Below, piece by piece: positions 1-64,000 of a stretch of 64,000 nucleotides of DNA (positions are counted from its first letter, which is position 1; each line of letters opens with the position of its first letter). The notes beneath the pieces were generated by a model, which worked only from the letters and a program-made list of their open reading frames with translations, was not told where the DNA came from and searched no databases. The translations under genes were made by a program, and so were the position numbers. This DNA is from Bifidobacterium apousia (GTDB taxonomy: Bacteria > Actinomycetota > Actinomycetes > Actinomycetales > Bifidobacteriaceae): the NCBI RefSeq assembly GCF_007559275.1, contig NZ_VMHK01000001.1:62001-126000 (forward strand). The letters run 5' to 3'.

Positions 1-1349
1 TCCGCCTGCTGAGTGTCCTGATCGGCATCGAAGCAGACCAGGAGGGAGCGTTCGGCGTAGGGCTGTTCCATCTGATAGAAGGCGCTCTGGGCCATGAAGC
101 GCGCCGTCTGCCCTGCCTGGGTCTGCTCCCCGGTGGCTCGGGTGGAGCTGGGGTTGCCCCTGGCCAGGTTGCTGAGTTCGCGCTGGGCCGACAGGACAGT
201 CACCTTTCCGGCCTGGGTGTCGATGGTGTACTTGCCGGTGTGGGCGGAGGTGCCGGCTCCCACCTCGAAGCCTTGCGGGGCAATGACCGTCTGGTAGCCG
301 GCGCGGCGGGCTGCGGCGATGGATTCCATGGTCCACTCCTGCTTGCCCTGCCAGGCGTATGTGCCGGAAGCGGCATCAGGATAGAGCTTGGCTGCAGTCT
401 GGGCGCTCCAGGACTCGGGGGTGACTCCGGCCCTGGCATAGCGATCCTGGTTCTGGGAGGCGTATCCGGTGATGTCGAAGTCGGCTGGCTGAATCAGCCC
501 CTGGATCTTGGGGCGGTTGGCGAAGGCTGACAGGTAGACCGGATCGCCCAAGGCCTGCAGGGACCCATGTTTAGCCAGCAGCTGGCTCTGATCTTCCTGA
601 CGGCGGCTCCCTTGACGGGTCAGTGTCACGCTCTGGTCTTTATCCTTGCCCGGGCCTGACTCGGATTCGGCACCGGGCTGGGTCATCAGCGCTGTCATGG
701 CCTTGTCGTCAATATTCCAGTCCGAGGAGATCAGCGGCATGACCATGGTCAGCGACAGGGCGGGTGTGCCTGCAGTGGGCAGGCCATCCCATGTCCGGGT
801 CAGAAAGGTGAACACGTCACCCAGGACCCGACTCTGGCCGTCGCTTAAAGAAAGCCGGACGGGTTTGGGCCCCCAGCTGGTCATCTTCCTGATCGCATCT
901 TGATCAGCCGGCACGTTGACTGAAACCTCGATGCTCTGCCCGGCCGGGATTGTCGGTACGCTCTGAGTGCCCAGCACGTCCGGGGTGGGGATGCGGGCGT
1001 GGCCTTCGGACCAGGCCTGCATGTCGGCCCGGGAGCTGAAAGAGTACAGGGCGCTGGTGGACACGCCCAGATGAGCATTTTCCATGGGCTGGTTCGCGGT
1101 GTTGGTCACCGTAGCGCGCAGGGCATAACCGGATTTGTCGGTTACCACAGGCGTCGACCAGCGCAGAGCCACCTCGGCCGAGTTCTGATGATTGGGGGCA
1201 GCCAGGGCCGGTGTTGGCAGCCAGGGAGTCATCACCAGGGCTAGCAGAAGGATGATCGCCGGTAGGATTCGAGCCCACCGGGCCCATCGGTTGAAGGCAT
1301 GGGTGCGCTGGCTGGTGCGCCCGCTCGGGCGCAGGGGGGTCTGGATCAT
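1..1349 (-). CDS. DUF6049-type secreted/membrane protein, C-terminus off the window
   Basis: The reading frame opens with an ATG at 1349 and stays open to the window edge, giving about 449 residues of a longer protein. The N-terminus has a basic stretch, a hydrophobic segment (about residues 29-48, AIILLLALVMTPWLP) and a small-residue ALAA site, so it is exported or membrane-anchored. The rest is a Ser/Thr/Gln-rich extracellular-type sequence. Its ATG overlaps the TGA of the upstream NUDIX gene (ATGA), so the two are translationally coupled. In actinobacteria a DUF6049 protein lies between a NUDIX hydrolase and the MurJ lipid II flippase, which supports the family call and suggests an envelope role. 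That role is inferred from neighbours; no catalytic motif is visible. Confidence 0.75.
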   Translation of the reverse strand, partial: MIQTPLRPSGRTSQRTHAFNRWARWARILPAIILLLALVMTPWLPTPALAAPNHQNSAEVALRWSTPVVTDKSGYALRATVTNTANQPMENAHLGVSTSALYSFSSRADMQAWSEGHARIPTPDVLGTQSVPTIPAGQSIEVSVNVPADQDAIRKMTSWGPKPVRLSLSDGQSRVLGDVFTFLTRTWDGLPTAGTPALSLTMVMPLISSDWNIDDKAMTALMTQPGAESESGPGKDKDQSVTLTRQGSRRQEDQSQLLAKHGSLQALGDPVYLSAFANRPKIQGLIQPADFDITGYASQNQDRYARAGVTPESWSAQTAAKLYPDAASGTYAWQGKQEWTMESIAAARRAGYQTVIAPQGFEVGAGTSAHTGKYTIDTQAGKVTVLSAQRELSNLARGNPSSTRATGEQTQAGQTARFMAQSAFYQMEQPYAERSLLVCFDADQDTQQA

Positions 1350-2014
1350 GGCTGTTTTTTGTACTTCCTCGCGTAGAGCCAGGCTATTTTACGCTCATTA
1401 GGGTAACTGAGCACCGAGGTCAGGTCGGAAAAGTCCACCCAGATGGCATCTTCGGCCTCATGATCAGGGTCGCCCTCCACGCTCAGGGATCCGCCGATCA
1501 TCCGCAGGACGAAATGGTGGACCAGCTTGTGGACCCGTTGGTTGGTTCCGGTGAACCAGTAGTCGATGGTGGCGATGGAGTCGGTCACTCTGCCCAGTAT
1601 CCCCGTCTCCTCGTGGACCTCGCGCACGGCCGTCTGCTCGGGTGTTTCCCCCTTCTCGATATGCCCCTTGGGCAGGCACCATTCCAGGTGGCCCGAGCGG
1701 GAGTGCCGGGCGATGATGGCCACCCGGTCGTGTCGGTCGAAGATCAGTCCACCCGCTGAATACTCGCGCACTACGGGCAGTTCCTGGGCATCCAGGGAGG
1801 CAAAGGTGGAAGGCCCTGAGGCATGCTTATGCCGGGGCATGAGGGCAGGCGTGGGTATGTCGTCCTCGGTCTGTATGCGCTCGCGGACCCGCGGATCCAG
1901 ACGTTCGCTTACGGTTTCCACAAGGTGGTCCTGCCCCTGCTGTCCGCGGGCATGGGTGTCCGCAGAGTCGGCGCTATGTGCAAGCATGCGCGCCATGTCC
2001 GCGGGCGTAATCAT
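1346..2014 (-). CDS. NUDIX hydrolase (MutT/diadenosine polyphosphate hydrolase-like)
   Basis: This 222-residue protein carries a complete 23-residue Nudix box at residues 117-139, starting GHIEKGET and continuing through REVHEETGI, which has every Mg-binding and catalytic Glu. Family members hydrolyse a nucleoside diphosphate linked to another group; the substrate cannot be read from the sequence. The first 80 residues are a polar extension, longer than in minimal NUDIX proteins and of unknown role. It is divergent from pcnA with a gap of about 80 bp and overlaps the downstream DUF6049 gene by four bases. NUDIX next to pcnA is a conserved actinobacterial arrangement. Cytoplasmic. Confidence 0.88.
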   Translation of the reverse strand: MITPADMARMLAHSADSADTHARGQQGQDHLVETVSERLDPRVRERIQTEDDIPTPALMPRHKHASGPSTFASLDAQELPVVREYSAGGLIFDRHDRVAIIARHSRSGHLEWCLPKGHIEKGETPEQTAVREVHEETGILGRVTDSIATIDYWFTGTNQRVHKLVHHFVLRMIGGSLSVEGDPDHEAEDAIWVDFSDLTSVLSYPNERKIAWLYARKYKKQP

Positions 2015-2095
2015 ACTCCAACTTTACGTAAGGTAATGTGCAGGTGGGGTAACGGTATGCTAGTAGGCGCATCAACTCCGTAGGAAAGGGTGAGC

Positions 2096-3520
2096 GTGGA
2101 TTTCCAAGTCTGGCCGGAGGCCATCGAGCTCGGGCGCCTCTTCGCCGAGCAGGGATTTGAACTGGCGTTGGTAGGGGGTCCTGTACGCGATCTGCTCCTG
2201 CACCGGCCCTCCCACGACCTGGACTTCTGCACCTCGGCCCGGCCCGAGCAGTTCGAGCCCATCCTGCGTCACTGGGGGTCAGGCTTCTGGGACATGGGGC
2301 GCAAATTCGGCACCTTGGGCGCGCTGCGGCGGCGTCCTGACGGCACCGAGGTCAAGGTGGAGGTGACCACCTACCGGCGAGACACCTACGATCCCGACTC
2401 CCGCAAGCCCGAGGTGGACTATGGGGACAGCCTTGAGGGCGACCTTTCGCGGCGCGACTTCACCGTCAACGCCATGGCCCTGCGGGTGCCCGACCTGGTC
2501 TTTGTGGATCCCTACCGGGGGGCCAACGACCTGGCCAAGCAGGTGCTGCGGACCCCGGTGGACCCCCGTCAGTCCTTCGATGACGACCCCCTGCGGATGA
2601 TGCGGGCCGTGCGGTTCGTGGCCCAGCTGGGATTCACCATCGCACCGGAGACGGCCGAGGCCATCACCCGCATGACCGATCGAATCAGCATCGTTTCGGC
2701 CGAGCGGATTCGCGACGAGCTGACCAAGCTCATGCTGTCCGACCACCCCGTCCAGGGTATCGAGGCCCTGGTGCAGTCCGGCCTGGCTGACATCGTTCTG
2801 CCCGAGGTCCCAGCCCTGCAGCTGGAGATCGACGAGCATCACCGGCACAAGGACGTCTTCGAGCACACCCTGATGGTGGTCGACCGGGCCATCGCCCTGG
2901 AGACCGGACCTGACGGACCTGTGCCCGCCCCGGACCTGACCCTGCGACTGGCCGCCCTGCTGCACGACATCGGCAAGCCCGCCACCAGACGCTTTGAGCC
3001 CGGTGGCAAGGTCAGCTTCCATCATCACGACGCGGTCGGGGCCCGGTTGGCCCGCAAGCGCCTGAAGGCCCTACACTTCGACCACCACCTGATCGCCGAC
3101 GTCTGTGACCTGATCTCCATGCACCTGCGTTTCCACGGCTATGTGGACGAGCGGTGGACCGATGCGGCCGTACGCCGCTACGCCCGGGAGACCGGTCCGC
3201 TTTATGAGCGGCTCAATCGCCTGACCCGGGCCGATGCGACCACCCGAAACAAGCGCAAGGCTCAGGTCTTCTCATCCGCCATGGACGAGTTGGAGGACAG
3301 GGTGGCTCAACTGCGTCGGCAGGAGGATCTGGACGCCATCCGGCCCGACCTGAATGGGCAACAGATCATGCAGATTCTGAACCTCAAGCCGGGACCGCAG
3401 GTGGGACGCGCCTATCAGCACATGCTGGACTACCGCCTGGATCAGGGCCCTGTCGACCAGCAGACAGCCGAGCAGGAGCTGCGGGACTGGTGGCAGAGCC
3501 AGGACCAGGGCCAGGCCTGA
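2096..3520 (+). CDS. pcnA: CCA tRNA nucleotidyltransferase / poly(A) polymerase family
   Basis: This enzyme adds or repairs the 3' CCA end of tRNAs. The nucleotidyltransferase core has VGGPVRD near residue 26 and the metal-binding D41-x-D43 (DLDFC). A C-terminal HD domain carries LLHDIGKP around H290-D291, as in the actinobacterial CCA-adding family. Two GTG codons could start it, at 2090 and 2096. The Shine-Dalgarno-like AGGAAAGG at 2082-2089 abuts the first but lies 6 bases before the second, so 2096 was chosen (474 residues). The only tRNA gene seen here (tRNA-Thr) lacks an encoded CCA, consistent with a need for this enzyme. Confidence 0.93.
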   Translation: MDFQVWPEAIELGRLFAEQGFELALVGGPVRDLLLHRPSHDLDFCTSARPEQFEPILRHWGSGFWDMGRKFGTLGALRRRPDGTEVKVEVTTYRRDTYDPDSRKPEVDYGDSLEGDLSRRDFTVNAMALRVPDLVFVDPYRGANDLAKQVLRTPVDPRQSFDDDPLRMMRAVRFVAQLGFTIAPETAEAITRMTDRISIVSAERIRDELTKLMLSDHPVQGIEALVQSGLADIVLPEVPALQLEIDEHHRHKDVFEHTLMVVDRAIALETGPDGPVPAPDLTLRLAALLHDIGKPATRRFEPGGKVSFHHHDAVGARLARKRLKALHFDHHLIADVCDLISMHLRFHGYVDERWTDAAVRRYARETGPLYERLNRLTRADATTRNKRKAQVFSSAMDELEDRVAQLRRQEDLDAIRPDLNGQQIMQILNLKPGPQVGRAYQHMLDYRLDQGPVDQQTAEQELRDWWQSQDQGQA

Positions 3521-3529
3521 CCTGCATTC

Positions 3530-3549
3530 TGCGGGTTCGGATGCCCGCA
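3530..3549. terminator. Weak hairpin between pcnA and the RCC1 gene
   Basis: TGCGGG (3530-3535) pairs with CCCGCA (3544-3549) across an 8-base loop, just after the pcnA stop codon and between two convergent genes. There is no clear T-tract on either side, so termination function is only possible. Confidence 0.3.
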
Positions 3550-3629
3550 TTATATGTGGAAGGTGCTTGCATGGTCATCAGGTGCCAGGCTGGTATTAGC
3601 TGTGATTGTTGTACGGCCCGGACTGTTGC

Positions 3630-6600
3630 TTACTTGTGTGAAGTGTTCATGCTGCCTGTCGTGCGGGCCTGCTTTTGGCGGCTTTTGGCGGCTGTGGCGG
3701 CTCCTGCGGTGAGCAGTCCTATGGCGAGCAGAAGGAGCATGCCGTCGCCTCCGGTCAGGGGCAGGCTGGCGATGGACAGGTACCGGTAGGTGTTGCCCTT
3801 GTCGGTTTCCTGCTGTTTGCCGTCCTGGGTCCAGTCGATGGCCACGGGCGCCAGCCCCGGCGTGTAAGGGGGAGTGGTCACCTTCCAGGTGCCGTCGGGG
3901 CTGGGCTTGAGGTCCTTGCCTGCGGCGAGGCACGTGCCCTGCTCCTGATTCTGGCCGAAGCATACGCTGGTGGTCTGCGGCTCTCCGGGGAAGCCGACCG
4001 GTCCCGGCCGGCTGGCCGGCCAGGCGTTGGAGGGGGCGCGCCCCAGCTGACCGTTGCCGTTGTTTCCCCAGGTGTAAAGCTGGCCGTCGGAGCCGATGGC
4101 TGCGGAATGATACCATCCCAGGCCGGATTGTTTCCAGGCGAATCCCTTGGGCGCCCCCTGGGGCTTGCTGACCAGGGTCGGCGTCTGCCGGTCGGTGGTG
4201 GTGCCGTCGCCCAGCTGGCCGCTGATGTTCCATCCCCAGGCGTACAGGTTCCCATCGGATCCGGAAGCTACAGAATCCCCGTCGCCGAGGCTGGCTTGTG
4301 CCCAAGTGAATCCATCGGGCTTCGCGATCTGAATTGGCGTGTGCCGGTCGGTGGTGGTGCCGTCGCCCAGCTGGCTCTCGGAGTTTCTTCCCCAGGTGTA
4401 CAGGCCGCCGTCGGAGCCGATGGCTGCGGAATGATGTTCGCCTAGGCTGGCTTGTGTCCAGGTGAATCCTTCTGGCGCTCCTTGGGGCTTGCCGATTTGC
4501 ACTGGCATGTTCCGCTTGGTGGTGGTGCCGTCGCCTAGTTCGCCGTACTGATTGTCTCCCCAGGTGTAGAGGTTGCCGTCGGAGCCGATGGCTGCGGAAT
4601 GCCAGCCGCCTAGGTTGACCTGTTTCCAGGTGAATCCTTCAGGTGCGCCTTGGGGCTTGCCTATCAGGACCGGTCTGTTCTGGTTGGTGGTGGTGCCGTT
4701 GCCGAGCTGGCCGTACTCGTTGTACCCCCAAGTGTAGAGGTTGCCGTCGGAGCCGATGGCTGCGGAATGAAAGCCACCCAGGCTGACCTGTTTCCAGGTG
4801 AATCCTTTGGGTGCCCCATCGGGCTTGCCTATCAGGACTGGTCTGTTCTGGTTGGTGATGGTGCCGTTGCCCAGCTGGCCACTGCCATTGTCTCCCCAGG
4901 CGTACAGGTTGCCGTCCGAGCCGATGGCTGCGGAATGCCAGCCGCCGAGGATGACCTGTTTCCAGGTGAACCCGTCCGCCGCCCCCTGAGGCTTGTCGAC
5001 CAGGGTCGGCCTGCTCCGGCTGGTGTTGGTGCCGTCGCCCAGCTGTCCGTCGTCGTTGCCTCCCCAAGTGTAGAGGTTGCCGTCTGAGCCGATGGCTGCG
5101 GAATGGTTGTAGCCCAATCTGATCTGGTTGAATCTGATGCCTCGCTGTGCGGGCGGAGTCAGGGTCACCTCGGTGCCGCCGGTCTCGGGCCCATGGTCCG
5201 GGCTGATGGACCAGTGTTGCGTGTCCTCCCTGGTCCAGTGGGCGGTCAGGGTGGTGTCATGGGTGACTGGCTGGCTGAAGTCGTAGGCGACATCGCCTTG
5301 GAACCAGCCGTCGAACAGGCAGCCTTCGGCCCTCGGGTCCGGGTAGGGGCGTTCCGCCTGCCCGTCCTGGGTGACGGACTGGCTGGGCGGCATGCCCGTG
5401 GGGGTGGGGCAGGAATCGTTTTTTGAATTGAAGCCGACTTGGTATTGGGGGGCGATGTACGTGTATTGCAGGTGATCGTCCGGCTGCGGCCCGTTCCGGC
5501 TCCAGCCGACCGTCACGTCCACGCCCCCCGGCTCATGCTTGGGCGTGGATACCTGCCAGGTGCCGTCTTGGTTGGCCGTGATCCCTGTGGCCTTGGCCTG
5601 GCCGAACAGGACGCTGGTGGGCGTGACGGCGCCGGGGAAGTTGACCATGCCCGGCCTATTCCAGCTGGTGGTGGTGCCGTTGCCCAGCTGGCCGTTGCCG
5701 TTGACTCCCCAGGTGTAGAGGTTGCCGTCCGAGCCGATCGCTGCGGTATGGTTGCATCCTGGGATCGTGTATTTCCAGGTGAACCCGGCGGGTGCGCCTT
5801 GTGGCTTGCTGACCGGGATTGGCCTGCCCCGGGTGGTGTTGGTGCCGTCGCCCAGCTGGCCGTTTTCGTTGCTTCCCCAGATGTAGAAGTTGCCGTCCGA
5901 GCCCAACGCCTCGGTATGCCAGTCGCCTAGGTTGACGTGTTTCCAGGTGAACCCGGCGGGTGCGCCTTGTGGCTTGCTGACCAGGGTCGGTGTGTGCCGA
6001 TCGGTGTTGGTGCCGTCGCCCAGCTGGGTTCTGTAGTTTTGCCCCCAGGTGTAGAGGTTGCCGTCCGAGCCGATTGCCGCGGAATGCTGCCAGCCTATGC
6101 TGACCTGTTTCCAGGTGAACCCGGCGGGTGCGCCTTGGGGCTTGTTGACCAGGGTCGGCGTGTGCCGGTCGGTGGTGGTGCCGTCCCCCAGCTGGCCGCT
6201 GAAGTTCCATCCCCAAGTGTAGAGGTTGCCGTCCGAGCCTATAGCTCCGGAATGATTGCAGCTAAGGCTGGCCTCTTTCCAGGTGAATCCTGCGGGTGCG
6301 CCTTGGGGCTTGTCGACTTTGATCGGCCTGGTCTGGTTGGTGGTGGTGCCGTTGCCCAGCTGCCCATACTGGTTGTTTCCCCAGATGTAGAGGTTGCCGT
6401 CCGAACCGAATGCTGCGGTACTCAAGTCGCCTAGGGTGAATTGTTTCCAGGTGAATCCTGCTGGCGTGCCTTGGGGCTTGTCGACCGGGGCCGGTGTGTT
6501 CCGCTTGGTGGTGGTGCCGTCGCCCAGCTGGCCGCGGCCGTTTTGGCCCCAGATGTAGAGGTTGCCGTCCGAACCGAATGCCGCAGAATGGTCCCAGCCT

Positions 6601-7385
6601 ATGCTGACTTCTTTCCAAATGAATTTTTCCGGCGTGCCCTTGGGCTTTTTGACTTGGACTGGTGTGGACCGGTTGGTGTTGGTGCCGTCGCCCAGCTCGC
6701 CAGCGCCATTGTCTCCCCAGGTGTAGAGGTTGCCGTCCGAGCTGATGGCCGCGGAATGAAGGCCGCCCATGCTGAGCTGGCTGAGTCTGATGCCGCGTTG
6801 CGCGGGCGGGGTGAGGGTGACCTTGGCGCCCCCGGCTATGGGTCCTTGACTGGGGCTGATGGCCCAATGGCCGTCTCCCTTGGTCCAGTGGGCGGTGAGG
6901 GTGATGCTGCCGGTGACGGGCTGGGTGAAGTCGTAGGCGACGTCGCCTTGGAACCAGCCGTCGAACAGATATCCGTCCCTGGCGGGGTCGGGGCTGGGCC
7001 GACTGGCCTGGCCCCCGTCGGGGATGGTCTGCCTGCCAACGCTGCCGCCGCCTGCCGTGTCGAAACTGACCGTCCAGGCTGTGGAGGACCGGGCCTGGAC
7101 GGCATCAGCATCGCCGGCAGTGTCGAGCGTGGGTGAGGAAGGCATCGGGGTCGTGTGGCTCAGGGGCGAGGACGTTGGCAGGGGTGAGGACGTTGGTGGG
7201 GAGGACGTTGGTGGGGAGGAGGACGGCGATACGGCCTGCGGGCTATCATCCCCCTGCTGTTTGTCCAGGGTGGTGGGCGTGACTGCTTCGGATGGACTGC
7301 CGGTGCTCCCGGCCAAAGCGGGTGTGCAGGACAGGGCTAGGAGAAAGGCCAGGGCTGCTGCTGCCATGCCCGAACGCTGACGCAT
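3630..7385 (-). CDS. LPxTG-anchored surface protein with two seven-repeat RCC1 propellers
   Basis: A cell-wall protein of 1251 residues. In order: signal peptide (about 1-26), a Ser/Pro/Thr stalk with repeated SSPPT units, an InlB-like repeat (GYLFDGWFQGDVAYDF), a short IPT/TIG-like segment, seven RCC1 repeats of about 55 residues (GSDGNLYTWG...GQLGDGTTT), a linker, then a second InlB-like repeat, TIG-like segment and seven more RCC1 repeats. It ends with LPLTG at 1208-1212, a hydrophobic helix and a basic tail for sortase anchoring. RCC1 repeats form seven-bladed beta-propellers, so 7+7 implies two complete propellers from an internal duplication. The ATG at 7385 was chosen because it has AGGGGG upstream and leads straight into the signal peptide; an in-frame ATG lies at 7445. 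The binding partner is unknown; adhesion is inferred. Confidence 0.88.
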   Translation of the reverse strand: MRQRSGMAAAALAFLLALSCTPALAGSTGSPSEAVTPTTLDKQQGDDSPQAVSPSSSPPTSSPPTSSPLPTSSPLSHTTPMPSSPTLDTAGDADAVQARSSTAWTVSFDTAGGGSVGRQTIPDGGQASRPSPDPARDGYLFDGWFQGDVAYDFTQPVTGSITLTAHWTKGDGHWAISPSQGPIAGGAKVTLTPPAQRGIRLSQLSMGGLHSAAISSDGNLYTWGDNGAGELGDGTNTNRSTPVQVKKPKGTPEKFIWKEVSIGWDHSAAFGSDGNLYIWGQNGRGQLGDGTTTKRNTPAPVDKPQGTPAGFTWKQFTLGDLSTAAFGSDGNLYIWGNNQYGQLGNGTTTNQTRPIKVDKPQGAPAGFTWKEASLSCNHSGAIGSDGNLYTWGWNFSGQLGDGTTTDRHTPTLVNKPQGAPAGFTWKQVSIGWQHSAAIGSDGNLYTWGQNYRTQLGDGTNTDRHTPTLVSKPQGAPAGFTWKHVNLGDWHTEALGSDGNFYIWGSNENGQLGDGTNTTRGRPIPVSKPQGAPAGFTWKYTIPGCNHTAAIGSDGNLYTWGVNGNGQLGNGTTTSWNRPGMVNFPGAVTPTSVLFGQAKATGITANQDGTWQVSTPKHEPGGVDVTVGWSRNGPQPDDHLQYTYIAPQYQVGFNSKNDSCPTPTGMPPSQSVTQDGQAERPYPDPRAEGCLFDGWFQGDVAYDFSQPVTHDTTLTAHWTREDTQHWSISPDHGPETGGTEVTLTPPAQRGIRFNQIRLGYNHSAAIGSDGNLYTWGGNDDGQLGDGTNTSRSRPTLVDKPQGAADGFTWKQVILGGWHSAAIGSDGNLYAWGDNGSGQLGNGTITNQNRPVLIGKPDGAPKGFTWKQVSLGGFHSAAIGSDGNLYTWGYNEYGQLGNGTTTNQNRPVLIGKPQGAPEGFTWKQVNLGGWHSAAIGSDGNLYTWGDNQYGELGDGTTTKRNMPVQIGKPQGAPEGFTWTQASLGEHHSAAIGSDGGLYTWGRNSESQLGDGTTTDRHTPIQIAKPDGFTWAQASLGDGDSVASGSDGNLYAWGWNISGQLGDGTTTDRQTPTLVSKPQGAPKGFAWKQSGLGWYHSAAIGSDGQLYTWGNNGNGQLGRAPSNAWPASRPGPVGFPGEPQTTSVCFGQNQEQGTCLAAGKDLKPSPDGTWKVTTPPYTPGLAPVAIDWTQDGKQQETDKGNTYRYLSIASLPLTGGDGMLLLLAIGLLTAGAATAAKSRQKQARTTGSMNTSHK
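7168..7215 (-). repeat. In-frame tandem repeats encoding the SSPPT stalk
   Basis: GAGGACGTTGGTGGG-type units (plus strand) begin at 7168, 7186 and 7201, one of 18 bp and two of 15 bp. They encode tandem SSPPT/SSPLPT units between the signal peptide and first domain of the RCC1 surface protein. Because the units are multiples of three, slippage would change stalk length without a frameshift. Confidence 0.75.
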
Positions 7386-7443
7386 GATGAGTCGACCCCC
7401 TTCTTCGCAGAGCCTGCTACAGCATCCCCCGGACATCGCACTC

Positions 7444-7482
7444 AAAACTGTAGCAAAAAGCTGTACTAAGAAACTGTATCAA
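7444..7482. repeat. Three tandem 13-bp repeats upstream of the RCC1 surface gene
   Basis: Three back-to-back 13-mers lie at 7444-7456 (AAAACTGTAGCAA), 7457-7469 (AAAGCTGTACTAA) and 7470-7482 (GAAACTGTATCAA). The CTGTA core recurs at exactly 13-bp intervals. The array sits 59-97 bp upstream of the chosen start of the RCC1 gene, in its probable promoter/leader region. It could be a multi-site regulator-binding array or a length-variable promoter spacer; no known regulator motif was recognised. Confidence 0.7.
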
Positions 7483-7618
7483 GTCCCCAAACATCCACGA
7501 CCCCAAGGTGTTACACCTACTACCATACCATGCGCGCAAACGCCTCCGGTTGAAGGTTCTACAACAGCCGGGTCCGCGCTCCTGGGCGGGATGCCAGGCC
7601 GGCAACATTGCTGCGGTG

Positions 7619-8230
7619 TCAGGCCTTGGGAGCCTTGGGCAGGTTCTTCAGGGAGGAGGGGTCAGCCAGGCAGCCCTTGATGGCTTTGATGTTACGGCCT
7701 ACGACAGAGGTGCTGTCCTCGTCGTTCAGATCGGTAAAGGTTGCCCCGATGACCACATCGATCAGATCGTCGCTGCGGTCGTCCATGACCAGAACGGCAT
7801 CGTTGAATTGGGACCCCACCGTGTAGCCGCGATCAATGGCCGAGGCACCGAAGCGTATCTGGGTACGCGCTGTCTCGGTCTTGCCCGGATAGTCCGCCAC
7901 ATCCTGCATGTTGAATCCCCGATTGCGCAGGGCCGACGCCAGGGCAGTGGCCAGACCGGACTTGTTGGTTCCGTTGAGCACCCGCACACGGATGTCGGGG
8001 TGGTTGACCAGCTTGGACTTGTCGGGCGGACAGGGCACGGCGACCCCATAGTTGGGCTTGGCGATGGTGGCGTGTTTGGCGGTATGCCCGATGGACCCGA
8101 AGATGATCAGACCACAGATGACCAGGATGACCACCAGGGCGCTGACGGCTATAGTGAAGACCATCTTCTGCCGCCGTCGTACGAACTGCCTGCGGGCCTC
8201 GCGTTCGTCGAGTGGTTCGGGATTCGTCAT
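7619..8230 (-). CDS. LytR C-terminal-domain membrane protein
   Basis: About 203 residues with a basic N-terminus, one transmembrane helix (MVFTIAVSALVVILVICGLI) and an extracytoplasmic LytR_C-type domain (IRVRVLNGTNKSGLA...RGFNM). LytR_C domains occur alone or at the end of LytR-CpsA-Psr proteins, which attach glycopolymers to the wall; the catalytic LCP domain is absent here. It follows ispE by 10 bases on the same strand. The ATG at 8230 (MTNPEPLDE) is preferred. An ATG at 8251 would overlap ispE by 11 bases, and neither has a strong ribosome-binding site. Confidence 0.8.
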   Translation of the reverse strand: MTNPEPLDEREARRQFVRRRQKMVFTIAVSALVVILVICGLIIFGSIGHTAKHATIAKPNYGVAVPCPPDKSKLVNHPDIRVRVLNGTNKSGLATALASALRNRGFNMQDVADYPGKTETARTQIRFGASAIDRGYTVGSQFNDAVLVMDDRSDDLIDVVIGATFTDLNDEDSTSVVGRNIKAIKGCLADPSSLKNLPKAPKA

Positions 8231-8240
8231 GTTGTCTACT

Positions 8241-9161
8241 CTACTGTCCATGGGTGACTCGCAGGGGGACCATCCTGGGCAGGACTGGCGAGTCAGCCTC
8301 AATGATCCTGTCCACGGCATTCTGCTCCCGCCAGAGTCTTATCAGCGTAGCCGCCTGGTCTAAGTGAGGAACCATAGCCACCACCGATGGGCCAGATCCT
8401 GAGACGAAAGCCGGCCCTGCCCCTGCCCGCCTGGCCAGATCCAGAGCCAGGAGCGAGCGTGGGTGAAGAGCACAGGCGGTTTTTTGCAGGTCGTTCAGGT
8501 CGCCGGGGCTGGGGCCGATTGCGTCGAAGGCCTTGTATACCTGGGCCGTGCTCAGCTGGTCTTCATAGGCGCCGATCAGCAGGCGGCCGGTCAGTCCGGC
8601 ATTGCGCAAATTTCGAGCCTCCGCGCTGGTCGGATCCAAGGGCTCCAGAACCTGGCCGAAACCCGAGCCGTGGCTGAGGCCACCATGCAGGCAGAAGGGC
8701 AGGTCTGCACCCAGGCCGGCGGCGATCTCATCCAAATCAGCCGCGCCCAGCTCCAGCTTCCAGAGCCGGTTCAGGCCCAGCATGGTTCCGGCCGCATCCG
8801 TGGATCCCCCGGCCAGCCCGGCACCCACCGGTATCCGTTTAATGATGCGGATGGCCACATCCGGCTGGTGTCCGGTGGCCTGAGCCATGGCTAGAAGGGC
8901 CTTGACAGCCAGATTTGCATGGGGATCAGCGTCATTGTTGGCCAGATCGCCCAGATGCTCCCCCTCCATGTGCAGCCGGAAGCCACTGCCAGGCTCTCTT
9001 GGGCGCAGTTCCACTCTGTCCAGGATGCTTACGGCGCTGTAGATGGTGTCCAGGCGGTGACGGCCACCCCAATCCGCTCGGGCGGGTCCGACCCGCAGCA
9101 GCAGGTTGATCTTTGCCGGGCAGTCCAGGGCGATCCCCTCCCTGCTGACGGCCGGGCTCAC
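8241..9161 (-). CDS. ispE: 4-diphosphocytidyl-2-C-methyl-D-erythritol kinase
   Basis: A GHMP-family kinase that phosphorylates CDP-methylerythritol in the MEP isoprenoid pathway. The 306-residue protein shows PAKINLLLRV at residues 15-24 (substrate-binding Lys) and the ATP-binding PVGAGLAGGSTDAAG from residue 111. The C-terminal GHMP motif GSGPSVVAMV is also present. Its start overlaps the stop of rsmA by four bases. The rsmA-ispE pair is a classic conserved arrangement and supports both names. Cytoplasmic. Confidence 0.95.
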   Translation of the reverse strand: MSPAVSREGIALDCPAKINLLLRVGPARADWGGRHRLDTIYSAVSILDRVELRPREPGSGFRLHMEGEHLGDLANNDADPHANLAVKALLAMAQATGHQPDVAIRIIKRIPVGAGLAGGSTDAAGTMLGLNRLWKLELGAADLDEIAAGLGADLPFCLHGGLSHGSGFGQVLEPLDPTSAEARNLRNAGLTGRLLIGAYEDQLSTAQVYKAFDAIGPSPGDLNDLQKTACALHPRSLLALDLARRAGAGPAFVSGSGPSVVAMVPHLDQAATLIRLWREQNAVDRIIEADSPVLPRMVPLRVTHGQ

Positions 9162-10039
9162 GCGTCCACCTCGCGGCCAGCCCGCTCCAGGGCGGCGAAT
9201 TCCGCAATGGTCATGGTCTCTCCGCGTCGGCTCGGATCGATGCCTGCCGCCTTGAAGGCCTCGGGGGACACCAGGCCTTTCAGGGCGGCATGCAGGGTCT
9301 TGCGGCGCTGGCCGAAAGCAGCGTCGATCAGAGCGAAAACCCGGATCCGGGTGCGCTCGTCCTCGCCGATGTGCCCTTCCTCGTCACGGACAAAGGAGAC
9401 CAGGGCCGAGTCGACATTGGGAGCAGGCCAGAAGACGTGACGTCCGATCCTTCCCGCTTGGGTGGCACGGCCGTACCAGGCCAGTTTCAGGCTGGGGGCG
9501 CCGTAGACCTTGGAACCCGGGCCAGCCGTCAGACGATCCGCCACCTCCTTCTGGACCATGACCAGGAACCGGCTCAGATTGGCGAACCGGGCCAGGAGGG
9601 TCAGGATGATCGGAGTGGCTACGTTGTAGGGCAGGTTGGCTACCAGGGTCAGGTCGGCGGTTCTGCCCGCGTTGTCTGCCAGCTGAGGGGTCAGGGTCAG
9701 GGCATCCCGGTTGATCACGGTCAGCCGGTCCAGGGCTTCCGGCATGCGCTCGCTGACGGTCTGAGGCAGGCGCCGGGCCAGTCCGGAGTCGATCTCGTCG
9801 GCGGTCACCAGGCAGCCCGCCTCCAGCAGCCCCAGGGTCAGGGATCCCAGACCTGGACCCACCTCCAAAACGGACTGACCGGGTTTCACCCCTGCCAGGC
9901 GGACGATCCTGCGGACAGTGCCTGGATCGATAACGAAGTTCTGGCCCAGACGCTTGGTGGGATGGATGCCCGCTTGGTCGGCGATGCGTCGGATATCGGC
10001 GGCACCCAGAAGGCGGTCGCTCTCGCTTCTAGTGTTCAT
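9158..10039 (-). CDS. rsmA: 16S rRNA (adenine1518-N6/adenine1519-N6)-dimethyltransferase
   Basis: KsgA/RsmA dimethylates two adjacent adenines in the 3' hairpin of 16S rRNA during 30S maturation. The 293-residue protein has RLGQNFVID near residue 30, the SAM-binding VLEVGPGLGSLT (motif I) and the catalytic NLPYNVATP (motif IV). Normal length for the family. It overlaps ispE by four bases and lies 32 bases downstream of the Rpf-like gene, so all three may share a transcript. Cytoplasmic. Confidence 0.95.
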   Translation of the reverse strand: MNTRSESDRLLGAADIRRIADQAGIHPTKRLGQNFVIDPGTVRRIVRLAGVKPGQSVLEVGPGLGSLTLGLLEAGCLVTADEIDSGLARRLPQTVSERMPEALDRLTVINRDALTLTPQLADNAGRTADLTLVANLPYNVATPIILTLLARFANLSRFLVMVQKEVADRLTAGPGSKVYGAPSLKLAWYGRATQAGRIGRHVFWPAPNVDSALVSFVRDEEGHIGEDERTRIRVFALIDAAFGQRRKTLHAALKGLVSPEAFKAAGIDPSRRGETMTIAEFAALERAGREVDA

Positions 10040-10071
10040 GTCGGTTCGCTGCTCGTGAATGTAGTAGGAGG

Positions 10072-11475
10072 TCAGTACCAGTTGTACTGCTCGGAATGGT
10101 GCCAGGCCGTGCTGGGGTTTCCGTATCGTTGGCCGATATACCAGAGGCCCCAGTCGATTTGGATGGCAGCATCGTCACGCCAGTTGGCACCGAATTGACT
10201 CATTTTAGAGCCCGGCAGGCTTTGGGGGATGCCGTAGGCACCGGAGAGGTTCTCGGCATCCCATTGCCATCCTGATTCCTTGTTCCAGAGTTTCACCAGG
10301 TCATCGAATTGCGAACCTGTCCACCCGCGCTGAGCGGCTGCGCCCGAGGCATAGGCTTGGGCTACGCCGGGTCCTGCATGCCAAAGGCCGCTTGGCGGTG
10401 GGCTTGGCGATGGCGACGGGGCTGGTGTGTTTTCGGCCTGGCTCGGGGGATCCGGCTTGGTCGTTGCATTCGAGCCTGATGGCTGTGATGCCTGTGGTGG
10501 CGTGGTAGTGGTCGTTCCCGACTGCGCATCCTTGTTCGGCGAGGCGCTTGGCGAGGAGGTGTCCTTGGCGTGATCGGATCCCTTGTCCTTGGACTGCTGC
10601 CCGCTGTTCTGCCCCTCCTTTGGCTTGTCAGGGCCGACGGCCACCACCTGGTCCACTGGCATGGCCACAGTCTCTTCCTTGACGACCTGCTCCGATTCTG
10701 CCTGTCCGTCCACATAGGTGACCTGGATGGTCTGCAGACGCTGGCCGGCTACCCCCTCCTGTCGGATCTGGGTCTGGCCTGGCGCCAGGCTCGGGTCGAC
10801 CACGGTACGTGTAGCAAAGGCCAGGGGGATGGTCTTCTGGGTGTTCCCGTGGGTGACCCGTCGGACACGCAGCACGGTTGCGCCTTGGTCGTGCTCCACG
10901 CTGACCCGGTCCTCCTTGCCCAGCACAATGCCCTTGGAGTCCAGGATGGAGGCAGCCGGAAGCTTGCCGTCAGGGGCCACCGAGGTCTTCCCGTCGGCCA
11001 CGACCGTGACCGGCCCCGCCTGGTTGATGACCAGACCGCCTGTCAGCTGGTTGTAGACGTTGCCTATATCCACGGTGACCTTCATGGCCTGCTTGCGGTT
11101 CTCCTCGAAGAATCCCAGCAGCTGGTCCATGCTGGTGGCCGTGGTCCAGAAGGGCACCCGCTGGCCCTGGATGACGATGGTGGTCTGATAAGCGGAACGC
11201 ACGGTGACTGCCGCATGGTTGCGCAACTGGCCGCCGGAGCTGGAATCGACCAGGTCGTGGGTCTTGACCTTGATCCCCTGCTGGCGCAGCAGGCCGTCCA
11301 CGCTGTAGGCGTAGGTGGTCACCGTTTTGGTCTGGCCGTTGACGCTTAACGCCACGCTCTTGCGCGCGGTGATGCCGAAGGTCAGAACCATGGCCAGAAC
11401 GACCAGGAGTGCGCAGGAGGCCACGCGGATCCTTCTGAGCACGACGAAACGCCGCGGCGTCCAGCGTCTGGCCAT
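10072..11475 (-). CDS. RpfB-like secreted wall hydrolase (DUF348, G5, transglycosylase-like domain)
   Basis: 467 residues: a basic N-terminus with one membrane segment (about 18-36), DUF348 ubiquitin-like modules (SVNGQTKTVTTYAYSVDGLL and similar), a G5 domain (IRQEGVAGQRLQTIQVTYVD), a Pro/Ser/Thr-rich linker (about 285-370) and a C-terminal transglycosylase-like domain with WNKESGW, SGAYGIPQSLP and IDWGLWYIGQRYG. The Glu in NKESGW is the expected catalytic acid. This is the actinobacterial RpfB architecture with an SLT-like rather than a classical Rpf fold. It probably cleaves peptidoglycan at the cell surface during growth or separation. The start has a strong GGGAGG site. A terminator and a probable small RNA lie upstream. 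Confidence 0.85.
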   Translation of the reverse strand: MARRWTPRRFVVLRRIRVASCALLVVLAMVLTFGITARKSVALSVNGQTKTVTTYAYSVDGLLRQQGIKVKTHDLVDSSSGGQLRNHAAVTVRSAYQTTIVIQGQRVPFWTTATSMDQLLGFFEENRKQAMKVTVDIGNVYNQLTGGLVINQAGPVTVVADGKTSVAPDGKLPAASILDSKGIVLGKEDRVSVEHDQGATVLRVRRVTHGNTQKTIPLAFATRTVVDPSLAPGQTQIRQEGVAGQRLQTIQVTYVDGQAESEQVVKEETVAMPVDQVVAVGPDKPKEGQNSGQQSKDKGSDHAKDTSSPSASPNKDAQSGTTTTTPPQASQPSGSNATTKPDPPSQAENTPAPSPSPSPPPSGLWHAGPGVAQAYASGAAAQRGWTGSQFDDLVKLWNKESGWQWDAENLSGAYGIPQSLPGSKMSQFGANWRDDAAIQIDWGLWYIGQRYGNPSTAWHHSEQYNWY

Positions 11476-11599
11476 GTGCTCGCCTCCCCGTTCCTGCCTT
11501 GTGCGTACCTGGCAATTCTAGCGGCGCGGGCATGGAGCCAAGCCAGACAATCAGCAAGGTCGGGCAAACATCCACATTTGTCACAGACGGGTGGCCACA

Positions 11600-11638
11600 A
11601 AAAAGCCGACTTGGCCGTCATCGGTCAGTCGGCTTTTC
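11600..11638 (-). terminator. Rho-independent terminator upstream of the Rpf-like gene
   Basis: AAAAGCCGAC (11601-11610) pairs with GTCGGCTTTT (11628-11637). Read on the minus strand, the stem is followed by a run of Ts. It would end transcripts from the tRNA-Thr/small-RNA region before the Rpf-like gene. Confidence 0.8.
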
Positions 11639-11813
11639 AAGACCCGGGCCCTGGGGCCGGCGGATCAACGTCAAGAGGACGGGAATGAAGGGGAATGATC
11701 CCGTCCTCGAATACGAACGGAGATGGTTGGGGAAAAAGCTCCGTTCGTACTTCGGAGAACGAGCCTCCGAAATGACTTACTCGAGGGAAGTATTTGCAAT
11801 TATCCAGGTAATG
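11600..11813 (-). ncRNA. Candidate small RNA with CCCC-bearing hairpin loops
   Basis: On the minus strand a perfect -10 box TATAAT (11825-11820) precedes three consecutive perfect hairpins and then a terminator. Hairpin 1 is 11751-11771 (7-bp stem). Hairpin 2 is 11712-11749 (11-bp stem TACGAACGGAG, 16-base loop with TTTTTCCCC). Hairpin 3 is 11675-11708 (10-bp stem GAGGACGGGA, 14-base loop with ATTCCCC). The terminator spans 11638-11600. A start near 11813 would give about 210 nt. No open reading frame of note lies inside. C-rich loops in Gram-positive small RNAs, including the actinobacterial 6C family, often pair with Shine-Dalgarno sequences, but the loops here have four rather than six Cs. 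No good -35 box was seen, so promoter strength is uncertain. Confidence 0.6.
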
Positions 11814-11880
11814 TCCATCATTATAGCCTGCCCGGAGACAAAGCTGAACAGTCGAATTCGATGGTTCGTTCCTGGCGTAG

Positions 11881-11954
11881 AGCCTCCTGTCAGAGTCGAA
11901 CTGACGACCTGCCGCTTACAAGGCGGCTGCTCTGGCCAACTGAGCTAAGGAGGC
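11881..11954 (-). tRNA. tRNA-Thr (anticodon TGT)
   Basis: The cloverleaf folds completely: acceptor GCCTCCT/AGGAGGC, D-arm GCTC/GAGC, anticodon stem GCCGC/GCGGC with loop CTTGTAA (anticodon TGT, reading ACA and related Thr codons), 5-base variable loop, and T-arm GTCAG/CTGAC with TTCGACT loop. With the discriminator T it is 74 nt, and the 3' CCA is not encoded. It lies between the DsbA-like gene and the candidate small RNA. Confidence 0.95.
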
Positions 11955-11984
11955 GGTCCCGGTGGTCCATTACAGCTCCGGGCC

Positions 11985-12005
11985 GCGGTACGGAATGATA
12001 TCGTA
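11985..12005. other. Inverted repeat upstream of tRNA-Thr
   Basis: GGTACG (11985-11990) and CGTACC (12000-12005) flank a 9-base AT-rich spacer, 31 bp upstream of the tRNA 5' end on the minus strand. It may be an operator or a processing or terminator hairpin for the DsbA-like gene; function unknown. Confidence 0.35.
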
Positions 12006-12062
12006 CCATCACCGTGCCCCCGAGGGGACGCTGGACGCGAAATTGCTCTCGATCTGCCCGGT

Positions 12063-12986
12063 TCAGTCCAACGAGCGCGGTTGGCCGGAGGCGCCGATGG
12101 CAGGCATGGCGCCCTTGACGCCCACCTTGGACTGACCCAGGCCCAGAGCCTTGAGCAGGCCCGTGCGGTAGTCCAAACCTGCCTGGGACAGGTTGCCCAG
12201 CTCCCAGTAATTGCCGTTGATGCGGACCGTGGGCGTGGTCATCTGCCCCTTGTTGGATCCGGAGGGATTCCAGAGCTCCTTGCGCAGGGGGGTGTAGGTG
12301 TCCATGGCCTTGATCCAAGCCCGGTAGTGGCCCTTGACCGCCTGGTCGGCCACGTTGGGATCAACCCCGGCCTTGATGGCCTGTTGGCGGATCTTGTCGT
12401 TGCTGATGGGGTGGTAGTCGGACTCATCCGGCTGGAAGTCCTTGGCGTAGAGATTGGCGATGAAGGGCAGCAAATGGTCGGGATCGTGTTGGGCCACGTA
12501 GATGGTAGCCGTGCCCGTCCTGGTCGAGTAGTTGTCGGTGGAGAGCCGGTCCATGAAGCTCATGGGATAGATGACCAGGTTGATCTGCCCGGCATCCACC
12601 AGACCGGTCAGGGTGGAGTCCAGCCCGCGATGCAGGGCGCCGCAGCCCGGGCACATGAAGTCCATGTAGATCTCCACGGTCGGAGCCTTGGCCACCGGTT
12701 TGTTGAGCCCTTGAGAGCTGATCAGAAAGCCGCCCTGGTCATTGGCGGCCGAGGGCTTTTCCTTGACCTTTGCGACGGCCTGACGAGCCTGCTCCAGGTC
12801 CTGGGTCTTGACCGGGCGATGGCTGCGCCAGTACAGGAATCCGCCCAGAGCGATCAGCGCGATGAGCACCACAGTGACGATGACGCCGATCATGGTCTGC
12901 TGGCGGCGCTCCTTGGCCTCCTGGAGCCGCCGGGCCTCTTCCTGGGCCTTGAGCGCGGCCTTGCGGTTCTGCTTGCCCTTGGACAT
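12063..12986 (-). CDS. Membrane-anchored DsbA/thioredoxin-4 family protein
   Basis: 307 residues. A charged N-terminal helix (1-31) leads to one transmembrane segment (about 32-52), then an extracytoplasmic thioredoxin-fold domain with a C112-P-G-C115 redox motif in VEIYMDFMCPGCGAL and a late cis-Pro loop (MTTPTVRINGNYW). Such actinobacterial proteins catalyse disulfide formation or exchange in exported proteins. The cytoplasmic N-terminal helix is rich in Lys, Arg, Glu and Gln and may be a coiled coil. It is transcribed in the same direction as the upstream kinase gene (gap about 60 bp) and could share its mRNA. Confidence 0.87.
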   Translation of the reverse strand: MSKGKQNRKAALKAQEEARRLQEAKERRQQTMIGVIVTVVLIALIALGGFLYWRSHRPVKTQDLEQARQAVAKVKEKPSAANDQGGFLISSQGLNKPVAKAPTVEIYMDFMCPGCGALHRGLDSTLTGLVDAGQINLVIYPMSFMDRLSTDNYSTRTGTATIYVAQHDPDHLLPFIANLYAKDFQPDESDYHPISNDKIRQQAIKAGVDPNVADQAVKGHYRAWIKAMDTYTPLRKELWNPSGSNKGQMTTPTVRINGNYWELGNLSQAGLDYRTGLLKALGLGQSKVGVKGAMPAIGASGQPRSLD

Positions 12987-13047
12987 GACCTGGATCCTTT
13001 CCTTGGCGTACTGAGCATAGTGTAGCCGCCAGGGGTGGAGCTCGATC

Positions 13048-15051
13048 TTAGGCGCGCAGGAGGTGGATGGGGGCCCAGTCCATGGAGGGCTGGGCGATCA
13101 GCCCGGCCAGGAGGACAGCAATAATCAGCAGCCAGATCAGGAGCAGGATCCACCTGCGGCGGGGGTTGCCCGGCGCCGTGGGATCCTGGCGGCCCATGGG
13201 GATGCGACCCGCCGCCAGCCGCAGGACCCTGTTGCCGCTGTTGGCTTTGGGGGCTGAGCGGTTCTGCGTCGGCAGAGTCGTCAACAGCCAGCCTGCCAGC
13301 GTCGCCAGGGCCATGGCCAGCCCGCCGGCGGACAGGGGCCTGGCTGCCGGCAGGGGGAGGGTCAACAGGTGTTCACCCAGGGTCAGGCCTGCGCGGACGG
13401 TGGTGAGGGCGCCCGCCCAGGTCAGCGGCAGAGCGACCAAAACCTGGACAAGGATCATGCCCGGCAGGCGCAGCAGGGCGGCCCCCAAGCCCTTGAGCAG
13501 GTGCCAGGGGAGGGCAGCTGCGTTCAGCAGACGGTCGGTGCCCCGCCGAGGGCCGTCGCGGCGCAGCTCGCGTTCGATCTGGGCTTTGATGCTCCATCCG
13601 GCAGTGCTCAGGGCCCAGAGAAGGATTCCGGCGGTTGCCAGGGCCGAGACCGGAGCCAGTGCTGTCAGCAGGGCGGGGAACATTCCCAGCATGACCAGGC
13701 AGGGGGTTCCGGCCTTCAGGTAGCGCAGGCGTCGTATCTGGGCAGGGGGCTGGTCTCCCAGCCAGTGGGCGTTTGCGTCATTGCTGTAGCCGCTGGGCAG
13801 GGGCTGTGCCGGCGGAAGCGGATCCTGGACGGTAGTGGCTTGTAGATCTTGACGATCGGCTGCAGGCTGGAGATCCTGCCAGGTCTGCGTCTGCTCCTGC
13901 TGCTCCTGGGCTGCTGGAAGGGGATTCAAGAGGGTGGTGGGTTGCTCCAAGTCGGGTAGGAGGGTCGTCTGTTCATCGGCTTCGCCGTTTGTCAGAGGCT
14001 GCGACCAGGCCGTCCGTGGACTGTCTGGATTAGCCTGCGTAATAGGCGGCATGGGCATGGTGGCCGGCTCAACGACCATGGTGGGCGAGTCGGTCTGCTC
14101 CTCAGCCTCCGAAGAGCCGCCGCCAAAAGGGCGCATCGTCTCCTGACTGCCCTTGCCGGGTTCCTGGTCGTCTTGCTCACCCTGCCAGGCCTGCGGATCC
14201 ATGGCATCCCGGCTGATGGCCTCCAGAAGCTCCTCAGGCGTGCAACGCGCTCCCCGGTCGGGGGAGAGCGCCGAGCGCAGGGCTCTCATGGTGCCCACGG
14301 GCAGCCCAGACAGGTCAGCATTGCCCGAGGCTTCCCGCTCCAGAACCGCCATCATGGGTTTGTCGCCGAAGACCGCCCGTCCAGTGGCCGCATAGGCCAG
14401 AACGGCGGCCGTGCTCCACCAGTCGGTTCCCTGATCGGCCTCGGCTCCGTCGATGATTTCCGGGGCGATGAAGCCGGGGGTTCCCATGACCAGCCCGGTC
14501 CGGGTCACATGGCTCTGTCCCTGGCCCATGGCGATGCCGAAGTCCACCAGCACCGGGCCCGAGACCGAAATCATGACATTGGTGGGTTTGATGTCCCGGT
14601 GGACGATGCCCGCCTGGTGGACGGCCGCGACGGCATCGGTCAGCTTCCGCGCCAGCCGTTCCAGGTCGTCGCCCTGATAGGGCCCGTTGACGGCCACGTC
14701 GTCCCGTAGATTGCGCCCCTCGATCAGTTCGGTGACGATGAATGCCAGGGCATCATCAAGCTCCATGTCCACGATCCGGCAGACGCCTGGATGACGGATC
14801 CGCTGCAGGGCCAGTGCCTCGCGTCGCAGGCGCTCGCGTGCCGAGGCGCGGTCACGTTCATCAGAGTTGTCTGGCGAGGTCTGCTCGTCCTCCTCCAAGG
14901 ATTCCCGCAGAATCTTCATGGCGTAGTCCTGGCCCCCGCCATCCCGCGCGCGCCAGACGGACCCCATGGCTCCGCCGCCCAGGGGCTCAATCAGGGTGTA
15001 GCCCCCGACCAGCCGTCCCGGTCTTAGGTCCAAACCCTCAAGATCGCTCAT
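13048..15051 (-). CDS. Serine/threonine protein kinase with C-terminal membrane segments
   Basis: 667 residues. The N-terminal Hanks-type kinase domain (about 12-270) has the glycine-rich loop GGGAMGSVW, the lysine of YAMKIL (K46), the catalytic HRDIKPTN (151-158), DFG (170-172) and the GTPGFIAPE activation segment. A long acidic, Gln/Pro-rich linker (about 280-430) precedes several hydrophobic segments, so the C-terminus is in the membrane, with a final segment WILLLIWLLIIAVLLAGLIA. There are no PASTA repeats, so it is not the standard PknB. Start: the ATG at 15051 (MSDLEG) puts the kinase fold at the N-terminus. Its Shine-Dalgarno spacing is short, and an in-frame ATG at 15156 adds an unlikely basic leader. 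Confidence 0.88.
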   Translation of the reverse strand: MSDLEGLDLRPGRLVGGYTLIEPLGGGAMGSVWRARDGGGQDYAMKILRESLEEDEQTSPDNSDERDRASARERLRREALALQRIRHPGVCRIVDMELDDALAFIVTELIEGRNLRDDVAVNGPYQGDDLERLARKLTDAVAAVHQAGIVHRDIKPTNVMISVSGPVLVDFGIAMGQGQSHVTRTGLVMGTPGFIAPEIIDGAEADQGTDWWSTAAVLAYAATGRAVFGDKPMMAVLEREASGNADLSGLPVGTMRALRSALSPDRGARCTPEELLEAISRDAMDPQAWQGEQDDQEPGKGSQETMRPFGGGSSEAEEQTDSPTMVVEPATMPMPPITQANPDSPRTAWSQPLTNGEADEQTTLLPDLEQPTTLLNPLPAAQEQQEQTQTWQDLQPAADRQDLQATTVQDPLPPAQPLPSGYSNDANAHWLGDQPPAQIRRLRYLKAGTPCLVMLGMFPALLTALAPVSALATAGILLWALSTAGWSIKAQIERELRRDGPRRGTDRLLNAAALPWHLLKGLGAALLRLPGMILVQVLVALPLTWAGALTTVRAGLTLGEHLLTLPLPAARPLSAGGLAMALATLAGWLLTTLPTQNRSAPKANSGNRVLRLAAGRIPMGRQDPTAPGNPRRRWILLLIWLLIIAVLLAGLIAQPSMDWAPIHLLRA

Positions 15052-15173
15052 ATCTCCATTGTGCCCCGACAGGTTGAAAAGCACCTGATTGCGGTTCCTG
15101 CTGTTTCGCGTCCTCGGCCGCTGGGAATCTGGGAGCCTGATCGGAGCCAGCGGCATAATGCGTAAACAGGCGT

Positions 15174-15182
15174 TGATACAAT
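15174..15182 (+). promoter_or_regulatory. Extended -10 promoter for the CMD gene
   Basis: TGATACAAT is a TG-n-TACAAT extended -10 element about 46 bp before the GTG start at 15228. No convincing -35 was seen, which is usual for extended -10 promoters. Confidence 0.5.
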
Positions 15183-15227
15183 ATTATCGGTGGGAAAACA
15201 TCCAAAACAGCAGAAAGAAGGGGCTTC

Positions 15228-15626
15228 GTGGAAGCTTCGCGCTTTGAAAAAGGATCTGAGGCCTTGGCCGCTATCGATGGCAAGGGTGGTCAGGCCGTCA
15301 TTGACTCTCTCCAGGACATAGCACCGGACTTGGGCCGCTGGATTGTCGAATTTGCCTTTGGCGACATATACACCCGGAAAGGACTCGATCTTCAGCAGCG
15401 TGAGCTGGTCACCATAGGCAGCCTGGTGACGCAGGGTGACACGGCTCCGCAGTTGGCCGTTCACATACAGGGAGCCTTGAATGTGGGGCTGAGCAAGGCG
15501 GCCGTGGTCGAGGCCATACTCCAATGTGCTCCCTACGTGGGATTCCCGCGGGTCATCAACGCGATCAACGTGGCCAGGACGGTCTTCGAGGGCGATGCTG
15601 GGGATTCCGACAAGCCCAAGGATTGA
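15228..15626 (+). CDS. Carboxymuconolactone decarboxylase family protein
   Basis: 132 residues, a single CMD/AhpD-like domain with the conserved helix pattern LDLQQRELVTIGSLVTQGD, then AVHIQGALNVGLSKAAVVEAILQCAPYVGFPRVINAI. The CxxC of AhpD is absent, so it is probably not a peroxidase partner; the real substrate of this branch is unknown. It starts with GTG at 15228 behind GAAAGAAGGGG. It is divergent from the Ser/Thr kinase gene. A second CMD domain, fused to a cupin, lies at about 20 kb. Confidence 0.85.
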   Translation: MEASRFEKGSEALAAIDGKGGQAVIDSLQDIAPDLGRWIVEFAFGDIYTRKGLDLQQRELVTIGSLVTQGDTAPQLAVHIQGALNVGLSKAAVVEAILQCAPYVGFPRVINAINVARTVFEGDAGDSDKPKD

Positions 15627-15829
15627 GTTGGCAAGGGTTCACCGGTCGGATTCAGACCCTGGTGTATAGTGGGCACTGGCTCAAGGGAGAGTTTCTCTTA
15701 ACCACAAAACAGAAAACCGTCGCATGGCCATACCGATGTCGGTGTTGACCCCGGGACGGAAACCACAGTGAACATCAACCCCTTCACTACGGATCGTTCG
15801 GCACGTACCTGCCGATGAAAGGATGAATA

Positions 15830-16957
15830 ATGGCAGAAGTGGTATTCGACCACGTCACTCGTATCTACCCGGGCAACGATGAGCCCTCGGTCAGTGACCT
15901 CAGTCTGGACATCAAAGACGGTGAATTCCTTGTTCTGGTAGGGCCTTCCGGCTGCGGAAAGTCCACCACCCTGCGCATGCTGGCCGGCCTGGAGGAGGTC
16001 AACAAGGGCCGCATCATGATTGGCGACAAGGACGTGACGACCATGCAGCCCAAGGACCGCGACATCGCCATGGTCTTCCAGAACTACGCTCTTTACCCCC
16101 ATATGACCGTGGCCGACAACATGGGCTTCGCCCTGAAGATCGCCGGCACCCCCAAGGATGAGATTCGCCAGCGGGTGGAGAAGGCCGCCGAAGTGCTGGA
16201 TCTGACCGAGTACCTGGACCGCAAGCCCAAGGCTCTGTCCGGTGGTCAGCGTCAGCGTGTGGCCATGGGGCGCGCCATTGTGCGTCAGCCCAAGGTCTTC
16301 CTGATGGATGAGCCTCTGTCCAACCTGGACGCCAAGCTGCGTGTCCAGACCCGTACCCAGATCGCCGCTCTGCAGCGGCAGCTCAACGTCACCACCCTGT
16401 ACGTGACCCACGATCAGACCGAGGCGCTGACCATGGGCGACAGGATCGCCGTCATCAAGCTGGGCGTCCTGCAGCAGGTGGGTGCGCCTACCGAGCTCTA
16501 TGATCGGCCCGAGAACGTCTTTGTGGCCGGCTTCATCGGCTCGCCCTCCATGAACATCAACATCCACCCCGTGGTCAACGGGCAGGCCAAGATCGGCGAG
16601 GACACCATCAGCCTGCCGCGCGAGGCCGTCGACAAGCTGACCCCCGACGACCAGGGCAAGATCGTCGTAGGTTTCCGTCCCGAGAATGCTTCTCTGGCCG
16701 GTGCCGACGAGCCGGATGCCTTCTCCCTGAAGGTGGCCAACGTGGAGGATCTGGGCTCCGATGGCTACATCTACGGCAACATTCTGACCGACAACAGCGC
16801 GGCTGAGCAGGCCATCGTCATGTCCGACCAGAACAAGCTGACCACCATCCGTGTCAACCCGCGTGACCTGCCCAAGGTGGGCGACGTGGTCAAGATCCAC
16901 ATCGATCCTGAGAAGATGCACCTGTTCTCCCCGGCCAGCGAGCTGCGGCTGAACTGA
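15830..16957 (+). CDS. msmK: Carbohydrate ABC transporter ATP-binding protein, MsmK/UgpC/MalK type
   Basis: 375 residues. ABC domain with Walker [10 protein letters not shown] (38-46), Q-loop [12 protein letters not shown], signature LSGGQ (136-140), Walker B FLMDEP (D160-E161) and the switch His in VTHDQTEA, followed by a MalK-type OB-fold regulatory domain (about 240-375). It powers CUT1-family sugar importers from the cytoplasmic side. No permease or binding-protein genes adjoin it, so it is a stand-alone ATPase of the kind Gram-positive bacteria share among several importers. The LNB/GNB importer at 46.6-49.9 kb has no ATPase and is a likely client (inference). A hairpin terminator follows. 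Confidence 0.93.
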
Positions 16958-17059
16958 GTCTTCCTGTAGCCCTGCAGTTCGGCCACGGTTTCCCGCCGAC
17001 CCGCAGGGCCCGTATCGATTGTTGATATCATCTCCTTTCCTTGTTGACCGGGTGACCAG

Positions 17060-17095
17060 GAGCCCCGCGCGGCGCATCCGTGCGGGGCTCTTCCC
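17060..17095 (+). terminator. Terminator after msmK
   Basis: GAGCCCCGC (17060-17068) pairs with GCGGGGCTC (17082-17090), followed by TTCCCGTAT. A strong GC stem with a weak T-tract, about 100 bp after the msmK stop and just before the DUF4032 gene. Confidence 0.7.
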
Positions 17096-17128
17096 GTATA
17101 GGATGGGCGGCGATGGGATGGATGAAGC

Positions 17129-18805
17129 ATGACTAGCGTGAACATCAACCGGGCGACGGCCTCCTCTCTGGACCCCCGTGCCCTGAAAGCCACCTCGATA
17201 AAGACCACGGCCGATCCCTCCTCCGAGCAGGAGCCGGCCGCCCTGCACATCACAGCTACCAGCTCCAACCCCAGGATGTTCACCCTGCCCTGGGAGCGGC
17301 CGCTGGCCACCTGGCCCCGGGATCTGCTGGCCAACCTGCCCAGAGGCATATCCCGGCACGTGGTGCGCTTTGTCCACGTGGGCGACGATGTCTACGCCAT
17401 GAAGGAGATCACCCAGCGGGTGGCCGAGCGTGAGTACGAGCTCCTGCGCAAGCTGCAAAAACTGGAGTTGCCCACGGTCAATCCCGTAGCCGTGGTCACC
17501 GGTCGCCACACTCGCGAGGGCGAGCCCCTGGAGGCCATGCTGGTCACCCAGCACCTGAAGTTCTCACTGCCCTACCGTGCCCTCTTTGCCCGCAACCTGC
17601 GTCCGGACACAGCCGAGCGGCTGATCGATGCCCTGGCGGTTCTTCTGGTAAGGCTCCATCTGGCCGGCTTCTACTGGGGCGATGTCTCCCTGTCCAACGT
17701 GCTCTTCCTGCGCGACGCCGATGCTTTCTCGGCCTTCCTGGTCGATGCCGAGACCGGCGATCTGCACGCCAGCCTGACCGACGGCCAGCGCGAGTACGAC
17801 ATCGACCTGGCCAGAACCAACATCATTGGCGAGCTCATGGATCTGGATTCCGGCAACCTGCTGGCCGGCGAGGTGGACGAGGTCGGCGTGGGCAACCGGC
17901 TGGTGGACCGCTACCACTCCCTCTGGAGCGCCCTGACGGACGTGGACAGCTTCGATCCTGACGAGATGTGGAAGATCGAGCGGCGCGTCAACCGGCTCAA
18001 CGATCTGGGTTTCGATGTGGACGAGCTGGAGATGAAGACCGAGGAGGACGGCAACCGGGTGCTGGTGCGCCCCAGGGTGGTCGATGCCGGCTACGCCTCC
18101 CGCAAGCTGCTGCGGCTGACCGGTCTGGATGTGCAGGAGAACCAGGCCCGGCGGTTGCTCAACGATCTGGATGCCTATCGGGCATCCACCTGGCGGCAGG
18201 GCGAGGACTTGGAGATTGTGGCTACCGACTGGATGCGCGAGGTCTTCGAGCCCACCGTGCGCATGATTCCGCCGGAATATCGCTCGCAGATCGAACCGGC
18301 CCAGTTCTTCCATGAGGTGCTGACCCACCGCTGGCTGATGGCCGAGAAGGCCGGCCACGACGTGCCCATGGCCGAGGCTGTGCAGAGCTACATCAGCGAG
18401 TCCCTGCCCGAGTACCGGCTGGACTCCGAGGACATGAAGACCATCAACGAAGAGGCCGACGCCGGGGTGGTCGACGACGAGATGAGTTGGCAGGATGCCC
18501 ATGCCCAGGCTGGTCAGGGTAAGCAAGCCGCCGGTGATCGGACTGACAAGGATGCGAATAGCCATGACGTGGGAGGCCATGACGCAGCTCACAGTGGGGT
18601 GACTGACCAAACCAATGTTGGAGGCGAGGCCGGAGCAGGCACCCAGAAGGACCGTGATCGGGCAGGCGGGGAGGTGCCGTCGCAGCCGGCCTTTGAAGAC
18701 GCCAATGGCGGCCGAAGCTCGCTGAGATCGGTCTACGCCCCTGGCAGCCTGGATGCGGCTGCCGACGAGGACGATCAGGATGATGCGGTCTGGGCCTCCA
18801 GCTGA
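17129..18805 (+). CDS. DUF4032 / lipopolysaccharide-kinase-like protein
   Basis: 558 residues, cytoplasmic. The first 270 resemble WaaP/RIO-like small kinases: a phosphotransferase-like stretch EITQRVAEREYELL, then LHLAGFYWGDVSLSNVLF, where the catalytic Asp would be D of GDVSLSN, and FLVDAETGDL as metal-binding motif. The middle matches the actinobacterial DUF4032 region (RLNDLGFDVDELEMKT, DWMREVFEPTV). The last 100 residues are acidic and low-complexity. The substrate is unknown. It stands alone between a terminator and a convergent rlmB. The ATG at 17129 follows a GGGATGGATGAAGC leader. Confidence 0.8.
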   Translation: MTSVNINRATASSLDPRALKATSIKTTADPSSEQEPAALHITATSSNPRMFTLPWERPLATWPRDLLANLPRGISRHVVRFVHVGDDVYAMKEITQRVAEREYELLRKLQKLELPTVNPVAVVTGRHTREGEPLEAMLVTQHLKFSLPYRALFARNLRPDTAERLIDALAVLLVRLHLAGFYWGDVSLSNVLFLRDADAFSAFLVDAETGDLHASLTDGQREYDIDLARTNIIGELMDLDSGNLLAGEVDEVGVGNRLVDRYHSLWSALTDVDSFDPDEMWKIERRVNRLNDLGFDVDELEMKTEEDGNRVLVRPRVVDAGYASRKLLRLTGLDVQENQARRLLNDLDAYRASTWRQGEDLEIVATDWMREVFEPTVRMIPPEYRSQIEPAQFFHEVLTHRWLMAEKAGHDVPMAEAVQSYISESLPEYRLDSEDMKTINEEADAGVVDDEMSWQDAHAQAGQGKQAAGDRTDKDANSHDVGGHDAAHSGVTDQTNVGGEAGAGTQKDRDRAGGEVPSQPAFEDANGGRSSLRSVYAPGSLDAAADEDDQDDAVWASS

Positions 18806-18820
18806 CTCTTGAGTGTGTGC

Positions 18821-18899
18821 GGCACCGGTCTGACGGATGCTGGCTGCTGTATGTAGACCCTTGCCGCCTGGGTCTGTCCGTCTTCAGGTTGCCGGTGCC
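18821..18899. terminator. Nested three-stem structure between convergent genes
   Basis: Three perfect stems are nested: GGCACCGG (18821-18828)/CCGGTGCC (18892-18899), GACGGA (18832-18837)/TCCGTC (18877-18882) and AGACCC (18855-18860)/GGGTCT (18870-18875). The 79-base element exactly fills the gap between the stops of the DUF4032 gene and rlmB. It probably terminates in both directions but has no T-tract; it could also be a structured RNA. Confidence 0.5.
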
Positions 18900-18908
18900 T
18901 GCCTGGGG

Positions 18909-19901
18909 CTATTTGGCTTGGCTGGCGGACCGTCGGCGTGCCATGGCTACGGCGTAGAGGCTGATGCCGGCCGCCACCGAGGCGTTCAGGGATTCCACCG
19001 AGCTGGAGATGGGGATGGAGGCCAGGGCATCGCAGTTCTCCCGGACCAGGCGGCTCAGCCCCTTGCCCTCGGAGCCTAGGACCACCACGAGGGGATCGGT
19101 CTCGAAGCCGGTCTCGCCTACTATGGCGCTGCCTGCGCCGTCCAGGCCTACCGCATAGTAACCGCGCTCCTTGAGTCCTTGGATGGCCTTGGTCAGATTG
19201 ACCACGCGGGCCACGGGCAGGTGGGCGGCGGCTCCGGCGGAGACCTTCCAGGCTGCAGCTGTGACCGAGGCGCTGCGACGCTCGGGCAGGACCACACCCG
19301 AGGCTCCGAAGGCCGCGGCTGAACGGATGACAGCCCCGAGATTCTGCGGGTCGGTGACCCCGTCCAGGGCGATGAACAGGGGGCGGGCGGCAATCTTGGT
19401 GGCCTGGTCGGCTCCTTCCAGGGCGGCTGCGTGCTTCTCGGCCTTGTCGACCAGGCTCTGCAGGGAGGCGTACTGGTAGGGCTGCACCTTGAGGACCACG
19501 CCCTGGTGGTTGCTGGATCGGGCGATGCGGTTCATCTCCAGACGGTCGGCTTCCAGCAGGTTGAGTCCCTCCTGTCCGGCCAGTCGCACGATCTCCCTGG
19601 TTCTGTCGTCGTGTTCCATCCGGGCGGCCAGATAGAGCTGGCTGGCCGGGACGCCTGCACGCAGGGCTTCCAGGACGGCGTTGCGGCCGATGACCAGGTC
19701 GTCGGAATCGGAGGTGAACCGGTCGGCCCGGCGGCGGGCCGCCAGGCGTGGGTCGGCCGCCTGCCTGCGCTGGGCCGCCTGCCGGGCCTTGTAGGCCTTG
19801 TGGTAGACGCGATCCTCAGCCTTGGGGGTAGGCCCTCGGCCGCGCAGTTTGTTGCGGTGCTTGCCGCCCGAACCCTTGGTCGGGCCTTTCTTGTTAGCCA
19901 T
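18909..19901 (-). CDS. rlmB: 23S rRNA (guanosine2251-2'-O)-methyltransferase RlmB (SpoU family)
   Basis: 330 residues. A basic N-terminal extension (about 1-60, typical of actinobacterial homologues) precedes a substrate-binding domain (GRNAVLEALRAG) and a SPOUT methyltransferase domain. The three SpoU motifs are FIALDGVTDPQNLGAVIRSA, VLGSEGKGLSRLV and IPISSSVESLNASVAAGI. It 2'-O-methylates G2251 of 23S rRNA or a closely related target. The assignment within the TrmH family is by best motif agreement. Single gene, convergent with the DUF4032 gene. Confidence 0.92.
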   Translation of the reverse strand: MANKKGPTKGSGGKHRNKLRGRGPTPKAEDRVYHKAYKARQAAQRRQAADPRLAARRRADRFTSDSDDLVIGRNAVLEALRAGVPASQLYLAARMEHDDRTREIVRLAGQEGLNLLEADRLEMNRIARSSNHQGVVLKVQPYQYASLQSLVDKAEKHAAALEGADQATKIAARPLFIALDGVTDPQNLGAVIRSAAAFGASGVVLPERRSASVTAAAWKVSAGAAAHLPVARVVNLTKAIQGLKERGYYAVGLDGAGSAIVGETGFETDPLVVVLGSEGKGLSRLVRENCDALASIPISSSVESLNASVAAGISLYAVAMARRRSASQAK

Positions 19902-20016
19902 GCCTTCAGTGTAAAGGCAGGCGGGAACCGGTCAGCTGTCTGTCGGATTCAATATCGGCAGGGGCGAAAACAGGCTGTACCTTTGCAGACCGGGCCGCGC
20001 GGATAGGTCGTGCAGG

Positions 20017-20787
20017 TCAACCCAGGGCGGCCACCTGATGAGGATCTGGGAATTCCATCCATTCGACCGGAGACTGCCCGCTCGATGCCGGGGTGACGGC
20101 GATGTGGGCCATGGATGAGCGGCCCGAGGCGCCATGCCAGTGTCTGACCCCTGCCGGGCAGAAGACCACGTCGCCGGGTTCCAGCCTGCGGGGCTGATGG
20201 CCCTCCTCCTGCTCCCACCCCTGCCCGGCGGTGACGATCAGGAGCTGGCCATGCGGGTGGGTGTGCCAACGGTTGACGCATCCGGGTGCGAAGGTCACAT
20301 TGCTGGCTGAGCATTCCGCGTCCGGATCGGTCAGGGGGTGCAGCCAGACATGGCCGGTGAAGTTGGGTCCGTCTGCCGAATCTCCCAATGGATAGGGCCC
20401 TGAATCCGGCTCAGTCCCGGTCGCCGTTGCCGTTGCCGTGGTGTCCTGGCTCTTGTCATCACGGTCGCTCTCACCGTAGACCTCCTTGGCCAGGTCGAAC
20501 GCCGACCATGCCTTGGGCCATCCCGCATAGAAGGCCAGGTGGGTGATCAGCGCCACCATTTCAGTGCGGGTGACGCCATTGCCCTTGGCCATGGCCATAT
20601 GGCTCTTCAACTGGGGGAAGAGCCCCATGCTCATCAGACCTGCGCAGGTAATCATGCTGCGGTCTCGAGCCGAAAGCTCGTCCTCGCGGGACCAGACCTG
20701 GCCGAAGAGCACATCATCGTTGAGATGGGCGAATTGTGGTGCGAACCGACCGAGCCGGTCCTGGCCCGCCGTCTGTTTGATTGCCAT
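20017..20787 (-). CDS. Carboxymuconolactone decarboxylase-cupin fusion protein
   Basis: 256 residues in two domains. Residues 1-105 are a CMD domain (LSARDRSMITCAGLMSMG, THLAFYAGWPKAWSAFDLAKEVYG). After a Thr/Ala linker, residues 140-250 form a cupin with metal-binding histidines in VNRWHTHPHGQLLIVTAGQG and the second cupin motif PGDVVFCPAGVRHWHGA. Such fusions are usually MerR-controlled and linked to quinone or aldehyde stress, but the reaction is not established. The promoter has the 19-bp spacer and dyad of a MerR-type promoter, which fits stress induction. The start at 20787 has GGGAG upstream. Confidence 0.88.
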   Translation of the reverse strand: MAIKQTAGQDRLGRFAPQFAHLNDDVLFGQVWSREDELSARDRSMITCAGLMSMGLFPQLKSHMAMAKGNGVTRTEMVALITHLAFYAGWPKAWSAFDLAKEVYGESDRDDKSQDTTATATATGTEPDSGPYPLGDSADGPNFTGHVWLHPLTDPDAECSASNVTFAPGCVNRWHTHPHGQLLIVTAGQGWEQEEGHQPRRLEPGDVVFCPAGVRHWHGASGRSSMAHIAVTPASSGQSPVEWMEFPDPHQVAALG

Positions 20788-20836
20788 GGGTTGATCTCCC
20801 TGCCATCATCTTGGCCGGATCATTCCGGCAGACTCA

Positions 20837-20867
20837 GCTATACCCCTTCGAGTGCGCTCGAAGTCAA
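20837..20867 (-). promoter_or_regulatory. MerR-type promoter/operator of the CMD-cupin gene
   Basis: On the minus strand, -35 TTGACT (20867-20862) and -10 TATAGC (20842-20837) are separated by exactly 19 bp. The spacer contains the dyad TTCGAG-N4-CTCGAA (20847-20862). A 19-bp spacer bearing a dyad is the hallmark of promoters that MerR-family activators untwist. The regulator gene is not in this window. Confidence 0.75.
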
Positions 20868-20894
20868 GGTGATGGCGGAAGCGGCTGCTGGCAG

Positions 20895-21476
20895 TCAGCC
20901 CGAGACGTCAGCCTTGTAGAAGTTGACGTAGGAGCGGGAAGGGGTCGGACCGCGCTGGCCCTGGTAGTGGGAGCCGTTGTGCTTGGATCCATAGGGGTAC
21001 TGGGCGGGTGAGGAGAGCTGGAAGAAGCACATCTGGCCGATTTTCATGCCTGGCCAGAGTTTGACCGGCAGGGTGCTCACGTTCGACAGCTCCAGGGTGA
21101 TATGCCCTTCGAAGCCTGGATCGACGAATCCAGCAGTGGAGTGGGTCAGAATGCCCAGACGGCCCAGGGAGCTCTTGCCCTCCAGTCGGGCTGCCAGCGT
21201 CGAATCCAGCTTGACATACTCCCAGGTGGATCCCAGAACGAACTCGCCTGGATGCAGGATCCAGGGTTCGTCCTTTGGTACCTCGAACTGCTCAGTCAAT
21301 GCACCCTGGTCCTCCGCTGGATCCACATAGGTGTACTGATGATTGTTGAAGACTCGGAAGTAACGGTCCAGGCGCACATCCACGCTGGAGGGCTGGACCA
21401 TGGCAGGCGTCCACGGATCCAGATTCAGGTGTCCTGCCTGGTGGGCATCCAGGATGTCATGGTCGCTGAGCAGCAT
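20895..21476 (-). CDS. dcd: dCTP deaminase
   Basis: 193 residues, a trimeric dUTPase-fold enzyme that makes dUTP (or dUMP, in bifunctional members) from dCTP for thymidylate synthesis. Visible motifs are [10 protein letters not shown], the substrate-binding [11 protein letters not shown], the catalytic [21 protein letters not shown] and a C-terminal arm with GQRGPTPSR. Actinobacterial homologues such as the M. tuberculosis enzyme are bifunctional DCD:DUT; that activity is possible here but unproven. Start ATG at 21476 behind AAAGGAGAT. Single gene next to the parS-bearing region. Confidence 0.95.
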
Positions 21477-21712
21477 GCCGAGGTATCTCCTTTAAGCTCG
21501 TTGGTCGAGGGTCTCTCCGTGGGCGGGAAACCATCCGAAATCCAGTCTAACCGGCCCTATGCCCGCTTTGTGATCCGGCTGGATTCACAGAGAATTTTCA
21601 GATAACACTATCGTCACCATAAGGTAGGTGTTCTTTACTATAACTATCGGCTCAAAAACCGAACGGGCGGTTGACCTCCGTCCGACAACTGATTTCCCTT
21701 TCTTCTCTCTCG

Positions 21713-21745
21713 CCCGGCGGTGTTCATGCACCGCCGGGTTCTCTT
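21713..21745 (+). terminator. Strong hairpin with pyrimidine-rich tail, 35 bp before parS
   Basis: CCCGGCGGTG (21713-21722) and CACCGCCGGG (21729-21738) form a perfect 10-bp stem with a 6-base loop, followed by TTCTCTTC on the plus strand. No plus-strand gene precedes it, so it implies a short untranslated transcript or an insulating terminator. Confidence 0.6.
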
Positions 21746-21772
21746 CATTGTGGAGGGTTTCTGGAACGCTGA

Positions 21773-21788
21773 TGTTTCACGTGAAACC
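21773..21788. other. parS centromere site for ParB
   Basis: TGTTTCACGTGAAACC contains the perfect 14-bp palindrome GTTTCACGTGAAAC and matches the bacterial parS consensus TGTTTCACGTGAAACA at 15 of 16 bases. ParB loads at such sites to segregate the chromosome origin. parS sites cluster near oriC, so the window is probably in the origin-proximal part of the chromosome. It is the only such site seen here. Confidence 0.9.
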
Positions 21789-22050
21789 GTAAGGCCAATG
21801 GGTCAATTGAGTTCGTTTAGGCCTATTACAGGAGGTCAGGCCTTTGCAAACCCCTAAGTCGTCCAGTGCCTAGTTGGGCCAGTCATCTGTTTTTGAGCCT
21901 CAAGGTCGGCGGATACTGACAATGGGACGGAAAGCGCAGTCCAGCTGCATTCTCGGATTCCCTTTCTCAAACGTCTGTATAAGTTGTGCTCCGAGGCACA
22001 GTCCGAACCATAGGCACAGGATTCATGGCAGGAACTGAAGATATGGAAGA

Positions 22051-22085
22051 ACCCCCGTCAGTTATGGCTATGACGGGGGTCCTCC
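22051..22085 (-). terminator. Probable terminator of the nucleoside hydrolase-MFS operon
   Basis: ACCCCCGTCA (22051-22060) and TGACGGGGGT (22071-22080) form a perfect 10-bp stem with a 10-base loop. On the minus strand the stem runs into TTCTTCC, about 210 bp after the MFS stop codon. Confidence 0.6.
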
Positions 22086-22290
22086 ACCGGGGGGAGGGGC
22101 GGCGATCTTCTTGCCATCGGCGGCTGAGGGAAGAGGGGGACTATCACAATGCCGAAAGCAGTCCGAACTCCGCTTCCTCCCCGGTTCGCGCGGCCGGGTG
22201 CCGGGCCTGGACCTGACTCATTCCCAAGGCTGGGGAGAGCGGACCGGGCCGTGCAGCTATCCGACCAAGTATGTGTGAGTCACACCAGCC

Positions 22291-23694
22291 TTACTCCTGG
22301 GGAGCCTTGGCTGACATGGCCTTGTGGAAGACGGCCACGATGATCAGGGCCAGCAGGGCGGCCAGCGCCATGACCCAGAACATGTTGGCCACCTGGGCTT
22401 GGATGCCGGTCTTGACACCCGCCAGGGCATGTGACCCGAATTGGGGATTGGCCATGAGTCCGCTGTAGACAGCCATGCCGATGGAGGCCGAGGTGTTCAT
22501 CATCAGATCCCCGATGCCGATGCCGCGTCCGTTCTGATCCACGGGCAGGGTGGCCGAGAAGGAGTCGTAGAGGGGCGTGTAGGACATGGTGATGCCGGCG
22601 ATGAAGACCGAGGCTAGCGCGGTCAGGACCCAGAAGCCCGAGGTGAGCATCAGGGCCGAACCTGCAGCTCCGGCGATCATGAGCAGGGCAGACAGAATCA
22701 GCATGGGCAGGCGTCCCATGGCGTTCATGATGACTCCGGACAGGCAGCCCACCAGGGTGGCCACGATGTAGACGATGGTCAGGCAGAGGGAGACCTGGCT
22801 CAGGGAGATTCCGTAGATGCGGTCGCCGATCACGTTGTAGATGGGCACGCAGGCGAAGTTGAAGAAGTAGAAGACGAAGAGGGCCAGCAGGACAGCCATG
22901 TAGGCGCCGTTGGTCACGAACCCGCGGCTCAGGAAGGGGTTGGCGCCCTTCCAGACATAGCCAGCGAAGATCAGGATCAGGACGGCCAACACTCCCAGCA
23001 TCCAAGTGGCCGGGAAGGAGAAGTAGACGGCCACGAACCCGGCGATCAGCGCGAACAGGGCGATGCCGAAGACATCGATGCGCTCGCCCTTGATGCCGGT
23101 GTCAGGCGTGTACTTGAGCACCGGGGGGATCAGGAGGATGGAGACCAGCGGCACCAGGAAGAGGTAGCGCCAGTCGATGGAGGTGATCAGTCCGCCGGCG
23201 AAGATGCCCACAGCCGAGGATGCGTAGTAGACAGCGTTGAAGATGCCCAGATAGAAGGCGCGCTCCTTGTCGCTCAGGTACTTCATGGCCATGACCAGGA
23301 AGACCGAACCAGCCACTTGGCCGCCCGCGGTCTGGATCATGCGAGCAAGGACCACGGCCCAGAAGTTCGATGCGCCGAAGAAGCCCAGGAGACTGCCGAC
23401 GATCAGGGCGCCCACGCCGAACAGGGTCATCTTCCGGGGGGAGATGTAGTCGCAGAGGGTTCCGTAGAGCATGCAGACCACGCCCAGGACAATGCCGGGC
23501 AGGGTGCTGATCAGCGAGGCGTTGGCGGACATCCCCAGGGAGTCGCCCACGTTCTGGAAGACCAGGTTGAAGGCCTGGATCATCAGGGTGCCCAGCAGGA
23601 AGATGGTCAGCAGGGCCGGCAGGGCCCGCTTGGTGCTGCGGCGGTTCTCGTCAACGGTCGCTTCGGTGGCCGTTGTGGTGATGGATTCGCTCAT
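22291..23694 (-). CDS. MFS transporter, probably nucleoside or related substrate
   Basis: 467 residues with 12-14 predicted membrane helices. MFS signature-like loops are GTLCDYISPRKMTLFGVGA (loop 2-3) and MARMIQTAGGQVAGSVFL, resembling the DHA2/TCR-like 14-helix group. The charged N-terminal 25 residues are cytoplasmic. It starts 13 bases after a nucleoside hydrolase gene on the same strand, so the pair very likely forms an operon in which this protein imports a nucleoside that the hydrolase then splits. That substrate assignment rests on context only; export of another compound cannot be excluded. Confidence 0.8.
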   Translation of the reverse strand: MSESITTTATEATVDENRRSTKRALPALLTIFLLGTLMIQAFNLVFQNVGDSLGMSANASLISTLPGIVLGVVCMLYGTLCDYISPRKMTLFGVGALIVGSLLGFFGASNFWAVVLARMIQTAGGQVAGSVFLVMAMKYLSDKERAFYLGIFNAVYYASSAVGIFAGGLITSIDWRYLFLVPLVSILLIPPVLKYTPDTGIKGERIDVFGIALFALIAGFVAVYFSFPATWMLGVLAVLILIFAGYVWKGANPFLSRGFVTNGAYMAVLLALFVFYFFNFACVPIYNVIGDRIYGISLSQVSLCLTIVYIVATLVGCLSGVIMNAMGRLPMLILSALLMIAGAAGSALMLTSGFWVLTALASVFIAGITMSYTPLYDSFSATLPVDQNGRGIGIGDLMMNTSASIGMAVYSGLMANPQFGSHALAGVKTGIQAQVANMFWVMALAALLALIIVAVFHKAMSAKAPQE

Positions 23695-23707
23695 GACTGC
23701 CGTCCTT

Positions 23708-24700
23708 CTATCGTTCGCTCTCGGTCTTGCGCACCAGGGTCAGAAGCCTGTCCATGAAGCGCCGGGTGAACCGCTCGGCGTCGACCGACAGGGCCACCTT
23801 GGTGTTCTTGACCGTGTCCAGAAGCCTGCTGGGGTCGCCGATGGTGCGTGCCCGCTGTGGTCCCTCGGTCTCGACCATCAGGTTGGTGGCGAAGGTGGTG
23901 ACCAGGCTGGGGTCGATGGCCACGGCGGCGGCCAGGGGGTCGTGCAGGTTGCAGCCGCCCAGGTAGACCCCGCTCTCCTTTTCGCTGATGTCGATGTAGT
24001 AGTCGGTCATGTCCGCCAGGAAGCGGCCGGCGCTGGTGCCTGTGGCGCGCAGGGCCTGGGTGTCCTCGCGGCTCATCAGCGCCTGGGTGGTCACGTCCAG
24101 GCCGACCATGGTGATGTCTGCGGTGGTGGCGAAGACCCGGTTGGCGGCCTCGGGATCCTGGTTGATGTTGGCTTCCGCGAAGGGTCCTACGTTGCCCGGC
24201 TGGGTCAGCGTGCCGCCCATCATGACGATGCTGATGCGGTCGACGATGTCGGGGGCCTTTTCCAGGGCGGCGGCGATGGTGGTCAGGGCGCCGGTGGGCA
24301 CCACGACCAGCTCGCCCTTGGGGTAGCGGCGGACCGCGTCGATGATGAAGTCTACCGAGCTCTGCTGGCTGGCCTGCCGGTCGGTGCGTGCGGGGATTTC
24401 AATGTTGCCGGTGCCGTTGGCCCCGTGGAAGATTTCGGAGTCCGGCGGAACGCTGAAGGAGTCGGCCGTGCTGGGGTGGTCGATTCCCTTGAAGACCGGG
24501 ATGTCCTCCCGGCCATACATGGCCAGCAACCGCAGATCGTTGTCGACGCCCCGGTCGAGCACTACGTTGCCATAGGTGCCGGTGATCCCGATCAGTTCGG
24601 CATCCGGGGAGCCCAGGACGTAGGACAGAGCCAGCGTGTCATCGATGCCAGTGTCCAGATCCAGGATGATCTTGCGGACGGTTTCCTTGCTTGCTGACAC
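23708..24700 (-). CDS. Inosine-uridine-preferring nucleoside hydrolase
   Basis: 330 residues, IUNH family. The calcium-binding, catalytic motif DLDTGIDD lies at residues 13-20. Conserved HDPLAAAV and a substrate-loop NLMVETEG are also present. It hydrolyses ribonucleosides to ribose and base in the cytoplasm. Start is GTG at 24700 with GAAGGAGA upstream. It leads a two-gene operon with an MFS transporter. A near-perfect 24-bp palindrome lies about 90-125 bp upstream and probably binds its regulator. Confidence 0.92.
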   Translation of the reverse strand: MSASKETVRKIILDLDTGIDDTLALSYVLGSPDAELIGITGTYGNVVLDRGVDNDLRLLAMYGREDIPVFKGIDHPSTADSFSVPPDSEIFHGANGTGNIEIPARTDRQASQQSSVDFIIDAVRRYPKGELVVVPTGALTTIAAALEKAPDIVDRISIVMMGGTLTQPGNVGPFAEANINQDPEAANRVFATTADITMVGLDVTTQALMSREDTQALRATGTSAGRFLADMTDYYIDISEKESGVYLGGCNLHDPLAAAVAIDPSLVTTFATNLMVETEGPQRARTIGDPSRLLDTVKNTKVALSVDAERFTRRFMDRLLTLVRKTESER

Positions 24701-24790
24701 GTTGGTCTCCTTCCCAGAAGGATGGGCAGCCCCAACCTTCTGCTTACCTATGTCGTGCCTTCTCTAGGCTGATTCGTTACTGCCGTGAAA

Positions 24791-24824
24791 CAAACAACCT
24801 GTTTGATGTAACGTTTCATCAAAC
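24791..24824. promoter_or_regulatory. Overlapping palindromes between nucleoside hydrolase and fba
   Basis: GTTTGATG (24801-24808) and CATCAAAC (24817-24824) flank an 8-base centre containing AACGTT; the whole 24 bp is palindromic except for one base pair. A second inverted repeat, CAAACA-ACC-TGTTTG (24791-24805), overlaps it. The central CG and dimension suit a LacI-family regulator. It could control the nucleoside hydrolase operon, fba, or both, since the genes are divergent. Confidence 0.65.
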
Positions 24825-24975
24825 TGTACGGAGCTAAACTACCTGCGGCTTGGAGGCTTGTCAAAGCGCGTCGTGGGCTGTTCGCCATCAGGGCAGAGAC
24901 CTGCAAAAGCCATCGGTGATGTCTGCAGCTGCGAGTGGTCGGCTGCTTTTCCTCGCAACCGACGATAATGAGGGT

Positions 24976-26040
24976 ATGACTTTAGCGACTCCTGAACGGT
25001 ATGCGGCAATGCTCGATGCGGCCAGACGGGGGTCCTATGCCTATCCCGCGATCAACGTGACCAGCACGCAGACCCTGAACGCGGCCCTGCAAGGGCTGGA
25101 CGAAGCACAGTCTGACGGGATCATCCAGGTCTCCGTCGGAGGTGCTGCCTACCTGTCCGGACAGCGCCTGGCTGACCGGGTGGCTGGTTCCATTGCCTTT
25201 GCCAAGTTCGCCCACGAAGTGATTTCCCGTTACCCAAGCATCACCGTGGCTCTGCATACGGACCACTGTGCCCCGCAATACCTGGACCAATGGGTTCGGC
25301 CCCTGCTGGCCTATGAGAAGGACCAAGTGGCCCACGGTCAGGATCCACTCTTCCAGTCGCATATGTGGGACGGTTCCGGTCTGCCCCTGCGGGAGAATCT
25401 GGCTACGGCGGCGGAGCTGCTGGAGTTGTCCCGGGCCGCCCGCACCATCTTGGAGATTGAAGTGGGCACTGTCGGCGGCGAGGAGGACGGTCACTCGGCT
25501 GCTATCGACCAGCGGCTCTATTCCTCGCCCGAGGATGGTCCCAAGGTGGTTGATGCCCTGGGTCTGGGCGAGCGCGGTCGCTACATGGTGGCCTTCACCT
25601 TTGGCAACGTGCACGGGTCCTATAAGCCTGGTGTGGTCAAGCTGCGGCCCGATCTGCTGGGGCAGATCCAGGCCAGGACTGCCAAGGCCATATCTGATGG
25701 GAAGGTTGACGGCATCCCCGCCCCAGGCGCCCCTGCCGACAAGCCCTTCCTTCTGGTCTTCCATGGGGGCTCCGGCTCGCAGCCGGAGGAGATCGCCTCG
25801 GCCGTCGCTCACGGGGTGGTCAAGATGAATGTGGATACCGACACCCAGTACGCCTTCACCAGGGCCGTGGCCGGGCACATGTTCGCCAATTACGACAAGG
25901 TCCTCAAGGTGGACGGGGAGGTCGGCGACAAGAGTGAGTACGACCCCCGTTCCTGGGGGCGCCAGGCCGAGGATGGGATGGCGGCTCGTGTAGTCGAAGC
26001 CTGTCAGCAGCTGGGCAGTGCAGGGCGGGCCATGAGATGA
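24976..26040 (+). CDS. fba: Class II fructose-bisphosphate aldolase
   Basis: 354 residues. It cleaves fructose 1,6-bisphosphate to glyceraldehyde 3-phosphate and dihydroxyacetone phosphate, or works in reverse. Class II hallmarks are the catalytic/zinc-binding HTDHC (H94, D96, H97), IEVGTVGGEEDG and the phosphate-binding HGGSGS. The ATG at 24976 was chosen because GAGGG precedes it and homologues start at MTLATPERY; an in-frame ATG at 24850 would add an unrelated 42 residues. In bifidobacteria hexose flows mainly through fructose-6-phosphate phosphoketolase, so this aldolase probably serves gluconeogenic or pentose steps (known physiology). It overlaps the next gene by four bases. Confidence 0.95.
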   Translation: MTLATPERYAAMLDAARRGSYAYPAINVTSTQTLNAALQGLDEAQSDGIIQVSVGGAAYLSGQRLADRVAGSIAFAKFAHEVISRYPSITVALHTDHCAPQYLDQWVRPLLAYEKDQVAHGQDPLFQSHMWDGSGLPLRENLATAAELLELSRAARTILEIEVGTVGGEEDGHSAAIDQRLYSSPEDGPKVVDALGLGERGRYMVAFTFGNVHGSYKPGVVKLRPDLLGQIQARTAKAISDGKVDGIPAPGAPADKPFLLVFHGGSGSQPEEIASAVAHGVVKMNVDTDTQYAFTRAVAGHMFANYDKVLKVDGEVGDKSEYDPRSWGRQAEDGMAARVVEACQQLGSAGRAMR

Positions 26041-26891
26041 AACGGCATACGCAATCCAATTCACGCCCACCCAGGCAGGGAATACACAAGACTGCTGCTT
26101 GGGGATTGCTCGGGTTCGGCGTATTGCTGATGCTTGATTCCTCAACGACCCCGATGACCGGCCGTCCCTTATGGGCCCAATGGCTGGTGCTGTTGGTCGC
26201 TATCCTCCTCGTGGGCTTCGGCATCTGGTTCTATGCCAAAGTTGTGATGGTGAGGTGGGCCGGACGTCAGCCTACCGAGTTGACGGCCCATGGTTTCCTC
26301 GTCTCCTTGTTGGGCGGACTGGGCATCGGCTTCGGATTGTTGGCCCTTTCGGCTTTCATCCTCATAATCCTTGGGTTTTACAGGGTGGATGGTTTCCGCC
26401 CATTCGGTGTCTCCCAGATCCTGACCTTAGGAGTTCTGGCTTGCGCGTCGGTTTTTGAAGAACTCATAATGCGGGGTGTAGCTCTCCACGCCCTGGATCG
26501 CTGGCTGGGATGGGTGCCTGCCCTGACTTTGACTTCGCTTCTTTTCGGGTTCATGCATGCGCTCAACCCTGGGGCTACCCTCTTCTCCTGTCTGGCCATA
26601 GCCATCGAAGCCGGTCTTATGTTGGGCTCCATCATGGTATCCAGGCATAATCTCTGGATCTGCATAGGCTTTCATATAGGGTGGAACCTCACTGAGGCCC
26701 TGTTGGGAATTCCGGTCTCCGGCCAGGATATACGCGGCTTCATGGTCATGAAGGTTCAGGGGCCGACCCTGCTGACCGGTGGATCATTCGGCATCGAAGC
26801 ATCCCTGATTCCGGTCATCCTAGGGTTGCTCGTCAGTGCGATCTTCCTGCTCTGTCGGGGCCGGGATACCATGATCGGTTCCAGGACCTGA
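26037..26891 (+). CDS. CPBP-family intramembrane metalloprotease (Abi)
   Basis: 284 residues with about seven or eight membrane helices. The CPBP motifs are EELIMRG (E141, E142, R146), FGFMH (H174) and FHIGWNL, matching the catalytic set of Rce1-like intramembrane proteases. Family members process prenylated or membrane proteins, or give immunity to bacteriocins; no substrate can be inferred. The start overlaps the fba stop (ATGA), so it is co-translated with the aldolase, although a functional link is not obvious. Confidence 0.88.
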
Positions 26892-27033
26892 CCAGACTTT
26901 TCCAATTTCGGATCTACCCATGCTGATGCGAAAGGTCTGGAAGACCTCCAGCTCCATACGTGGGGTTAGGCTCGTCTATGGATGGTCTGCCTTTGTTTTC
27001 CTTGGATGGCGGCCAGCGGATAAGGAGCATCGT

Positions 27034-28335
27034 ATGCCTGGAATCGTGATCGTCGGGGCCCAGTGGGGCGACGAGGGCAAGGGCAAGGCAACGGATCTGA
27101 TCGGCGAGCACATGGACTACGTCGCCAGGTTCAACGGGGGCAACAATGCCGGCCATACCGTGGTTGTGGGCGACCAGGAGTACGCCCTCCACCTTCTGCC
27201 CTCGGGGATCATTCATCCGGCCATCACCCCGGTCATCGGCAACGGCGTCGTGGTCGACCCGGCTGCCCTCTTCGAGGAGATCGATGGGCTCCAGTCCCGC
27301 GGCGTGGATTGCAGCCGGTTGAGGATCAGCGAGTCCGCGCACATCATCGCCCCCTACCATCGGACGCTGGACAAGGTGACCGAGCGTTTCCTGGGCAAGC
27401 ATAAGATCGGCACGACAGGCCGCGGGATCGGTCCGGCCTATGCCGACAAGATCAACCGCGTAGGCATTCGCGTGCATGACCTGTTCAATGTCGACCACCT
27501 GCGCGACAAGGTGGAGGCCAGCCTGCACCAGAAGAACCAGATGCTGGTCAAGCTCTACAACCGCCGGGCCATTGAGGTGGAGGCCACCGTTGAAGAGCTG
27601 GCGGGATACGCCGAGCGGCTCAAGCCCTACGTGGCCAATACCTCGCTGATGCTCAACCAGGCCCTGGAGCAGGGCAAGAACGTGCTTTTCGAGGGGGGAC
27701 AGGCCACCATGCTGGATGTGGACCATGGCACCTATCCCTTCGTCACCTCATCCAACTGCACGGCCGGGGGCGCCTGCACCGGCACTGGCGTGGGCCCGAC
27801 CAAGATCGACCGGGTGGTCGGCGTGGCCAAGGCCTATGTGACCCGCGTTGGCGAGGGGCCCTTCCCCACGGAGCTGGACAACGAGCAGGGCGAATGGCTG
27901 CGTCGTCAGGGCCACGAGTACGGGGTGACCACCGGCCGCTCCCGCCGCTGCGGCTGGTTCGACGCGCTGGTCAGCCGCTATGCAGTGCAGATCAACGGCC
28001 TGACCGACATCGTGCTGACCAAGCTGGATGTCCTCTCCGGCCTGGAGACCATCCCGGTCTGCGTGGGCTACGACATCACCCGGTCCGACGGCTCCCGGGC
28101 CAGGGTGGACCAGATGCCCGTGGACCAGGCCGAGTTCCAATCCGCCCAGCCGGTATACGAGGAGCTGCCGGGCTGGCGCGAGGATATCTCCGGCGCCAAG
28201 AGCTTCGAAGAGTTCCCGACCAAGGCCAAGGACTACATCCACCGTCTGGAGGATCTGTCCGGCTGTCGCATCTCGGCCGTGGGTTCGGGTCCGGGCCGCG
28301 ATCAAATCGTGCAGATCCACTCGCTGATCGACTAA
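27034..28335 (+). CDS. purA: Adenylosuccinate synthetase
   Basis: 433 residues. It condenses IMP with aspartate, using GTP, in the first step from IMP to AMP. Motifs: [11 protein letters not shown] at residues 8-18 (GTP loop with catalytic Asp), [21 protein letters not shown] and SRRCGWFDA. Usual length. ATG at 27034 follows TAAGGAG at a good distance; an in-frame ATG at 26920 would add an unrelated 38 residues. apbE follows after 9 bases. Cytoplasmic. Confidence 0.97.
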
Positions 28336-28344
28336 GGAAGATCC

Positions 28345-29313
28345 ATGGCTCTGCCCTGCCTGACCGCCTTCCCTGGGGCGGTCGGTACGGGAATCATCAT
28401 CTCCACGGACAGGCCTCTGGGAGAACGGCTGCACGGTGCCATCGTTGATCTGATTGAGGGTTACGAGCGTGCCCTGTCACGGTTCAGGCAGGATGCCATA
28501 CCTGCGCAAATGGCCCAGGCTGCTCATGGGGGCAGGTTTGTCTTTCCTGACTACTGCCAGGGGCTCTTTGACCTATATGACAGGCTGTATTCCGCCACCG
28601 ACGGGGCCTTGGACCCCATGGTGGGCGAGGACTTGACCCGTCTGGGCTACGGCAGGCAGCCCACCTTCCGGCTGCAGGCCGATGCCGCTGGTCATCTGGG
28701 GCGGATCCACGGGCGACCGACCTGGGGCGATGACCTCAGGCGTCAGGGTGCTGTCCTTGTGACTACCGGTCCGGTCAGCCTTGATTTCGGCGCAGTTGGC
28801 AAGGGCTATCTGGTAGACCTCATTGCCGATCTGCTCGAGCCCCGGGTCGAAGAGTATCTGATCGATGCTGGCGGCGACATGCGTATGCGGACCTCTCACC
28901 CGGTCTCTATAGCCATGGAGGATCCCAGCGATCTGTCGGCAGGCGTGGGCCGGATCGAGCTGTCCCATGGATCCTTGTGCGCCTCGGCCCCCAGCCGTCG
29001 CCATTGGACCGACCGGTCCGAGGATGCCGCAGCGGCCGGACTGACAGCCCTTCACCACATCTTGGATGCCATCGACGGCCGTCCGGTCGACCGCGTGCTG
29101 GCATCCTGGGTAGTGACTGACGAGAAGAACAACGAACACCCCACGGGCCTGGCCGACGGTTTGGCTACAGCCCTTTTCCTGGTGCCGCCGGATGCGCTGG
29201 CCACCGGATTTTCCTTCTCCTGCGCGCTGATGCGTGCCGACCGTCAGGCTCTGATCTCCGACGAATTTCCGGGCCGGTTCTTCACTGACTCCAATGACCA
29301 TCCGTCCACATAG
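28345..29313 (+). CDS. apbE: FAD:protein FMN transferase (ApbE family)
   Basis: 322 residues. ApbE transfers FMN from FAD to a Thr or Ser of target flavoproteins. Motifs are ERALSRFR near residue 35, DGALDPMVGEDLTRLGYG, LDFGAVGKGYLVD and LIDAGGDMRM (Mg/FAD site). No lipobox or signal peptide is seen, so it appears cytoplasmic, unlike many lipoprotein ApbEs. It lies 9 bases after purA and is probably co-transcribed. No target flavoprotein (NqrC, RnfG or FMN-binding domain) is present in this window. Confidence 0.9.
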   Translation: MALPCLTAFPGAVGTGIIISTDRPLGERLHGAIVDLIEGYERALSRFRQDAIPAQMAQAAHGGRFVFPDYCQGLFDLYDRLYSATDGALDPMVGEDLTRLGYGRQPTFRLQADAAGHLGRIHGRPTWGDDLRRQGAVLVTTGPVSLDFGAVGKGYLVDLIADLLEPRVEEYLIDAGGDMRMRTSHPVSIAMEDPSDLSAGVGRIELSHGSLCASAPSRRHWTDRSEDAAAAGLTALHHILDAIDGRPVDRVLASWVVTDEKNNEHPTGLADGLATALFLVPPDALATGFSFSCALMRADRQALISDEFPGRFFTDSNDHPST

Positions 29314-29497
29314 TGGACCTGTCTCGTTGAACAAGCCGGTGCCAGGCCTATGGTCGGCACCAATGCGGATGCGCAGAGAACGCATTCGGTTTGCGAATGA
29401 TGAAGGGAGGTTCGCCGTGATGACCAGCTTGACAGACACCCGCCGATTCGGCACCGTGTCCGCACGAATTATTAGCCCGTCCTCACCGGCGGACTGA

Positions 29498-29590
29498 CTC
29501 GACAATCTTCATTGTTCGACCCCGTCGGAAGGCGGGGCTGGACGCATAGGCTTCATCGCATCAGACCCTGCCAACAGCGGGGTTTTTCTA
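29498..29590 (+). promoter_or_regulatory. Leader with two hairpins and a terminator directly before the MHS gene
   Basis: A near-perfect TCGACAAT/ATTGTTCGA hairpin (29498-29518) is followed by CCCCG/CGGGG (29520-29524 and 29533-29537). A GC hairpin CCCTGC/GCGGGG (29566-29571 and 29577-29582) with TTTTTCTAT follows. The terminator ends only two bases before the Shine-Dalgarno TAAGGAG. That arrangement suggests transcription attenuation or a riboswitch-like leader, but no known class was recognised. Confidence 0.5.
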
Positions 29591-29607
29591 TAAGGAGATG
29601 AGATGAA

Positions 29608-30969
29608 GTGACGGCAAACGACGTCAGTGTTGCTTCCCCGGCCCCGGCAGCGTCCGTGTCCGGCAGCACCCGTGTGACCCGCAGCTCGGTTCGCACAGTC
29701 ATCGGGGCCTCCATGGTCGGCACGGCCATCGAGTTCTACGATTTCTATGCTTATGGGACGGCTTCGGCCAACTATTTCCCCAAGCTTTTCTTCCCTAAGA
29801 CCGATCCGACCGTGGCCCTGCTGGCATCCCTGCTGACCTTTGCCATAGCCTTCATCGCGCGGCCCTTGGGATCCTTGATCTTCGGACACTTCGGGGACCG
29901 CCAGGGGCGCAAGACTACCCTGGTGGTCTCCCTGCTGACCATGGGCTGCTCCACGGTCCTGATCGGCGTCCTGCCCACCTATGCCACCTGGGGACTCTGG
30001 GCCGTGGCGGTCCTCTGCCTGTGCCGGTTCGTGCAAGGTATCGGCCTGGGCGGCGAGTGGTCAGGCGCGGCTCTGGTGGCCACCGAGAACGCCCCGGAAG
30101 GCAAGAGGGCGCTCTACGGCTCCTTCCCTGAGCTGGGCGCCCCCATCGGCTTCTTCCTGGCCAACGGAACCTACTTCCTGCTGGAGATGTTCTGCACCCC
30201 CGAGCAGATGCTGAGCTGGGGCTGGCGCGTGCCCTTCCTGCTCTCCGCCATCCTGGTGGTCGTGGGTCTGGCTGTGCGCGTCTCCATGCAGGAGACCCCT
30301 ATCTTCCAGATGGCCCTGGATCAGCAGAAGGTCGTCAAGACCCCGCTGCTGGAGGTCTTCCGCAAGAGCTGGCGCCAGGTGCTCCAGGCCACCTTCCTGG
30401 TCGCAGTCACCTACACCCTCTTCTACACCCTGGCTACCTGGTCCCTGGCCTACGGCACCAAGCCCAAGTCCCAGGGCGGCGGCGGACTGGGCTTCACCAA
30501 CCAGGAGTACCTGCTCATGCTCATGGTCTCCATCCTGGTCTTCGCCCTCTTCATCGTGTTGGCCTGCGTCTATGCGGACCGCATCGGCCGTCGCCGGGTG
30601 CTGATCGGCAGCTCCGTCATGCTGGTGGTCTTCAGCCTGGTCTTCCCCTACCTGCTCATGGCCCATCACAACACCTTCCAGGTCATGGTCTTCCTCTGCG
30701 TCGGGTTCGCCCTGATGGGCATCGCCTTCGGGCCTATCGGCGCCTTCCTGCCGGAGCTCTTCGACGCCAACGTGCGCTACTCGGGTTCCGGCATCGGCTA
30801 CAACTTGGCGGCCATCGTGGGCGCGGCCTTCGTGCCTACCATCGCCACCTGGCTCTCCTCCCACTGGGGAGTGCGCTCGGTCGGGCTCTACCTGGCCGTT
30901 ATGGCGGTCTGCTGCCTGGTGGCAGTGCTGACCTGCCACGAAACCAAGGATGTGGACTTCACCAAGTAA
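29608..30969 (+). CDS. MFS transporter of the metabolite:H+ symporter (MHS) family
   Basis: 453 residues with 12 membrane helices. MHS hallmarks include IEFYDFYAYGTASA in helix 1, GHFGDRQGRKTTLVVSLL (loop 2-3), the RFVQGIGLGGEWSGAAL motif and a long central cytoplasmic loop. The family imports organic acids, betaines or aromatic compounds with protons, as do ProP, KgtP and ShiA; the substrate cannot be told here. The GTG start at 29608 lies 10 bases after AAGGAG; the ATG triplets at 29599 and 29603 run into stops. A terminator hairpin immediately upstream suggests attenuation control. Confidence 0.87.
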   Translation: MTANDVSVASPAPAASVSGSTRVTRSSVRTVIGASMVGTAIEFYDFYAYGTASANYFPKLFFPKTDPTVALLASLLTFAIAFIARPLGSLIFGHFGDRQGRKTTLVVSLLTMGCSTVLIGVLPTYATWGLWAVAVLCLCRFVQGIGLGGEWSGAALVATENAPEGKRALYGSFPELGAPIGFFLANGTYFLLEMFCTPEQMLSWGWRVPFLLSAILVVVGLAVRVSMQETPIFQMALDQQKVVKTPLLEVFRKSWRQVLQATFLVAVTYTLFYTLATWSLAYGTKPKSQGGGGLGFTNQEYLLMLMVSILVFALFIVLACVYADRIGRRRVLIGSSVMLVVFSLVFPYLLMAHHNTFQVMVFLCVGFALMGIAFGPIGAFLPELFDANVRYSGSGIGYNLAAIVGAAFVPTIATWLSSHWGVRSVGLYLAVMAVCCLVAVLTCHETKDVDFTK

Positions 30970-31233
30970 GCCCTGGAGGCATCCCGCCGGCCGGTTCCTC
31001 GAATCGTGCCGGTGTCCGAACAACGAATTGCGGACAGTCCATCTGGCTATATCACGAGTATGGTTGGAGGCATACCGTATCCAAAGGGTACGGATCGGGG
31101 TCAAGGACAAAATCCGTCGCCCCGGTCGAAAGAGCATCGTCCGCCTGGAACAACGACAGGAATTCACAGTATTTTGCGTTCCCCGGCCTGGAAGAGCCGG
31201 TCCGGTTGGACCGCACATAAAGGAGTGTAGATA

Positions 31234-32283
<1,050 letters not shown>

Positions 32284-32693
32284 CCTCTAGGTTCTGAGTA
32301 TCAGCTGCCATTTCCCTGGCATCGCCGCAGACCAGTATTCGATGTGAATCTGGTCTGCGGCTTTTTTTTATTTGAGGCATCGGGGTTCAGTGTCGAGCCC
32401 CAGTTGCATGGTTCCTCGTTCCATACGGTAGGGGGAATGCCTGCCGTTCGTACTTGCTCATACTGAGAATCTATTGTTATTGAATCGTTATTCTTTTCAG
32501 GGACAGCGGCTAATCGCGGATGTCAGAATGGATTTTGGCATAGGTGCTGATGTGATGATCAATCCTGAGTCATGACCCATCTATGAATACTTGTCGTGTG
32601 GACTCAAGGGCAGTCATCGAAGCCAAGCCAGCAGTCGACATGACACTGCAGGCGGGATTGCGATATCCCGATGAGCCAAAGGTGGTGGAGCGC
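32284..32693 (+). other. 410-bp gap between ilvC and the first GH43 gene
   Basis: It holds the ilvC terminator near its start and an AT-rich stretch around 32470-32500 with a doubled GTTATT (GTTATTGAATCGTTATT). No promoter or operator could be assigned confidently. No gene was seen. Confidence 0.5.
32324..32372 (+). terminator. Rho-independent terminator of ilvC
   Basis: GCCGCAGACCAG (32324-32335) pairs perfectly with CTGGTCTGCGGC (32350-32361), followed by eight Ts. A textbook terminator 40 bp after the ilvC stop. Confidence 0.95.
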
Positions 32694-35672
32694 ATGAAAA
32701 CAATGAAAACATTGGTGTCGGTCATGGTGACCCTGCCGATGTTGCTGTCCTTCGCAGGAGGTACGGCATACGCACTTGAGCGACCCGACGTAAAAGGGCA
32801 GGAAGCCGGATCACTGACCCCGGTTGCCTCCTATGACTTCAGCCAGGGAAACTTGTCGGATTCGGTCAATGGCTATGCCATGACCCTTCACGGCGGGGCA
32901 TCCATCGGGGCCTTCGGAGACCGAAACGGGAACGAGGCGCTGAATCTGCAGAACGGTCAGTCGGATGCTGCAAAAAACGTTCAATATGCTCAGCTGCCTT
33001 CGGAGATCTTCGGGTCAATAGGCAACGAGGCGACCATCGACTTCGCTGCCAAGTCGAGGCATGCCGACGATGGCAATTACTTCTCACTGGCTATCGGCAA
33101 GGATGCTTCGCATTACCTTTTCTTCTATCTGAGCAAGACCAGCGCCAAATTGGCCGTTGCGGACAACGGCTGGCACAATGAGCCCTCCTTCAAGGAGCAG
33201 CTGGACAACAATGACGGAATATGGCATGACTTCCGAATCATCATCAAGGATGATTCCATGGCCCTGCTCAGGGACAATAAGTTGGTGGGAATCAAGACCA
33301 AGACCGGCATCAAGCTCTCCGATCTGGGGGGCTCCACCACCTACATCGGCAGATCCTTCTATCAGGGCGATGCCTATTGGAATGGCGCTATTGATGACCT
33401 GAAGATCTACAAGGGGGCCGATCTGGTCATGCCGACTGGGATAACCGTGACCGGAACCGGCCTGGTGAACGGATCCCTGGCCTTGACGGAGAACGATGAG
33501 CGGCAGCTGACCGCAACAATCACGCCTGAGAATGCCATCAGCCAGGAGGTGAGCTGGGCCTCGTCCAATCCCTCTGTAGCCACGGTCGATGCCAAGGGCA
33601 AGGTCAAGGCTGTGAAGGCTGGAACCAGCACCATTACCGCCACCAGCCGGGCTGGTGGACTGGTCAGTTCAGTCGACGTAACCGTCAAACCCTTGGATCC
33701 GGAAACGGCCGCCCAAGATGATGTGGATACGCTGATCGCCGGGGTTCCCTCTCAGGCGACAGGGAACCTGCCTTTGCTGGCCAAGGGACCCAGACATGAT
33801 GTTGATGTCACCTGGACCTCTTCCGATCCCGGTCGCATCAGTCCGACGGACAGCAATTACCAGGCACCGGCCAATGGTGCAGCCGACCCCTATCGGGGCG
33901 CCGGAATCGTCACCCGACCCTCTTATGGGCAGGGCGATGCCAAGAAGGTCAGTCTGACGGCCACCGCCAAGGCGGGCAATGGGCGCACCGTATCGCGCAG
34001 CGTTGATGTCGTGGTCAAGGAAAAGCCACGGTCTGCGCCGAATGTCGGGTATGCCTCGGTCACTTTTCTCTCTGACGCGAATACGACTGGCGGAAAGATC
34101 GGCGAGGCTCTGTATGAATCGGCGACCTCCACCGAGCGCAATGACTTCTTCTCCTTCAGCCCCATCAACAATGGCGACCCTGTCATCACTTCCAAGACGG
34201 ACACCACCGGTCTGCGCGACCCATACGTGCTGCGCTCGCATGATGGCGACGAATACTATATGATCGCCACCGATTTGAAGGTCTCACGCCAGGGCTGGGG
34301 CCAGAACCAGCAATATGGCTCGCTGAAGATCGAAGCCTGGAAATCCAAGGACATGGTCAATTGGACGCGGACCAACGCCGAGGACGGTTCGGATGCAGGC
34401 ATCGTCGTCAACTCCCCCAACCAGGGGATGACCTGGGCTCCTGAGGCATTCTGGGATGACGCGCTGAACGCCTATGTGGTCTTCTTCTCCTCAAGGGCCT
34501 ATACCGATGGCTCACGCTCGACGGCCGTCACCGGGAAGAAGGGTTCCCCGTACAACATCGTGCGCTATGCCATCACCAGGGACTTCAAAACCTTCACCCC
34601 CGCCAGGGACTGGCAGGATACCGGCTACTCGCGCATAGACTCCACGGTTTTCAAAATCGGCAGCTACTACTACCGAATGACCAAAAACGAGGAGAACGGT
34701 GCCGCAGGATCCTACATAGTGGATGGCAAGTCCACCTTCCTGGAACGCTCGAAGTGCCTGACCTGCACCACGTCCAGCTCGGATCCCGATGCTGATGAGA
34801 CCAGCACCTGGCGATTGCTCGACCAGCGGCTGCTTCCCTTTGAGGGGCCGGAATCCATAGCTCTGAACAAGGATGACGTCAACCAGAACGAAGCCGGTGA
34901 TGCCATGGTCATCATGGCTGATTCGGGGGGTTATCAACCCTTCATGACCAGCAAGACGGATCTGAGCAAAACAGACTGGTCCCACAGGCTTTCGCAGACG
35001 CCGGGATGGTTTACTCAGAAGAAGCCCGGCAAGGGCGTCACCGGGTATGTCACGGATGATGGCATGCCTACCCCGAAGAGGCATGGGGCCTTCGTCGCCG
35101 TGCCTCGGAACGTTCTGGAAGCCATGCATCGGTACACCACGGCCAACCCCTCACATCTGGAACCGGTCGCCTCCACAACCCAGGCTGAGTATGCCTCGGA
35201 CAGCCGCAAACTGACCGTGACCGTCAAGGCTGAAGACCAAGGCGATGTGGCTGGCACCGTGAGCATCACGCAAAGCCCGGCATCGCGGCTGAGTCAGTCT
35301 TGGACGACCGATGTGAAACTGGGGGCTGATGGAAAGGCGACGCTGACTGTGCCGGATGAGGTCTCCGGAGATATCAGAGTCGATTATCAGGGGTACACCG
35401 ACAAACTGGTCAAGCCATCCTCGACCAAGGTGACCGGGCTGGTCGCCAAGGCTGCAGACAGTGGCGGGCCTGGCCCATCCGACACCCACCTCTCCCAGAC
35501 ATCGCCCATTGAACAAGTCAAGGCAGGTGGTGCTGGGTCGGTTTCACCGGACCCGGGGCTTTCTCAAACAGGTGCATCTGTTGGCGTCATTGCCTTGGCT
35601 GCGCTCGCATGCGCAGTCCTGGCAATCTGCTGGTTGCGATCGGCCGGGTATAGGTCGGCATCCAGGCACTGA
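32694..35672 (+). CDS. Extracellular GH43 glycosidase with LamG, Big2 and LSxTG anchor
   Basis: 992 residues: signal peptide (1-27, ending GGTAYA), LamG/concanavalin-like domain (about 50-240), Big2 immunoglobulin-like domain (about 245-335), an atrophied Ig-like module (about 340-445) and a GH43 five-bladed propeller (about 455-840). Likely catalytic residues are D509 (LRDPYV, general base) and E717 (FEGPES, general acid). It ends with LSQTG (956-960), a hydrophobic helix and a short basic tail. GH43 enzymes of bifidobacteria are mostly alpha-L-arabinofuranosidases or beta-xylosidases acting on plant arabinan, arabinoxylan or arabinogalactan; the subfamily cannot be fixed here. ATG at 32694 chosen because GGTGGAG precedes it and it leads into the signal peptide. 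First of three related genes. Confidence 0.88.
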   Translation: MKTMKTLVSVMVTLPMLLSFAGGTAYALERPDVKGQEAGSLTPVASYDFSQGNLSDSVNGYAMTLHGGASIGAFGDRNGNEALNLQNGQSDAAKNVQYAQLPSEIFGSIGNEATIDFAAKSRHADDGNYFSLAIGKDASHYLFFYLSKTSAKLAVADNGWHNEPSFKEQLDNNDGIWHDFRIIIKDDSMALLRDNKLVGIKTKTGIKLSDLGGSTTYIGRSFYQGDAYWNGAIDDLKIYKGADLVMPTGITVTGTGLVNGSLALTENDERQLTATITPENAISQEVSWASSNPSVATVDAKGKVKAVKAGTSTITATSRAGGLVSSVDVTVKPLDPETAAQDDVDTLIAGVPSQATGNLPLLAKGPRHDVDVTWTSSDPGRISPTDSNYQAPANGAADPYRGAGIVTRPSYGQGDAKKVSLTATAKAGNGRTVSRSVDVVVKEKPRSAPNVGYASVTFLSDANTTGGKIGEALYESATSTERNDFFSFSPINNGDPVITSKTDTTGLRDPYVLRSHDGDEYYMIATDLKVSRQGWGQNQQYGSLKIEAWKSKDMVNWTRTNAEDGSDAGIVVNSPNQGMTWAPEAFWDDALNAYVVFFSSRAYTDGSRSTAVTGKKGSPYNIVRYAITRDFKTFTPARDWQDTGYSRIDSTVFKIGSYYYRMTKNEENGAAGSYIVDGKSTFLERSKCLTCTTSSSDPDADETSTWRLLDQRLLPFEGPESIALNKDDVNQNEAGDAMVIMADSGGYQPFMTSKTDLSKTDWSHRLSQTPGWFTQKKPGKGVTGYVTDDGMPTPKRHGAFVAVPRNVLEAMHRYTTANPSHLEPVASTTQAEYASDSRKLTVTVKAEDQGDVAGTVSITQSPASRLSQSWTTDVKLGADGKATLTVPDEVSGDIRVDYQGYTDKLVKPSSTKVTGLVAKAADSGGPGPSDTHLSQTSPIEQVKAGGAGSVSPDPGLSQTGASVGVIALAALACAVLAICWLRSAGYRSASRH

Positions 35673-35818
35673 CTGCTATGACCGGCTGTCCCTATGGGTT
35701 TTCGAGGGACGGCCGGCATCGGCAGTCCAAGACAAGAGGCTCCTGGAGCCAGCTGTTCCGGGAGCATGCAAGAGCCACCGCAATGATGTGGTGGCATTAC
35801 ACAGGAAGAGGCCCGTTA

Positions 35819-38800
35819 ATGAACGGACATGGAAAGAAAGCCCTGGGGCTGCTCCTAGGGTGTGCAACACTGGCATCGGGGTCGTTGCTGCCCCTTGCCG
35901 CCTCGGCTGAGGAGGGGGAGAAGCCGCTGGTTCACTATTCCTTCGATGCCGCCCCCAACAGCCGGACCATAGCCAACGAGGGCTCTGACGGTCATAGTGA
36001 CGCCACTCTGGAAGGTGATGCCTCCGTCAAGGATGGCCGCCTCGTGCTGACCGGCACCCAGGACGTGGTCATTCCCACCGGTGCCTTGAAGGACAAGCAG
36101 GACCTTACCGTTTCAATCTGGCTGAAGAATGATTCCGGCTCCATGAATACTTCAGCGGCCTACATAGGGAACGCAGATACCGCCAAAGGGTATTTCCTGC
36201 TCAACCCATCCAACCCTGCGGGGCGGGTCAAGGCGGTAATGACCACAGCGACCGCCAATCAACCCAACAAGTCCCCATGGGGCACCGAAGTGGGTCCAGG
36301 GTCCACCGGGGCTCCCTCATCCGGCTCCAAATCCACTGACGACATGGCTCTATACACCACAGTCATCAGCGGCTCCACAGGAACGATGAGCTCCTATCTC
36401 AATGGCGCTCCGCTGGGTTCTTCCACCTACTCCATACCCCAAGGTGGCCTCGGCAATTACGGGGATCTGGTCGCCTACCTGGGCAAATCCTCCTATCCCG
36501 ATCCCAAGAGCAGGATCGAGGTCGATGATTACGCCATCTACGATCAGGCCATGGATGCCGCTGGGGTCAAGGGGCTCTATACCAGCCAAGCCTTGGAGAA
36601 GATCATGCCGACTGTGACGGTTCCTACTCAGGCGAGAGAGGACTTCAGCCTGCCTACGCATCTCTCGGGCGTGGATCTGGAGTGGACATCTAATTCATCG
36701 GCCCTGGCCGTGGACCGCGACGGGAAAGTCACCGTCAACAGGCCTTCTTCCGGGCAGCCGGACGCGCAGGTGACGCTGACGGCCACTTTCAGCCTGAACG
36801 GGGTCACTCGCACCAAGGCCTATCAGGTTTTGGTTCCCCATCTTCTGAGCGATCAGGAGCAGGCGCAGGCTGATCTGGATGCCGTGGCCATCGAGAATGC
36901 CGATGATGTGCGAACCAATGTTTCCATACCTACGCTCGGTGAGCACGGCTCCTCCTTCACCTGGTCCGTCAAGGATCCAGGAACGGTCGGCGCGGTGATC
37001 GTCGATGGCGTCAACGCCTCTTCCAAGACCGTGAAGGTCAACCGTCCCGCCGCTGGCAAGCCGGCTGCAACTGTGGTTCTGAGCGTGGAGGTCAGGCATG
37101 GCGACAGCAGGCTGGTCAAGGAGTTCACCCTTAAGGTGCAGCCCATGCCTGCCGACAACTCCAAGGATCAGGCCTATGTCTGGGCATTCTTCACCGGCGA
37201 GGGCGTCGGCGGCGAGAAGATCAGCCTGGCCGCGTCCAAGGGCAACAATGCACTGGACTGGAACACGCTGAATAACGGTTCGCCCCTCTTCACCTCCAGC
37301 AAGGGCGAGCAGGGGCTTCGCGATCCCTTCATCATGAGGTCCAAGGATGGCGACAAGTTCTACATGCTGGCCACCGATCTGAAGATATCCGGACGCCCCA
37401 ATGCCCCCGGAGGGCTGAGCGGTTTCATGGGTGCCCAGGCCAACGGATCCAAATACATCGAGATCTGGGAGTCGGATGATCTGACCCACTGGTCCCAGGA
37501 GCGGCATGTCAAGGTGAGCAACGACTATGCCGGCAACACCTGGGCACCTGAGGCCTATTACGACGCTGAGATCGGCAAGTACGTGGTCTATTGGGCCTCC
37601 AACCTGTATCCGGATACCGATCCGGCCGAAAGGACCGCGCTGACGTACAACCGGATGATGTATGTCACCACTGACGATTTCATCAACTTCTCCAAGCCCC
37701 AGGTCTGGATCGATGTAGACCGCAGAGGTCAGCCCGGCTCGGGATCCATCGATGCCACCGTGCAAAAGGAGGATGGCCTCTACTATCGCGTCTACAAGGA
37801 CGAGAAGACCATGACCCTGCGTCAGGAGAAGTCCAAGGACCTTCTGGCCAAGGTTGCCGGATCCTATCCCACTGCCGCATCCGGTGACGTTAACGGCTGG
37901 TCTCTGGTCGGGGAGCGCATCGGCGGCGGACAGGCCAACGGCTACGGTGGTACTTTCAGCGCCGGCGAAGGCCCATCCCTTTTCCGGGCGAACGATGGGG
38001 ATGTCAACGGATACCAGTACTACCTCTTTGCCGATCAGCCCAATTACCACGGTGGCCCCAACCATTATGTGCCGATGGCCACCAAGAATATATCCAAGGC
38101 CGATCAGTGGAAGGTGATCGGCGACAAGATGCCCGAAGCCAACTTCCCGACCAATACGGACGGCGGCAAGCCACGGCACGGCACTGTACTGCCAGTGACC
38201 AGGGCTCAGTATCAGAAGGTCCTGGAGGCCTATGCGCCCCATGTGGCGGTCGTCTCGGTTCCGGCCCTGTCTGTCGAGACGAAGGTCGGTCAGGATCCCA
38301 CGCCGAATCTTCCTGCCCAGGTGGAGCTGACCAAGGCTGACGGAAGCAAGGAGCAGGTGAAGGTGGCTTGGGATGCCGTGGATCCGTCCTCCTACAGCCA
38401 CCCCGGAACCTTCCGAGTAAGCGGCATCGCCGCGGATGCTTCTCGGATGCCCGTGGAGGTCACGGTCAAGGTCCTCTCCAATGACGCCAGCCTCAAGTCT
38501 CTGACCGTGGCCGGTCAACCAGTGAATCTGGCGCAGGCCTTGGAGGGTACTGCCACGCTGGCGCTCGCCGACCTGCCTGGACTGACTGAAGCCGACATCG
38601 CCGCTCTCGCCAAGGACGATCACGCTACTGTCGCCTTGACCCTGGATTCTCCCGGATCAGCTGAAAGGATGCTGACGATCAAGGTCACAGCAGCGGATAA
38701 GGCCACCACAAGGACCTACCAGGTCAAACTGACCCAGATTCGCAGCGCCCAGCCTGCGCCCGACAAGGACAACAGCCAGAAGCCGGGGCATTCATCATCC

Positions 38801-39004
38801 GGCAATTCATCCGGCAATGCTTCCGGCACGGTGAACCCGCATGCACAGGCCCGTCCCTCCCTCTCCGCCACAGGTGTAGACCTGTCGAAGGTTCCAGTTC
38901 TCCTGTCGGCAGCAAGCCTGGGGCTGGTTCTCATTGCCGTCTGCAGGTTCTTCGTCCGTCGACCGGGGTCGGCACCAGCCATGGATGGAGATGAGCAGAA
39001 GTGA
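35819..39004 (+). CDS. Extracellular GH43 glycosidase with LamG, Ig-like domains and LSxTG anchor
   Basis: 1061 residues: signal peptide (1-29, ending LAASA), LamG domain (about 35-255), two atrophied Ig-like modules (about 260-440) and a GH43 propeller (about 450-805). D502 (LRDPFI, base) and E717 (GEGPSL, acid) are the likely catalytic pair. Then come a Big4-like domain (VSVPALSVETKVGQDPTP), a cadherin-like/Ig module, an Asn/Ser/Gly-rich linker, LSATG at 1015-1019, a hydrophobic helix and an RR tail. The ATG at 35819 has GGAAGAGG upstream. The next gene starts with GTG overlapping this stop codon, so the two are co-translated. Probably removes arabinose or xylose side chains outside the cell (family inference). 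Confidence 0.88.
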   Translation: MNGHGKKALGLLLGCATLASGSLLPLAASAEEGEKPLVHYSFDAAPNSRTIANEGSDGHSDATLEGDASVKDGRLVLTGTQDVVIPTGALKDKQDLTVSIWLKNDSGSMNTSAAYIGNADTAKGYFLLNPSNPAGRVKAVMTTATANQPNKSPWGTEVGPGSTGAPSSGSKSTDDMALYTTVISGSTGTMSSYLNGAPLGSSTYSIPQGGLGNYGDLVAYLGKSSYPDPKSRIEVDDYAIYDQAMDAAGVKGLYTSQALEKIMPTVTVPTQAREDFSLPTHLSGVDLEWTSNSSALAVDRDGKVTVNRPSSGQPDAQVTLTATFSLNGVTRTKAYQVLVPHLLSDQEQAQADLDAVAIENADDVRTNVSIPTLGEHGSSFTWSVKDPGTVGAVIVDGVNASSKTVKVNRPAAGKPAATVVLSVEVRHGDSRLVKEFTLKVQPMPADNSKDQAYVWAFFTGEGVGGEKISLAASKGNNALDWNTLNNGSPLFTSSKGEQGLRDPFIMRSKDGDKFYMLATDLKISGRPNAPGGLSGFMGAQANGSKYIEIWESDDLTHWSQERHVKVSNDYAGNTWAPEAYYDAEIGKYVVYWASNLYPDTDPAERTALTYNRMMYVTTDDFINFSKPQVWIDVDRRGQPGSGSIDATVQKEDGLYYRVYKDEKTMTLRQEKSKDLLAKVAGSYPTAASGDVNGWSLVGERIGGGQANGYGGTFSAGEGPSLFRANDGDVNGYQYYLFADQPNYHGGPNHYVPMATKNISKADQWKVIGDKMPEANFPTNTDGGKPRHGTVLPVTRAQYQKVLEAYAPHVAVVSVPALSVETKVGQDPTPNLPAQVELTKADGSKEQVKVAWDAVDPSSYSHPGTFRVSGIAADASRMPVEVTVKVLSNDASLKSLTVAGQPVNLAQALEGTATLALADLPGLTEADIAALAKDDHATVALTLDSPGSAERMLTIKVTAADKATTRTYQVKLTQIRSAQPAPDKDNSQKPGHSSSGNSSGNASGTVNPHAQARPSLSATGVDLSKVPVLLSAASLGLVLIAVCRFFVRRPGSAPAMDGDEQK

Positions 39005-42000
39005 AACGATATGGAAGAATGATTGCCTGGATGATGGCGATTCCGACCGCCTTGGCCGGGTTGGCTTTCATCCCCGCAGCAGCAGGTGCTGTTGAAACCC
39101 TGCCCACCGACGATTTGCTGGCCGAGTACTCCTTCGCCAGCAAGCCATCGGACGGGCACACAGTCGCCAATACCGCCCCTGGCAGCGCCTTTGGCCAAGC
39201 CCAGGTGCAGAACCCGGGAGACGATCTGTGGAAGGATGAGTCCCTGGTTCTTTCCGGTGGGGACTGGGGCGGAGGGGGCAGCTGGGTTCGGCTGCCTGCT
39301 GATCTGCTTTCCGGCAAGTCCTCCGCTACCGTCCAGATGGAGGTCAAGGCGGATCCTGACATGTTGAAGAACTTCCACTTCATGTGGAACATCGGCAACG
39401 CCTCCAACCAGGAATACCTGTTCAGCTCCCTCAACTGCGCCTTCGGACGCCAGCCCCTGGTGGGCATCAAGGCGAAGGGGATCGAGCATCTGGTCCAGTC
39501 GGGCTCCTGCGCGGTCCGGGCCGACCAGTGGATGTCGGTGACAGCAACCTTGGACGGGTCGGACGGTATGGCCAGGCTCTATGTCGATGGCGAGGAGGTC
39601 GCCTCTGGCAAGGTTCCCGTCACCACTGCCGACATTGGCGACCAGAGCCTCAACACCATCGGCCACTCGCCTTGGAAGGATGTGAATTTCAAGGGCCAGG
39701 TGGCCAACTTCCGCGTCTACGGCAGGGCCTTGGACGCTGGACAGGTCAGGAGCATCAGCACTGTCGACGCCAACATCCACAGGAGCGAACTGGTGGACGG
39801 ACGCATCGATGCCCTGGGCTTTCATGACCAGAGTGTGGACGGCAACTACCTGGCACTTCCCACAGCAGGAGGCACGGTAACCTGGTCCTCATCGGATCCT
39901 TCGGTCATCACTGATACGGGTATGGTCAACCAACCGCCCTCCGGCGCTCAGGATCAAACGGTAACCATGACGGCTACCACCACAGTGCGTGGATTGACCG
40001 GCAGCAAGAGCTACCGCATCACTGTCAAACCGAGCACGAAGACCAAGGCCCAAAGGCTGCAGGAGGCGGCTGACGGTTACGTCATCCCGCCCCTGATCGC
40101 CTCGGGCACCAAGCTTCCTGTGGCTCCGGATCATACGACGCTGCAGCTGCAGGCCGCTTCCGGCATCTCCATCCATGACGGGGGCCTGGTCTCCATAGCT
40201 GGTGACAAGCCTGTCTCTGGACGGATCACTGCCAGAATCACCGCTGCAGGGGTTGCCGACCCCATCGTCAAAGACTTCGAGGTGAAAATCCTTCCCAAGT
40301 CGAAGGCCAGCACCCTCCTTGCCTACGACCGCAATGCGACCTCGGCGGATACAGCCAATAACGGCGATATCGCGCACAGCATGCATCTGGCCCTCAAGGA
40401 CGAAGCCTCGGGGCGCTACCAGCCCTACAACGGCAACTATGGCATTTTCTTCCCGCTGGGTTACGCCTCGCAGCCCGTCAACCAGAACACCAGGGACTAC
40501 GCGCGCAGCCTGAAGGATCCTGCGATTTTCATGATGGGGGATGGGTCCTACGGAATCCTCTCCGTGCGCACCAACCGGGGGACGGATGTGCCGGACAGTC
40601 CTGGTCACCTGCTCTTTGCCCGGTCCCCAGACCTGCTTGCCTATGAGGAGAGCCCGAATTCCGCAGGCCTGATTGACTTGGGCGAAACCAACGGGGTCAA
40701 CAGTCCCTATGGGGTCTACGATACGGCGTCCAAGACCACCATGATCGGGTGGCATGACGACAACGGAGTGCCCAAGTACACCAGCTTTGCTGAGCTCAAG
40801 GACAAGGATTCCGTGCATGGGCCTGTCCATGTCGGGCGGTTCGCCACGGTCGGCGGCAGCCAACCGGCGTCAGGGGTTCAAGGCATTGATGACTATCGCC
40901 ACGGTTCGTCCATGGTCATTGACCAGGACCGTGTCAAGGCCCTGCAAACCCGATTCGGTCGTCTGACCAACACCGGCGTAGACAGTTTCAAGGACATCAC
41001 CGTGACCAAGGGGAGTTCAGCAAACGGGTTGAAGCTGCCGAAAACCGCTCGACTGACCTATTCCGACGGTTCCACGGGTTCGCTGCCCATCAGAGACTGG
41101 GATACCTCGCATCTTGACTTGAACAAGGTCGGGGAATATGAGGTCACCGGCACCATTGGCCAGACCTCCTACAAGGTTCCTTTCGCTGAGGAGCGTGCCG
41201 ATCCCTCCATCTACAAGTGGCAGTGGAAGCGGCAGGTGGACGGCCATGATCGGGTGGATACCAAGTACCTCATGATCGCCACCAATGACATTGAAGGGGA
41301 CTGCACTTGGCAGCATGGCAGTCCTCATATGCCCCTGCGGATGGCCGACGCCATCGCCGATCTGGCTGACACCCCTGGCCAGGATTCCGGGTTGATTGAT
41401 GCCAACGGGTACAACGCCAAGGAGCACATCATCCTTAAGGCGGGGGATCCTGATGCAGAGGGGCAGCCGATCATGCACAGCTTCTGGGCGCCTGAGATTC
41501 ACGAGATCAACGGCAGGCTGACAGTCCTGTTCATGGCGGGATACGGAAACCAGTGGACCAATGGCAAGGCCGTCTATATGCAGCTCAAGCAGGATGCCGG
41601 AGGTCATGATCTCGACCCGACCGTCGCTTCCAGCTGGGAGCGGCCGCGAGCCGTGACTCGTTCCGACGGACGTCCCCTGGCCCTGGCCGCCGATGGAAGT
41701 GTCGGCATGTCCTTGGATATGAGCTACTTCCAGGATCAGAAGGGACAATCCTATTATGTCTGGCAGCAGTTGGGCGCCACCTATTTGGCCAGGATGAATC
41801 CTGCCGACCCTGCTCACGTCACCACCGACCCGGTGAGGATCGTCGCCCCGGATTACGCATGGAACGCCACAATCGCCGAGGGGCCCAATGTAACCCTGCA
41901 CCAGGGCAAGCTCTATCTGATGTATTCCGGTTCCTCGGTCGGCAAGACCTACACCACCGGCATGGCTGTGGCCGACGGATCAGGCAATACCGACCTGACC

Positions 42001-42747
42001 GATCCAGCCAGTTGGAGCAATCTGAACTACCCCATCCAGAATTCAGGCATTTTCAACGGAAGGTGGCAGCTGGGCACCGGCCATGGCATGTGGAGCGAGG
42101 ATGAGGACGGCAATCAGATCTACGTCTTCCACGCATACGCCAACAAGACGGATGGCTACCGCAACTATTCCGGGCGGGATACCTTCGTGCGCCGGGTCCA
42201 TTGGGCAGCGGATGGCCTGCCGGTGCTGGACATGGATGCGAATGAAGAGCTCGCCCACCCTGATGTGAAAGTCCGGGTCAAGGTGGTTGATTCCGTGGTC
42301 AAGGTCGACAAATCCGGTCTTTCAGCTGCCTTGAAGAAGGCCGATGGTTTGGACCAGGGCAAATATGAGTCCGGTTCCTGGCTGGCTTTCGCTGCGGCTC
42401 GAACGCAGGCACAGGCTGTCTATGACGATCCCAATGCCGACCAGGCTGCAGTTGATCAGGCACTGAAGGGTCTTCAGGAGGCTATCAAGGCCCTGGTTCC
42501 CCTCAGCAGACCGGACGGAAATGGGATGCAGGGCGGCAGTCTGGGACAAGGCACCAGTCTGATCTCTGCCGATGTCAGTGGGCATGGTCGTCACGACCCT
42601 GGCCGTGATGCATCAGTCGGGGGCGGTGGTTTGTCCTCCACCGGGACGGATGTCGTCGGAGTGAGTCTGGCGGCCTTGCTCATGGTTTCGCTGGCCTTGA
42701 TGGTGGCCATTCCGGTCAGAAAGTCGATGTCATCGTCATTGACCTAG
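39001..42747 (+). CDS. Extracellular protein with two GH43-type modules, FIVAR and LSxTG anchor
   Basis: 1248 residues: signal peptide (1-30, ending AAAGA), LamG domain (about 38-260), Ig-like modules (about 265-430), a GH43-like module with LKDPAIF (D506), a Big-like linker, and a second GH43 module with RADPSIYKW (D734) and IAEGPNV (E960). A FIVAR domain (about 1100-1165), a Gly-rich linker, LSSTG (1211-1215), a hydrophobic helix and a basic tail follow. The second module has both catalytic residues; the first lacks an evident EGP acid motif and may be degenerate or binding-only. Two-module GH43 arabinofuranosidases are known in B. longum. GTG start at 39001 overlaps the previous stop by four bases. 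Confidence 0.85.
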   Translation: MKRYGRMIAWMMAIPTALAGLAFIPAAAGAVETLPTDDLLAEYSFASKPSDGHTVANTAPGSAFGQAQVQNPGDDLWKDESLVLSGGDWGGGGSWVRLPADLLSGKSSATVQMEVKADPDMLKNFHFMWNIGNASNQEYLFSSLNCAFGRQPLVGIKAKGIEHLVQSGSCAVRADQWMSVTATLDGSDGMARLYVDGEEVASGKVPVTTADIGDQSLNTIGHSPWKDVNFKGQVANFRVYGRALDAGQVRSISTVDANIHRSELVDGRIDALGFHDQSVDGNYLALPTAGGTVTWSSSDPSVITDTGMVNQPPSGAQDQTVTMTATTTVRGLTGSKSYRITVKPSTKTKAQRLQEAADGYVIPPLIASGTKLPVAPDHTTLQLQAASGISIHDGGLVSIAGDKPVSGRITARITAAGVADPIVKDFEVKILPKSKASTLLAYDRNATSADTANNGDIAHSMHLALKDEASGRYQPYNGNYGIFFPLGYASQPVNQNTRDYARSLKDPAIFMMGDGSYGILSVRTNRGTDVPDSPGHLLFARSPDLLAYEESPNSAGLIDLGETNGVNSPYGVYDTASKTTMIGWHDDNGVPKYTSFAELKDKDSVHGPVHVGRFATVGGSQPASGVQGIDDYRHGSSMVIDQDRVKALQTRFGRLTNTGVDSFKDITVTKGSSANGLKLPKTARLTYSDGSTGSLPIRDWDTSHLDLNKVGEYEVTGTIGQTSYKVPFAEERADPSIYKWQWKRQVDGHDRVDTKYLMIATNDIEGDCTWQHGSPHMPLRMADAIADLADTPGQDSGLIDANGYNAKEHIILKAGDPDAEGQPIMHSFWAPEIHEINGRLTVLFMAGYGNQWTNGKAVYMQLKQDAGGHDLDPTVASSWERPRAVTRSDGRPLALAADGSVGMSLDMSYFQDQKGQSYYVWQQLGATYLARMNPADPAHVTTDPVRIVAPDYAWNATIAEGPNVTLHQGKLYLMYSGSSVGKTYTTGMAVADGSGNTDLTDPASWSNLNYPIQNSGIFNGRWQLGTGHGMWSEDEDGNQIYVFHAYANKTDGYRNYSGRDTFVRRVHWAADGLPVLDMDANEELAHPDVKVRVKVVDSVVKVDKSGLSAALKKADGLDQGKYESGSWLAFAAARTQAQAVYDDPNADQAAVDQALKGLQEAIKALVPLSRPDGNGMQGGSLGQGTSLISADVSGHGRHDPGRDASVGGGGLSSTGTDVVGVSLAALLMVSLALMVAIPVRKSMSSSLT

Positions 42748-42765
42748 GCTTGGGCTTGGCCTGAT

Positions 42766-42803
42766 GGTGCCCCGTAGATGGAACAGATCATCTGCGGGGC
42801 ACC
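42766..42803. terminator. Bidirectional terminator between GH43 genes and permease
   Basis: GGTGCCCCGTAGATG (42766-42780) pairs with CATCTGCGGGGCACC (42789-42803), 15 bp with one G-U, across an 8-base loop. It lies between the stops of convergent genes and has TTCT on the plus side. Confidence 0.8.
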
Positions 42804-42810
42804 TTCTGCT

Positions 42811-44316
42811 TCAGCGGGCGGATTCGGCGCCGGACACGTCCATGTCCTTGAGGCGCACGATCTTGGTGTGGTTGACGAACTTGAAGCCCAGATAGAGGAC
42901 CAGGACCAGCACCACGCTGAAGTAGGTCATGGCCATGTGCGACCAGTTCAGGCTGAGCAGGGAGGGGATGTCCTGTCCGGCGATGACGATGACGCAGAGC
43001 ACCATGGCCAGGATCGGGCCCAGCGGGTAGATCTTGGAGTGGTACTTGAGTTCGCTCAGGTCGTGTCCCTGGAGCTTGAAGGCCCTCCGGAAGCGGAAGT
43101 GGCTCAGGGCGATGCCGATCCAGGCGATGAACCCGGTCAGTCCAGTGGCGGTCACCAGCCACATGTAGAAAGACTGGCCGAAGATGCTGGAGGCGAAGGT
43201 GGCCAGGGACATGCAGACCGTGGCTACCAGAGCTGCCAGGGGGATGCCCCGCTTGGTGGTCTTGGCGAAGATGGCCGGGGCATAGTGGTCCTTGGCCAGC
43301 CCGTAGAGCATGCGGCTGGAGGCGTAGGCCCCGGTGTTGACGGCCGAAAGGATGGATGTCAGCACCACTGCGTTCATGACGCTGGCTGCCGAGGCCAGGC
43401 CGGCCCGCTGGAAGACCAGGGTGAAGGGCGACATGGCGATGTTCCCGTCAGAGGCACCCAGGAGGTTGGGGCTGGTGTAGGGGATCAGGGCAGCGATGAC
43501 GAAGATGGACAGCACATAGAAGAGCAGGATCCGCCAGAAGACGTCGTTGATGGCCTTGGGGACCGCCTTGCCGGGGTTTTCGGATTCCCCGGCGGTTACG
43601 CCCACCACCTCTGTGCCCTGGAAGGAGTAGCCGGCGATCAGGAAGACGCTCATGATGGCCGGGAAGCCTCCCACGAAGGGGGCGTCCTTGTAGGTGAAGT
43701 TCTTCAGGCCGACCGCCGGCTGGAACATGATGCCGCAGATCATGGCCATGCCGATGACCAGGAAGACGATGATGGTGGCCACCTTGATCAGGGAGAGCCA
43801 GAACTCGGTCTCCCCGAAAGCGGAGACCGTCAGGGCGTTGATCAGGAAGACGATGACCAGGACCAGCAGGCTCCAGATCCATCCCGGGGTGTGGGGCAGC
43901 CAGTACTGGATCAGCAGGGCGGCGGTGGAGATGTCCACGGCACCCGAGATGGTCCAGTTCAGCCAGTAGTCCCAGCCCATGGCAAAGCCCAGGGCCGGAT
44001 CCACGTAGCGGGCGCTGTAGGCGGCGAAGGATCCCGACACCGGCAGGTGGGTGGCCAGCTCGCCCAGGCTGGTCATCAGGAAGTAGACCATGACGCCCAT
44101 GGCTATGTAGGCCAGAAGTCCGCCGCCGGGGCCGGCTGTGGAGATGGTGGAGCCTGAGGTCATGAACAGGCCGGTGCCGATGCAGCCGCCCAGGGCGATC
44201 ATGGAGATGTGGCGGGTCTTGAGGTTGCGCTTGACGCTGCCGTAGCCATGGTGCTCTTGCCCGGCCCGGTCGGATTGATTGGTGTTCGACGCTGCATTGC
44301 TGGTGTTCTGCGTCAT
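42811..44316 (-). CDS. Amino-acid permease, LysP-like paralogue (APC superfamily)
   Basis: 501 residues with 12 membrane helices. The APC/AAT signature is clear: KTRHISMIALGGCIGTGLFMTSG, then SLGELATHLPVSGSFAAYSARYVDPALGFAMGWDYWLNW and GTEVVGVTAGESENPGKAVPKAIN. It is a close paralogue of the next gene upstream, with long identical stretches, so the pair arose by tandem duplication. ATG at 44316 follows AAAGGAGGAGG; the frame extends upstream but without homology. It lies 204 bp after its twin with no riboswitch of its own and may be co-transcribed. A cationic amino acid is the likely substrate, inferred from the twin. Confidence 0.85.
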   Translation of the reverse strand: MTQNTSNAASNTNQSDRAGQEHHGYGSVKRNLKTRHISMIALGGCIGTGLFMTSGSTISTAGPGGGLLAYIAMGVMVYFLMTSLGELATHLPVSGSFAAYSARYVDPALGFAMGWDYWLNWTISGAVDISTAALLIQYWLPHTPGWIWSLLVLVIVFLINALTVSAFGETEFWLSLIKVATIIVFLVIGMAMICGIMFQPAVGLKNFTYKDAPFVGGFPAIMSVFLIAGYSFQGTEVVGVTAGESENPGKAVPKAINDVFWRILLFYVLSIFVIAALIPYTSPNLLGASDGNIAMSPFTLVFQRAGLASAASVMNAVVLTSILSAVNTGAYASSRMLYGLAKDHYAPAIFAKTTKRGIPLAALVATVCMSLATFASSIFGQSFYMWLVTATGLTGFIAWIGIALSHFRFRRAFKLQGHDLSELKYHSKIYPLGPILAMVLCVIVIAGQDIPSLLSLNWSHMAMTYFSVVLVLVLYLGFKFVNHTKIVRLKDMDVSGAESAR

Positions 44317-44520
44317 GATCCTCCTCCTTTTGGCTGGGCGACGCACCGGGGAGTCCGGGGTCGTACTGAAATTGCGATTCCTGATATGCCGGCTGGATGC
44401 CGGAACAGATTCATATGACCGGGTCCTTGAGCCGGTCCTCGAACGATTAGGGAGTCTATGCCACTGGTGTGGCTTTCCGCCTCCCATGGCCACAATATGT
44501 CATGCTAGTTGACCAATTGT

Positions 44521-45996
44521 TCATAGCGATTCCGGATCCCCGCTCAAATCCATCGTCTTCAGGGGCACGATCCGGGTATGGTAGCGGATCTTGTAGCCCA
44601 GGTAGAGGGCAAGCACCAGGGGCACGCTGATGTAGGTGACGCCGATCTCCTGCCAGTTCCAGTTGACGAAGGCCTCGATGTTCTGCCCGCCGATGACGAT
44701 GATGCACAGAATCAGGGCCAGGATGGGCCCCAGGGGGAAGAGCTTGGCATGGTAGCGCAGCTCCTCAACCCGGTGGCCCTGGACCACCCAGGCGCGGCGG
44801 AAGCGATAGTGGCTCAGAGCGATGCCGATCCAGACGATGAATCCGGTCAGGCCCGAAGCGGCCACCAGCCACATGTAGATCCGCTGGCCAAAGATGCTGG
44901 CGGCAAAGGTGGCCAGGGAGACCACCAGGGTGGCGACCAGCGAGGCCATGGGGATGCCATGACGGGTGGTGTGCCCGAAGAAGGCCGGGGCGTAATGGTC
45001 CTTGGCAAGGGCGTAGAGCATCCGGGTGGAAGCGTAGACCCCTGAGTTGGCGGACGAGAGGACCGAGGTCAGGATGATGGCGTTCATGACGCTGGCCGCC
45101 GAGGCCAGACCCGCCCGCTGGAAGACCATGGTGAAGGGCGACATGGCGATGTCCCCCTGGGCGGAGCTGAGCAGGTTGGGGCTGGTGTAGGGGATCAGCG
45201 CGGCGATGACGAAGATGGACAGGATATAGAAGAGCAGGATCCTCCAGAAGACATCATTGATGGCCTTGGGTACCGCCTTGCCGGGGTTTTCGGACTCGCC
45301 GGCCGTGACGCCGATCAGCTCGGTGCCCTGGAAGGAGAAGCCGGCAATCAAAAAGACGTTGAGAATGGCGGGGAATCCGCCCACGAAAGGCGCATCCTTG
45401 TAGGTGAAGTTGCCCAGGCCCACGGCCGGGCGGAACATGATGCCGCAGATCATGGCCAGACCGATGACCAGGAAGACAATCACTGTCACTACCTTGATCA
45501 GGGAGAGCCAGAACTCGGTCTCGCCAAAGGTGGACACGGTCAGGGCGTTGATCAGGAAAATGACCACCAGGACCAGCAGGCTCCATATCCATCCTGGGGT
45601 GTGGGGCAGCCAGTACTGGATCAGCAGGGCGGCGGTGGAGATGTCCACAGCCACGGTGATGGCCCAGTTCAGCCAGTAGTTCCAGCCCATGGCGAAGCCC
45701 AGGGCCGGATCCACATAGCGGGCGTTGTAGGCGGCGAAGGAACCGGAAGTGGGCAGGTGGGTGGCCAGCTCGCCCAGGCTGGTCATCAGGAAGTAGACCA
45801 TGAGGCCCATGGCCGCGTAGGCCACCAGCGCGCCTCCCGGTCCGGCCTTGGCGATAGTGGATCCGGAGGTCATGAACAGGCCCGTGCCGATGCAGCCGCC
45901 CAGGGCGATCATGGTGACGTGTCGGGTCTTGAGGTTGCGTTGGACCCGGTCGTCGGATGCGGAGGGGTCGTCTTTCCCGCCCTGCCTGGTCGCCAT
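44521..45996 (-). CDS. lysP: Lysine permease (APC superfamily), under lysine riboswitch
   Basis: 491 residues, 12 membrane helices, with LKTRHVTMIALGGCIGTGLF, GSFAAYNARYVDPALGFAMGWNYWLNW and GTELIGVTAGESENPGKAVP. It is a proton-coupled amino-acid importer of the AAT family that includes LysP. A lysine riboswitch in its 5' leader makes lysine the probable substrate, and the gene should be switched off when lysine is plentiful. Start ATG at 45996 with GAGGAGAAG upstream. The downstream paralogue at 42.8 kb probably belongs to the same regulon. The lysP symbol rests on the riboswitch rather than on distinctive residues. Confidence 0.85.
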   Translation of the reverse strand: MATRQGGKDDPSASDDRVQRNLKTRHVTMIALGGCIGTGLFMTSGSTIAKAGPGGALVAYAAMGLMVYFLMTSLGELATHLPTSGSFAAYNARYVDPALGFAMGWNYWLNWAITVAVDISTAALLIQYWLPHTPGWIWSLLVLVVIFLINALTVSTFGETEFWLSLIKVVTVIVFLVIGLAMICGIMFRPAVGLGNFTYKDAPFVGGFPAILNVFLIAGFSFQGTELIGVTAGESENPGKAVPKAINDVFWRILLFYILSIFVIAALIPYTSPNLLSSAQGDIAMSPFTMVFQRAGLASAASVMNAIILTSVLSSANSGVYASTRMLYALAKDHYAPAFFGHTTRHGIPMASLVATLVVSLATFAASIFGQRIYMWLVAASGLTGFIVWIGIALSHYRFRRAWVVQGHRVEELRYHAKLFPLGPILALILCIIVIGGQNIEAFVNWNWQEIGVTYISVPLVLALYLGYKIRYHTRIVPLKTMDLSGDPESL

Positions 45997-46089
45997 GACT
46001 GCTCTTCTCCTCGAACTGACCTGAGAGCCCTATGACGACGGTTCCGGCCGGTTCCGCTCAGGCGAAATCCAGGCGGGTTGCCTGTCTGT

Positions 46090-46272
46090 GACACTGCACA
46101 TAGCGCTCCGCAACATCTGGTTGCGACAGTCCCGGACCTGTTCGACCCGGGCCCAACGGGTCGGATGGGCGGATCCGAACCGTTTCGGCCGGACATCCTT
46201 TCGCCGGGAATAGGCGACACCGCACTGTCTGATCCCGGTTACTGATAGGTTCGGCGACCTCTTCAGTGGCTT
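46090..46272 (-). ncRNA. Lysine riboswitch (L-box)
   Basis: Read on the minus strand, the conserved core appears in order: AAGAGGTCGCCGAACC near 46265-46250, CAGTAAC, CCCGGCGAAAGGATGTCCGG with GCCGAAACGG (46205-46180), and GGACTGTC, a GCAAC/GTTGC stem, then GGAGCGCTATG (46133-46100). These match the L-box consensus AGGTGCGAAC, GGCGAAAGG-n-GCCGAA, GGCTGTC and GGAGGGCTATC. CACTG and CAGTG close the P1 end. The 90 bases to the ATG at 45996 hold hairpins but no obvious T-tract, so control may be translational. Confidence 0.9.
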
Positions 46273-46391
46273 TGCAATTACGGGTAAGCATAGATGGATT
46301 CTCAGACAAGGCCGGATCGCTCGCCTATAGGGCATGGGGTGAAGTCGTCGAAAGCGCCGCTACTGCAAATCACTACTCTCGCTTAGAACGC

Positions 46392-46403
46392 ATTGGATCC
46401 AAT
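46392..46403. promoter_or_regulatory. 12-bp palindrome upstream of gltA
   Basis: ATTGGATCCAAT is a perfect palindrome about 130 bp before the gltA promoter. Could be a regulator site; could also be chance. Confidence 0.3.
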
Positions 46404-46452
46404 AGATCGATATCAATTGTGAACGAAGGTAATCAAATGAAAATCCCGTGGT

Positions 46453-46472
46453 TTAGCACTGCTTTGCTAAAT
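46453..46472. promoter_or_regulatory. Inverted repeat upstream of the LNB/GNB operon promoter
   Basis: TTTAGCA (46453-46459) and TGCTAAA (46466-46472) are perfect 7-bp arms separated by 6 bp, about 52 bp upstream of the -10 box. It is a plausible operator for a sugar-responsive regulator such as a NagR (ROK) or LacI protein; the match to a known box could not be checked. Confidence 0.5.
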
Positions 46473-46520
46473 CTACAATTCTTATAATTGAATTAATAAA
46501 CTATCCTTGCAAATAAGTAC

Positions 46521-46529
46521 TGCTATACT
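46521..46529 (+). promoter_or_regulatory. Extended -10 promoter of the LNB/GNB operon
   Basis: TGCTATACT is a TG-n-TATACT extended -10 element ending 53 bp before the gltA ATG. No good -35 at the right distance. Confidence 0.55.
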
Positions 46530-46582
46530 GAATGTGAACTTCGAGGTAAGACAATGATGTTTTTGTGAAGGGGTGAGTCTAG

Positions 46583-47908
46583 ATGAGAACCAGCAACAAA
46601 CGCATAATGGCGGCCATGGCTGCAGTCGCGGCCTTAAGCATGGCACTGGCCGGGTGCGGTTCCTCCGGCGGATCCGATGCCAACAAGAGCGGTGACACCA
46701 AGTCGGGCGGCAAGGTCGAACTGACATACCTGCACCGTCTTCCCGACAAGCAGGGCATGACCATGGTCAAGGACACCGTGGCCAGGTGGAACAAGGATCA
46801 CCCGAACATCCAGGTCAAGGCTACCAAGTTCAACGGCAGCCCCGGCGACCTGATTAAGAAGCTGGAGACCGACGTCAAGGCCGGTAATGCTCCCGATCTG
46901 GCCCAGGTAGGCTACGCTGAGTTGCCTGAGGTCTATACCAAGGGCATCGTCGAGGATGTCACTGCAGAGGCAGGCAAGTACTCCAAAGACTTCGCAGAGG
47001 GTCCCAGCAAGCTTATGAGCGTAGACGGCAAGGTCTTCGGTCTGCCCCAGGATACCGGCCCCATGGTCTACTACTACAACAAGACGGAATTCGACAAGCT
47101 GGGCATTAAGGTCCCCACCACGGCCGAGGAATTCATCGAATCGGCCAAGAAGGCAGCGGCTCAGGGTAAGTACATCATGACCTACCAGCCCGATGGTGCA
47201 GGCATGGCCTTCTCCGCCCTTTCCGGCGCGTCATCTCCCTGGTACAAAATCAAGGACGGCAAGTGGGTCGTCAATGTTGATACGCCCGGCTCCAAGGCCA
47301 CGGCCGACTTCTACCAGCAGCTGCTCGATGCCAAGGCGATGAATCTGACCCCCAGCACCGACCCCTCCTTCGCTGGTGCCTTCCATGACGGCTCCATCAT
47401 CGGATCCATTGATGCCGCCTGGAATGCCCCGATCATGATGGACTGGATCGGTGATGCCGGCAAGGGCCAGTGGAGGGTCACCCAGATCGGCGACTGGTTC
47501 AAGAACGGCGAGAAGACCGGACCCAACGGCGGTTCGGGTGTTGCAGCCATCAAGGGCACCAAGCACAAGGCAGAGGCCATGGAGTTCCTGGATTGGTTCA
47601 ACACCCAGGTGCCTGATCTGACCTCTCAGGGTCTGATTGTCGCGGCCTCCACCGAGAAAGCCAAGACCCCTCAGTCCTGGACCGAATTCTTCGGCGGGCA
47701 GGACGTGATGGCGGAATTCGCTAAGGCCAATGCCAACATGGGTTCCTTCAACTACATGCCCGGATTCTCCGCGGTGAGCAGCGCCGTCGGCGAGGCTGCG
47801 GACAAGGCCGGCAAGGGTCAAGCCAAGGTCTCCGATGCCTTCGATGCAGCGCAGAAGACGTCCCTTGCCACACTGAAGGATTATGGCCTTCCGATCGCCA
47901 AGGATTGA
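46583..47908 (+). CDS. gltA: LNB/GNB ABC transporter solute-binding lipoprotein
   Basis: 441 residues. A lipoprotein signal peptide ends in ALAGC with the lipidated Cys at residue 25, followed by a Gly/Ser/Asp linker and a CUT1-type sugar-binding fold (LTYLHRLPDKQGMTMVKDTVARWNKDHPNIQVK). Its place at the head of the GH112 operon identifies it as the binding protein for lacto-N-biose (Gal-beta-1,3-GlcNAc) and galacto-N-biose (Gal-beta-1,3-GalNAc), as in B. longum. It sits on the outer face of the membrane and passes sugar to GltB/GltC. A hairpin follows the gene, which may raise its mRNA level over the permeases. Confidence 0.88.
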   Translation: MRTSNKRIMAAMAAVAALSMALAGCGSSGGSDANKSGDTKSGGKVELTYLHRLPDKQGMTMVKDTVARWNKDHPNIQVKATKFNGSPGDLIKKLETDVKAGNAPDLAQVGYAELPEVYTKGIVEDVTAEAGKYSKDFAEGPSKLMSVDGKVFGLPQDTGPMVYYYNKTEFDKLGIKVPTTAEEFIESAKKAAAQGKYIMTYQPDGAGMAFSALSGASSPWYKIKDGKWVVNVDTPGSKATADFYQQLLDAKAMNLTPSTDPSFAGAFHDGSIIGSIDAAWNAPIMMDWIGDAGKGQWRVTQIGDWFKNGEKTGPNGGSGVAAIKGTKHKAEAMEFLDWFNTQVPDLTSQGLIVAASTEKAKTPQSWTEFFGGQDVMAEFAKANANMGSFNYMPGFSAVSSAVGEAADKAGKGQAKVSDAFDAAQKTSLATLKDYGLPIAKD

Positions 47909-47969
47909 TCGGTAACCGCTCTTCGGCGGATACAGTAGGGAGGCCTTCCCTGACAATTCTCAACAGGTT

Positions 47970-48000
47970 GGGGAACCCGGGTCTGTGGCTCGTGTTCCCC
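47970..48000 (+). other. Intercistronic hairpin after gltA
   Basis: GGGGAAC (47970-47976) pairs with GTTCCCC (47994-48000) in the 143-bp gap between gltA and gltB. Such hairpins commonly protect binding-protein mRNA from 3' decay; no T-tract is present. Confidence 0.5.
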
Positions 48001-48051
48001 GCCTGCTGGAAGGTCGCTCGCCTTATAGGTTCCGGGAGGATGGGTTTTCAC

Positions 48052-49008
48052 ATGAGCCATCGAACAGCAGCTGAGGCAGGGGCGCAGAAGAAGAGGAGAT
48101 CCGAGATCACCAAACGCAACGAACGGACGGGTTGGGCATTCATGATGCCTTTCTGCATCCTCTTTGCGATTGTCTTCATCATCCCCATTGCCTACGCCGT
48201 CTATATGAGCTTCTTCCAGCAGGTGGCCTCGGGCGGCGGCGCCTACGGCGGGGGCGAGATGATCAATAAGTTCGTCGGGTTGGAGAACTTCCGATTTACA
48301 GTCACCTCCGCGGCCTTCTGGACCGGCATCGGCAGGGTCCTGATCTACACGGTCATCCAGGTCCCGGTCATGATCATCGCAGCCCTGGCCCTGGCCATGC
48401 TTCTGGATTCCTTCATCGTCAAGCATGTCACCCCTTATCGGCTGGGCTACTTCCTTCCCTATGCCATCCCGGGCGCGATCGCGGCCATCATCTGGGTGTT
48501 CCTTTACAACGACCAGTTCTCGCCCATCGTCAAGGGCCTGGCAGCCATAGGAATACACGTCAACTTCTTCGCATCCAACGCTCTGATCGCCTCCATGGCC
48601 AACATCACCACCTGGACCTTCACGGGCTACAACATGCTGATCTTCCTGGCAGCCCTCCAGGCCATCCCGCGTGACCTCTACGAGGCTGCTCGAATCGACG
48701 GAGCCAATGGCTTCCAGATCGCCATGAGGATCAAACTCCCCAACGTCAGGGGGGCCGCCCTCCTGGCCATGCTCCTGTCCATCATCGGCAGCATCCAGCT
48801 CTTCAACGAGCCCCAGGTCATGCAGACCGTCGACAAGGGCATATCGAACTCCTACACCCCCATGATGATGGCCATGAACACATCACGGGGCATCCTCACC
48901 CCCAAGGGTGACGGTCCGGCTTCAGCCATCGCAATTGTCATGGCGCTGATTGCCGGGGTCCTTGCCGCCCTCTACGCATACATCGAGAGGAAGGTGAATG
49001 AATCATGA
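48052..49008 (+). CDS. gltB: LNB/GNB ABC transporter permease 1
   Basis: 318 residues, MalF/UgpA-type inner-membrane permease with six predicted helices. A basic cytoplasmic N-terminus (KKRRSEITKRNER) precedes helix 1. The EAA loop that contacts the ATPase reads EAARIDGANGFQIAMRIKLP. The ATG at 48052 (MSHRTAAEAG) has GGGAGGA upstream; the frame is open back to 47905, but that part overlaps gltA and is not protein-like. It overlaps gltC by four bases. No ATPase gene exists in the operon. Confidence 0.9.
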   Translation: MSHRTAAEAGAQKKRRSEITKRNERTGWAFMMPFCILFAIVFIIPIAYAVYMSFFQQVASGGGAYGGGEMINKFVGLENFRFTVTSAAFWTGIGRVLIYTVIQVPVMIIAALALAMLLDSFIVKHVTPYRLGYFLPYAIPGAIAAIIWVFLYNDQFSPIVKGLAAIGIHVNFFASNALIASMANITTWTFTGYNMLIFLAALQAIPRDLYEAARIDGANGFQIAMRIKLPNVRGAALLAMLLSIIGSIQLFNEPQVMQTVDKGISNSYTPMMMAMNTSRGILTPKGDGPASAIAIVMALIAGVLAALYAYIERKVNES

Positions 49009-49940
49009 CCTCGGCCAATCCCGCACGCCTTGCAAAAAAGCAGGACAAGCTCCTCAAGCAGAAGGCCGATGAGCTGCCTCGCTCCATGAGACCCACCAAG
49101 GTGGTCAAGATTACCACCATCGTGGTCCTGGTCTTCGCTCTGATCTACTTCCTCTTTCCCATCTATTGGGCCATCATCGCCTCTACCAAGTCACCCTCCC
49201 AGCTGGTCAGCAGCAACGGCCTCTGGTTTGCTGTCGACCTGAAGAAGATTCCCCAGGCGGTGGCCACCAACTACTCGATCCTCCTGGGCTGGACCCACTC
49301 GCAGTTCTGGCACTGGGTCTTCAATTCCTTGATCTATTCAGGGGTCTCCGCCCTGATCGGCACGGTGGTTTCGGTCATGGCCGGGTATGGCACAGCCAAG
49401 TTCCAGTTCCGGGGCAGGGGCGTCGTCATGACCATCGCCATGTCTGCCCTGCTGATGCCCTCGGCGCTGATGACCATCCCCCAGTACTCCATCTTCAACG
49501 CCCTGCATCTGAGCAACACCATGCTGGCAGTGATCATCCCCTGCTCGGTCTCGCCCTTCGGTTTCTTCCTGGGAAGGGTATACGCCCAAAGTTCGGTACC
49601 TACCGAGCTTCTGGAGGCGGCCAGGATCGACGGTGCCGGTGAGGCCAGGATCTTCTTCACGATTGTGCTCAGGATTCTTGCGCCCGCCATGGTCACGATC
49701 TTCCTCTTCCTCTTCGTGGCCACCTGGAACAACTTCCTCCTGCCGCTGATGATGCTCTCCAGCGAGAACCTCTTCCCAGTGACCCTGGGCCTCTATGGTC
49801 TGGTCTCTCTGCCGGTCTTTACCGATCGAGGGGCGCTGATGATGGGGTCCCTGCTGGGTGTTCTGCCGGTGATCATCCTCTTCTTCTGCCTGCAGCGGTT
49901 CTGGCAGGCTGGACTGACCGCCGGTTCGGTCAAGGAGTAA
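49005..49940 (+). CDS. gltC: LNB/GNB ABC transporter permease 2
   Basis: 311 residues, MalG/UgpE-type permease with six helices and the EAA loop EAARIDGAGEARIFFTIVLR. Starts in a four-base overlap with gltB. With GltB it forms the membrane channel for the disaccharides delivered by GltA. It needs a separately encoded ATPase, plausibly the MsmK-type protein at 15.8 kb. Confidence 0.9.
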   Translation: MTSANPARLAKKQDKLLKQKADELPRSMRPTKVVKITTIVVLVFALIYFLFPIYWAIIASTKSPSQLVSSNGLWFAVDLKKIPQAVATNYSILLGWTHSQFWHWVFNSLIYSGVSALIGTVVSVMAGYGTAKFQFRGRGVVMTIAMSALLMPSALMTIPQYSIFNALHLSNTMLAVIIPCSVSPFGFFLGRVYAQSSVPTELLEAARIDGAGEARIFFTIVLRILAPAMVTIFLFLFVATWNNFLLPLMMLSSENLFPVTLGLYGLVSLPVFTDRGALMMGSLLGVLPVIILFFCLQRFWQAGLTAGSVKE

Positions 49941-50006
49941 GAGTCCACGGCTGCACACAGTTTTTCAGTCATTCCGTTACGAGATATTCCAAGGAGATTC
50001 GATTCA

Positions 50007-53285
<3,279 letters not shown>

Positions 53286-53286
<1 letters not shown>

Positions 53287-54758
53287 TGCTGAAACGGGTT
53301 TACCGGAGCCTTGACGCTCTGATCGGGTACGCCTGTGCAAGTCTGGACCTGGACCCGTCCGATGTCGACTGGGTTCGCAATCAGATACTGGCGCTTTTCT
53401 CCTTGGACTCCTACGATTCCGGGGATGGACCTGCTGATCCCGCCTCTGGTGGCGTCGATGATCTCCTGGAATCCTTTATACAGGCTTTGGAGGGTGCCGG
53501 ACTTATGGCTCAGGATGATGCCCCTTCCATGGCAGATACGGTTATGGGAATCCTGTCCTCCAGGCCATCCCATCTGCAGTGGCGCTTCACACAGGTGGAG
53601 AGGGCCCAGGGTGGTATGGCCGCCATGCACTGGTTCTATGACTATTGCGTCAAAAACACCTACATCAAAAAGTCCCGCCTGGATAGGAACCCTCGTTTCT
53701 CATCCGGGGGCGTGGTGGTCACCGTCAACCTGGCCAAGCCGGAATTCAAGGATATGAAGAAGGCTGCGGCGGGCAACAGCACCGCAGGAGGGTACCCCAA
53801 GTGCACAATCTGCCATGAAAATGAGGGCTTCGCCGGGCGTGACAAGCGTACACTGCGGACCATCCCCCTGACTCTGGGTGGGCATGACTGGTTCTGGCAG
53901 TTCTCGCCCTATGGGTACTTTCGCGAGCATGGCATCTGTGTCAACGCTGATCACACCCCCATGCACGTGGACCAGGACACCTTCGGGAACCTGCTGGATT
54001 TTGTGGACCGTTTTCCCGGCTACTTCCTAGGCTGCAACGCTGCCCTGCCCCGCATTGGCGGATCCGTTCTGGCCCATGACCACTATCAGGGCGGAGGAGA
54101 GCGCCTGCCTATGCATCAGGCCAGGGCTTGGCGAACCTTGCACTTGGACGGCCATCCTGATACCCCTATCGAGATTCTGGACTGGCCGGGGACCGTGGTC
54201 AGAGTGGTTTCGCCATTGCGGCAGGAGATTATCGAGGCCAGCGAGACCATCAGGCAGGCCTGGGTGGATTACGATAACCCGGACCTGAACATCACCAGCC
54301 AGGGATCAGAAGGGCGGCAATCAGCCCTGTCGCCCACCCTGGTCAAGACCGACCGAGGCTACGAGATGAGCCTGATCCTGCGTAATAACGGTGTCAGTTC
54401 GGAGTTTCCTGATGGCATCTTCCATGTGCATCCGGAGTTCTATCCGGTCAAGCAGGAACCCATTGGCCTGATTGAGGCCCAGGGGCTCTTCGTCCTGCCC
54501 GGAAGGCTGCTCGGCCAGCTTGCCTGCCTGGAAGAGGCCCTGGTGGCAGGTACCGGGCTTCCCGAACAAGTAGCCGACTTCAGCCTGGAGTATGGCGAAA
54601 TTACTAAGACTCTGCAGGGTTCGCATGATCCAGACAAGGTACATGAGGCCCTTAAGAGTGAGATCGGCAGTGTCTGCGCCCGGATCCTGGGCAACACCGC
54701 AGTCTTTAAGCGGCCCGAGCAGACCGAGGGGTTCCTGCGGGGGCTGGGTTGCCGGTAG
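53286..54758 (+). CDS. lnpC: UDP-glucose--hexose-1-phosphate uridylyltransferase (GalT class 2)
   Basis: 490 residues. It exchanges UMP between UDP-glucose and galactose 1-phosphate, or N-acetylhexosamine 1-phosphates in this pathway. The class 2 nucleotidyl site H264-D-H266 lies in GGSVLAHDHYQGGGER, and KCTICHENEGFAGR carries the zinc-type cysteines. ATG overlaps the nahK stop (TGATG). In B. longum this position is followed by galE (lnpD); here the next gene is a GH101 enzyme, so the epimerase must be encoded elsewhere. Confidence 0.94.
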
Positions 54759-54796
54759 TGGCGTAGATGAATAACACCAATGACAGGGGATGACCG

Positions 54797-57700
54797 ATGG
54801 ATGAAACAATCATGGGCGGACACCAGCCGATCGCGAGGCCGGGTGCCACGGACTCCTGGGAGACCCTGCGTACTCAAGTAATGGAAGTGCGCCTCAGGCC
54901 CGACTTTCCTTCGGTGATTGACTATCGGTTGAAGACGCCTCAGGCTGAAAGAACCATGCTTGGGCAGGTCCGGGATCTGCGTCTGGTGGCCATCAACGGC
55001 ATCGAGATTGAGCTGGGTCCCGATCGGGTGGAGCTGGAGCGGGAGAATGAGACCAGTCTGGTATATCGACTTCATGTGATTGCTGCAGGTCAGGGGATCG
55101 ATGTGGTTTTGGCGATCCGTATCTCAGTCGAGGACGCCTCTCTGAGATTCGAAGTGATCTCCATCCGGAACCAGGCCTGCCCCGATCATCTAGTCCAGAC
55201 GGTGGCCTTCCCCGGACAATGCCTGATTTCCGTGGCCAGTACTCAGGCGCATGCGGAGTTTACCGGCGCTCGCATGTCTGCGGACGTCTCCATCAGTGGT
55301 GATGTACACCGGGCGGTCACCGAGCAGATGGAGGAGGACCCTATTGGGCAGGACTACATGTATGGTTTCCTCTCTGCGGATGGCCTCAGTGCCGGCCTCT
55401 GGAGCAACTCCGAACATGACGGGACCACTGCCAGCAAAACGGGAACCGGTGGTGCGCAGAACACCAGGGTTCTGGCGGTTCGCGACCAGGTGGACGGAGT
55501 CACCGTCCTCGGCCTGACCAGCGCACCTTGGATATACAACCGGGTGGTCCAGGATTCCCATGGACGCTCTTATACGGTCGGGGAGACGGACAAGCCCGCC
55601 ATGGCCGTGGCTCTGGCCGGAGACCTGAATGATGACGGGGTGGTCAACTGGCAGGATGGTGCCATCGCCTTCAGGCACATCATGAACAATCCGTACGGTT
55701 CTGATGATATCCCGGATCAGGTGGCACGACGCATAGCCATGAACTTCGGCTCTCAGGCCCAGAATCCCTTCATGACAACCTTGGATAATGTCAAGCGGGT
55801 GGCCCTGGCCACCGATGGCCTAGGTCAGTCCATACTTCTCAAGGGATATGGCAACGAGGGCCACGACTCTGGCCATCCGGACTACGACGACATCGGTCGA
55901 CGAATGGGCGGAGTCCAGGACTTGAATGCTTTGATGGACAGGGGCAAGGCCTATGGGGCCCGGTTTGGCGTCCATGTCAATGTGGACGAGATGTTTCCCG
56001 AGGCCAAGGCCTTTTCTGAAGACATGATTCGCAGGGACGACAAGGGCGGTCTCTGCTACGGCTGGAACTGGCTGGATCAGACCGTTGGTATCGATGGCAT
56101 CTACGACCTGGCCTCGGGTGCCAGGAGGGAGCGCTTCGCCGCACTCGCCCGTGAGGTCGGTGACAGGATGGACTTCGTGTACGTGGATGTCTGGGGCGAT
56201 GGGACCTCGGGGGAGGAGGATTCCTGGCAAACCAGGCAGCTCTCGAAGATTTTGACCGATAACGGGTGGGGGATTGGCACGGAGTACGCTTCGGCCAACG
56301 AGTATGACGCCACCTTCCAGCATTGGTCCCTGGATTTGACCTATGGATCCCCCCGCGACAAAGGTGAGAATTCCCAGGTCATGCGCTTTCTGCGCAACCA
56401 CCAGAAAGACAGCTGGATAGGTGATCACCGAGCCTTCGGAGGCGCAGCCAACGCCCCGCTCCTGGGCGGCTACAGCATGAAGGACTTCGAGGGCTGGCAG
56501 GGGCGCAATGACTTCGATGCCTATATGGATAACCTCTACACCTGCGACCTCTCGACCAAGTTCATCCAGCACTTCAGAATCATGGCCTGGTACAACGACC
56601 CTATCAATGTCGATTCAGTACGTGACTCGACCAAAAATCAGGGGAACGAACAGATCGAGCTGGTCAATGATCAAGGTGACAGACTGATCATCTCCAGGGG
56701 TTCCAATGAGCAGGCATCGCCCGCTTACCGCGAGCGCACGATGAGGCTGAATGGCTGCGTGGTGCTTGTCGGCGATCTGAAGGCCAATGACCCCAAGGCC
56801 GACAAGCCTGGGATTGAAACTGGAACCGGCGAAGGGGCGTATCTGCTGCCCTGGGTCTGGAATGCCAAGACAGGTGACCTGCTTGATCCAGATGAGCAGA
56901 AGCTCTACCACTGGAATACTGCAGGCGGCTCGACCGCCTGGGAGCTCCCGGAATCGTGGCGCGATGCCTCTACCGTCATTGTCTACCGGCTGACCGACCA
57001 GGGCAGATCGGAGTCAAGGGAGATTCCGGTGGTGCAGGGGAGCCTCACCCTGGATGCCAAGCCCAGAACACCCTACTTGGTCTGCCGGCATGCGGGCCAG
57101 GGAGTCCAGATGGACTGGTCGGGAGAGCATCTAGTGGATGCAGGGTTCAACGGCGGCGAAAGGCTGTTCCAGTCGGTCTGGTCCGTGAAGGGGCCCGGGC
57201 GTGCCTCAATCACCAAGGGCCAGTGCGCCAATCCCATGCTCAGGCTTGAGGATTCGGTCTGTGCTGTGCAACCCCTGACCAACCTGGTGCCAGGTAGACG
57301 GTATGCCCTCTATCTAGGGCTTGACAACCGTGGCGGCCAGGTCGAGCTGAGTATAGAAGCGGACCAGGGTGGGGTGCTGGCTCGCAATATGAGCGGCCCG
57401 AGCATTGCCAAAAACTATGTCAAGGCCTATGCTCACAACACCGATGCTCCAACGACTGACGGCAGCAGCTACTTTCAGAATGCCTATCTCTTCTTCACGG
57501 CGCCTAAGGGTGGGCAGACCTGTCTGTCCTTGGCGCATGAAGGGGATGGTGTCGCGTATGTCGACGACATTCGCCTGGTCGAGAACGACTATGACGGCAT
57601 CAGCCTGGACCAGGACGGTCATCTGATTGAGCTTACCTGTGACTTCGAGAATAACGTCCAGGGGATCTGGCCCTTTGTGGTAGCTGGGGCCGAAGGGGTG

Positions 57701-58177
57701 GAAGACAACCGAATCCACCTGGCCCAGCTGCATGAGCCCTTCACTCAGGCCGGGTGGACGGTCAAAAGGATGAATGATGTCCTCCAGGGTAACTGGTCTC
57801 TGAAAGTCAACGGTCTGACTGGAAGACGCGCTCTCCTCTTCCAGACCATTCCCCAGAACGTCCCCTTTGCGCCGGGCCGACACTACAGGGTCTCGTTCGA
57901 TTACCAGTGCGGATCAGACGGCATATACGCCCTGGCAACAGGAAGAGGCGAGTATTCCGGTGAGAACTCGAACCTGCATCTGCATCCCCTGCACAAGGCT
58001 CTGGGGGTCACTGCCAAATGCGAGTTCGAGCTGACTGGCGATCCGAATGGCGGTACCTGGTTCGGCATTTACTCCACTGACAGACAACCAGATCTGGAAG
58101 GCAGCAGCGGCTCGGAGGCCAACATGGCTGGCTACCAGGATCTGGTTGTCGACAATCTGTGGATTACCAGTCTCTAG
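54797..58177 (+). CDS. Cytoplasmic endo-alpha-N-acetylgalactosaminidase-like GH101 enzyme
   Basis: 1126 residues. GH101 enzymes release the core-1 disaccharide Gal-beta-1,3-GalNAc from Ser/Thr of mucin-type glycoproteins. Visible: an N-terminal beta-sandwich (about 20-260), a Ca-loop-like DLNDDGVVNWQDGAIAFR near 275-295, and a catalytic TIM-barrel with FVYVDVWGDG (D464, likely nucleophile) and GIGTEYA (E496, likely acid/base). The barrel also has HVNVDEMFPEA, and C-terminal carbohydrate-binding-like beta-sandwiches follow (about 760-1126). Unlike B. longum EngBF (about 1970 residues, secreted and wall-anchored), it has no signal peptide, no anchor and no transmembrane segment, and galT lies only 38 bp upstream. 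It is therefore predicted to be intracellular, feeding GNB to LnpA. Confidence 0.85.
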   Translation: MDETIMGGHQPIARPGATDSWETLRTQVMEVRLRPDFPSVIDYRLKTPQAERTMLGQVRDLRLVAINGIEIELGPDRVELERENETSLVYRLHVIAAGQGIDVVLAIRISVEDASLRFEVISIRNQACPDHLVQTVAFPGQCLISVASTQAHAEFTGARMSADVSISGDVHRAVTEQMEEDPIGQDYMYGFLSADGLSAGLWSNSEHDGTTASKTGTGGAQNTRVLAVRDQVDGVTVLGLTSAPWIYNRVVQDSHGRSYTVGETDKPAMAVALAGDLNDDGVVNWQDGAIAFRHIMNNPYGSDDIPDQVARRIAMNFGSQAQNPFMTTLDNVKRVALATDGLGQSILLKGYGNEGHDSGHPDYDDIGRRMGGVQDLNALMDRGKAYGARFGVHVNVDEMFPEAKAFSEDMIRRDDKGGLCYGWNWLDQTVGIDGIYDLASGARRERFAALAREVGDRMDFVYVDVWGDGTSGEEDSWQTRQLSKILTDNGWGIGTEYASANEYDATFQHWSLDLTYGSPRDKGENSQVMRFLRNHQKDSWIGDHRAFGGAANAPLLGGYSMKDFEGWQGRNDFDAYMDNLYTCDLSTKFIQHFRIMAWYNDPINVDSVRDSTKNQGNEQIELVNDQGDRLIISRGSNEQASPAYRERTMRLNGCVVLVGDLKANDPKADKPGIETGTGEGAYLLPWVWNAKTGDLLDPDEQKLYHWNTAGGSTAWELPESWRDASTVIVYRLTDQGRSESREIPVVQGSLTLDAKPRTPYLVCRHAGQGVQMDWSGEHLVDAGFNGGERLFQSVWSVKGPGRASITKGQCANPMLRLEDSVCAVQPLTNLVPGRRYALYLGLDNRGGQVELSIEADQGGVLARNMSGPSIAKNYVKAYAHNTDAPTTDGSSYFQNAYLFFTAPKGGQTCLSLAHEGDGVAYVDDIRLVENDYDGISLDQDGHLIELTCDFENNVQGIWPFVVAGAEGVEDNRIHLAQLHEPFTQAGWTVKRMNDVLQGNWSLKVNGLTGRRALLFQTIPQNVPFAPGRHYRVSFDYQCGSDGIYALATGRGEYSGENSNLHLHPLHKALGVTAKCEFELTGDPNGGTWFGIYSTDRQPDLEGSSGSEANMAGYQDLVVDNLWITSL

Positions 58178-58245
58178 TCAAAGATTCCTGAGTCAAGAAG
58201 GAAGAGGCTACAAGGGCATCGGAATTCTTCAACCAGGGCTGATTA

Positions 58246-59109
58246 TTAGCCTCGACTAGATTCGCCTCTCTGAATGGTCCGTGAAGCAATCTGTGCGAAT
58301 TCATCCCAGAGTGGTTCCGGTATTTCATGGGCCATTCCAGAGTAAATATGCAGTTCTGAATTCCTGAGTAGCTGGGAAATCCGAATGCCGGCTTTAGGGC
58401 TGAAGAAGGGATCGCGGCGTCCATGAATGATTGCTGCTGGCAGGGTCAATTTGCCGAGCTTGTTTTGGTCCAGACTGAAGGAGTTTGTTGCAGCCTGCTG
58501 CCTCCTCCATCCGTCGGGTCGATAGCAACGGTCATACGTCAGCGCTCCCAGTTGGCGGGCTTTCTCTTCATTGAAGGGATAGGCAGAATTGACATGACAG
58601 GCTTTTTCTCGTGATACGAAAAGATCGATGGCCTGGTCGCGGTTCGATGCGACATCGAGACCGGCGTTGTTACCTGACTCGGCAGAGTCGGCAGTCGACA
58701 TCCATTCCTTTCCCCAGGATGGGGCCGTGAACATGATGACGGCTGAGCTAATGCGATCGGGATAATCGACCAGAACCTCTTGTGTGATCATTCCGCCCAT
58801 TGATTCGCCCATGATGTTGAAAGTCTTGAGCTTTTCTGCATCTGCAACCGCCAAGACATCATTGGCCATGTCGGTAATGTCATAAGCTTTGTCAGTTTGG
58901 TCGGGAGTTCCTGTTTGGCTGGATAGACCGACATCCCTATTGTCAAGTAAAATGGTCTGAATGCCCAGATCGTTCAGTTTCTGCACGAATCCTTTGTCCC
59001 AACCAACTAGTTGAGCTGTGTATCCTTCAATCATGATCAGGGCAGGCCCATCGACAGGACCATACTTTTCGTAATAGATGGATATGTCACCGTTGTGAGC
59101 ATAGGGCAT
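58246..59109 (-). CDS. Alpha/beta-fold hydrolase
   Basis: 287 residues, single-domain alpha/beta hydrolase. The nucleophile elbow is GESMGG (S103), DNRDVGLS is a conserved lid-side motif, and a late GRRDPFFSP with SGMAHEIPEPLW supplies the acid Asp and catalytic His. It resembles esterases/lactonases of the 3-oxoadipate enol-lactonase group but the substrate is unknown. It lies 43 bp downstream of an MFS transporter gene on the same strand, with a LacI-family regulator divergent beyond it, so it probably processes what the transporter imports. Base composition is clearly less GC-rich than the flanks. Start ATG at 59109 with AAAGGAAG upstream. Confidence 0.85.
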   Translation of the reverse strand: MPYAHNGDISIYYEKYGPVDGPALIMIEGYTAQLVGWDKGFVQKLNDLGIQTILLDNRDVGLSSQTGTPDQTDKAYDITDMANDVLAVADAEKLKTFNIMGESMGGMITQEVLVDYPDRISSAVIMFTAPSWGKEWMSTADSAESGNNAGLDVASNRDQAIDLFVSREKACHVNSAYPFNEEKARQLGALTYDRCYRPDGWRRQQAATNSFSLDQNKLGKLTLPAAIIHGRRDPFFSPKAGIRISQLLRNSELHIYSGMAHEIPEPLWDEFAQIASRTIQRGESSRG

Positions 59110-59152
59110 GATATTTGCTTCCTTTCATACAGTAATTTTTTAAGTACTATGG

Positions 59153-60412
59153 TCACTTGACCGAACGAATCAGCATCGCAAAAATTCCGCCGAGCAACGA
59201 GGTCACGATGCCAAACACGAAGACAGACACATAGGAGCCGGTGGCATTAATGAGCGTAGAACCGATCAGGGGGGCTACTGCTGCCGGAACCGAGGTGGCA
59301 ATGGCTAGGATGCCAAGATCCCTGCCCTCGTTGGCCTTATTGGGCAGAACCAAGGACATGACCGCAATATCTACGGCGAAGTAGACGCCGCCTGCTGCCC
59401 CATTGATGGCCGCATAAATCAGCATTCCTGTCCAGCTATGCATAACGAGCGGGACGACGAATGAAGTCATGAAGACCAATGAGGACAGTGCGACAATCAG
59501 TTTTCTGCGGTTGAGGAGATCTGCCACCTTGCCGAAGACCACAATTGCGATTATCTGGGCGATGGTGGAGATGGTCGAAACCGTGGCAACCCCTGCCGTG
59601 GCGTTGTTGCCGGGGAGGTTTTTAGTGCCAATGTAGTCAGTCAGAATAAAGAATGTGAAATTGGATATGGCAAAAGATGCAAAGTAGAAAGCGAACCTTG
59701 ATAGAAAAGCCATAGAGAAGTCCCAGTGGAGAAATGCAGAGAAGAAATGTCCTACAGCATTGAGGCTCCAACTGGAATGTTGCTTTCTCGCTGGTTTAGG
59801 CATATCCAAGGACGGGGCTTCTGGAGCAAAAAGGCAGAACAGAAGTGAAGCCAGAAGAATGAAAGCTCCAATGATCACGTATCCCCAGTGCTGGCCGGTT
59901 CGTGATACCACGTTGACGAAAATTAGGATGCCAAACGGAAGACCCAACCCAGTGACCGAAGAAGCTACTCCTCGGTTCTCCTCAGGAATCCTGTCGGGAA
60001 TTACCGCGTAGATAACGCCCTGAAACCAGTTGGCGAAAAACCAGACCAAACCCGCGAAAACAATAACCATGGCGATGCTGGTCATCATGCCCATTCCAAC
60101 ACACATGAGTGCTGTGCCTATTGCGGAGAACATCAGCCAGGGCGTCCGCTTCCCAAACCTCGAACGTGTTCTGTCTGAAATAGCAGCGCCAATGGGAAGG
60201 ATCACAGTGCCAACGATTGACTCGACCAGTGAAGCCACGGCTGTGTCATGGACCTTATTGGTCGCATTGATGCTGACGATCTGAGCAGGCAATAGAACTT
60301 GATTGATTGCTTGGTACACCCCATATAGTCCAACTATGGCTGGGAACAGAAGTACAAGAATCCGTGTGACGCTTACGGGGCGTCTGACGCTGACCGCTTC
60401 CTCGTTTTTCAC
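59153..60412 (-). CDS. MFS sugar-type transporter controlled by the LacI operator
   Basis: About 419 residues with 12 helices. The loop 2-3 motif SDRTRSRFGKRTPWLMF is typical of SLC45/GPH-like sugar transporters, and the partner MADLLNRR-type loop (GKVADLLNRRKLIVALSSL) is in the second half. GTG at 60412 was chosen because AAGGAGATCAACT precedes it at ideal spacing; the in-frame ATG at 60454 would overlap the operator. A strong promoter and LacI operator lie just upstream. Likely imports a glycoside or small carbohydrate used by the hydrolase (context inference). Confidence 0.83.
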   Translation of the reverse strand: MKNEEAVSVRRPVSVTRILVLLFPAIVGLYGVYQAINQVLLPAQIVSINATNKVHDTAVASLVESIVGTVILPIGAAISDRTRSRFGKRTPWLMFSAIGTALMCVGMGMMTSIAMVIVFAGLVWFFANWFQGVIYAVIPDRIPEENRGVASSVTGLGLPFGILIFVNVVSRTGQHWGYVIIGAFILLASLLFCLFAPEAPSLDMPKPARKQHSSWSLNAVGHFFSAFLHWDFSMAFLSRFAFYFASFAISNFTFFILTDYIGTKNLPGNNATAGVATVSTISTIAQIIAIVVFGKVADLLNRRKLIVALSSLVFMTSFVVPLVMHSWTGMLIYAAINGAAGGVYFAVDIAVMSLVLPNKANEGRDLGILAIATSVPAAVAPLIGSTLINATGSYVSVFVFGIVTSLLGGIFAMLIRSVK

Positions 60413-60446
60413 AGTTGATCTCCTTCGCTCATCTTGCATCCTCGCA

Positions 60447-60477
60447 AGTAACACGTATTAGTAACACGTGTTACTAA
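60447..60477. promoter_or_regulatory. LacI-type operators between MFS gene and regulator
   Basis: TTAGTAACACGTGTTACTAA (60458-60477) is a perfect 20-bp palindrome with the central CG typical of LacI-family operators. An imperfect second copy, AGTAACACGTATTA, starts 13 bp earlier (60447). The main operator covers the expected transcription start of the minus-strand promoter, so binding should block the MFS-hydrolase operon. Confidence 0.88.
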
Positions 60478-60480
60478 GTT

Positions 60481-60508
60481 ATAATAAACTGATCTAGGAT
60501 TTTGTCAA
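60481..60508 (-). promoter_or_regulatory. Promoter of the MFS-hydrolase operon
   Basis: On the minus strand, a consensus -35 TTGACA (60508-60503) is followed by a 16-bp spacer and -10 TATTAT (60486-60481). A plus-strand TATAAT (60480-60485) overlaps it and may serve the regulator gene. Confidence 0.75.
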
Positions 60509-60532
60509 ATAGAGGTGTAGAGGGGCATCCGC

Positions 60533-61543
60533 ATGAGCAGACGAAAGGCGAAAAGTCAGGATGTGGCAAATCGAGCTGGCGTTTCCAGAACAACGGTCAG
60601 CTTGGTGCTTAATCACCGCGCTGCCAACATTCCTGAGCAGACCCGCAAAAAGGTTCTTCAGGCAGTCAAGGAGCTCGAATTTATTCCATCTGCAGCAGCA
60701 AGGACCTTGAGAAAGGGCAAAGGATCAATTGTGCTCTGTCTGACAGTCAACGCTGAGCCTTCCTCCCGTGCGGATGAAGCATGGAGCTCCTTGAGCGAGA
60801 AACTTCATGATCGAGGCCTGGTTTGCATCTTCTCGAGAACTGCGGGTTCAACCACTCCGCTCCGTCAGCTCTTGTGGGAGATAACTCCGAGCGTAGTCGT
60901 GCCTTTTTTTGATCTGAGTGTCGATGACAAAGCCATGCTACAGCAAATGGGTATACCTGTTGTAGAGTTTTTTAGGCCGCAGAATAAAGAGGCAATAAAG
61001 GGCCAACCCATTCAGTTGTTTGCCGATTTCCAGGTCCAGCTCGGTACAGTTCAAGCGAATTATTTATTGAATAAAGGGTGTGACAAGATTGCCTATGTAG
61101 GGACTGCGACTCCGAGTAGTAGCGCCATGATGAACGATCGTATAAAGGGTGTTCGTAGAGCCCTGGAGGCAGCAGGTCTTGAACTGGTTTCCAATGGAAG
61201 TATTTCTCTTCACGACAACGGCCAGTCGGCTAAATTGATGGTCGAGAGGCTTAGAGAGGCAGAATGTGACGGGGTCTGTGCTTTCAATGATGAGCATGCT
61301 GCTCCGATTATGGCTCAAGCACAAAAGCAAGGTATACGGGTTCCTCAAGATATGCGCATAATTGGAGTGGACAATGAGCCAATCAGTGCTTATCTGCAGC
61401 CTGCATTGACCAGTATCGATTACGACAGCATCATCCCTGCATATCTCGATAGCATTGTTGCGGCATGTAACTCGTCTGCAAAACCGGCTCCAGTTGAGCG
61501 CAACGATGCCACCTTGTGGGTGGTCGAACGAGAATCTGCATGA
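60533..61543 (+). CDS. LacI-family transcriptional regulator
   Basis: 336 residues. N-terminal helix-turn-helix SQDVANRAGVSRTTVSLVLN (residues 8-27) with the hinge-helix IPSAAARTLRKGK, then a periplasmic-binding-like sensor domain ending VDNEPISAYLQPALTSIDYD. It is divergent from the MFS-hydrolase operon with a perfect palindromic operator between them, so it very likely represses that operon and itself until a small sugar or related ligand binds. ATG at 60533 has GAGGGG upstream. Lower GC than the surrounding chromosome. Confidence 0.93.
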   Translation: MSRRKAKSQDVANRAGVSRTTVSLVLNHRAANIPEQTRKKVLQAVKELEFIPSAAARTLRKGKGSIVLCLTVNAEPSSRADEAWSSLSEKLHDRGLVCIFSRTAGSTTPLRQLLWEITPSVVVPFFDLSVDDKAMLQQMGIPVVEFFRPQNKEAIKGQPIQLFADFQVQLGTVQANYLLNKGCDKIAYVGTATPSSSAMMNDRIKGVRRALEAAGLELVSNGSISLHDNGQSAKLMVERLREAECDGVCAFNDEHAAPIMAQAQKQGIRVPQDMRIIGVDNEPISAYLQPALTSIDYDSIIPAYLDSIVAACNSSAKPAPVERNDATLWVVERESA

Positions 61544-61625
61544 TATCAGGGGATAGTGCTCAATGCTGAGCAGAGACAACAGTCCACGCTAGAGTGACAG
61601 CTGGCTCTTCCTATCAATCCGTCAT

Positions 61626-63083
61626 TCAGGCTCGTCGCTGGGTCAGCTGGTAGGCCGTCAGAAGGACGATCAGCCAGATGGGCCCGGCGATGACGGCTAC
61701 CCGGTAGCTGGACGAGAAGCACATGAGCACCACGATCATGGCCAGGAAAGCCAGGACCGCCCAAGGGGTCACCCGCGCAAAGGGCAGCTTGAAGTGCAGG
61801 GCGTTCACAGCGCTCTCACCGGTCTTGCCCGTCAGGTCGCCCGGCCCCTCGCCTCGTGCCACGGCACGCCGGAAGAGCATCTCGGTCACCATGATCATGG
61901 ACCAATTGATGATGGCCGAGATCGTGGCGATGCTCATCAGATAGTTGAAGGCGAACTGGGGCCAGAGGAAGACCACGACCACGGCCAGGGCGATGATGCA
62001 GGCCGAGGTCAGCACTCCTGCGTAGGGCACGCCGCCCTTGGACAGGCGGCTCAGGTACCGGGGGGCATTGCCCTGCCGGGCCAGGGAGAAGAGCATGCGG
62101 GAGTTGGAGTAGAGGGCCGAGTTGTAGACGCTCATGACCGCCGTCAGGCAGACGAAGTTGAGGATGCCTGCGGCCGCGTGGACTCCCACCGAGTCGAATA
62201 TCTGGACGAAGGGGCTGACGACCATGCCCTGTGCGTTGGGCTTGCCGATGGCATTCCAGGGGACTACGGCCATGATCACCCCAAGCGTCAGGATGTAGAA
62301 GACCAGAATCCTCCAGATGATGGCGTTGGTGGCCTTGGGGATGGTCCGACGGGGATCGGAGGCCTCTCCGGCGGTGATGCCGATGAGCTCGGTGCCGCCG
62401 AAGCTGAACATGACCACCGCCAGCGACATGAGCAGACCGGTCCACTGGCCATTGGCCCCGTGCCGCATGAGTCCATTGGGCAGGAACCCGCCGCCTACAG
62501 TGAACCAGTTGGCGAAGGAGGCCCGCAGTCCGTTTGCGGTGGGCAGGGCCAGGATGATGACCGCCAGACCTCCGATGATCATGGCGATGATGGCCGCGAT
62601 CTTGATGATGGCGAACCAGAACTCGAACTCGCCGAACTTGCTGACTCCCATCAGATTGGCGGCCGTGATGACTACCAGGAAGAAGGCCGCAGAGACCCAG
62701 GCGGGGATTGCCGGGAACCAGAAGTTGACGAAGGTGCCCACCACGGACAGCTCAACCATGGATACCAGCACGTAGTTCATCCAGTAGTTCCACCCAGAAA
62801 CGAACCCTGCCCGCTTGGACCAGTAGCGGGTGGCGTAGTAGCTGAAAGCGCCGGACTTGGGGTCTTCCACGCTCATTTCGCTCATGGCCCTGACGATCAT
62901 GAAGATGGCCAGACCGCCTATCAGGTAGGCGATGATGATGGCCGGCCCTGCCAATGAGATGGATTCCCCGGACCCGTAGAAGAGTCCCGTTCCGATGGCG
63001 CCGCCCAGCGAGATGAGCTGGATGTGCCTGTTCTTCAGGGTTTTGCGCAGGTTCTTGCCCTGCGACTCCTTGGGTTGATCCAT
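61626..63083 (-). CDS. Amino-acid permease (APC superfamily, AAT family)
   Basis: 485 residues with 12 membrane helices: KNRHIQLISLGGAIGTGLFYGSGESI, YWSKRAGFVSGWNYWMNYVLV and GTELIGITAGEASDPRRTIPKATN. It resembles the AroP/ProY/LysP importers; the exact amino acid is not evident. ATG at 63083 (MDQPKES) follows TAAGGAATG; a longer frame to 63221 is not supported. Divergent from a second APC permease with a 302-bp gap. It is a different subgroup from the LysP pair at 42.8-46.0 kb, with a shorter N-terminus. Confidence 0.88.
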   Translation of the reverse strand: MDQPKESQGKNLRKTLKNRHIQLISLGGAIGTGLFYGSGESISLAGPAIIIAYLIGGLAIFMIVRAMSEMSVEDPKSGAFSYYATRYWSKRAGFVSGWNYWMNYVLVSMVELSVVGTFVNFWFPAIPAWVSAAFFLVVITAANLMGVSKFGEFEFWFAIIKIAAIIAMIIGGLAVIILALPTANGLRASFANWFTVGGGFLPNGLMRHGANGQWTGLLMSLAVVMFSFGGTELIGITAGEASDPRRTIPKATNAIIWRILVFYILTLGVIMAVVPWNAIGKPNAQGMVVSPFVQIFDSVGVHAAAGILNFVCLTAVMSVYNSALYSNSRMLFSLARQGNAPRYLSRLSKGGVPYAGVLTSACIIALAVVVVFLWPQFAFNYLMSIATISAIINWSMIMVTEMLFRRAVARGEGPGDLTGKTGESAVNALHFKLPFARVTPWAVLAFLAMIVVLMCFSSSYRVAVIAGPIWLIVLLTAYQLTQRRA

Positions 63084-63385
63084 GGGGATGTCATTCCTTA
63101 GGTGGTAGTGGTCAGCTGAATGTGACCGGCTGACAGGGCCAACCCTATAGGAGCCGGTCCGAGCGGAATGAGTATGCCTTTGCATTGTGGAACAGAAGCG
63201 TCCGTCATATGAGACGGTCAATTCACCGGATGGTGACCGTCAGGTCCTACCATGGGCGTCGGTGCCTGCCGTCTGCTCCCGGTTATCGACACCTCTGTGG
63301 TATTGCTGTCCTACCGGCCTTGATGGGATATCCCTTTCTGGACGGCGATAAGTAATGGGTTGTGAAGACAAGGAGGTGCAGTCGC
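63084..63385. other. 302-bp divergent region between two permeases
   Basis: No gene. Two overlapping inverted repeats share an arm: CCGTC (63202-63206)/GACGG (63213-63217) and GACGGTCA (63213-63220)/TGACCGTC (63234-63241). They could be mutually exclusive hairpins in a leader or adjacent regulator sites. No promoter could be fixed. Confidence 0.4.
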
Positions 63386-64000
63386 ATGAACCGTACGGGC
63401 AATGGCCCTTTGGCACAGCAGAATCAAGGTGACAGCGCCTCGGCAGGCGACGGCATGGAACGCGGTCTGAGCAACCGTCATGTACAGTTCATCGCCATCG
63501 GCGGCACCATCGGCACCGGGCTCTTCCTGGGGTCGGGCAAGTCCATAGCCCTGACCGGTCCCTCCATCATCCTGGTCTACATCGGGGTGGGGCTGATCAT
63601 GTACCTGCTCATGCGGGCCATCGGCGAGCTCATGTATCGCAGCCCCGTCCAGCACACCTTCATCGCCTTCATCAGCCGCTACCTGGGCCAGGGGTGGGGG
63701 TCCTTCGCCGGCTGGTCCTACTGGATCGTGCTCATCCTGATCGGCATGTCCGAGCTGACTGCCGTGGGCACCTACTTCGTCACTTTCTTCGGCACCTTCG
63801 GCATTGATCTGAGTGCCTGGCGGGGTCTGATCGAGCTCTGCTTCCTGGCGGCCATGGTGTGCATCAACCTGATTGCCGTGCGGGTCTTCGGGGAGACCGA
63901 GTTCTGGTTCTCCATGATCAAGATCACCCTGATCCTGGCCATGATCGCCACGGCCGTGGTCATGGTCATCATGGGCTTCCACTATCCGGCCGTTCGCATG
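63386..64000 (+). CDS. Amino-acid permease, CycA-like, C-terminus off the window
   Basis: The first 205 residues are visible, with an open frame at the edge. It starts with ATG at 63386 behind AAGGAGGTGCAG. LSNRHVQFIAIGGTIGTGLFLGSGKSIALTGPS, RAIGELMYRSPVQHTFIAFISRYLG and SYWIVLILIGMSELTAVGTYF are characteristic of the D-serine/D-alanine/glycine (CycA) branch of the APC superfamily. About five to six of twelve helices lie inside the window. Divergent from the permease at 61.6-63.1 kb. Confidence 0.9.
   Translation, partial: MNRTGNGPLAQQNQGDSASAGDGMERGLSNRHVQFIAIGGTIGTGLFLGSGKSIALTGPSIILVYIGVGLIMYLLMRAIGELMYRSPVQHTFIAFISRYLGQGWGSFAGWSYWIVLILIGMSELTAVGTYFVTFFGTFGIDLSAWRGLIELCFLAAMVCINLIAVRVFGETEFWFSMIKITLILAMIATAVVMVIMGFHYPAVRM

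Follow-up and report, generated by a model that had tools for sequence, protein, structure and literature searches.

Known routes to galacto-N-biose and to glycosylated amino acids

EngBF of Bifidobacterium longum carries a signal peptide and an anchor, and the galacto-N-biose that it forms enters the LNB/GNB pathway. Text in PMC8106489 and PMC7674204 places EngBF outside the cell, and PMC8106489 describes the infant-gut cluster as an ABC importer, a GH112 phosphorylase, NahK and GalT. An intracellular route for O-glyco-amino acids has already been proposed for GH129 NagBb of Bifidobacterium bifidum, a signal-less enzyme that, following uptake of O-glycosylated Ser/Thr in the form of GalNAc-Ser/Thr, would cut it in the cytosol (PMC7232152, PMC6109692); the transporter for O-glyco-amino acids is named as unknown for NagBb (PMC7232152). 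In the alf-2 pathway of Lactobacillus casei, the glyco-amino acid fucosyl-GlcNAc-Asn is imported and cut intracellularly, and an alf-2-type cluster was also shown in B. asteroides Bin2 (PMC6960285). Here we compare these systems with a locus of Bifidobacterium apousia that lies in a 64,000-nucleotide stretch of DNA, hereafter the window.

A GH101 gene closes the LNB/GNB operon

The window contains the following genes.

46583..47908, + strand: gltA, substrate-binding lipoprotein of the GNB/LNB ABC importer (SBP_bac_1)
48040..49008, + strand: gltB, ABC permease (BPD_transp_1), start set at the ATG at 48040
49005..49940, + strand: gltC, ABC permease (BPD_transp_1)
50007..52172, + strand: lnpA (TIGR02336, 1198.6 bits, cut-off 560.3)
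52201..53286, + strand: lnpB (nahK), N-acetylhexosamine 1-kinase (APH domain)
53286..54758, + strand: lnpC (galT2), UDP-hexose-1-phosphate uridylyltransferase (NF003632, 776.5 bits, below the cut-off of 865)
54797..58177, + strand: signal-less GH101 endo-alpha-N-acetylgalactosaminidase, final gene of the operon, ATG start, 1126 aa

The joint presence of gltABC, lnpA, nahK and galT2 identifies an LNB/GNB operon. Its order is gltABC-lnpABC and then GH101, which starts 38 bp after lnpC, in agreement with the preliminary description, which had made it the last operon gene. lnpB orthologs occupy the equivalent position in all ten other operons of the genus. From the gene spacing we infer a single operon transcript; a scan of the operon for promoters and terminators gave hits at chance level only.

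Compared to the infant-gut cluster, the window operon lacks galE (lnpD) and has GH101 appended at its end, and the genome's own galE found no match when searched against the window. The GH101 gene had been described as standing in place of galE. However, galE is likewise missing after lnpC in five alternative operons with a secreted GH101, and it is sited elsewhere in 11 of 11 genomes; replacement of galE by GH101 is therefore not supported.

The protein is a complete EngBF-like core

At E <= 0.01, Pfam profiles detected five GH101 core modules in the window protein and no other domain, confirming the family assignment. The modules and the predicted catalytic codons are as follows.

Residues 25-285: Gal_mutarotas_3
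Residues 286-577: Glyco_hydro_101 (E 6.1e-120)
Remaining core modules: Glyco_hyd_101C, GH101_dom-5 and GalBD_like
56186..56188, + strand: codon of D464, predicted nucleophile, aligned to the D of EngBF YLDVWG
56282..56284, + strand: codon of E496, predicted acid/base, aligned to the E of EngBF TTEWG

EngBF chains were the best solved relatives (about 1400 bits, residues 20-1123, or some 1100 residues), and the protein shares 53-58% identity with 20 secreted GH101s of bifidobacteria. The NF040533 (endo_SpGH101) profile did not reach its cut-off of 2900 (1064.5 bits), with the 1962-position model matched over 599-1684. The catalytic pair D464/E496 noted in the preliminary description is indeed present and, together with W423 and W425, invariant in the window protein and its five orthologs. 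PMC11861894 names EGHD, VHVN, RFLxN and GWNWLD as GH101 motifs; all six signal-less proteins contain EGHD, VHVN, RFLRN and the EngBF-type lid motif YGWNWLDQ. The same source gives AWGWMNQ as Motif-1 of POGase, a broad O-glycanase from Actinomycetota, and a POGase type was ruled out since YGWNWLDQ is found instead in 6/6. Window positions 54797-58177 thus encode a complete EngBF-like GH101 core, the sole GH101 of this genome. Its predicted product, galacto-N-biose, would enter the same pathway as that of EngBF.

Export signals are absent and the cysteine content is of the intracellular type

The GH101 reading frame is uninterrupted up to its stop codon, and an AGGGG ribosome site precedes the ATG at 54797. 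An in-frame TGA at 54791-54793 lies one codon 5' of this ATG, and a stop codon occupies that position in all six signal-less genes, so that a signal peptide cannot be obtained from an earlier start. A signal peptide upstream was looked for and none was found; an overlooked one was ruled out by this stop. In the other frames of the 330 bases upstream, inspection by eye found no signal-like stretch, only the end of lnpC.

Export signals were called from hydropathy and inspection by eye. On this basis, the top 12-residue hydropathy within the N-terminal 80 residues of the window protein is 1.32 and the top 19-residue value near the C-terminus 0.19, compared to 2.24-2.45 and 2.31-2.95, respectively, in five secreted GH101s from this genus. 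LPxTG was sought in the window protein and not found, and neither a hydrophobic N-terminus nor a C-terminal anchor was detected in any of the six signal-less proteins. The absence of signal peptide, membrane helix and sortase motif claimed beforehand is thus upheld. The one secreted genus form scanned of the five (L018) also has GH101_N, CarboxypepD_reg, a helical bundle, F5/8 type C and FIVAR, all missing from the window protein, which consists of the five core modules only. Signal peptide plus surface anchor, the mark of the canonical extracellular route, is found in the five sister operons and not in the window GH101.

Each signal-less protein has 9-12 cysteines (n=6), whereas the cores of the 20 secreted bifidobacterial GH101s have 0-1. 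Per 1000 residues this amounts to 9.2 in signal-less and 0.3 in secreted GH101s, with 7.2 in the operon's LnpA. The cysteine content of the six proteins is of the intracellular type, and together with the absence of every surface module it independently supports a cytoplasmic location. Leaderless surface enzymes do exist in Gram-positive bacteria (BgaC of Streptococcus pneumoniae is cited in PMC6160142), and the enzyme might reach the outside by leaderless export or lysis and act on intact glycoproteins like EngBF. We consider this very unlikely, given the cysteines, the missing binding and anchoring modules, and the fact that sister species retain a form with signal-like start and membrane anchor.

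Two operon types are old alternatives within the genus

A survey for signal-less GH101 beside lnpA identified six genomes of the genus, all with the gene linked to lnpABC; the five orthologs are 78-95% identical to the window protein. These genomes are close relatives rather than independent cases. The six proteins form one clade (support 100/100) on a stem branch of 0.64 changes per site; the tree, whose rows were flagged by the program for their residue composition, does not resolve the place of this clade among bifidobacterial GH101s. lnpA and GH101 co-occur in the same 11 of 27 genus genomes, and the other 16 have neither. Across 189 genomes of the family, lnpA exceeded its cut-off in 59 and full-length GH101 was found in 30, the association between the two being limited to this genus.

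In five close sister species, a secreted GH101 lies upstream of gltA (GH101-gltABC-lnpABC). This operon serves the same pathway, is GH101-linked and also lacks galE, but GH101 is its first gene, encoding a protein of 1821-1828 aa that has both a signal-like start and a membrane anchor. Between the two types, identity of the operon proteins is about 57-81% (GltB 79-81%, GH101 57-58%), compared to a mean of 95.7% for galE, whose tree does not resolve the two species groups. This difference indicates that the two operons are alternatives of long standing that may have passed from one species to another, and recent signal loss in a shared operon was ruled out on the same grounds. It also speaks against a decaying relic of a secreted gene or a truncation artefact. 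Loss of the flanking modules at both ends could be so read, but the gene persists in six genomes at 78-95% identity with invariant catalytic residues, open frames and ribosome sites, and its loss of modules is not recent, leaving this explanation almost no probability.

B. asteroides, which lives in the honeybee gut, is among the named relatives. Since these relatives are bee-gut bifidobacteria, the substrate glycoprotein is likely of insect, not mammalian, origin. The preliminary description had not brought up the bee-gut identity of these relatives.

GH101 and GltA changed faster than LnpA

Branch-length ratios of the signal-less to the secreted lineage were 1.77 (95% 1.56-2.02) for GH101 with 15 outgroup rows, 1.42 (1.09-1.83) for gltA with 17, and 0.54 (0.42-0.66) for lnpA. 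The length limit removed two of the 19 outgroup loci tried for gltA; 19/19 passed for gltB, 26/30 for gltC and 30/30 for lnpA. With only one and two outgroup rows the ratios had been 2.00 for gltA and 2.13 for GH101; nahK (0.66) and galT2 (0.72) rest on two rows. GltA is not alone in its faster change: gltB (1.41, 0.94-2.14) and gltC (1.35, 0.94-1.89) have ratios near that of gltA, singly not significant. The faster change may reflect general relaxation.

Sites that are conserved elsewhere but replaced in all six genomes numbered 39/517 in GH101, 17/184 in gltA, 9/197 in gltB, 6/199 in gltC and 6/407 in lnpA, with gltA exceeding gltB plus gltC (15/396; Fisher p 0.011). At the level of sequence, the GltA replacements, which include E205G, W259T, E281N and D315N, hint at a changed ligand. 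GltA is still a clear GL-BP ortholog, and GltABC might import only free galacto-N-biose from other gut members, with the cytoplasmic GH101 serving a glycopeptide side stream through oligopeptide importers. SBP_bac_5 peptide-binding proteins occur in 27/27 genus genomes (five in the window genome, 4-5 per signal-less genome (n=6), 5-11 in the others), so that a peptide route would leave no special trace. The excess of replaced sites in GltA over the permeases and LnpA argues against this alternative, which we regard as unlikely though worth keeping in view.

The long GH101 stem branch and the 39 replaced sites could also reflect a cytoplasmic enzyme acting on another alpha-linked galacto-N-biose conjugate, such as a glycolipid head or bacterial glycan fragment, or a transglycosidase. 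This is highly improbable: the active-site motifs and lid of a core-1 enzyme are unaltered, and the operon phosphorylase takes free galacto-N-biose.

A proposed route of import followed by cutting inside the cell

We propose that the gene probably encodes a cytoplasmic EngBF-type endo-alpha-N-acetylgalactosaminidase that would act on core-1 glycopeptides or glyco-amino acids after their import and pass galacto-N-biose to LnpA, uptake and activity both being predicted. Host or bee-gut proteases would convert insect glycoproteins to short core-1 glycopeptides or Gal-beta1,3-GalNAc-alpha-Ser/Thr; PMC8024498 gives core 1 as the most prevalent O-glycan of insects. These would enter via GltABC, our first guess, or an oligopeptide importer, and GH101 would cleave the GalNAc-Ser/Thr bond in the cytoplasm. 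LnpA would convert the freed galacto-N-biose to Gal-1-P and GalNAc for NahK and GalT2, and GalE would be provided from another chromosomal locus. Such a route would be a private counterpart, with import first, to the secreted GH101 operon found in sister species.

It is plausible that GltABC, or a different importer, takes up O-glycosylated amino acids or peptides. The closest solved relatives of GltA are 7vfq and 7vfr (591 and 590 bits), followed by GL-BP 2z8d (575 bits). PMC12345172 describes 7VFQ as a binding protein of B. infantis with lacto-N-tetraose bound, so such a pocket can accommodate a disaccharide that carries an extension at the reducing end; the usual ligand of GltA is given there as free GNB/LNB. 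The operon could function without GH101 if neighbours provide GNB.

The preliminary description had presented an intracellular mucin-glycopeptide route distinct from the extracellular one. A cytoplasmic location of the enzyme is supported, but the idea itself is not new, NagBb being its precedent. Judging by its sequence, the window GH101 is a candidate for a NagBb-like route, being signal-less and of a family that fits cutting of the sugar-Ser/Thr bond; NagBb belongs to another GH family and frees GalNAc from Tn antigen, not galacto-N-biose from core 1. A GH129 search matched 0/11 genomes, with the controls without a match in that search either. The alf-2 pathway differs in acting on an N-glycan core through an MFS permease and other enzymes. 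Among the matches listed for the open-licence literature, we found neither a cytoplasmic GH101 nor a study of bee bifidobacteria that addresses GH101 or the use of galacto-N-biose. In PMC12198164, GH101 is one of the families elevated in a bee gut metagenome, and the tables of PMC8074910 associate GH112 with an infant-food group and GH101 with B. bifidum, not with bee species.

More tentatively, and with a little less than even confidence, we suggest that this honeybee-gut lineage had its whole GNB operon rebuilt import-first, with GltABC re-specialised to import core-1 glycopeptides or glyco-amino acids and with GH101 moved to the cytoplasm. Sister species keep the secreted version, so that public-goods and private strategies for the same insect O-glycan would coexist. 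If our reading is true, the transporter question raised for NagBb becomes directly testable, as importer and enzyme lie in one operon, and the paired alternative operons in close relatives offer a test of cutting outside versus inside the cell. It would further mean that bifidobacteria can consume mucin-type O-glycans without sharing the sugar, and that host O-glycan foraging extends to an insect symbiont.

A GH101 protein with the catalytic core of EngBF

The gltABC-lnpABC operon encodes the ABC importer GltABC, with GltA as its binding protein, and ends with the following gene:

54797-58177, + strand: GH101 open reading frame of 1126 residues, starting 38 bp past the lnpC stop

The preliminary description of this product as a GH101-type protein with a catalytic pair at D464 and E496 held up. 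Five GH101 core modules are its sole Pfam content (E ≤ 0.01), and its nearest solved structures are chains of EngBF, the GH101 of Bifidobacterium longum, at about 1400 bits across residues 20-1123. The predicted nucleophile, D464, aligns with EngBF YLDVWG and the predicted acid/base, E496, with EngBF TTEWG, while W423/W425 lie within YGWNWLDQ, as in EngBF. We take the catalytic pair of EngBF to be D789 and E822, and the aligned EngBF residues to be that pair together with the lid.

Export signals and location

A TGA lies one codon 5' of the ATG in this gene and in 5/5 close orthologs (hereafter the six), and no signal-like stretch was seen in the other frames just upstream; a missed signal peptide upstream of the ATG was therefore rejected. 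As judged by hydropathy and eye, the six lack a signal peptide. Their highest 12-residue hydropathy within the N-terminal 80 residues is 0.89-1.32, versus 2.24-2.45 for five secreted GH101s from their own genus, and their highest 19-residue value near the C-terminus is 0.14-0.26, versus 2.31-2.95. The absence of a signal peptide and membrane helix, claimed earlier for the window protein, is thus borne out. LPxTG is also absent from the five secreted GH101s of the genus. By the same measure, 13 of 15 further family GH101s read at full length have a hydrophobic start (at least 1.77) and 15 of 15 a C-terminal membrane segment; at loci L079 and L081, no hydrophobic start was seen in the frame read.

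The six contain 9-12 cysteines, whereas 20 secreted GH101s from bifidobacteria have 0-1 in their cores (9.2 versus 0.3 per 1000 residues; LnpA of the signal-less operon, 7.2). We infer that secreted proteins avoid cysteine and that the content of the six marks a long stay in a reducing compartment. The one secreted form scanned out of the genus's five, at locus L018, adds GH101_N, CarboxypepD_reg, helical, F5/8 type C and FIVAR modules, none of which Pfam detected in the window protein. A cytoplasmic location of the window protein is very probable.

Two alternative operons

A search for signal-less GH101 genes near lnpA, proposed in the preliminary description, placed them behind gltABC-lnpABC in 6/6 cases in the genus; the secreted GH101 stands before gltA in 5/5. 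None of the 11 GH101 genomes, among 27 genus genomes searched, carries both forms. The suggestion that GH101 sits in place of galE had to be abandoned: the organism's own galE found no match in the window or, for the five secreted-type operons, in the DNA that follows lnpC, and galE is located elsewhere in 11/11 GH101 genomes.

Across the two species groups, galE identity is 89.9-98.2% (mean 95.7), far above that between the two operon types (lnpA 72-74%, gltA 63-64%, gltB 79-81%, GH101 57-58%). These identities therefore indicate that the operons are old alternatives. That one is a recent mutation of the other was rejected on the distance between the galE mean and the values of the operon proteins. 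The tree joins the six GH101s in a single, fully supported clade and does not fix where this clade branches within bifidobacterial GH101s; its rows were flagged by the tree tool for letter make-up.

Evolution of the importer and the enzyme

Table. Branch-length ratios, signal-less/secreted operon (three-point distances; outgroups from other genera of the family), and replaced sites (the same residue in at least 95% of the sequences outside the six, a single different one throughout the six)
Gene; ratio (95%); outgroup rows; replaced/conserved sites
GH101; 1.77 (1.56-2.02); 15; 39/517
gltA; 1.42 (1.09-1.83); 17; 17/184
gltB; 1.41 (0.94-2.14); 19; 9/197
gltC; 1.35 (0.94-1.89); 26; 6/199
lnpA; 0.54 (0.42-0.66); 30; 6/407

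The signal-less branch is longer for GH101 and gltA and shorter for lnpA, and gltA has a larger share of replaced sites than gltB plus gltC (p = 0.011). GH101 and GltA thus changed together, LnpA hardly, a pattern in the sequences that is consistent with a changed ligand but no proof of one. Since the gltB and gltC ratios are near that of gltA, part of the gltA acceleration may reflect something that affects the importer as a whole.

The closest solved relative of GltA is 7VFQ, a B. infantis binding protein described with lacto-N-tetraose (PMC12345172), so a reducing-end extension is tolerated in GltA's family. According to the same source, B. infantis still grows strongly on GNB after loss of two GNB/LNB importers, so GNB can also enter through other transporters.

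Carriers and distribution

The window's genome has one GH101 copy. Close-ortholog carriers named in a genome-record scan are B. asteroides ESL0199, B. mizhiense S053-2, a Bifidobacterium MAG and Bifidobacterium sp. B4142; beyond B. asteroides, we presume a bee origin for these and for the window's own organism. A B. asteroides strain is listed as a honeybee hindgut isolate (PMC5540593).

GH101 occurs in 11/27 genomes of the genus, where its frame is 1125-1129 codons long in six and 1822-1829 in five, and lnpA is present in exactly these 11 and in 0/16 others (Fisher p = 8e-8, kinship uncorrected). Across the family, a GH101 domain matched in 46/189 genomes, with 31 full-length places in 30 genomes; among these, only the six have frames near 1125 codons. 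Twenty of the 25 longer GH101s were read at full length (among the other five, that of genome G079 is cut by the contig end). lnpA exceeds the cut-off in 59/189 family genomes, and its tie to GH101 is therefore special to the window's genus. In g5, a genus of Bifidobacteriaceae, many genomes encode proteins (open frames of 515-786 codons) to which the GH101 domain matches weakly and in part, within positions 41-179; these are perhaps a related family.

A class-wide draw of 394 genomes gave 17 GH101 matches, the window's own genome among them; of the 16 others, five were inspected. A hydrophobic start resembling a twin-arginine signal is visible by eye in three of them (1049-1099 codons), L092 combines a hydrophobic start with LPxTG, and in L091 no clear start was seen.

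Neighbouring genes

In the window and at locus L017 of genome G020, esterase, MFS transporter and LacI regulator genes (58246-61543 in the window) separate GH101 from an amino-acid permease, with no match in the four other orthologous stretches. GC here is 0.51-0.52 in two 2-kb windows versus 0.59-0.61 in adjacent windows on both sides; given this, the segment looks like an inserted cassette. Its alpha/beta hydrolase (58246-59109) matched macrolide esterase models well below their cut-offs (best NF052610, 124.8 bits, cut-off 420). APC-type amino-acid permeases flank the operon on both sides (42811-45996 and 61626-64000), and similar ones lie near it in 5/5 orthologous stretches.

Elsewhere in the window's genome (L112:1408-2403), an intact Asparaginase_2 gene, a possible glycosylasparaginase, adjoins an MFS permease. 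Near-full-length matches occur in 4/6 signal-less and 1/5 secreted-type genomes, with partial or broken ones in several others. The pair may be an alf-2 type glyco-amino-acid pathway, as reported for B. asteroides Bin2.

A proposed intracellular route

Core 1 is described as the commonest insect O-glycan (PMC8024498). Proteolysis in the bee gut would yield core-1 glycopeptides or Gal-GalNAc-Ser/Thr, to be taken up via GltABC or a peptide importer; SBP_bac_5 occurs in 27/27 genus genomes, with five in the window's genome. GH101 would then release galacto-N-biose inside the cell, and LnpA, NahK (lnpB) and GalT2 (lnpC), with the distant GalE, would carry it to glycolysis. Supply of LNB by a GH20 lacto-N-biosidase is unlikely, since a search of the window's genome gave no GH20. 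On sequence grounds, GH101 probably cuts imported core-1 glyco-amino acids or glycopeptides; GltABC is a plausible but tentative candidate for their carrier.

For NagBb (GH129), likewise without a signal peptide, cytosolic cleavage of GalNAc-Ser/Thr that has entered through an as yet unnamed transporter has been proposed (PMC7232152, PMC6109692). L. casei takes up a glyco-amino acid, fucosyl-GlcNAc-Asn, and B. asteroides Bin2 has been shown to carry a similar cluster (PMC6960285). Bifidobacterial EngBF, in contrast to the predicted cytoplasmic enzyme of the operon, is described as extracellular (PMC8106489, PMC7674204, PMC7232152, PMC6109692). The distinct intracellular route claimed earlier therefore stands in part: a similar idea had already been put forward for NagBb, whereas a cytoplasmic GH101 within the operon is new relative to these sources, and would thus represent a variant of an already-known kind of route.
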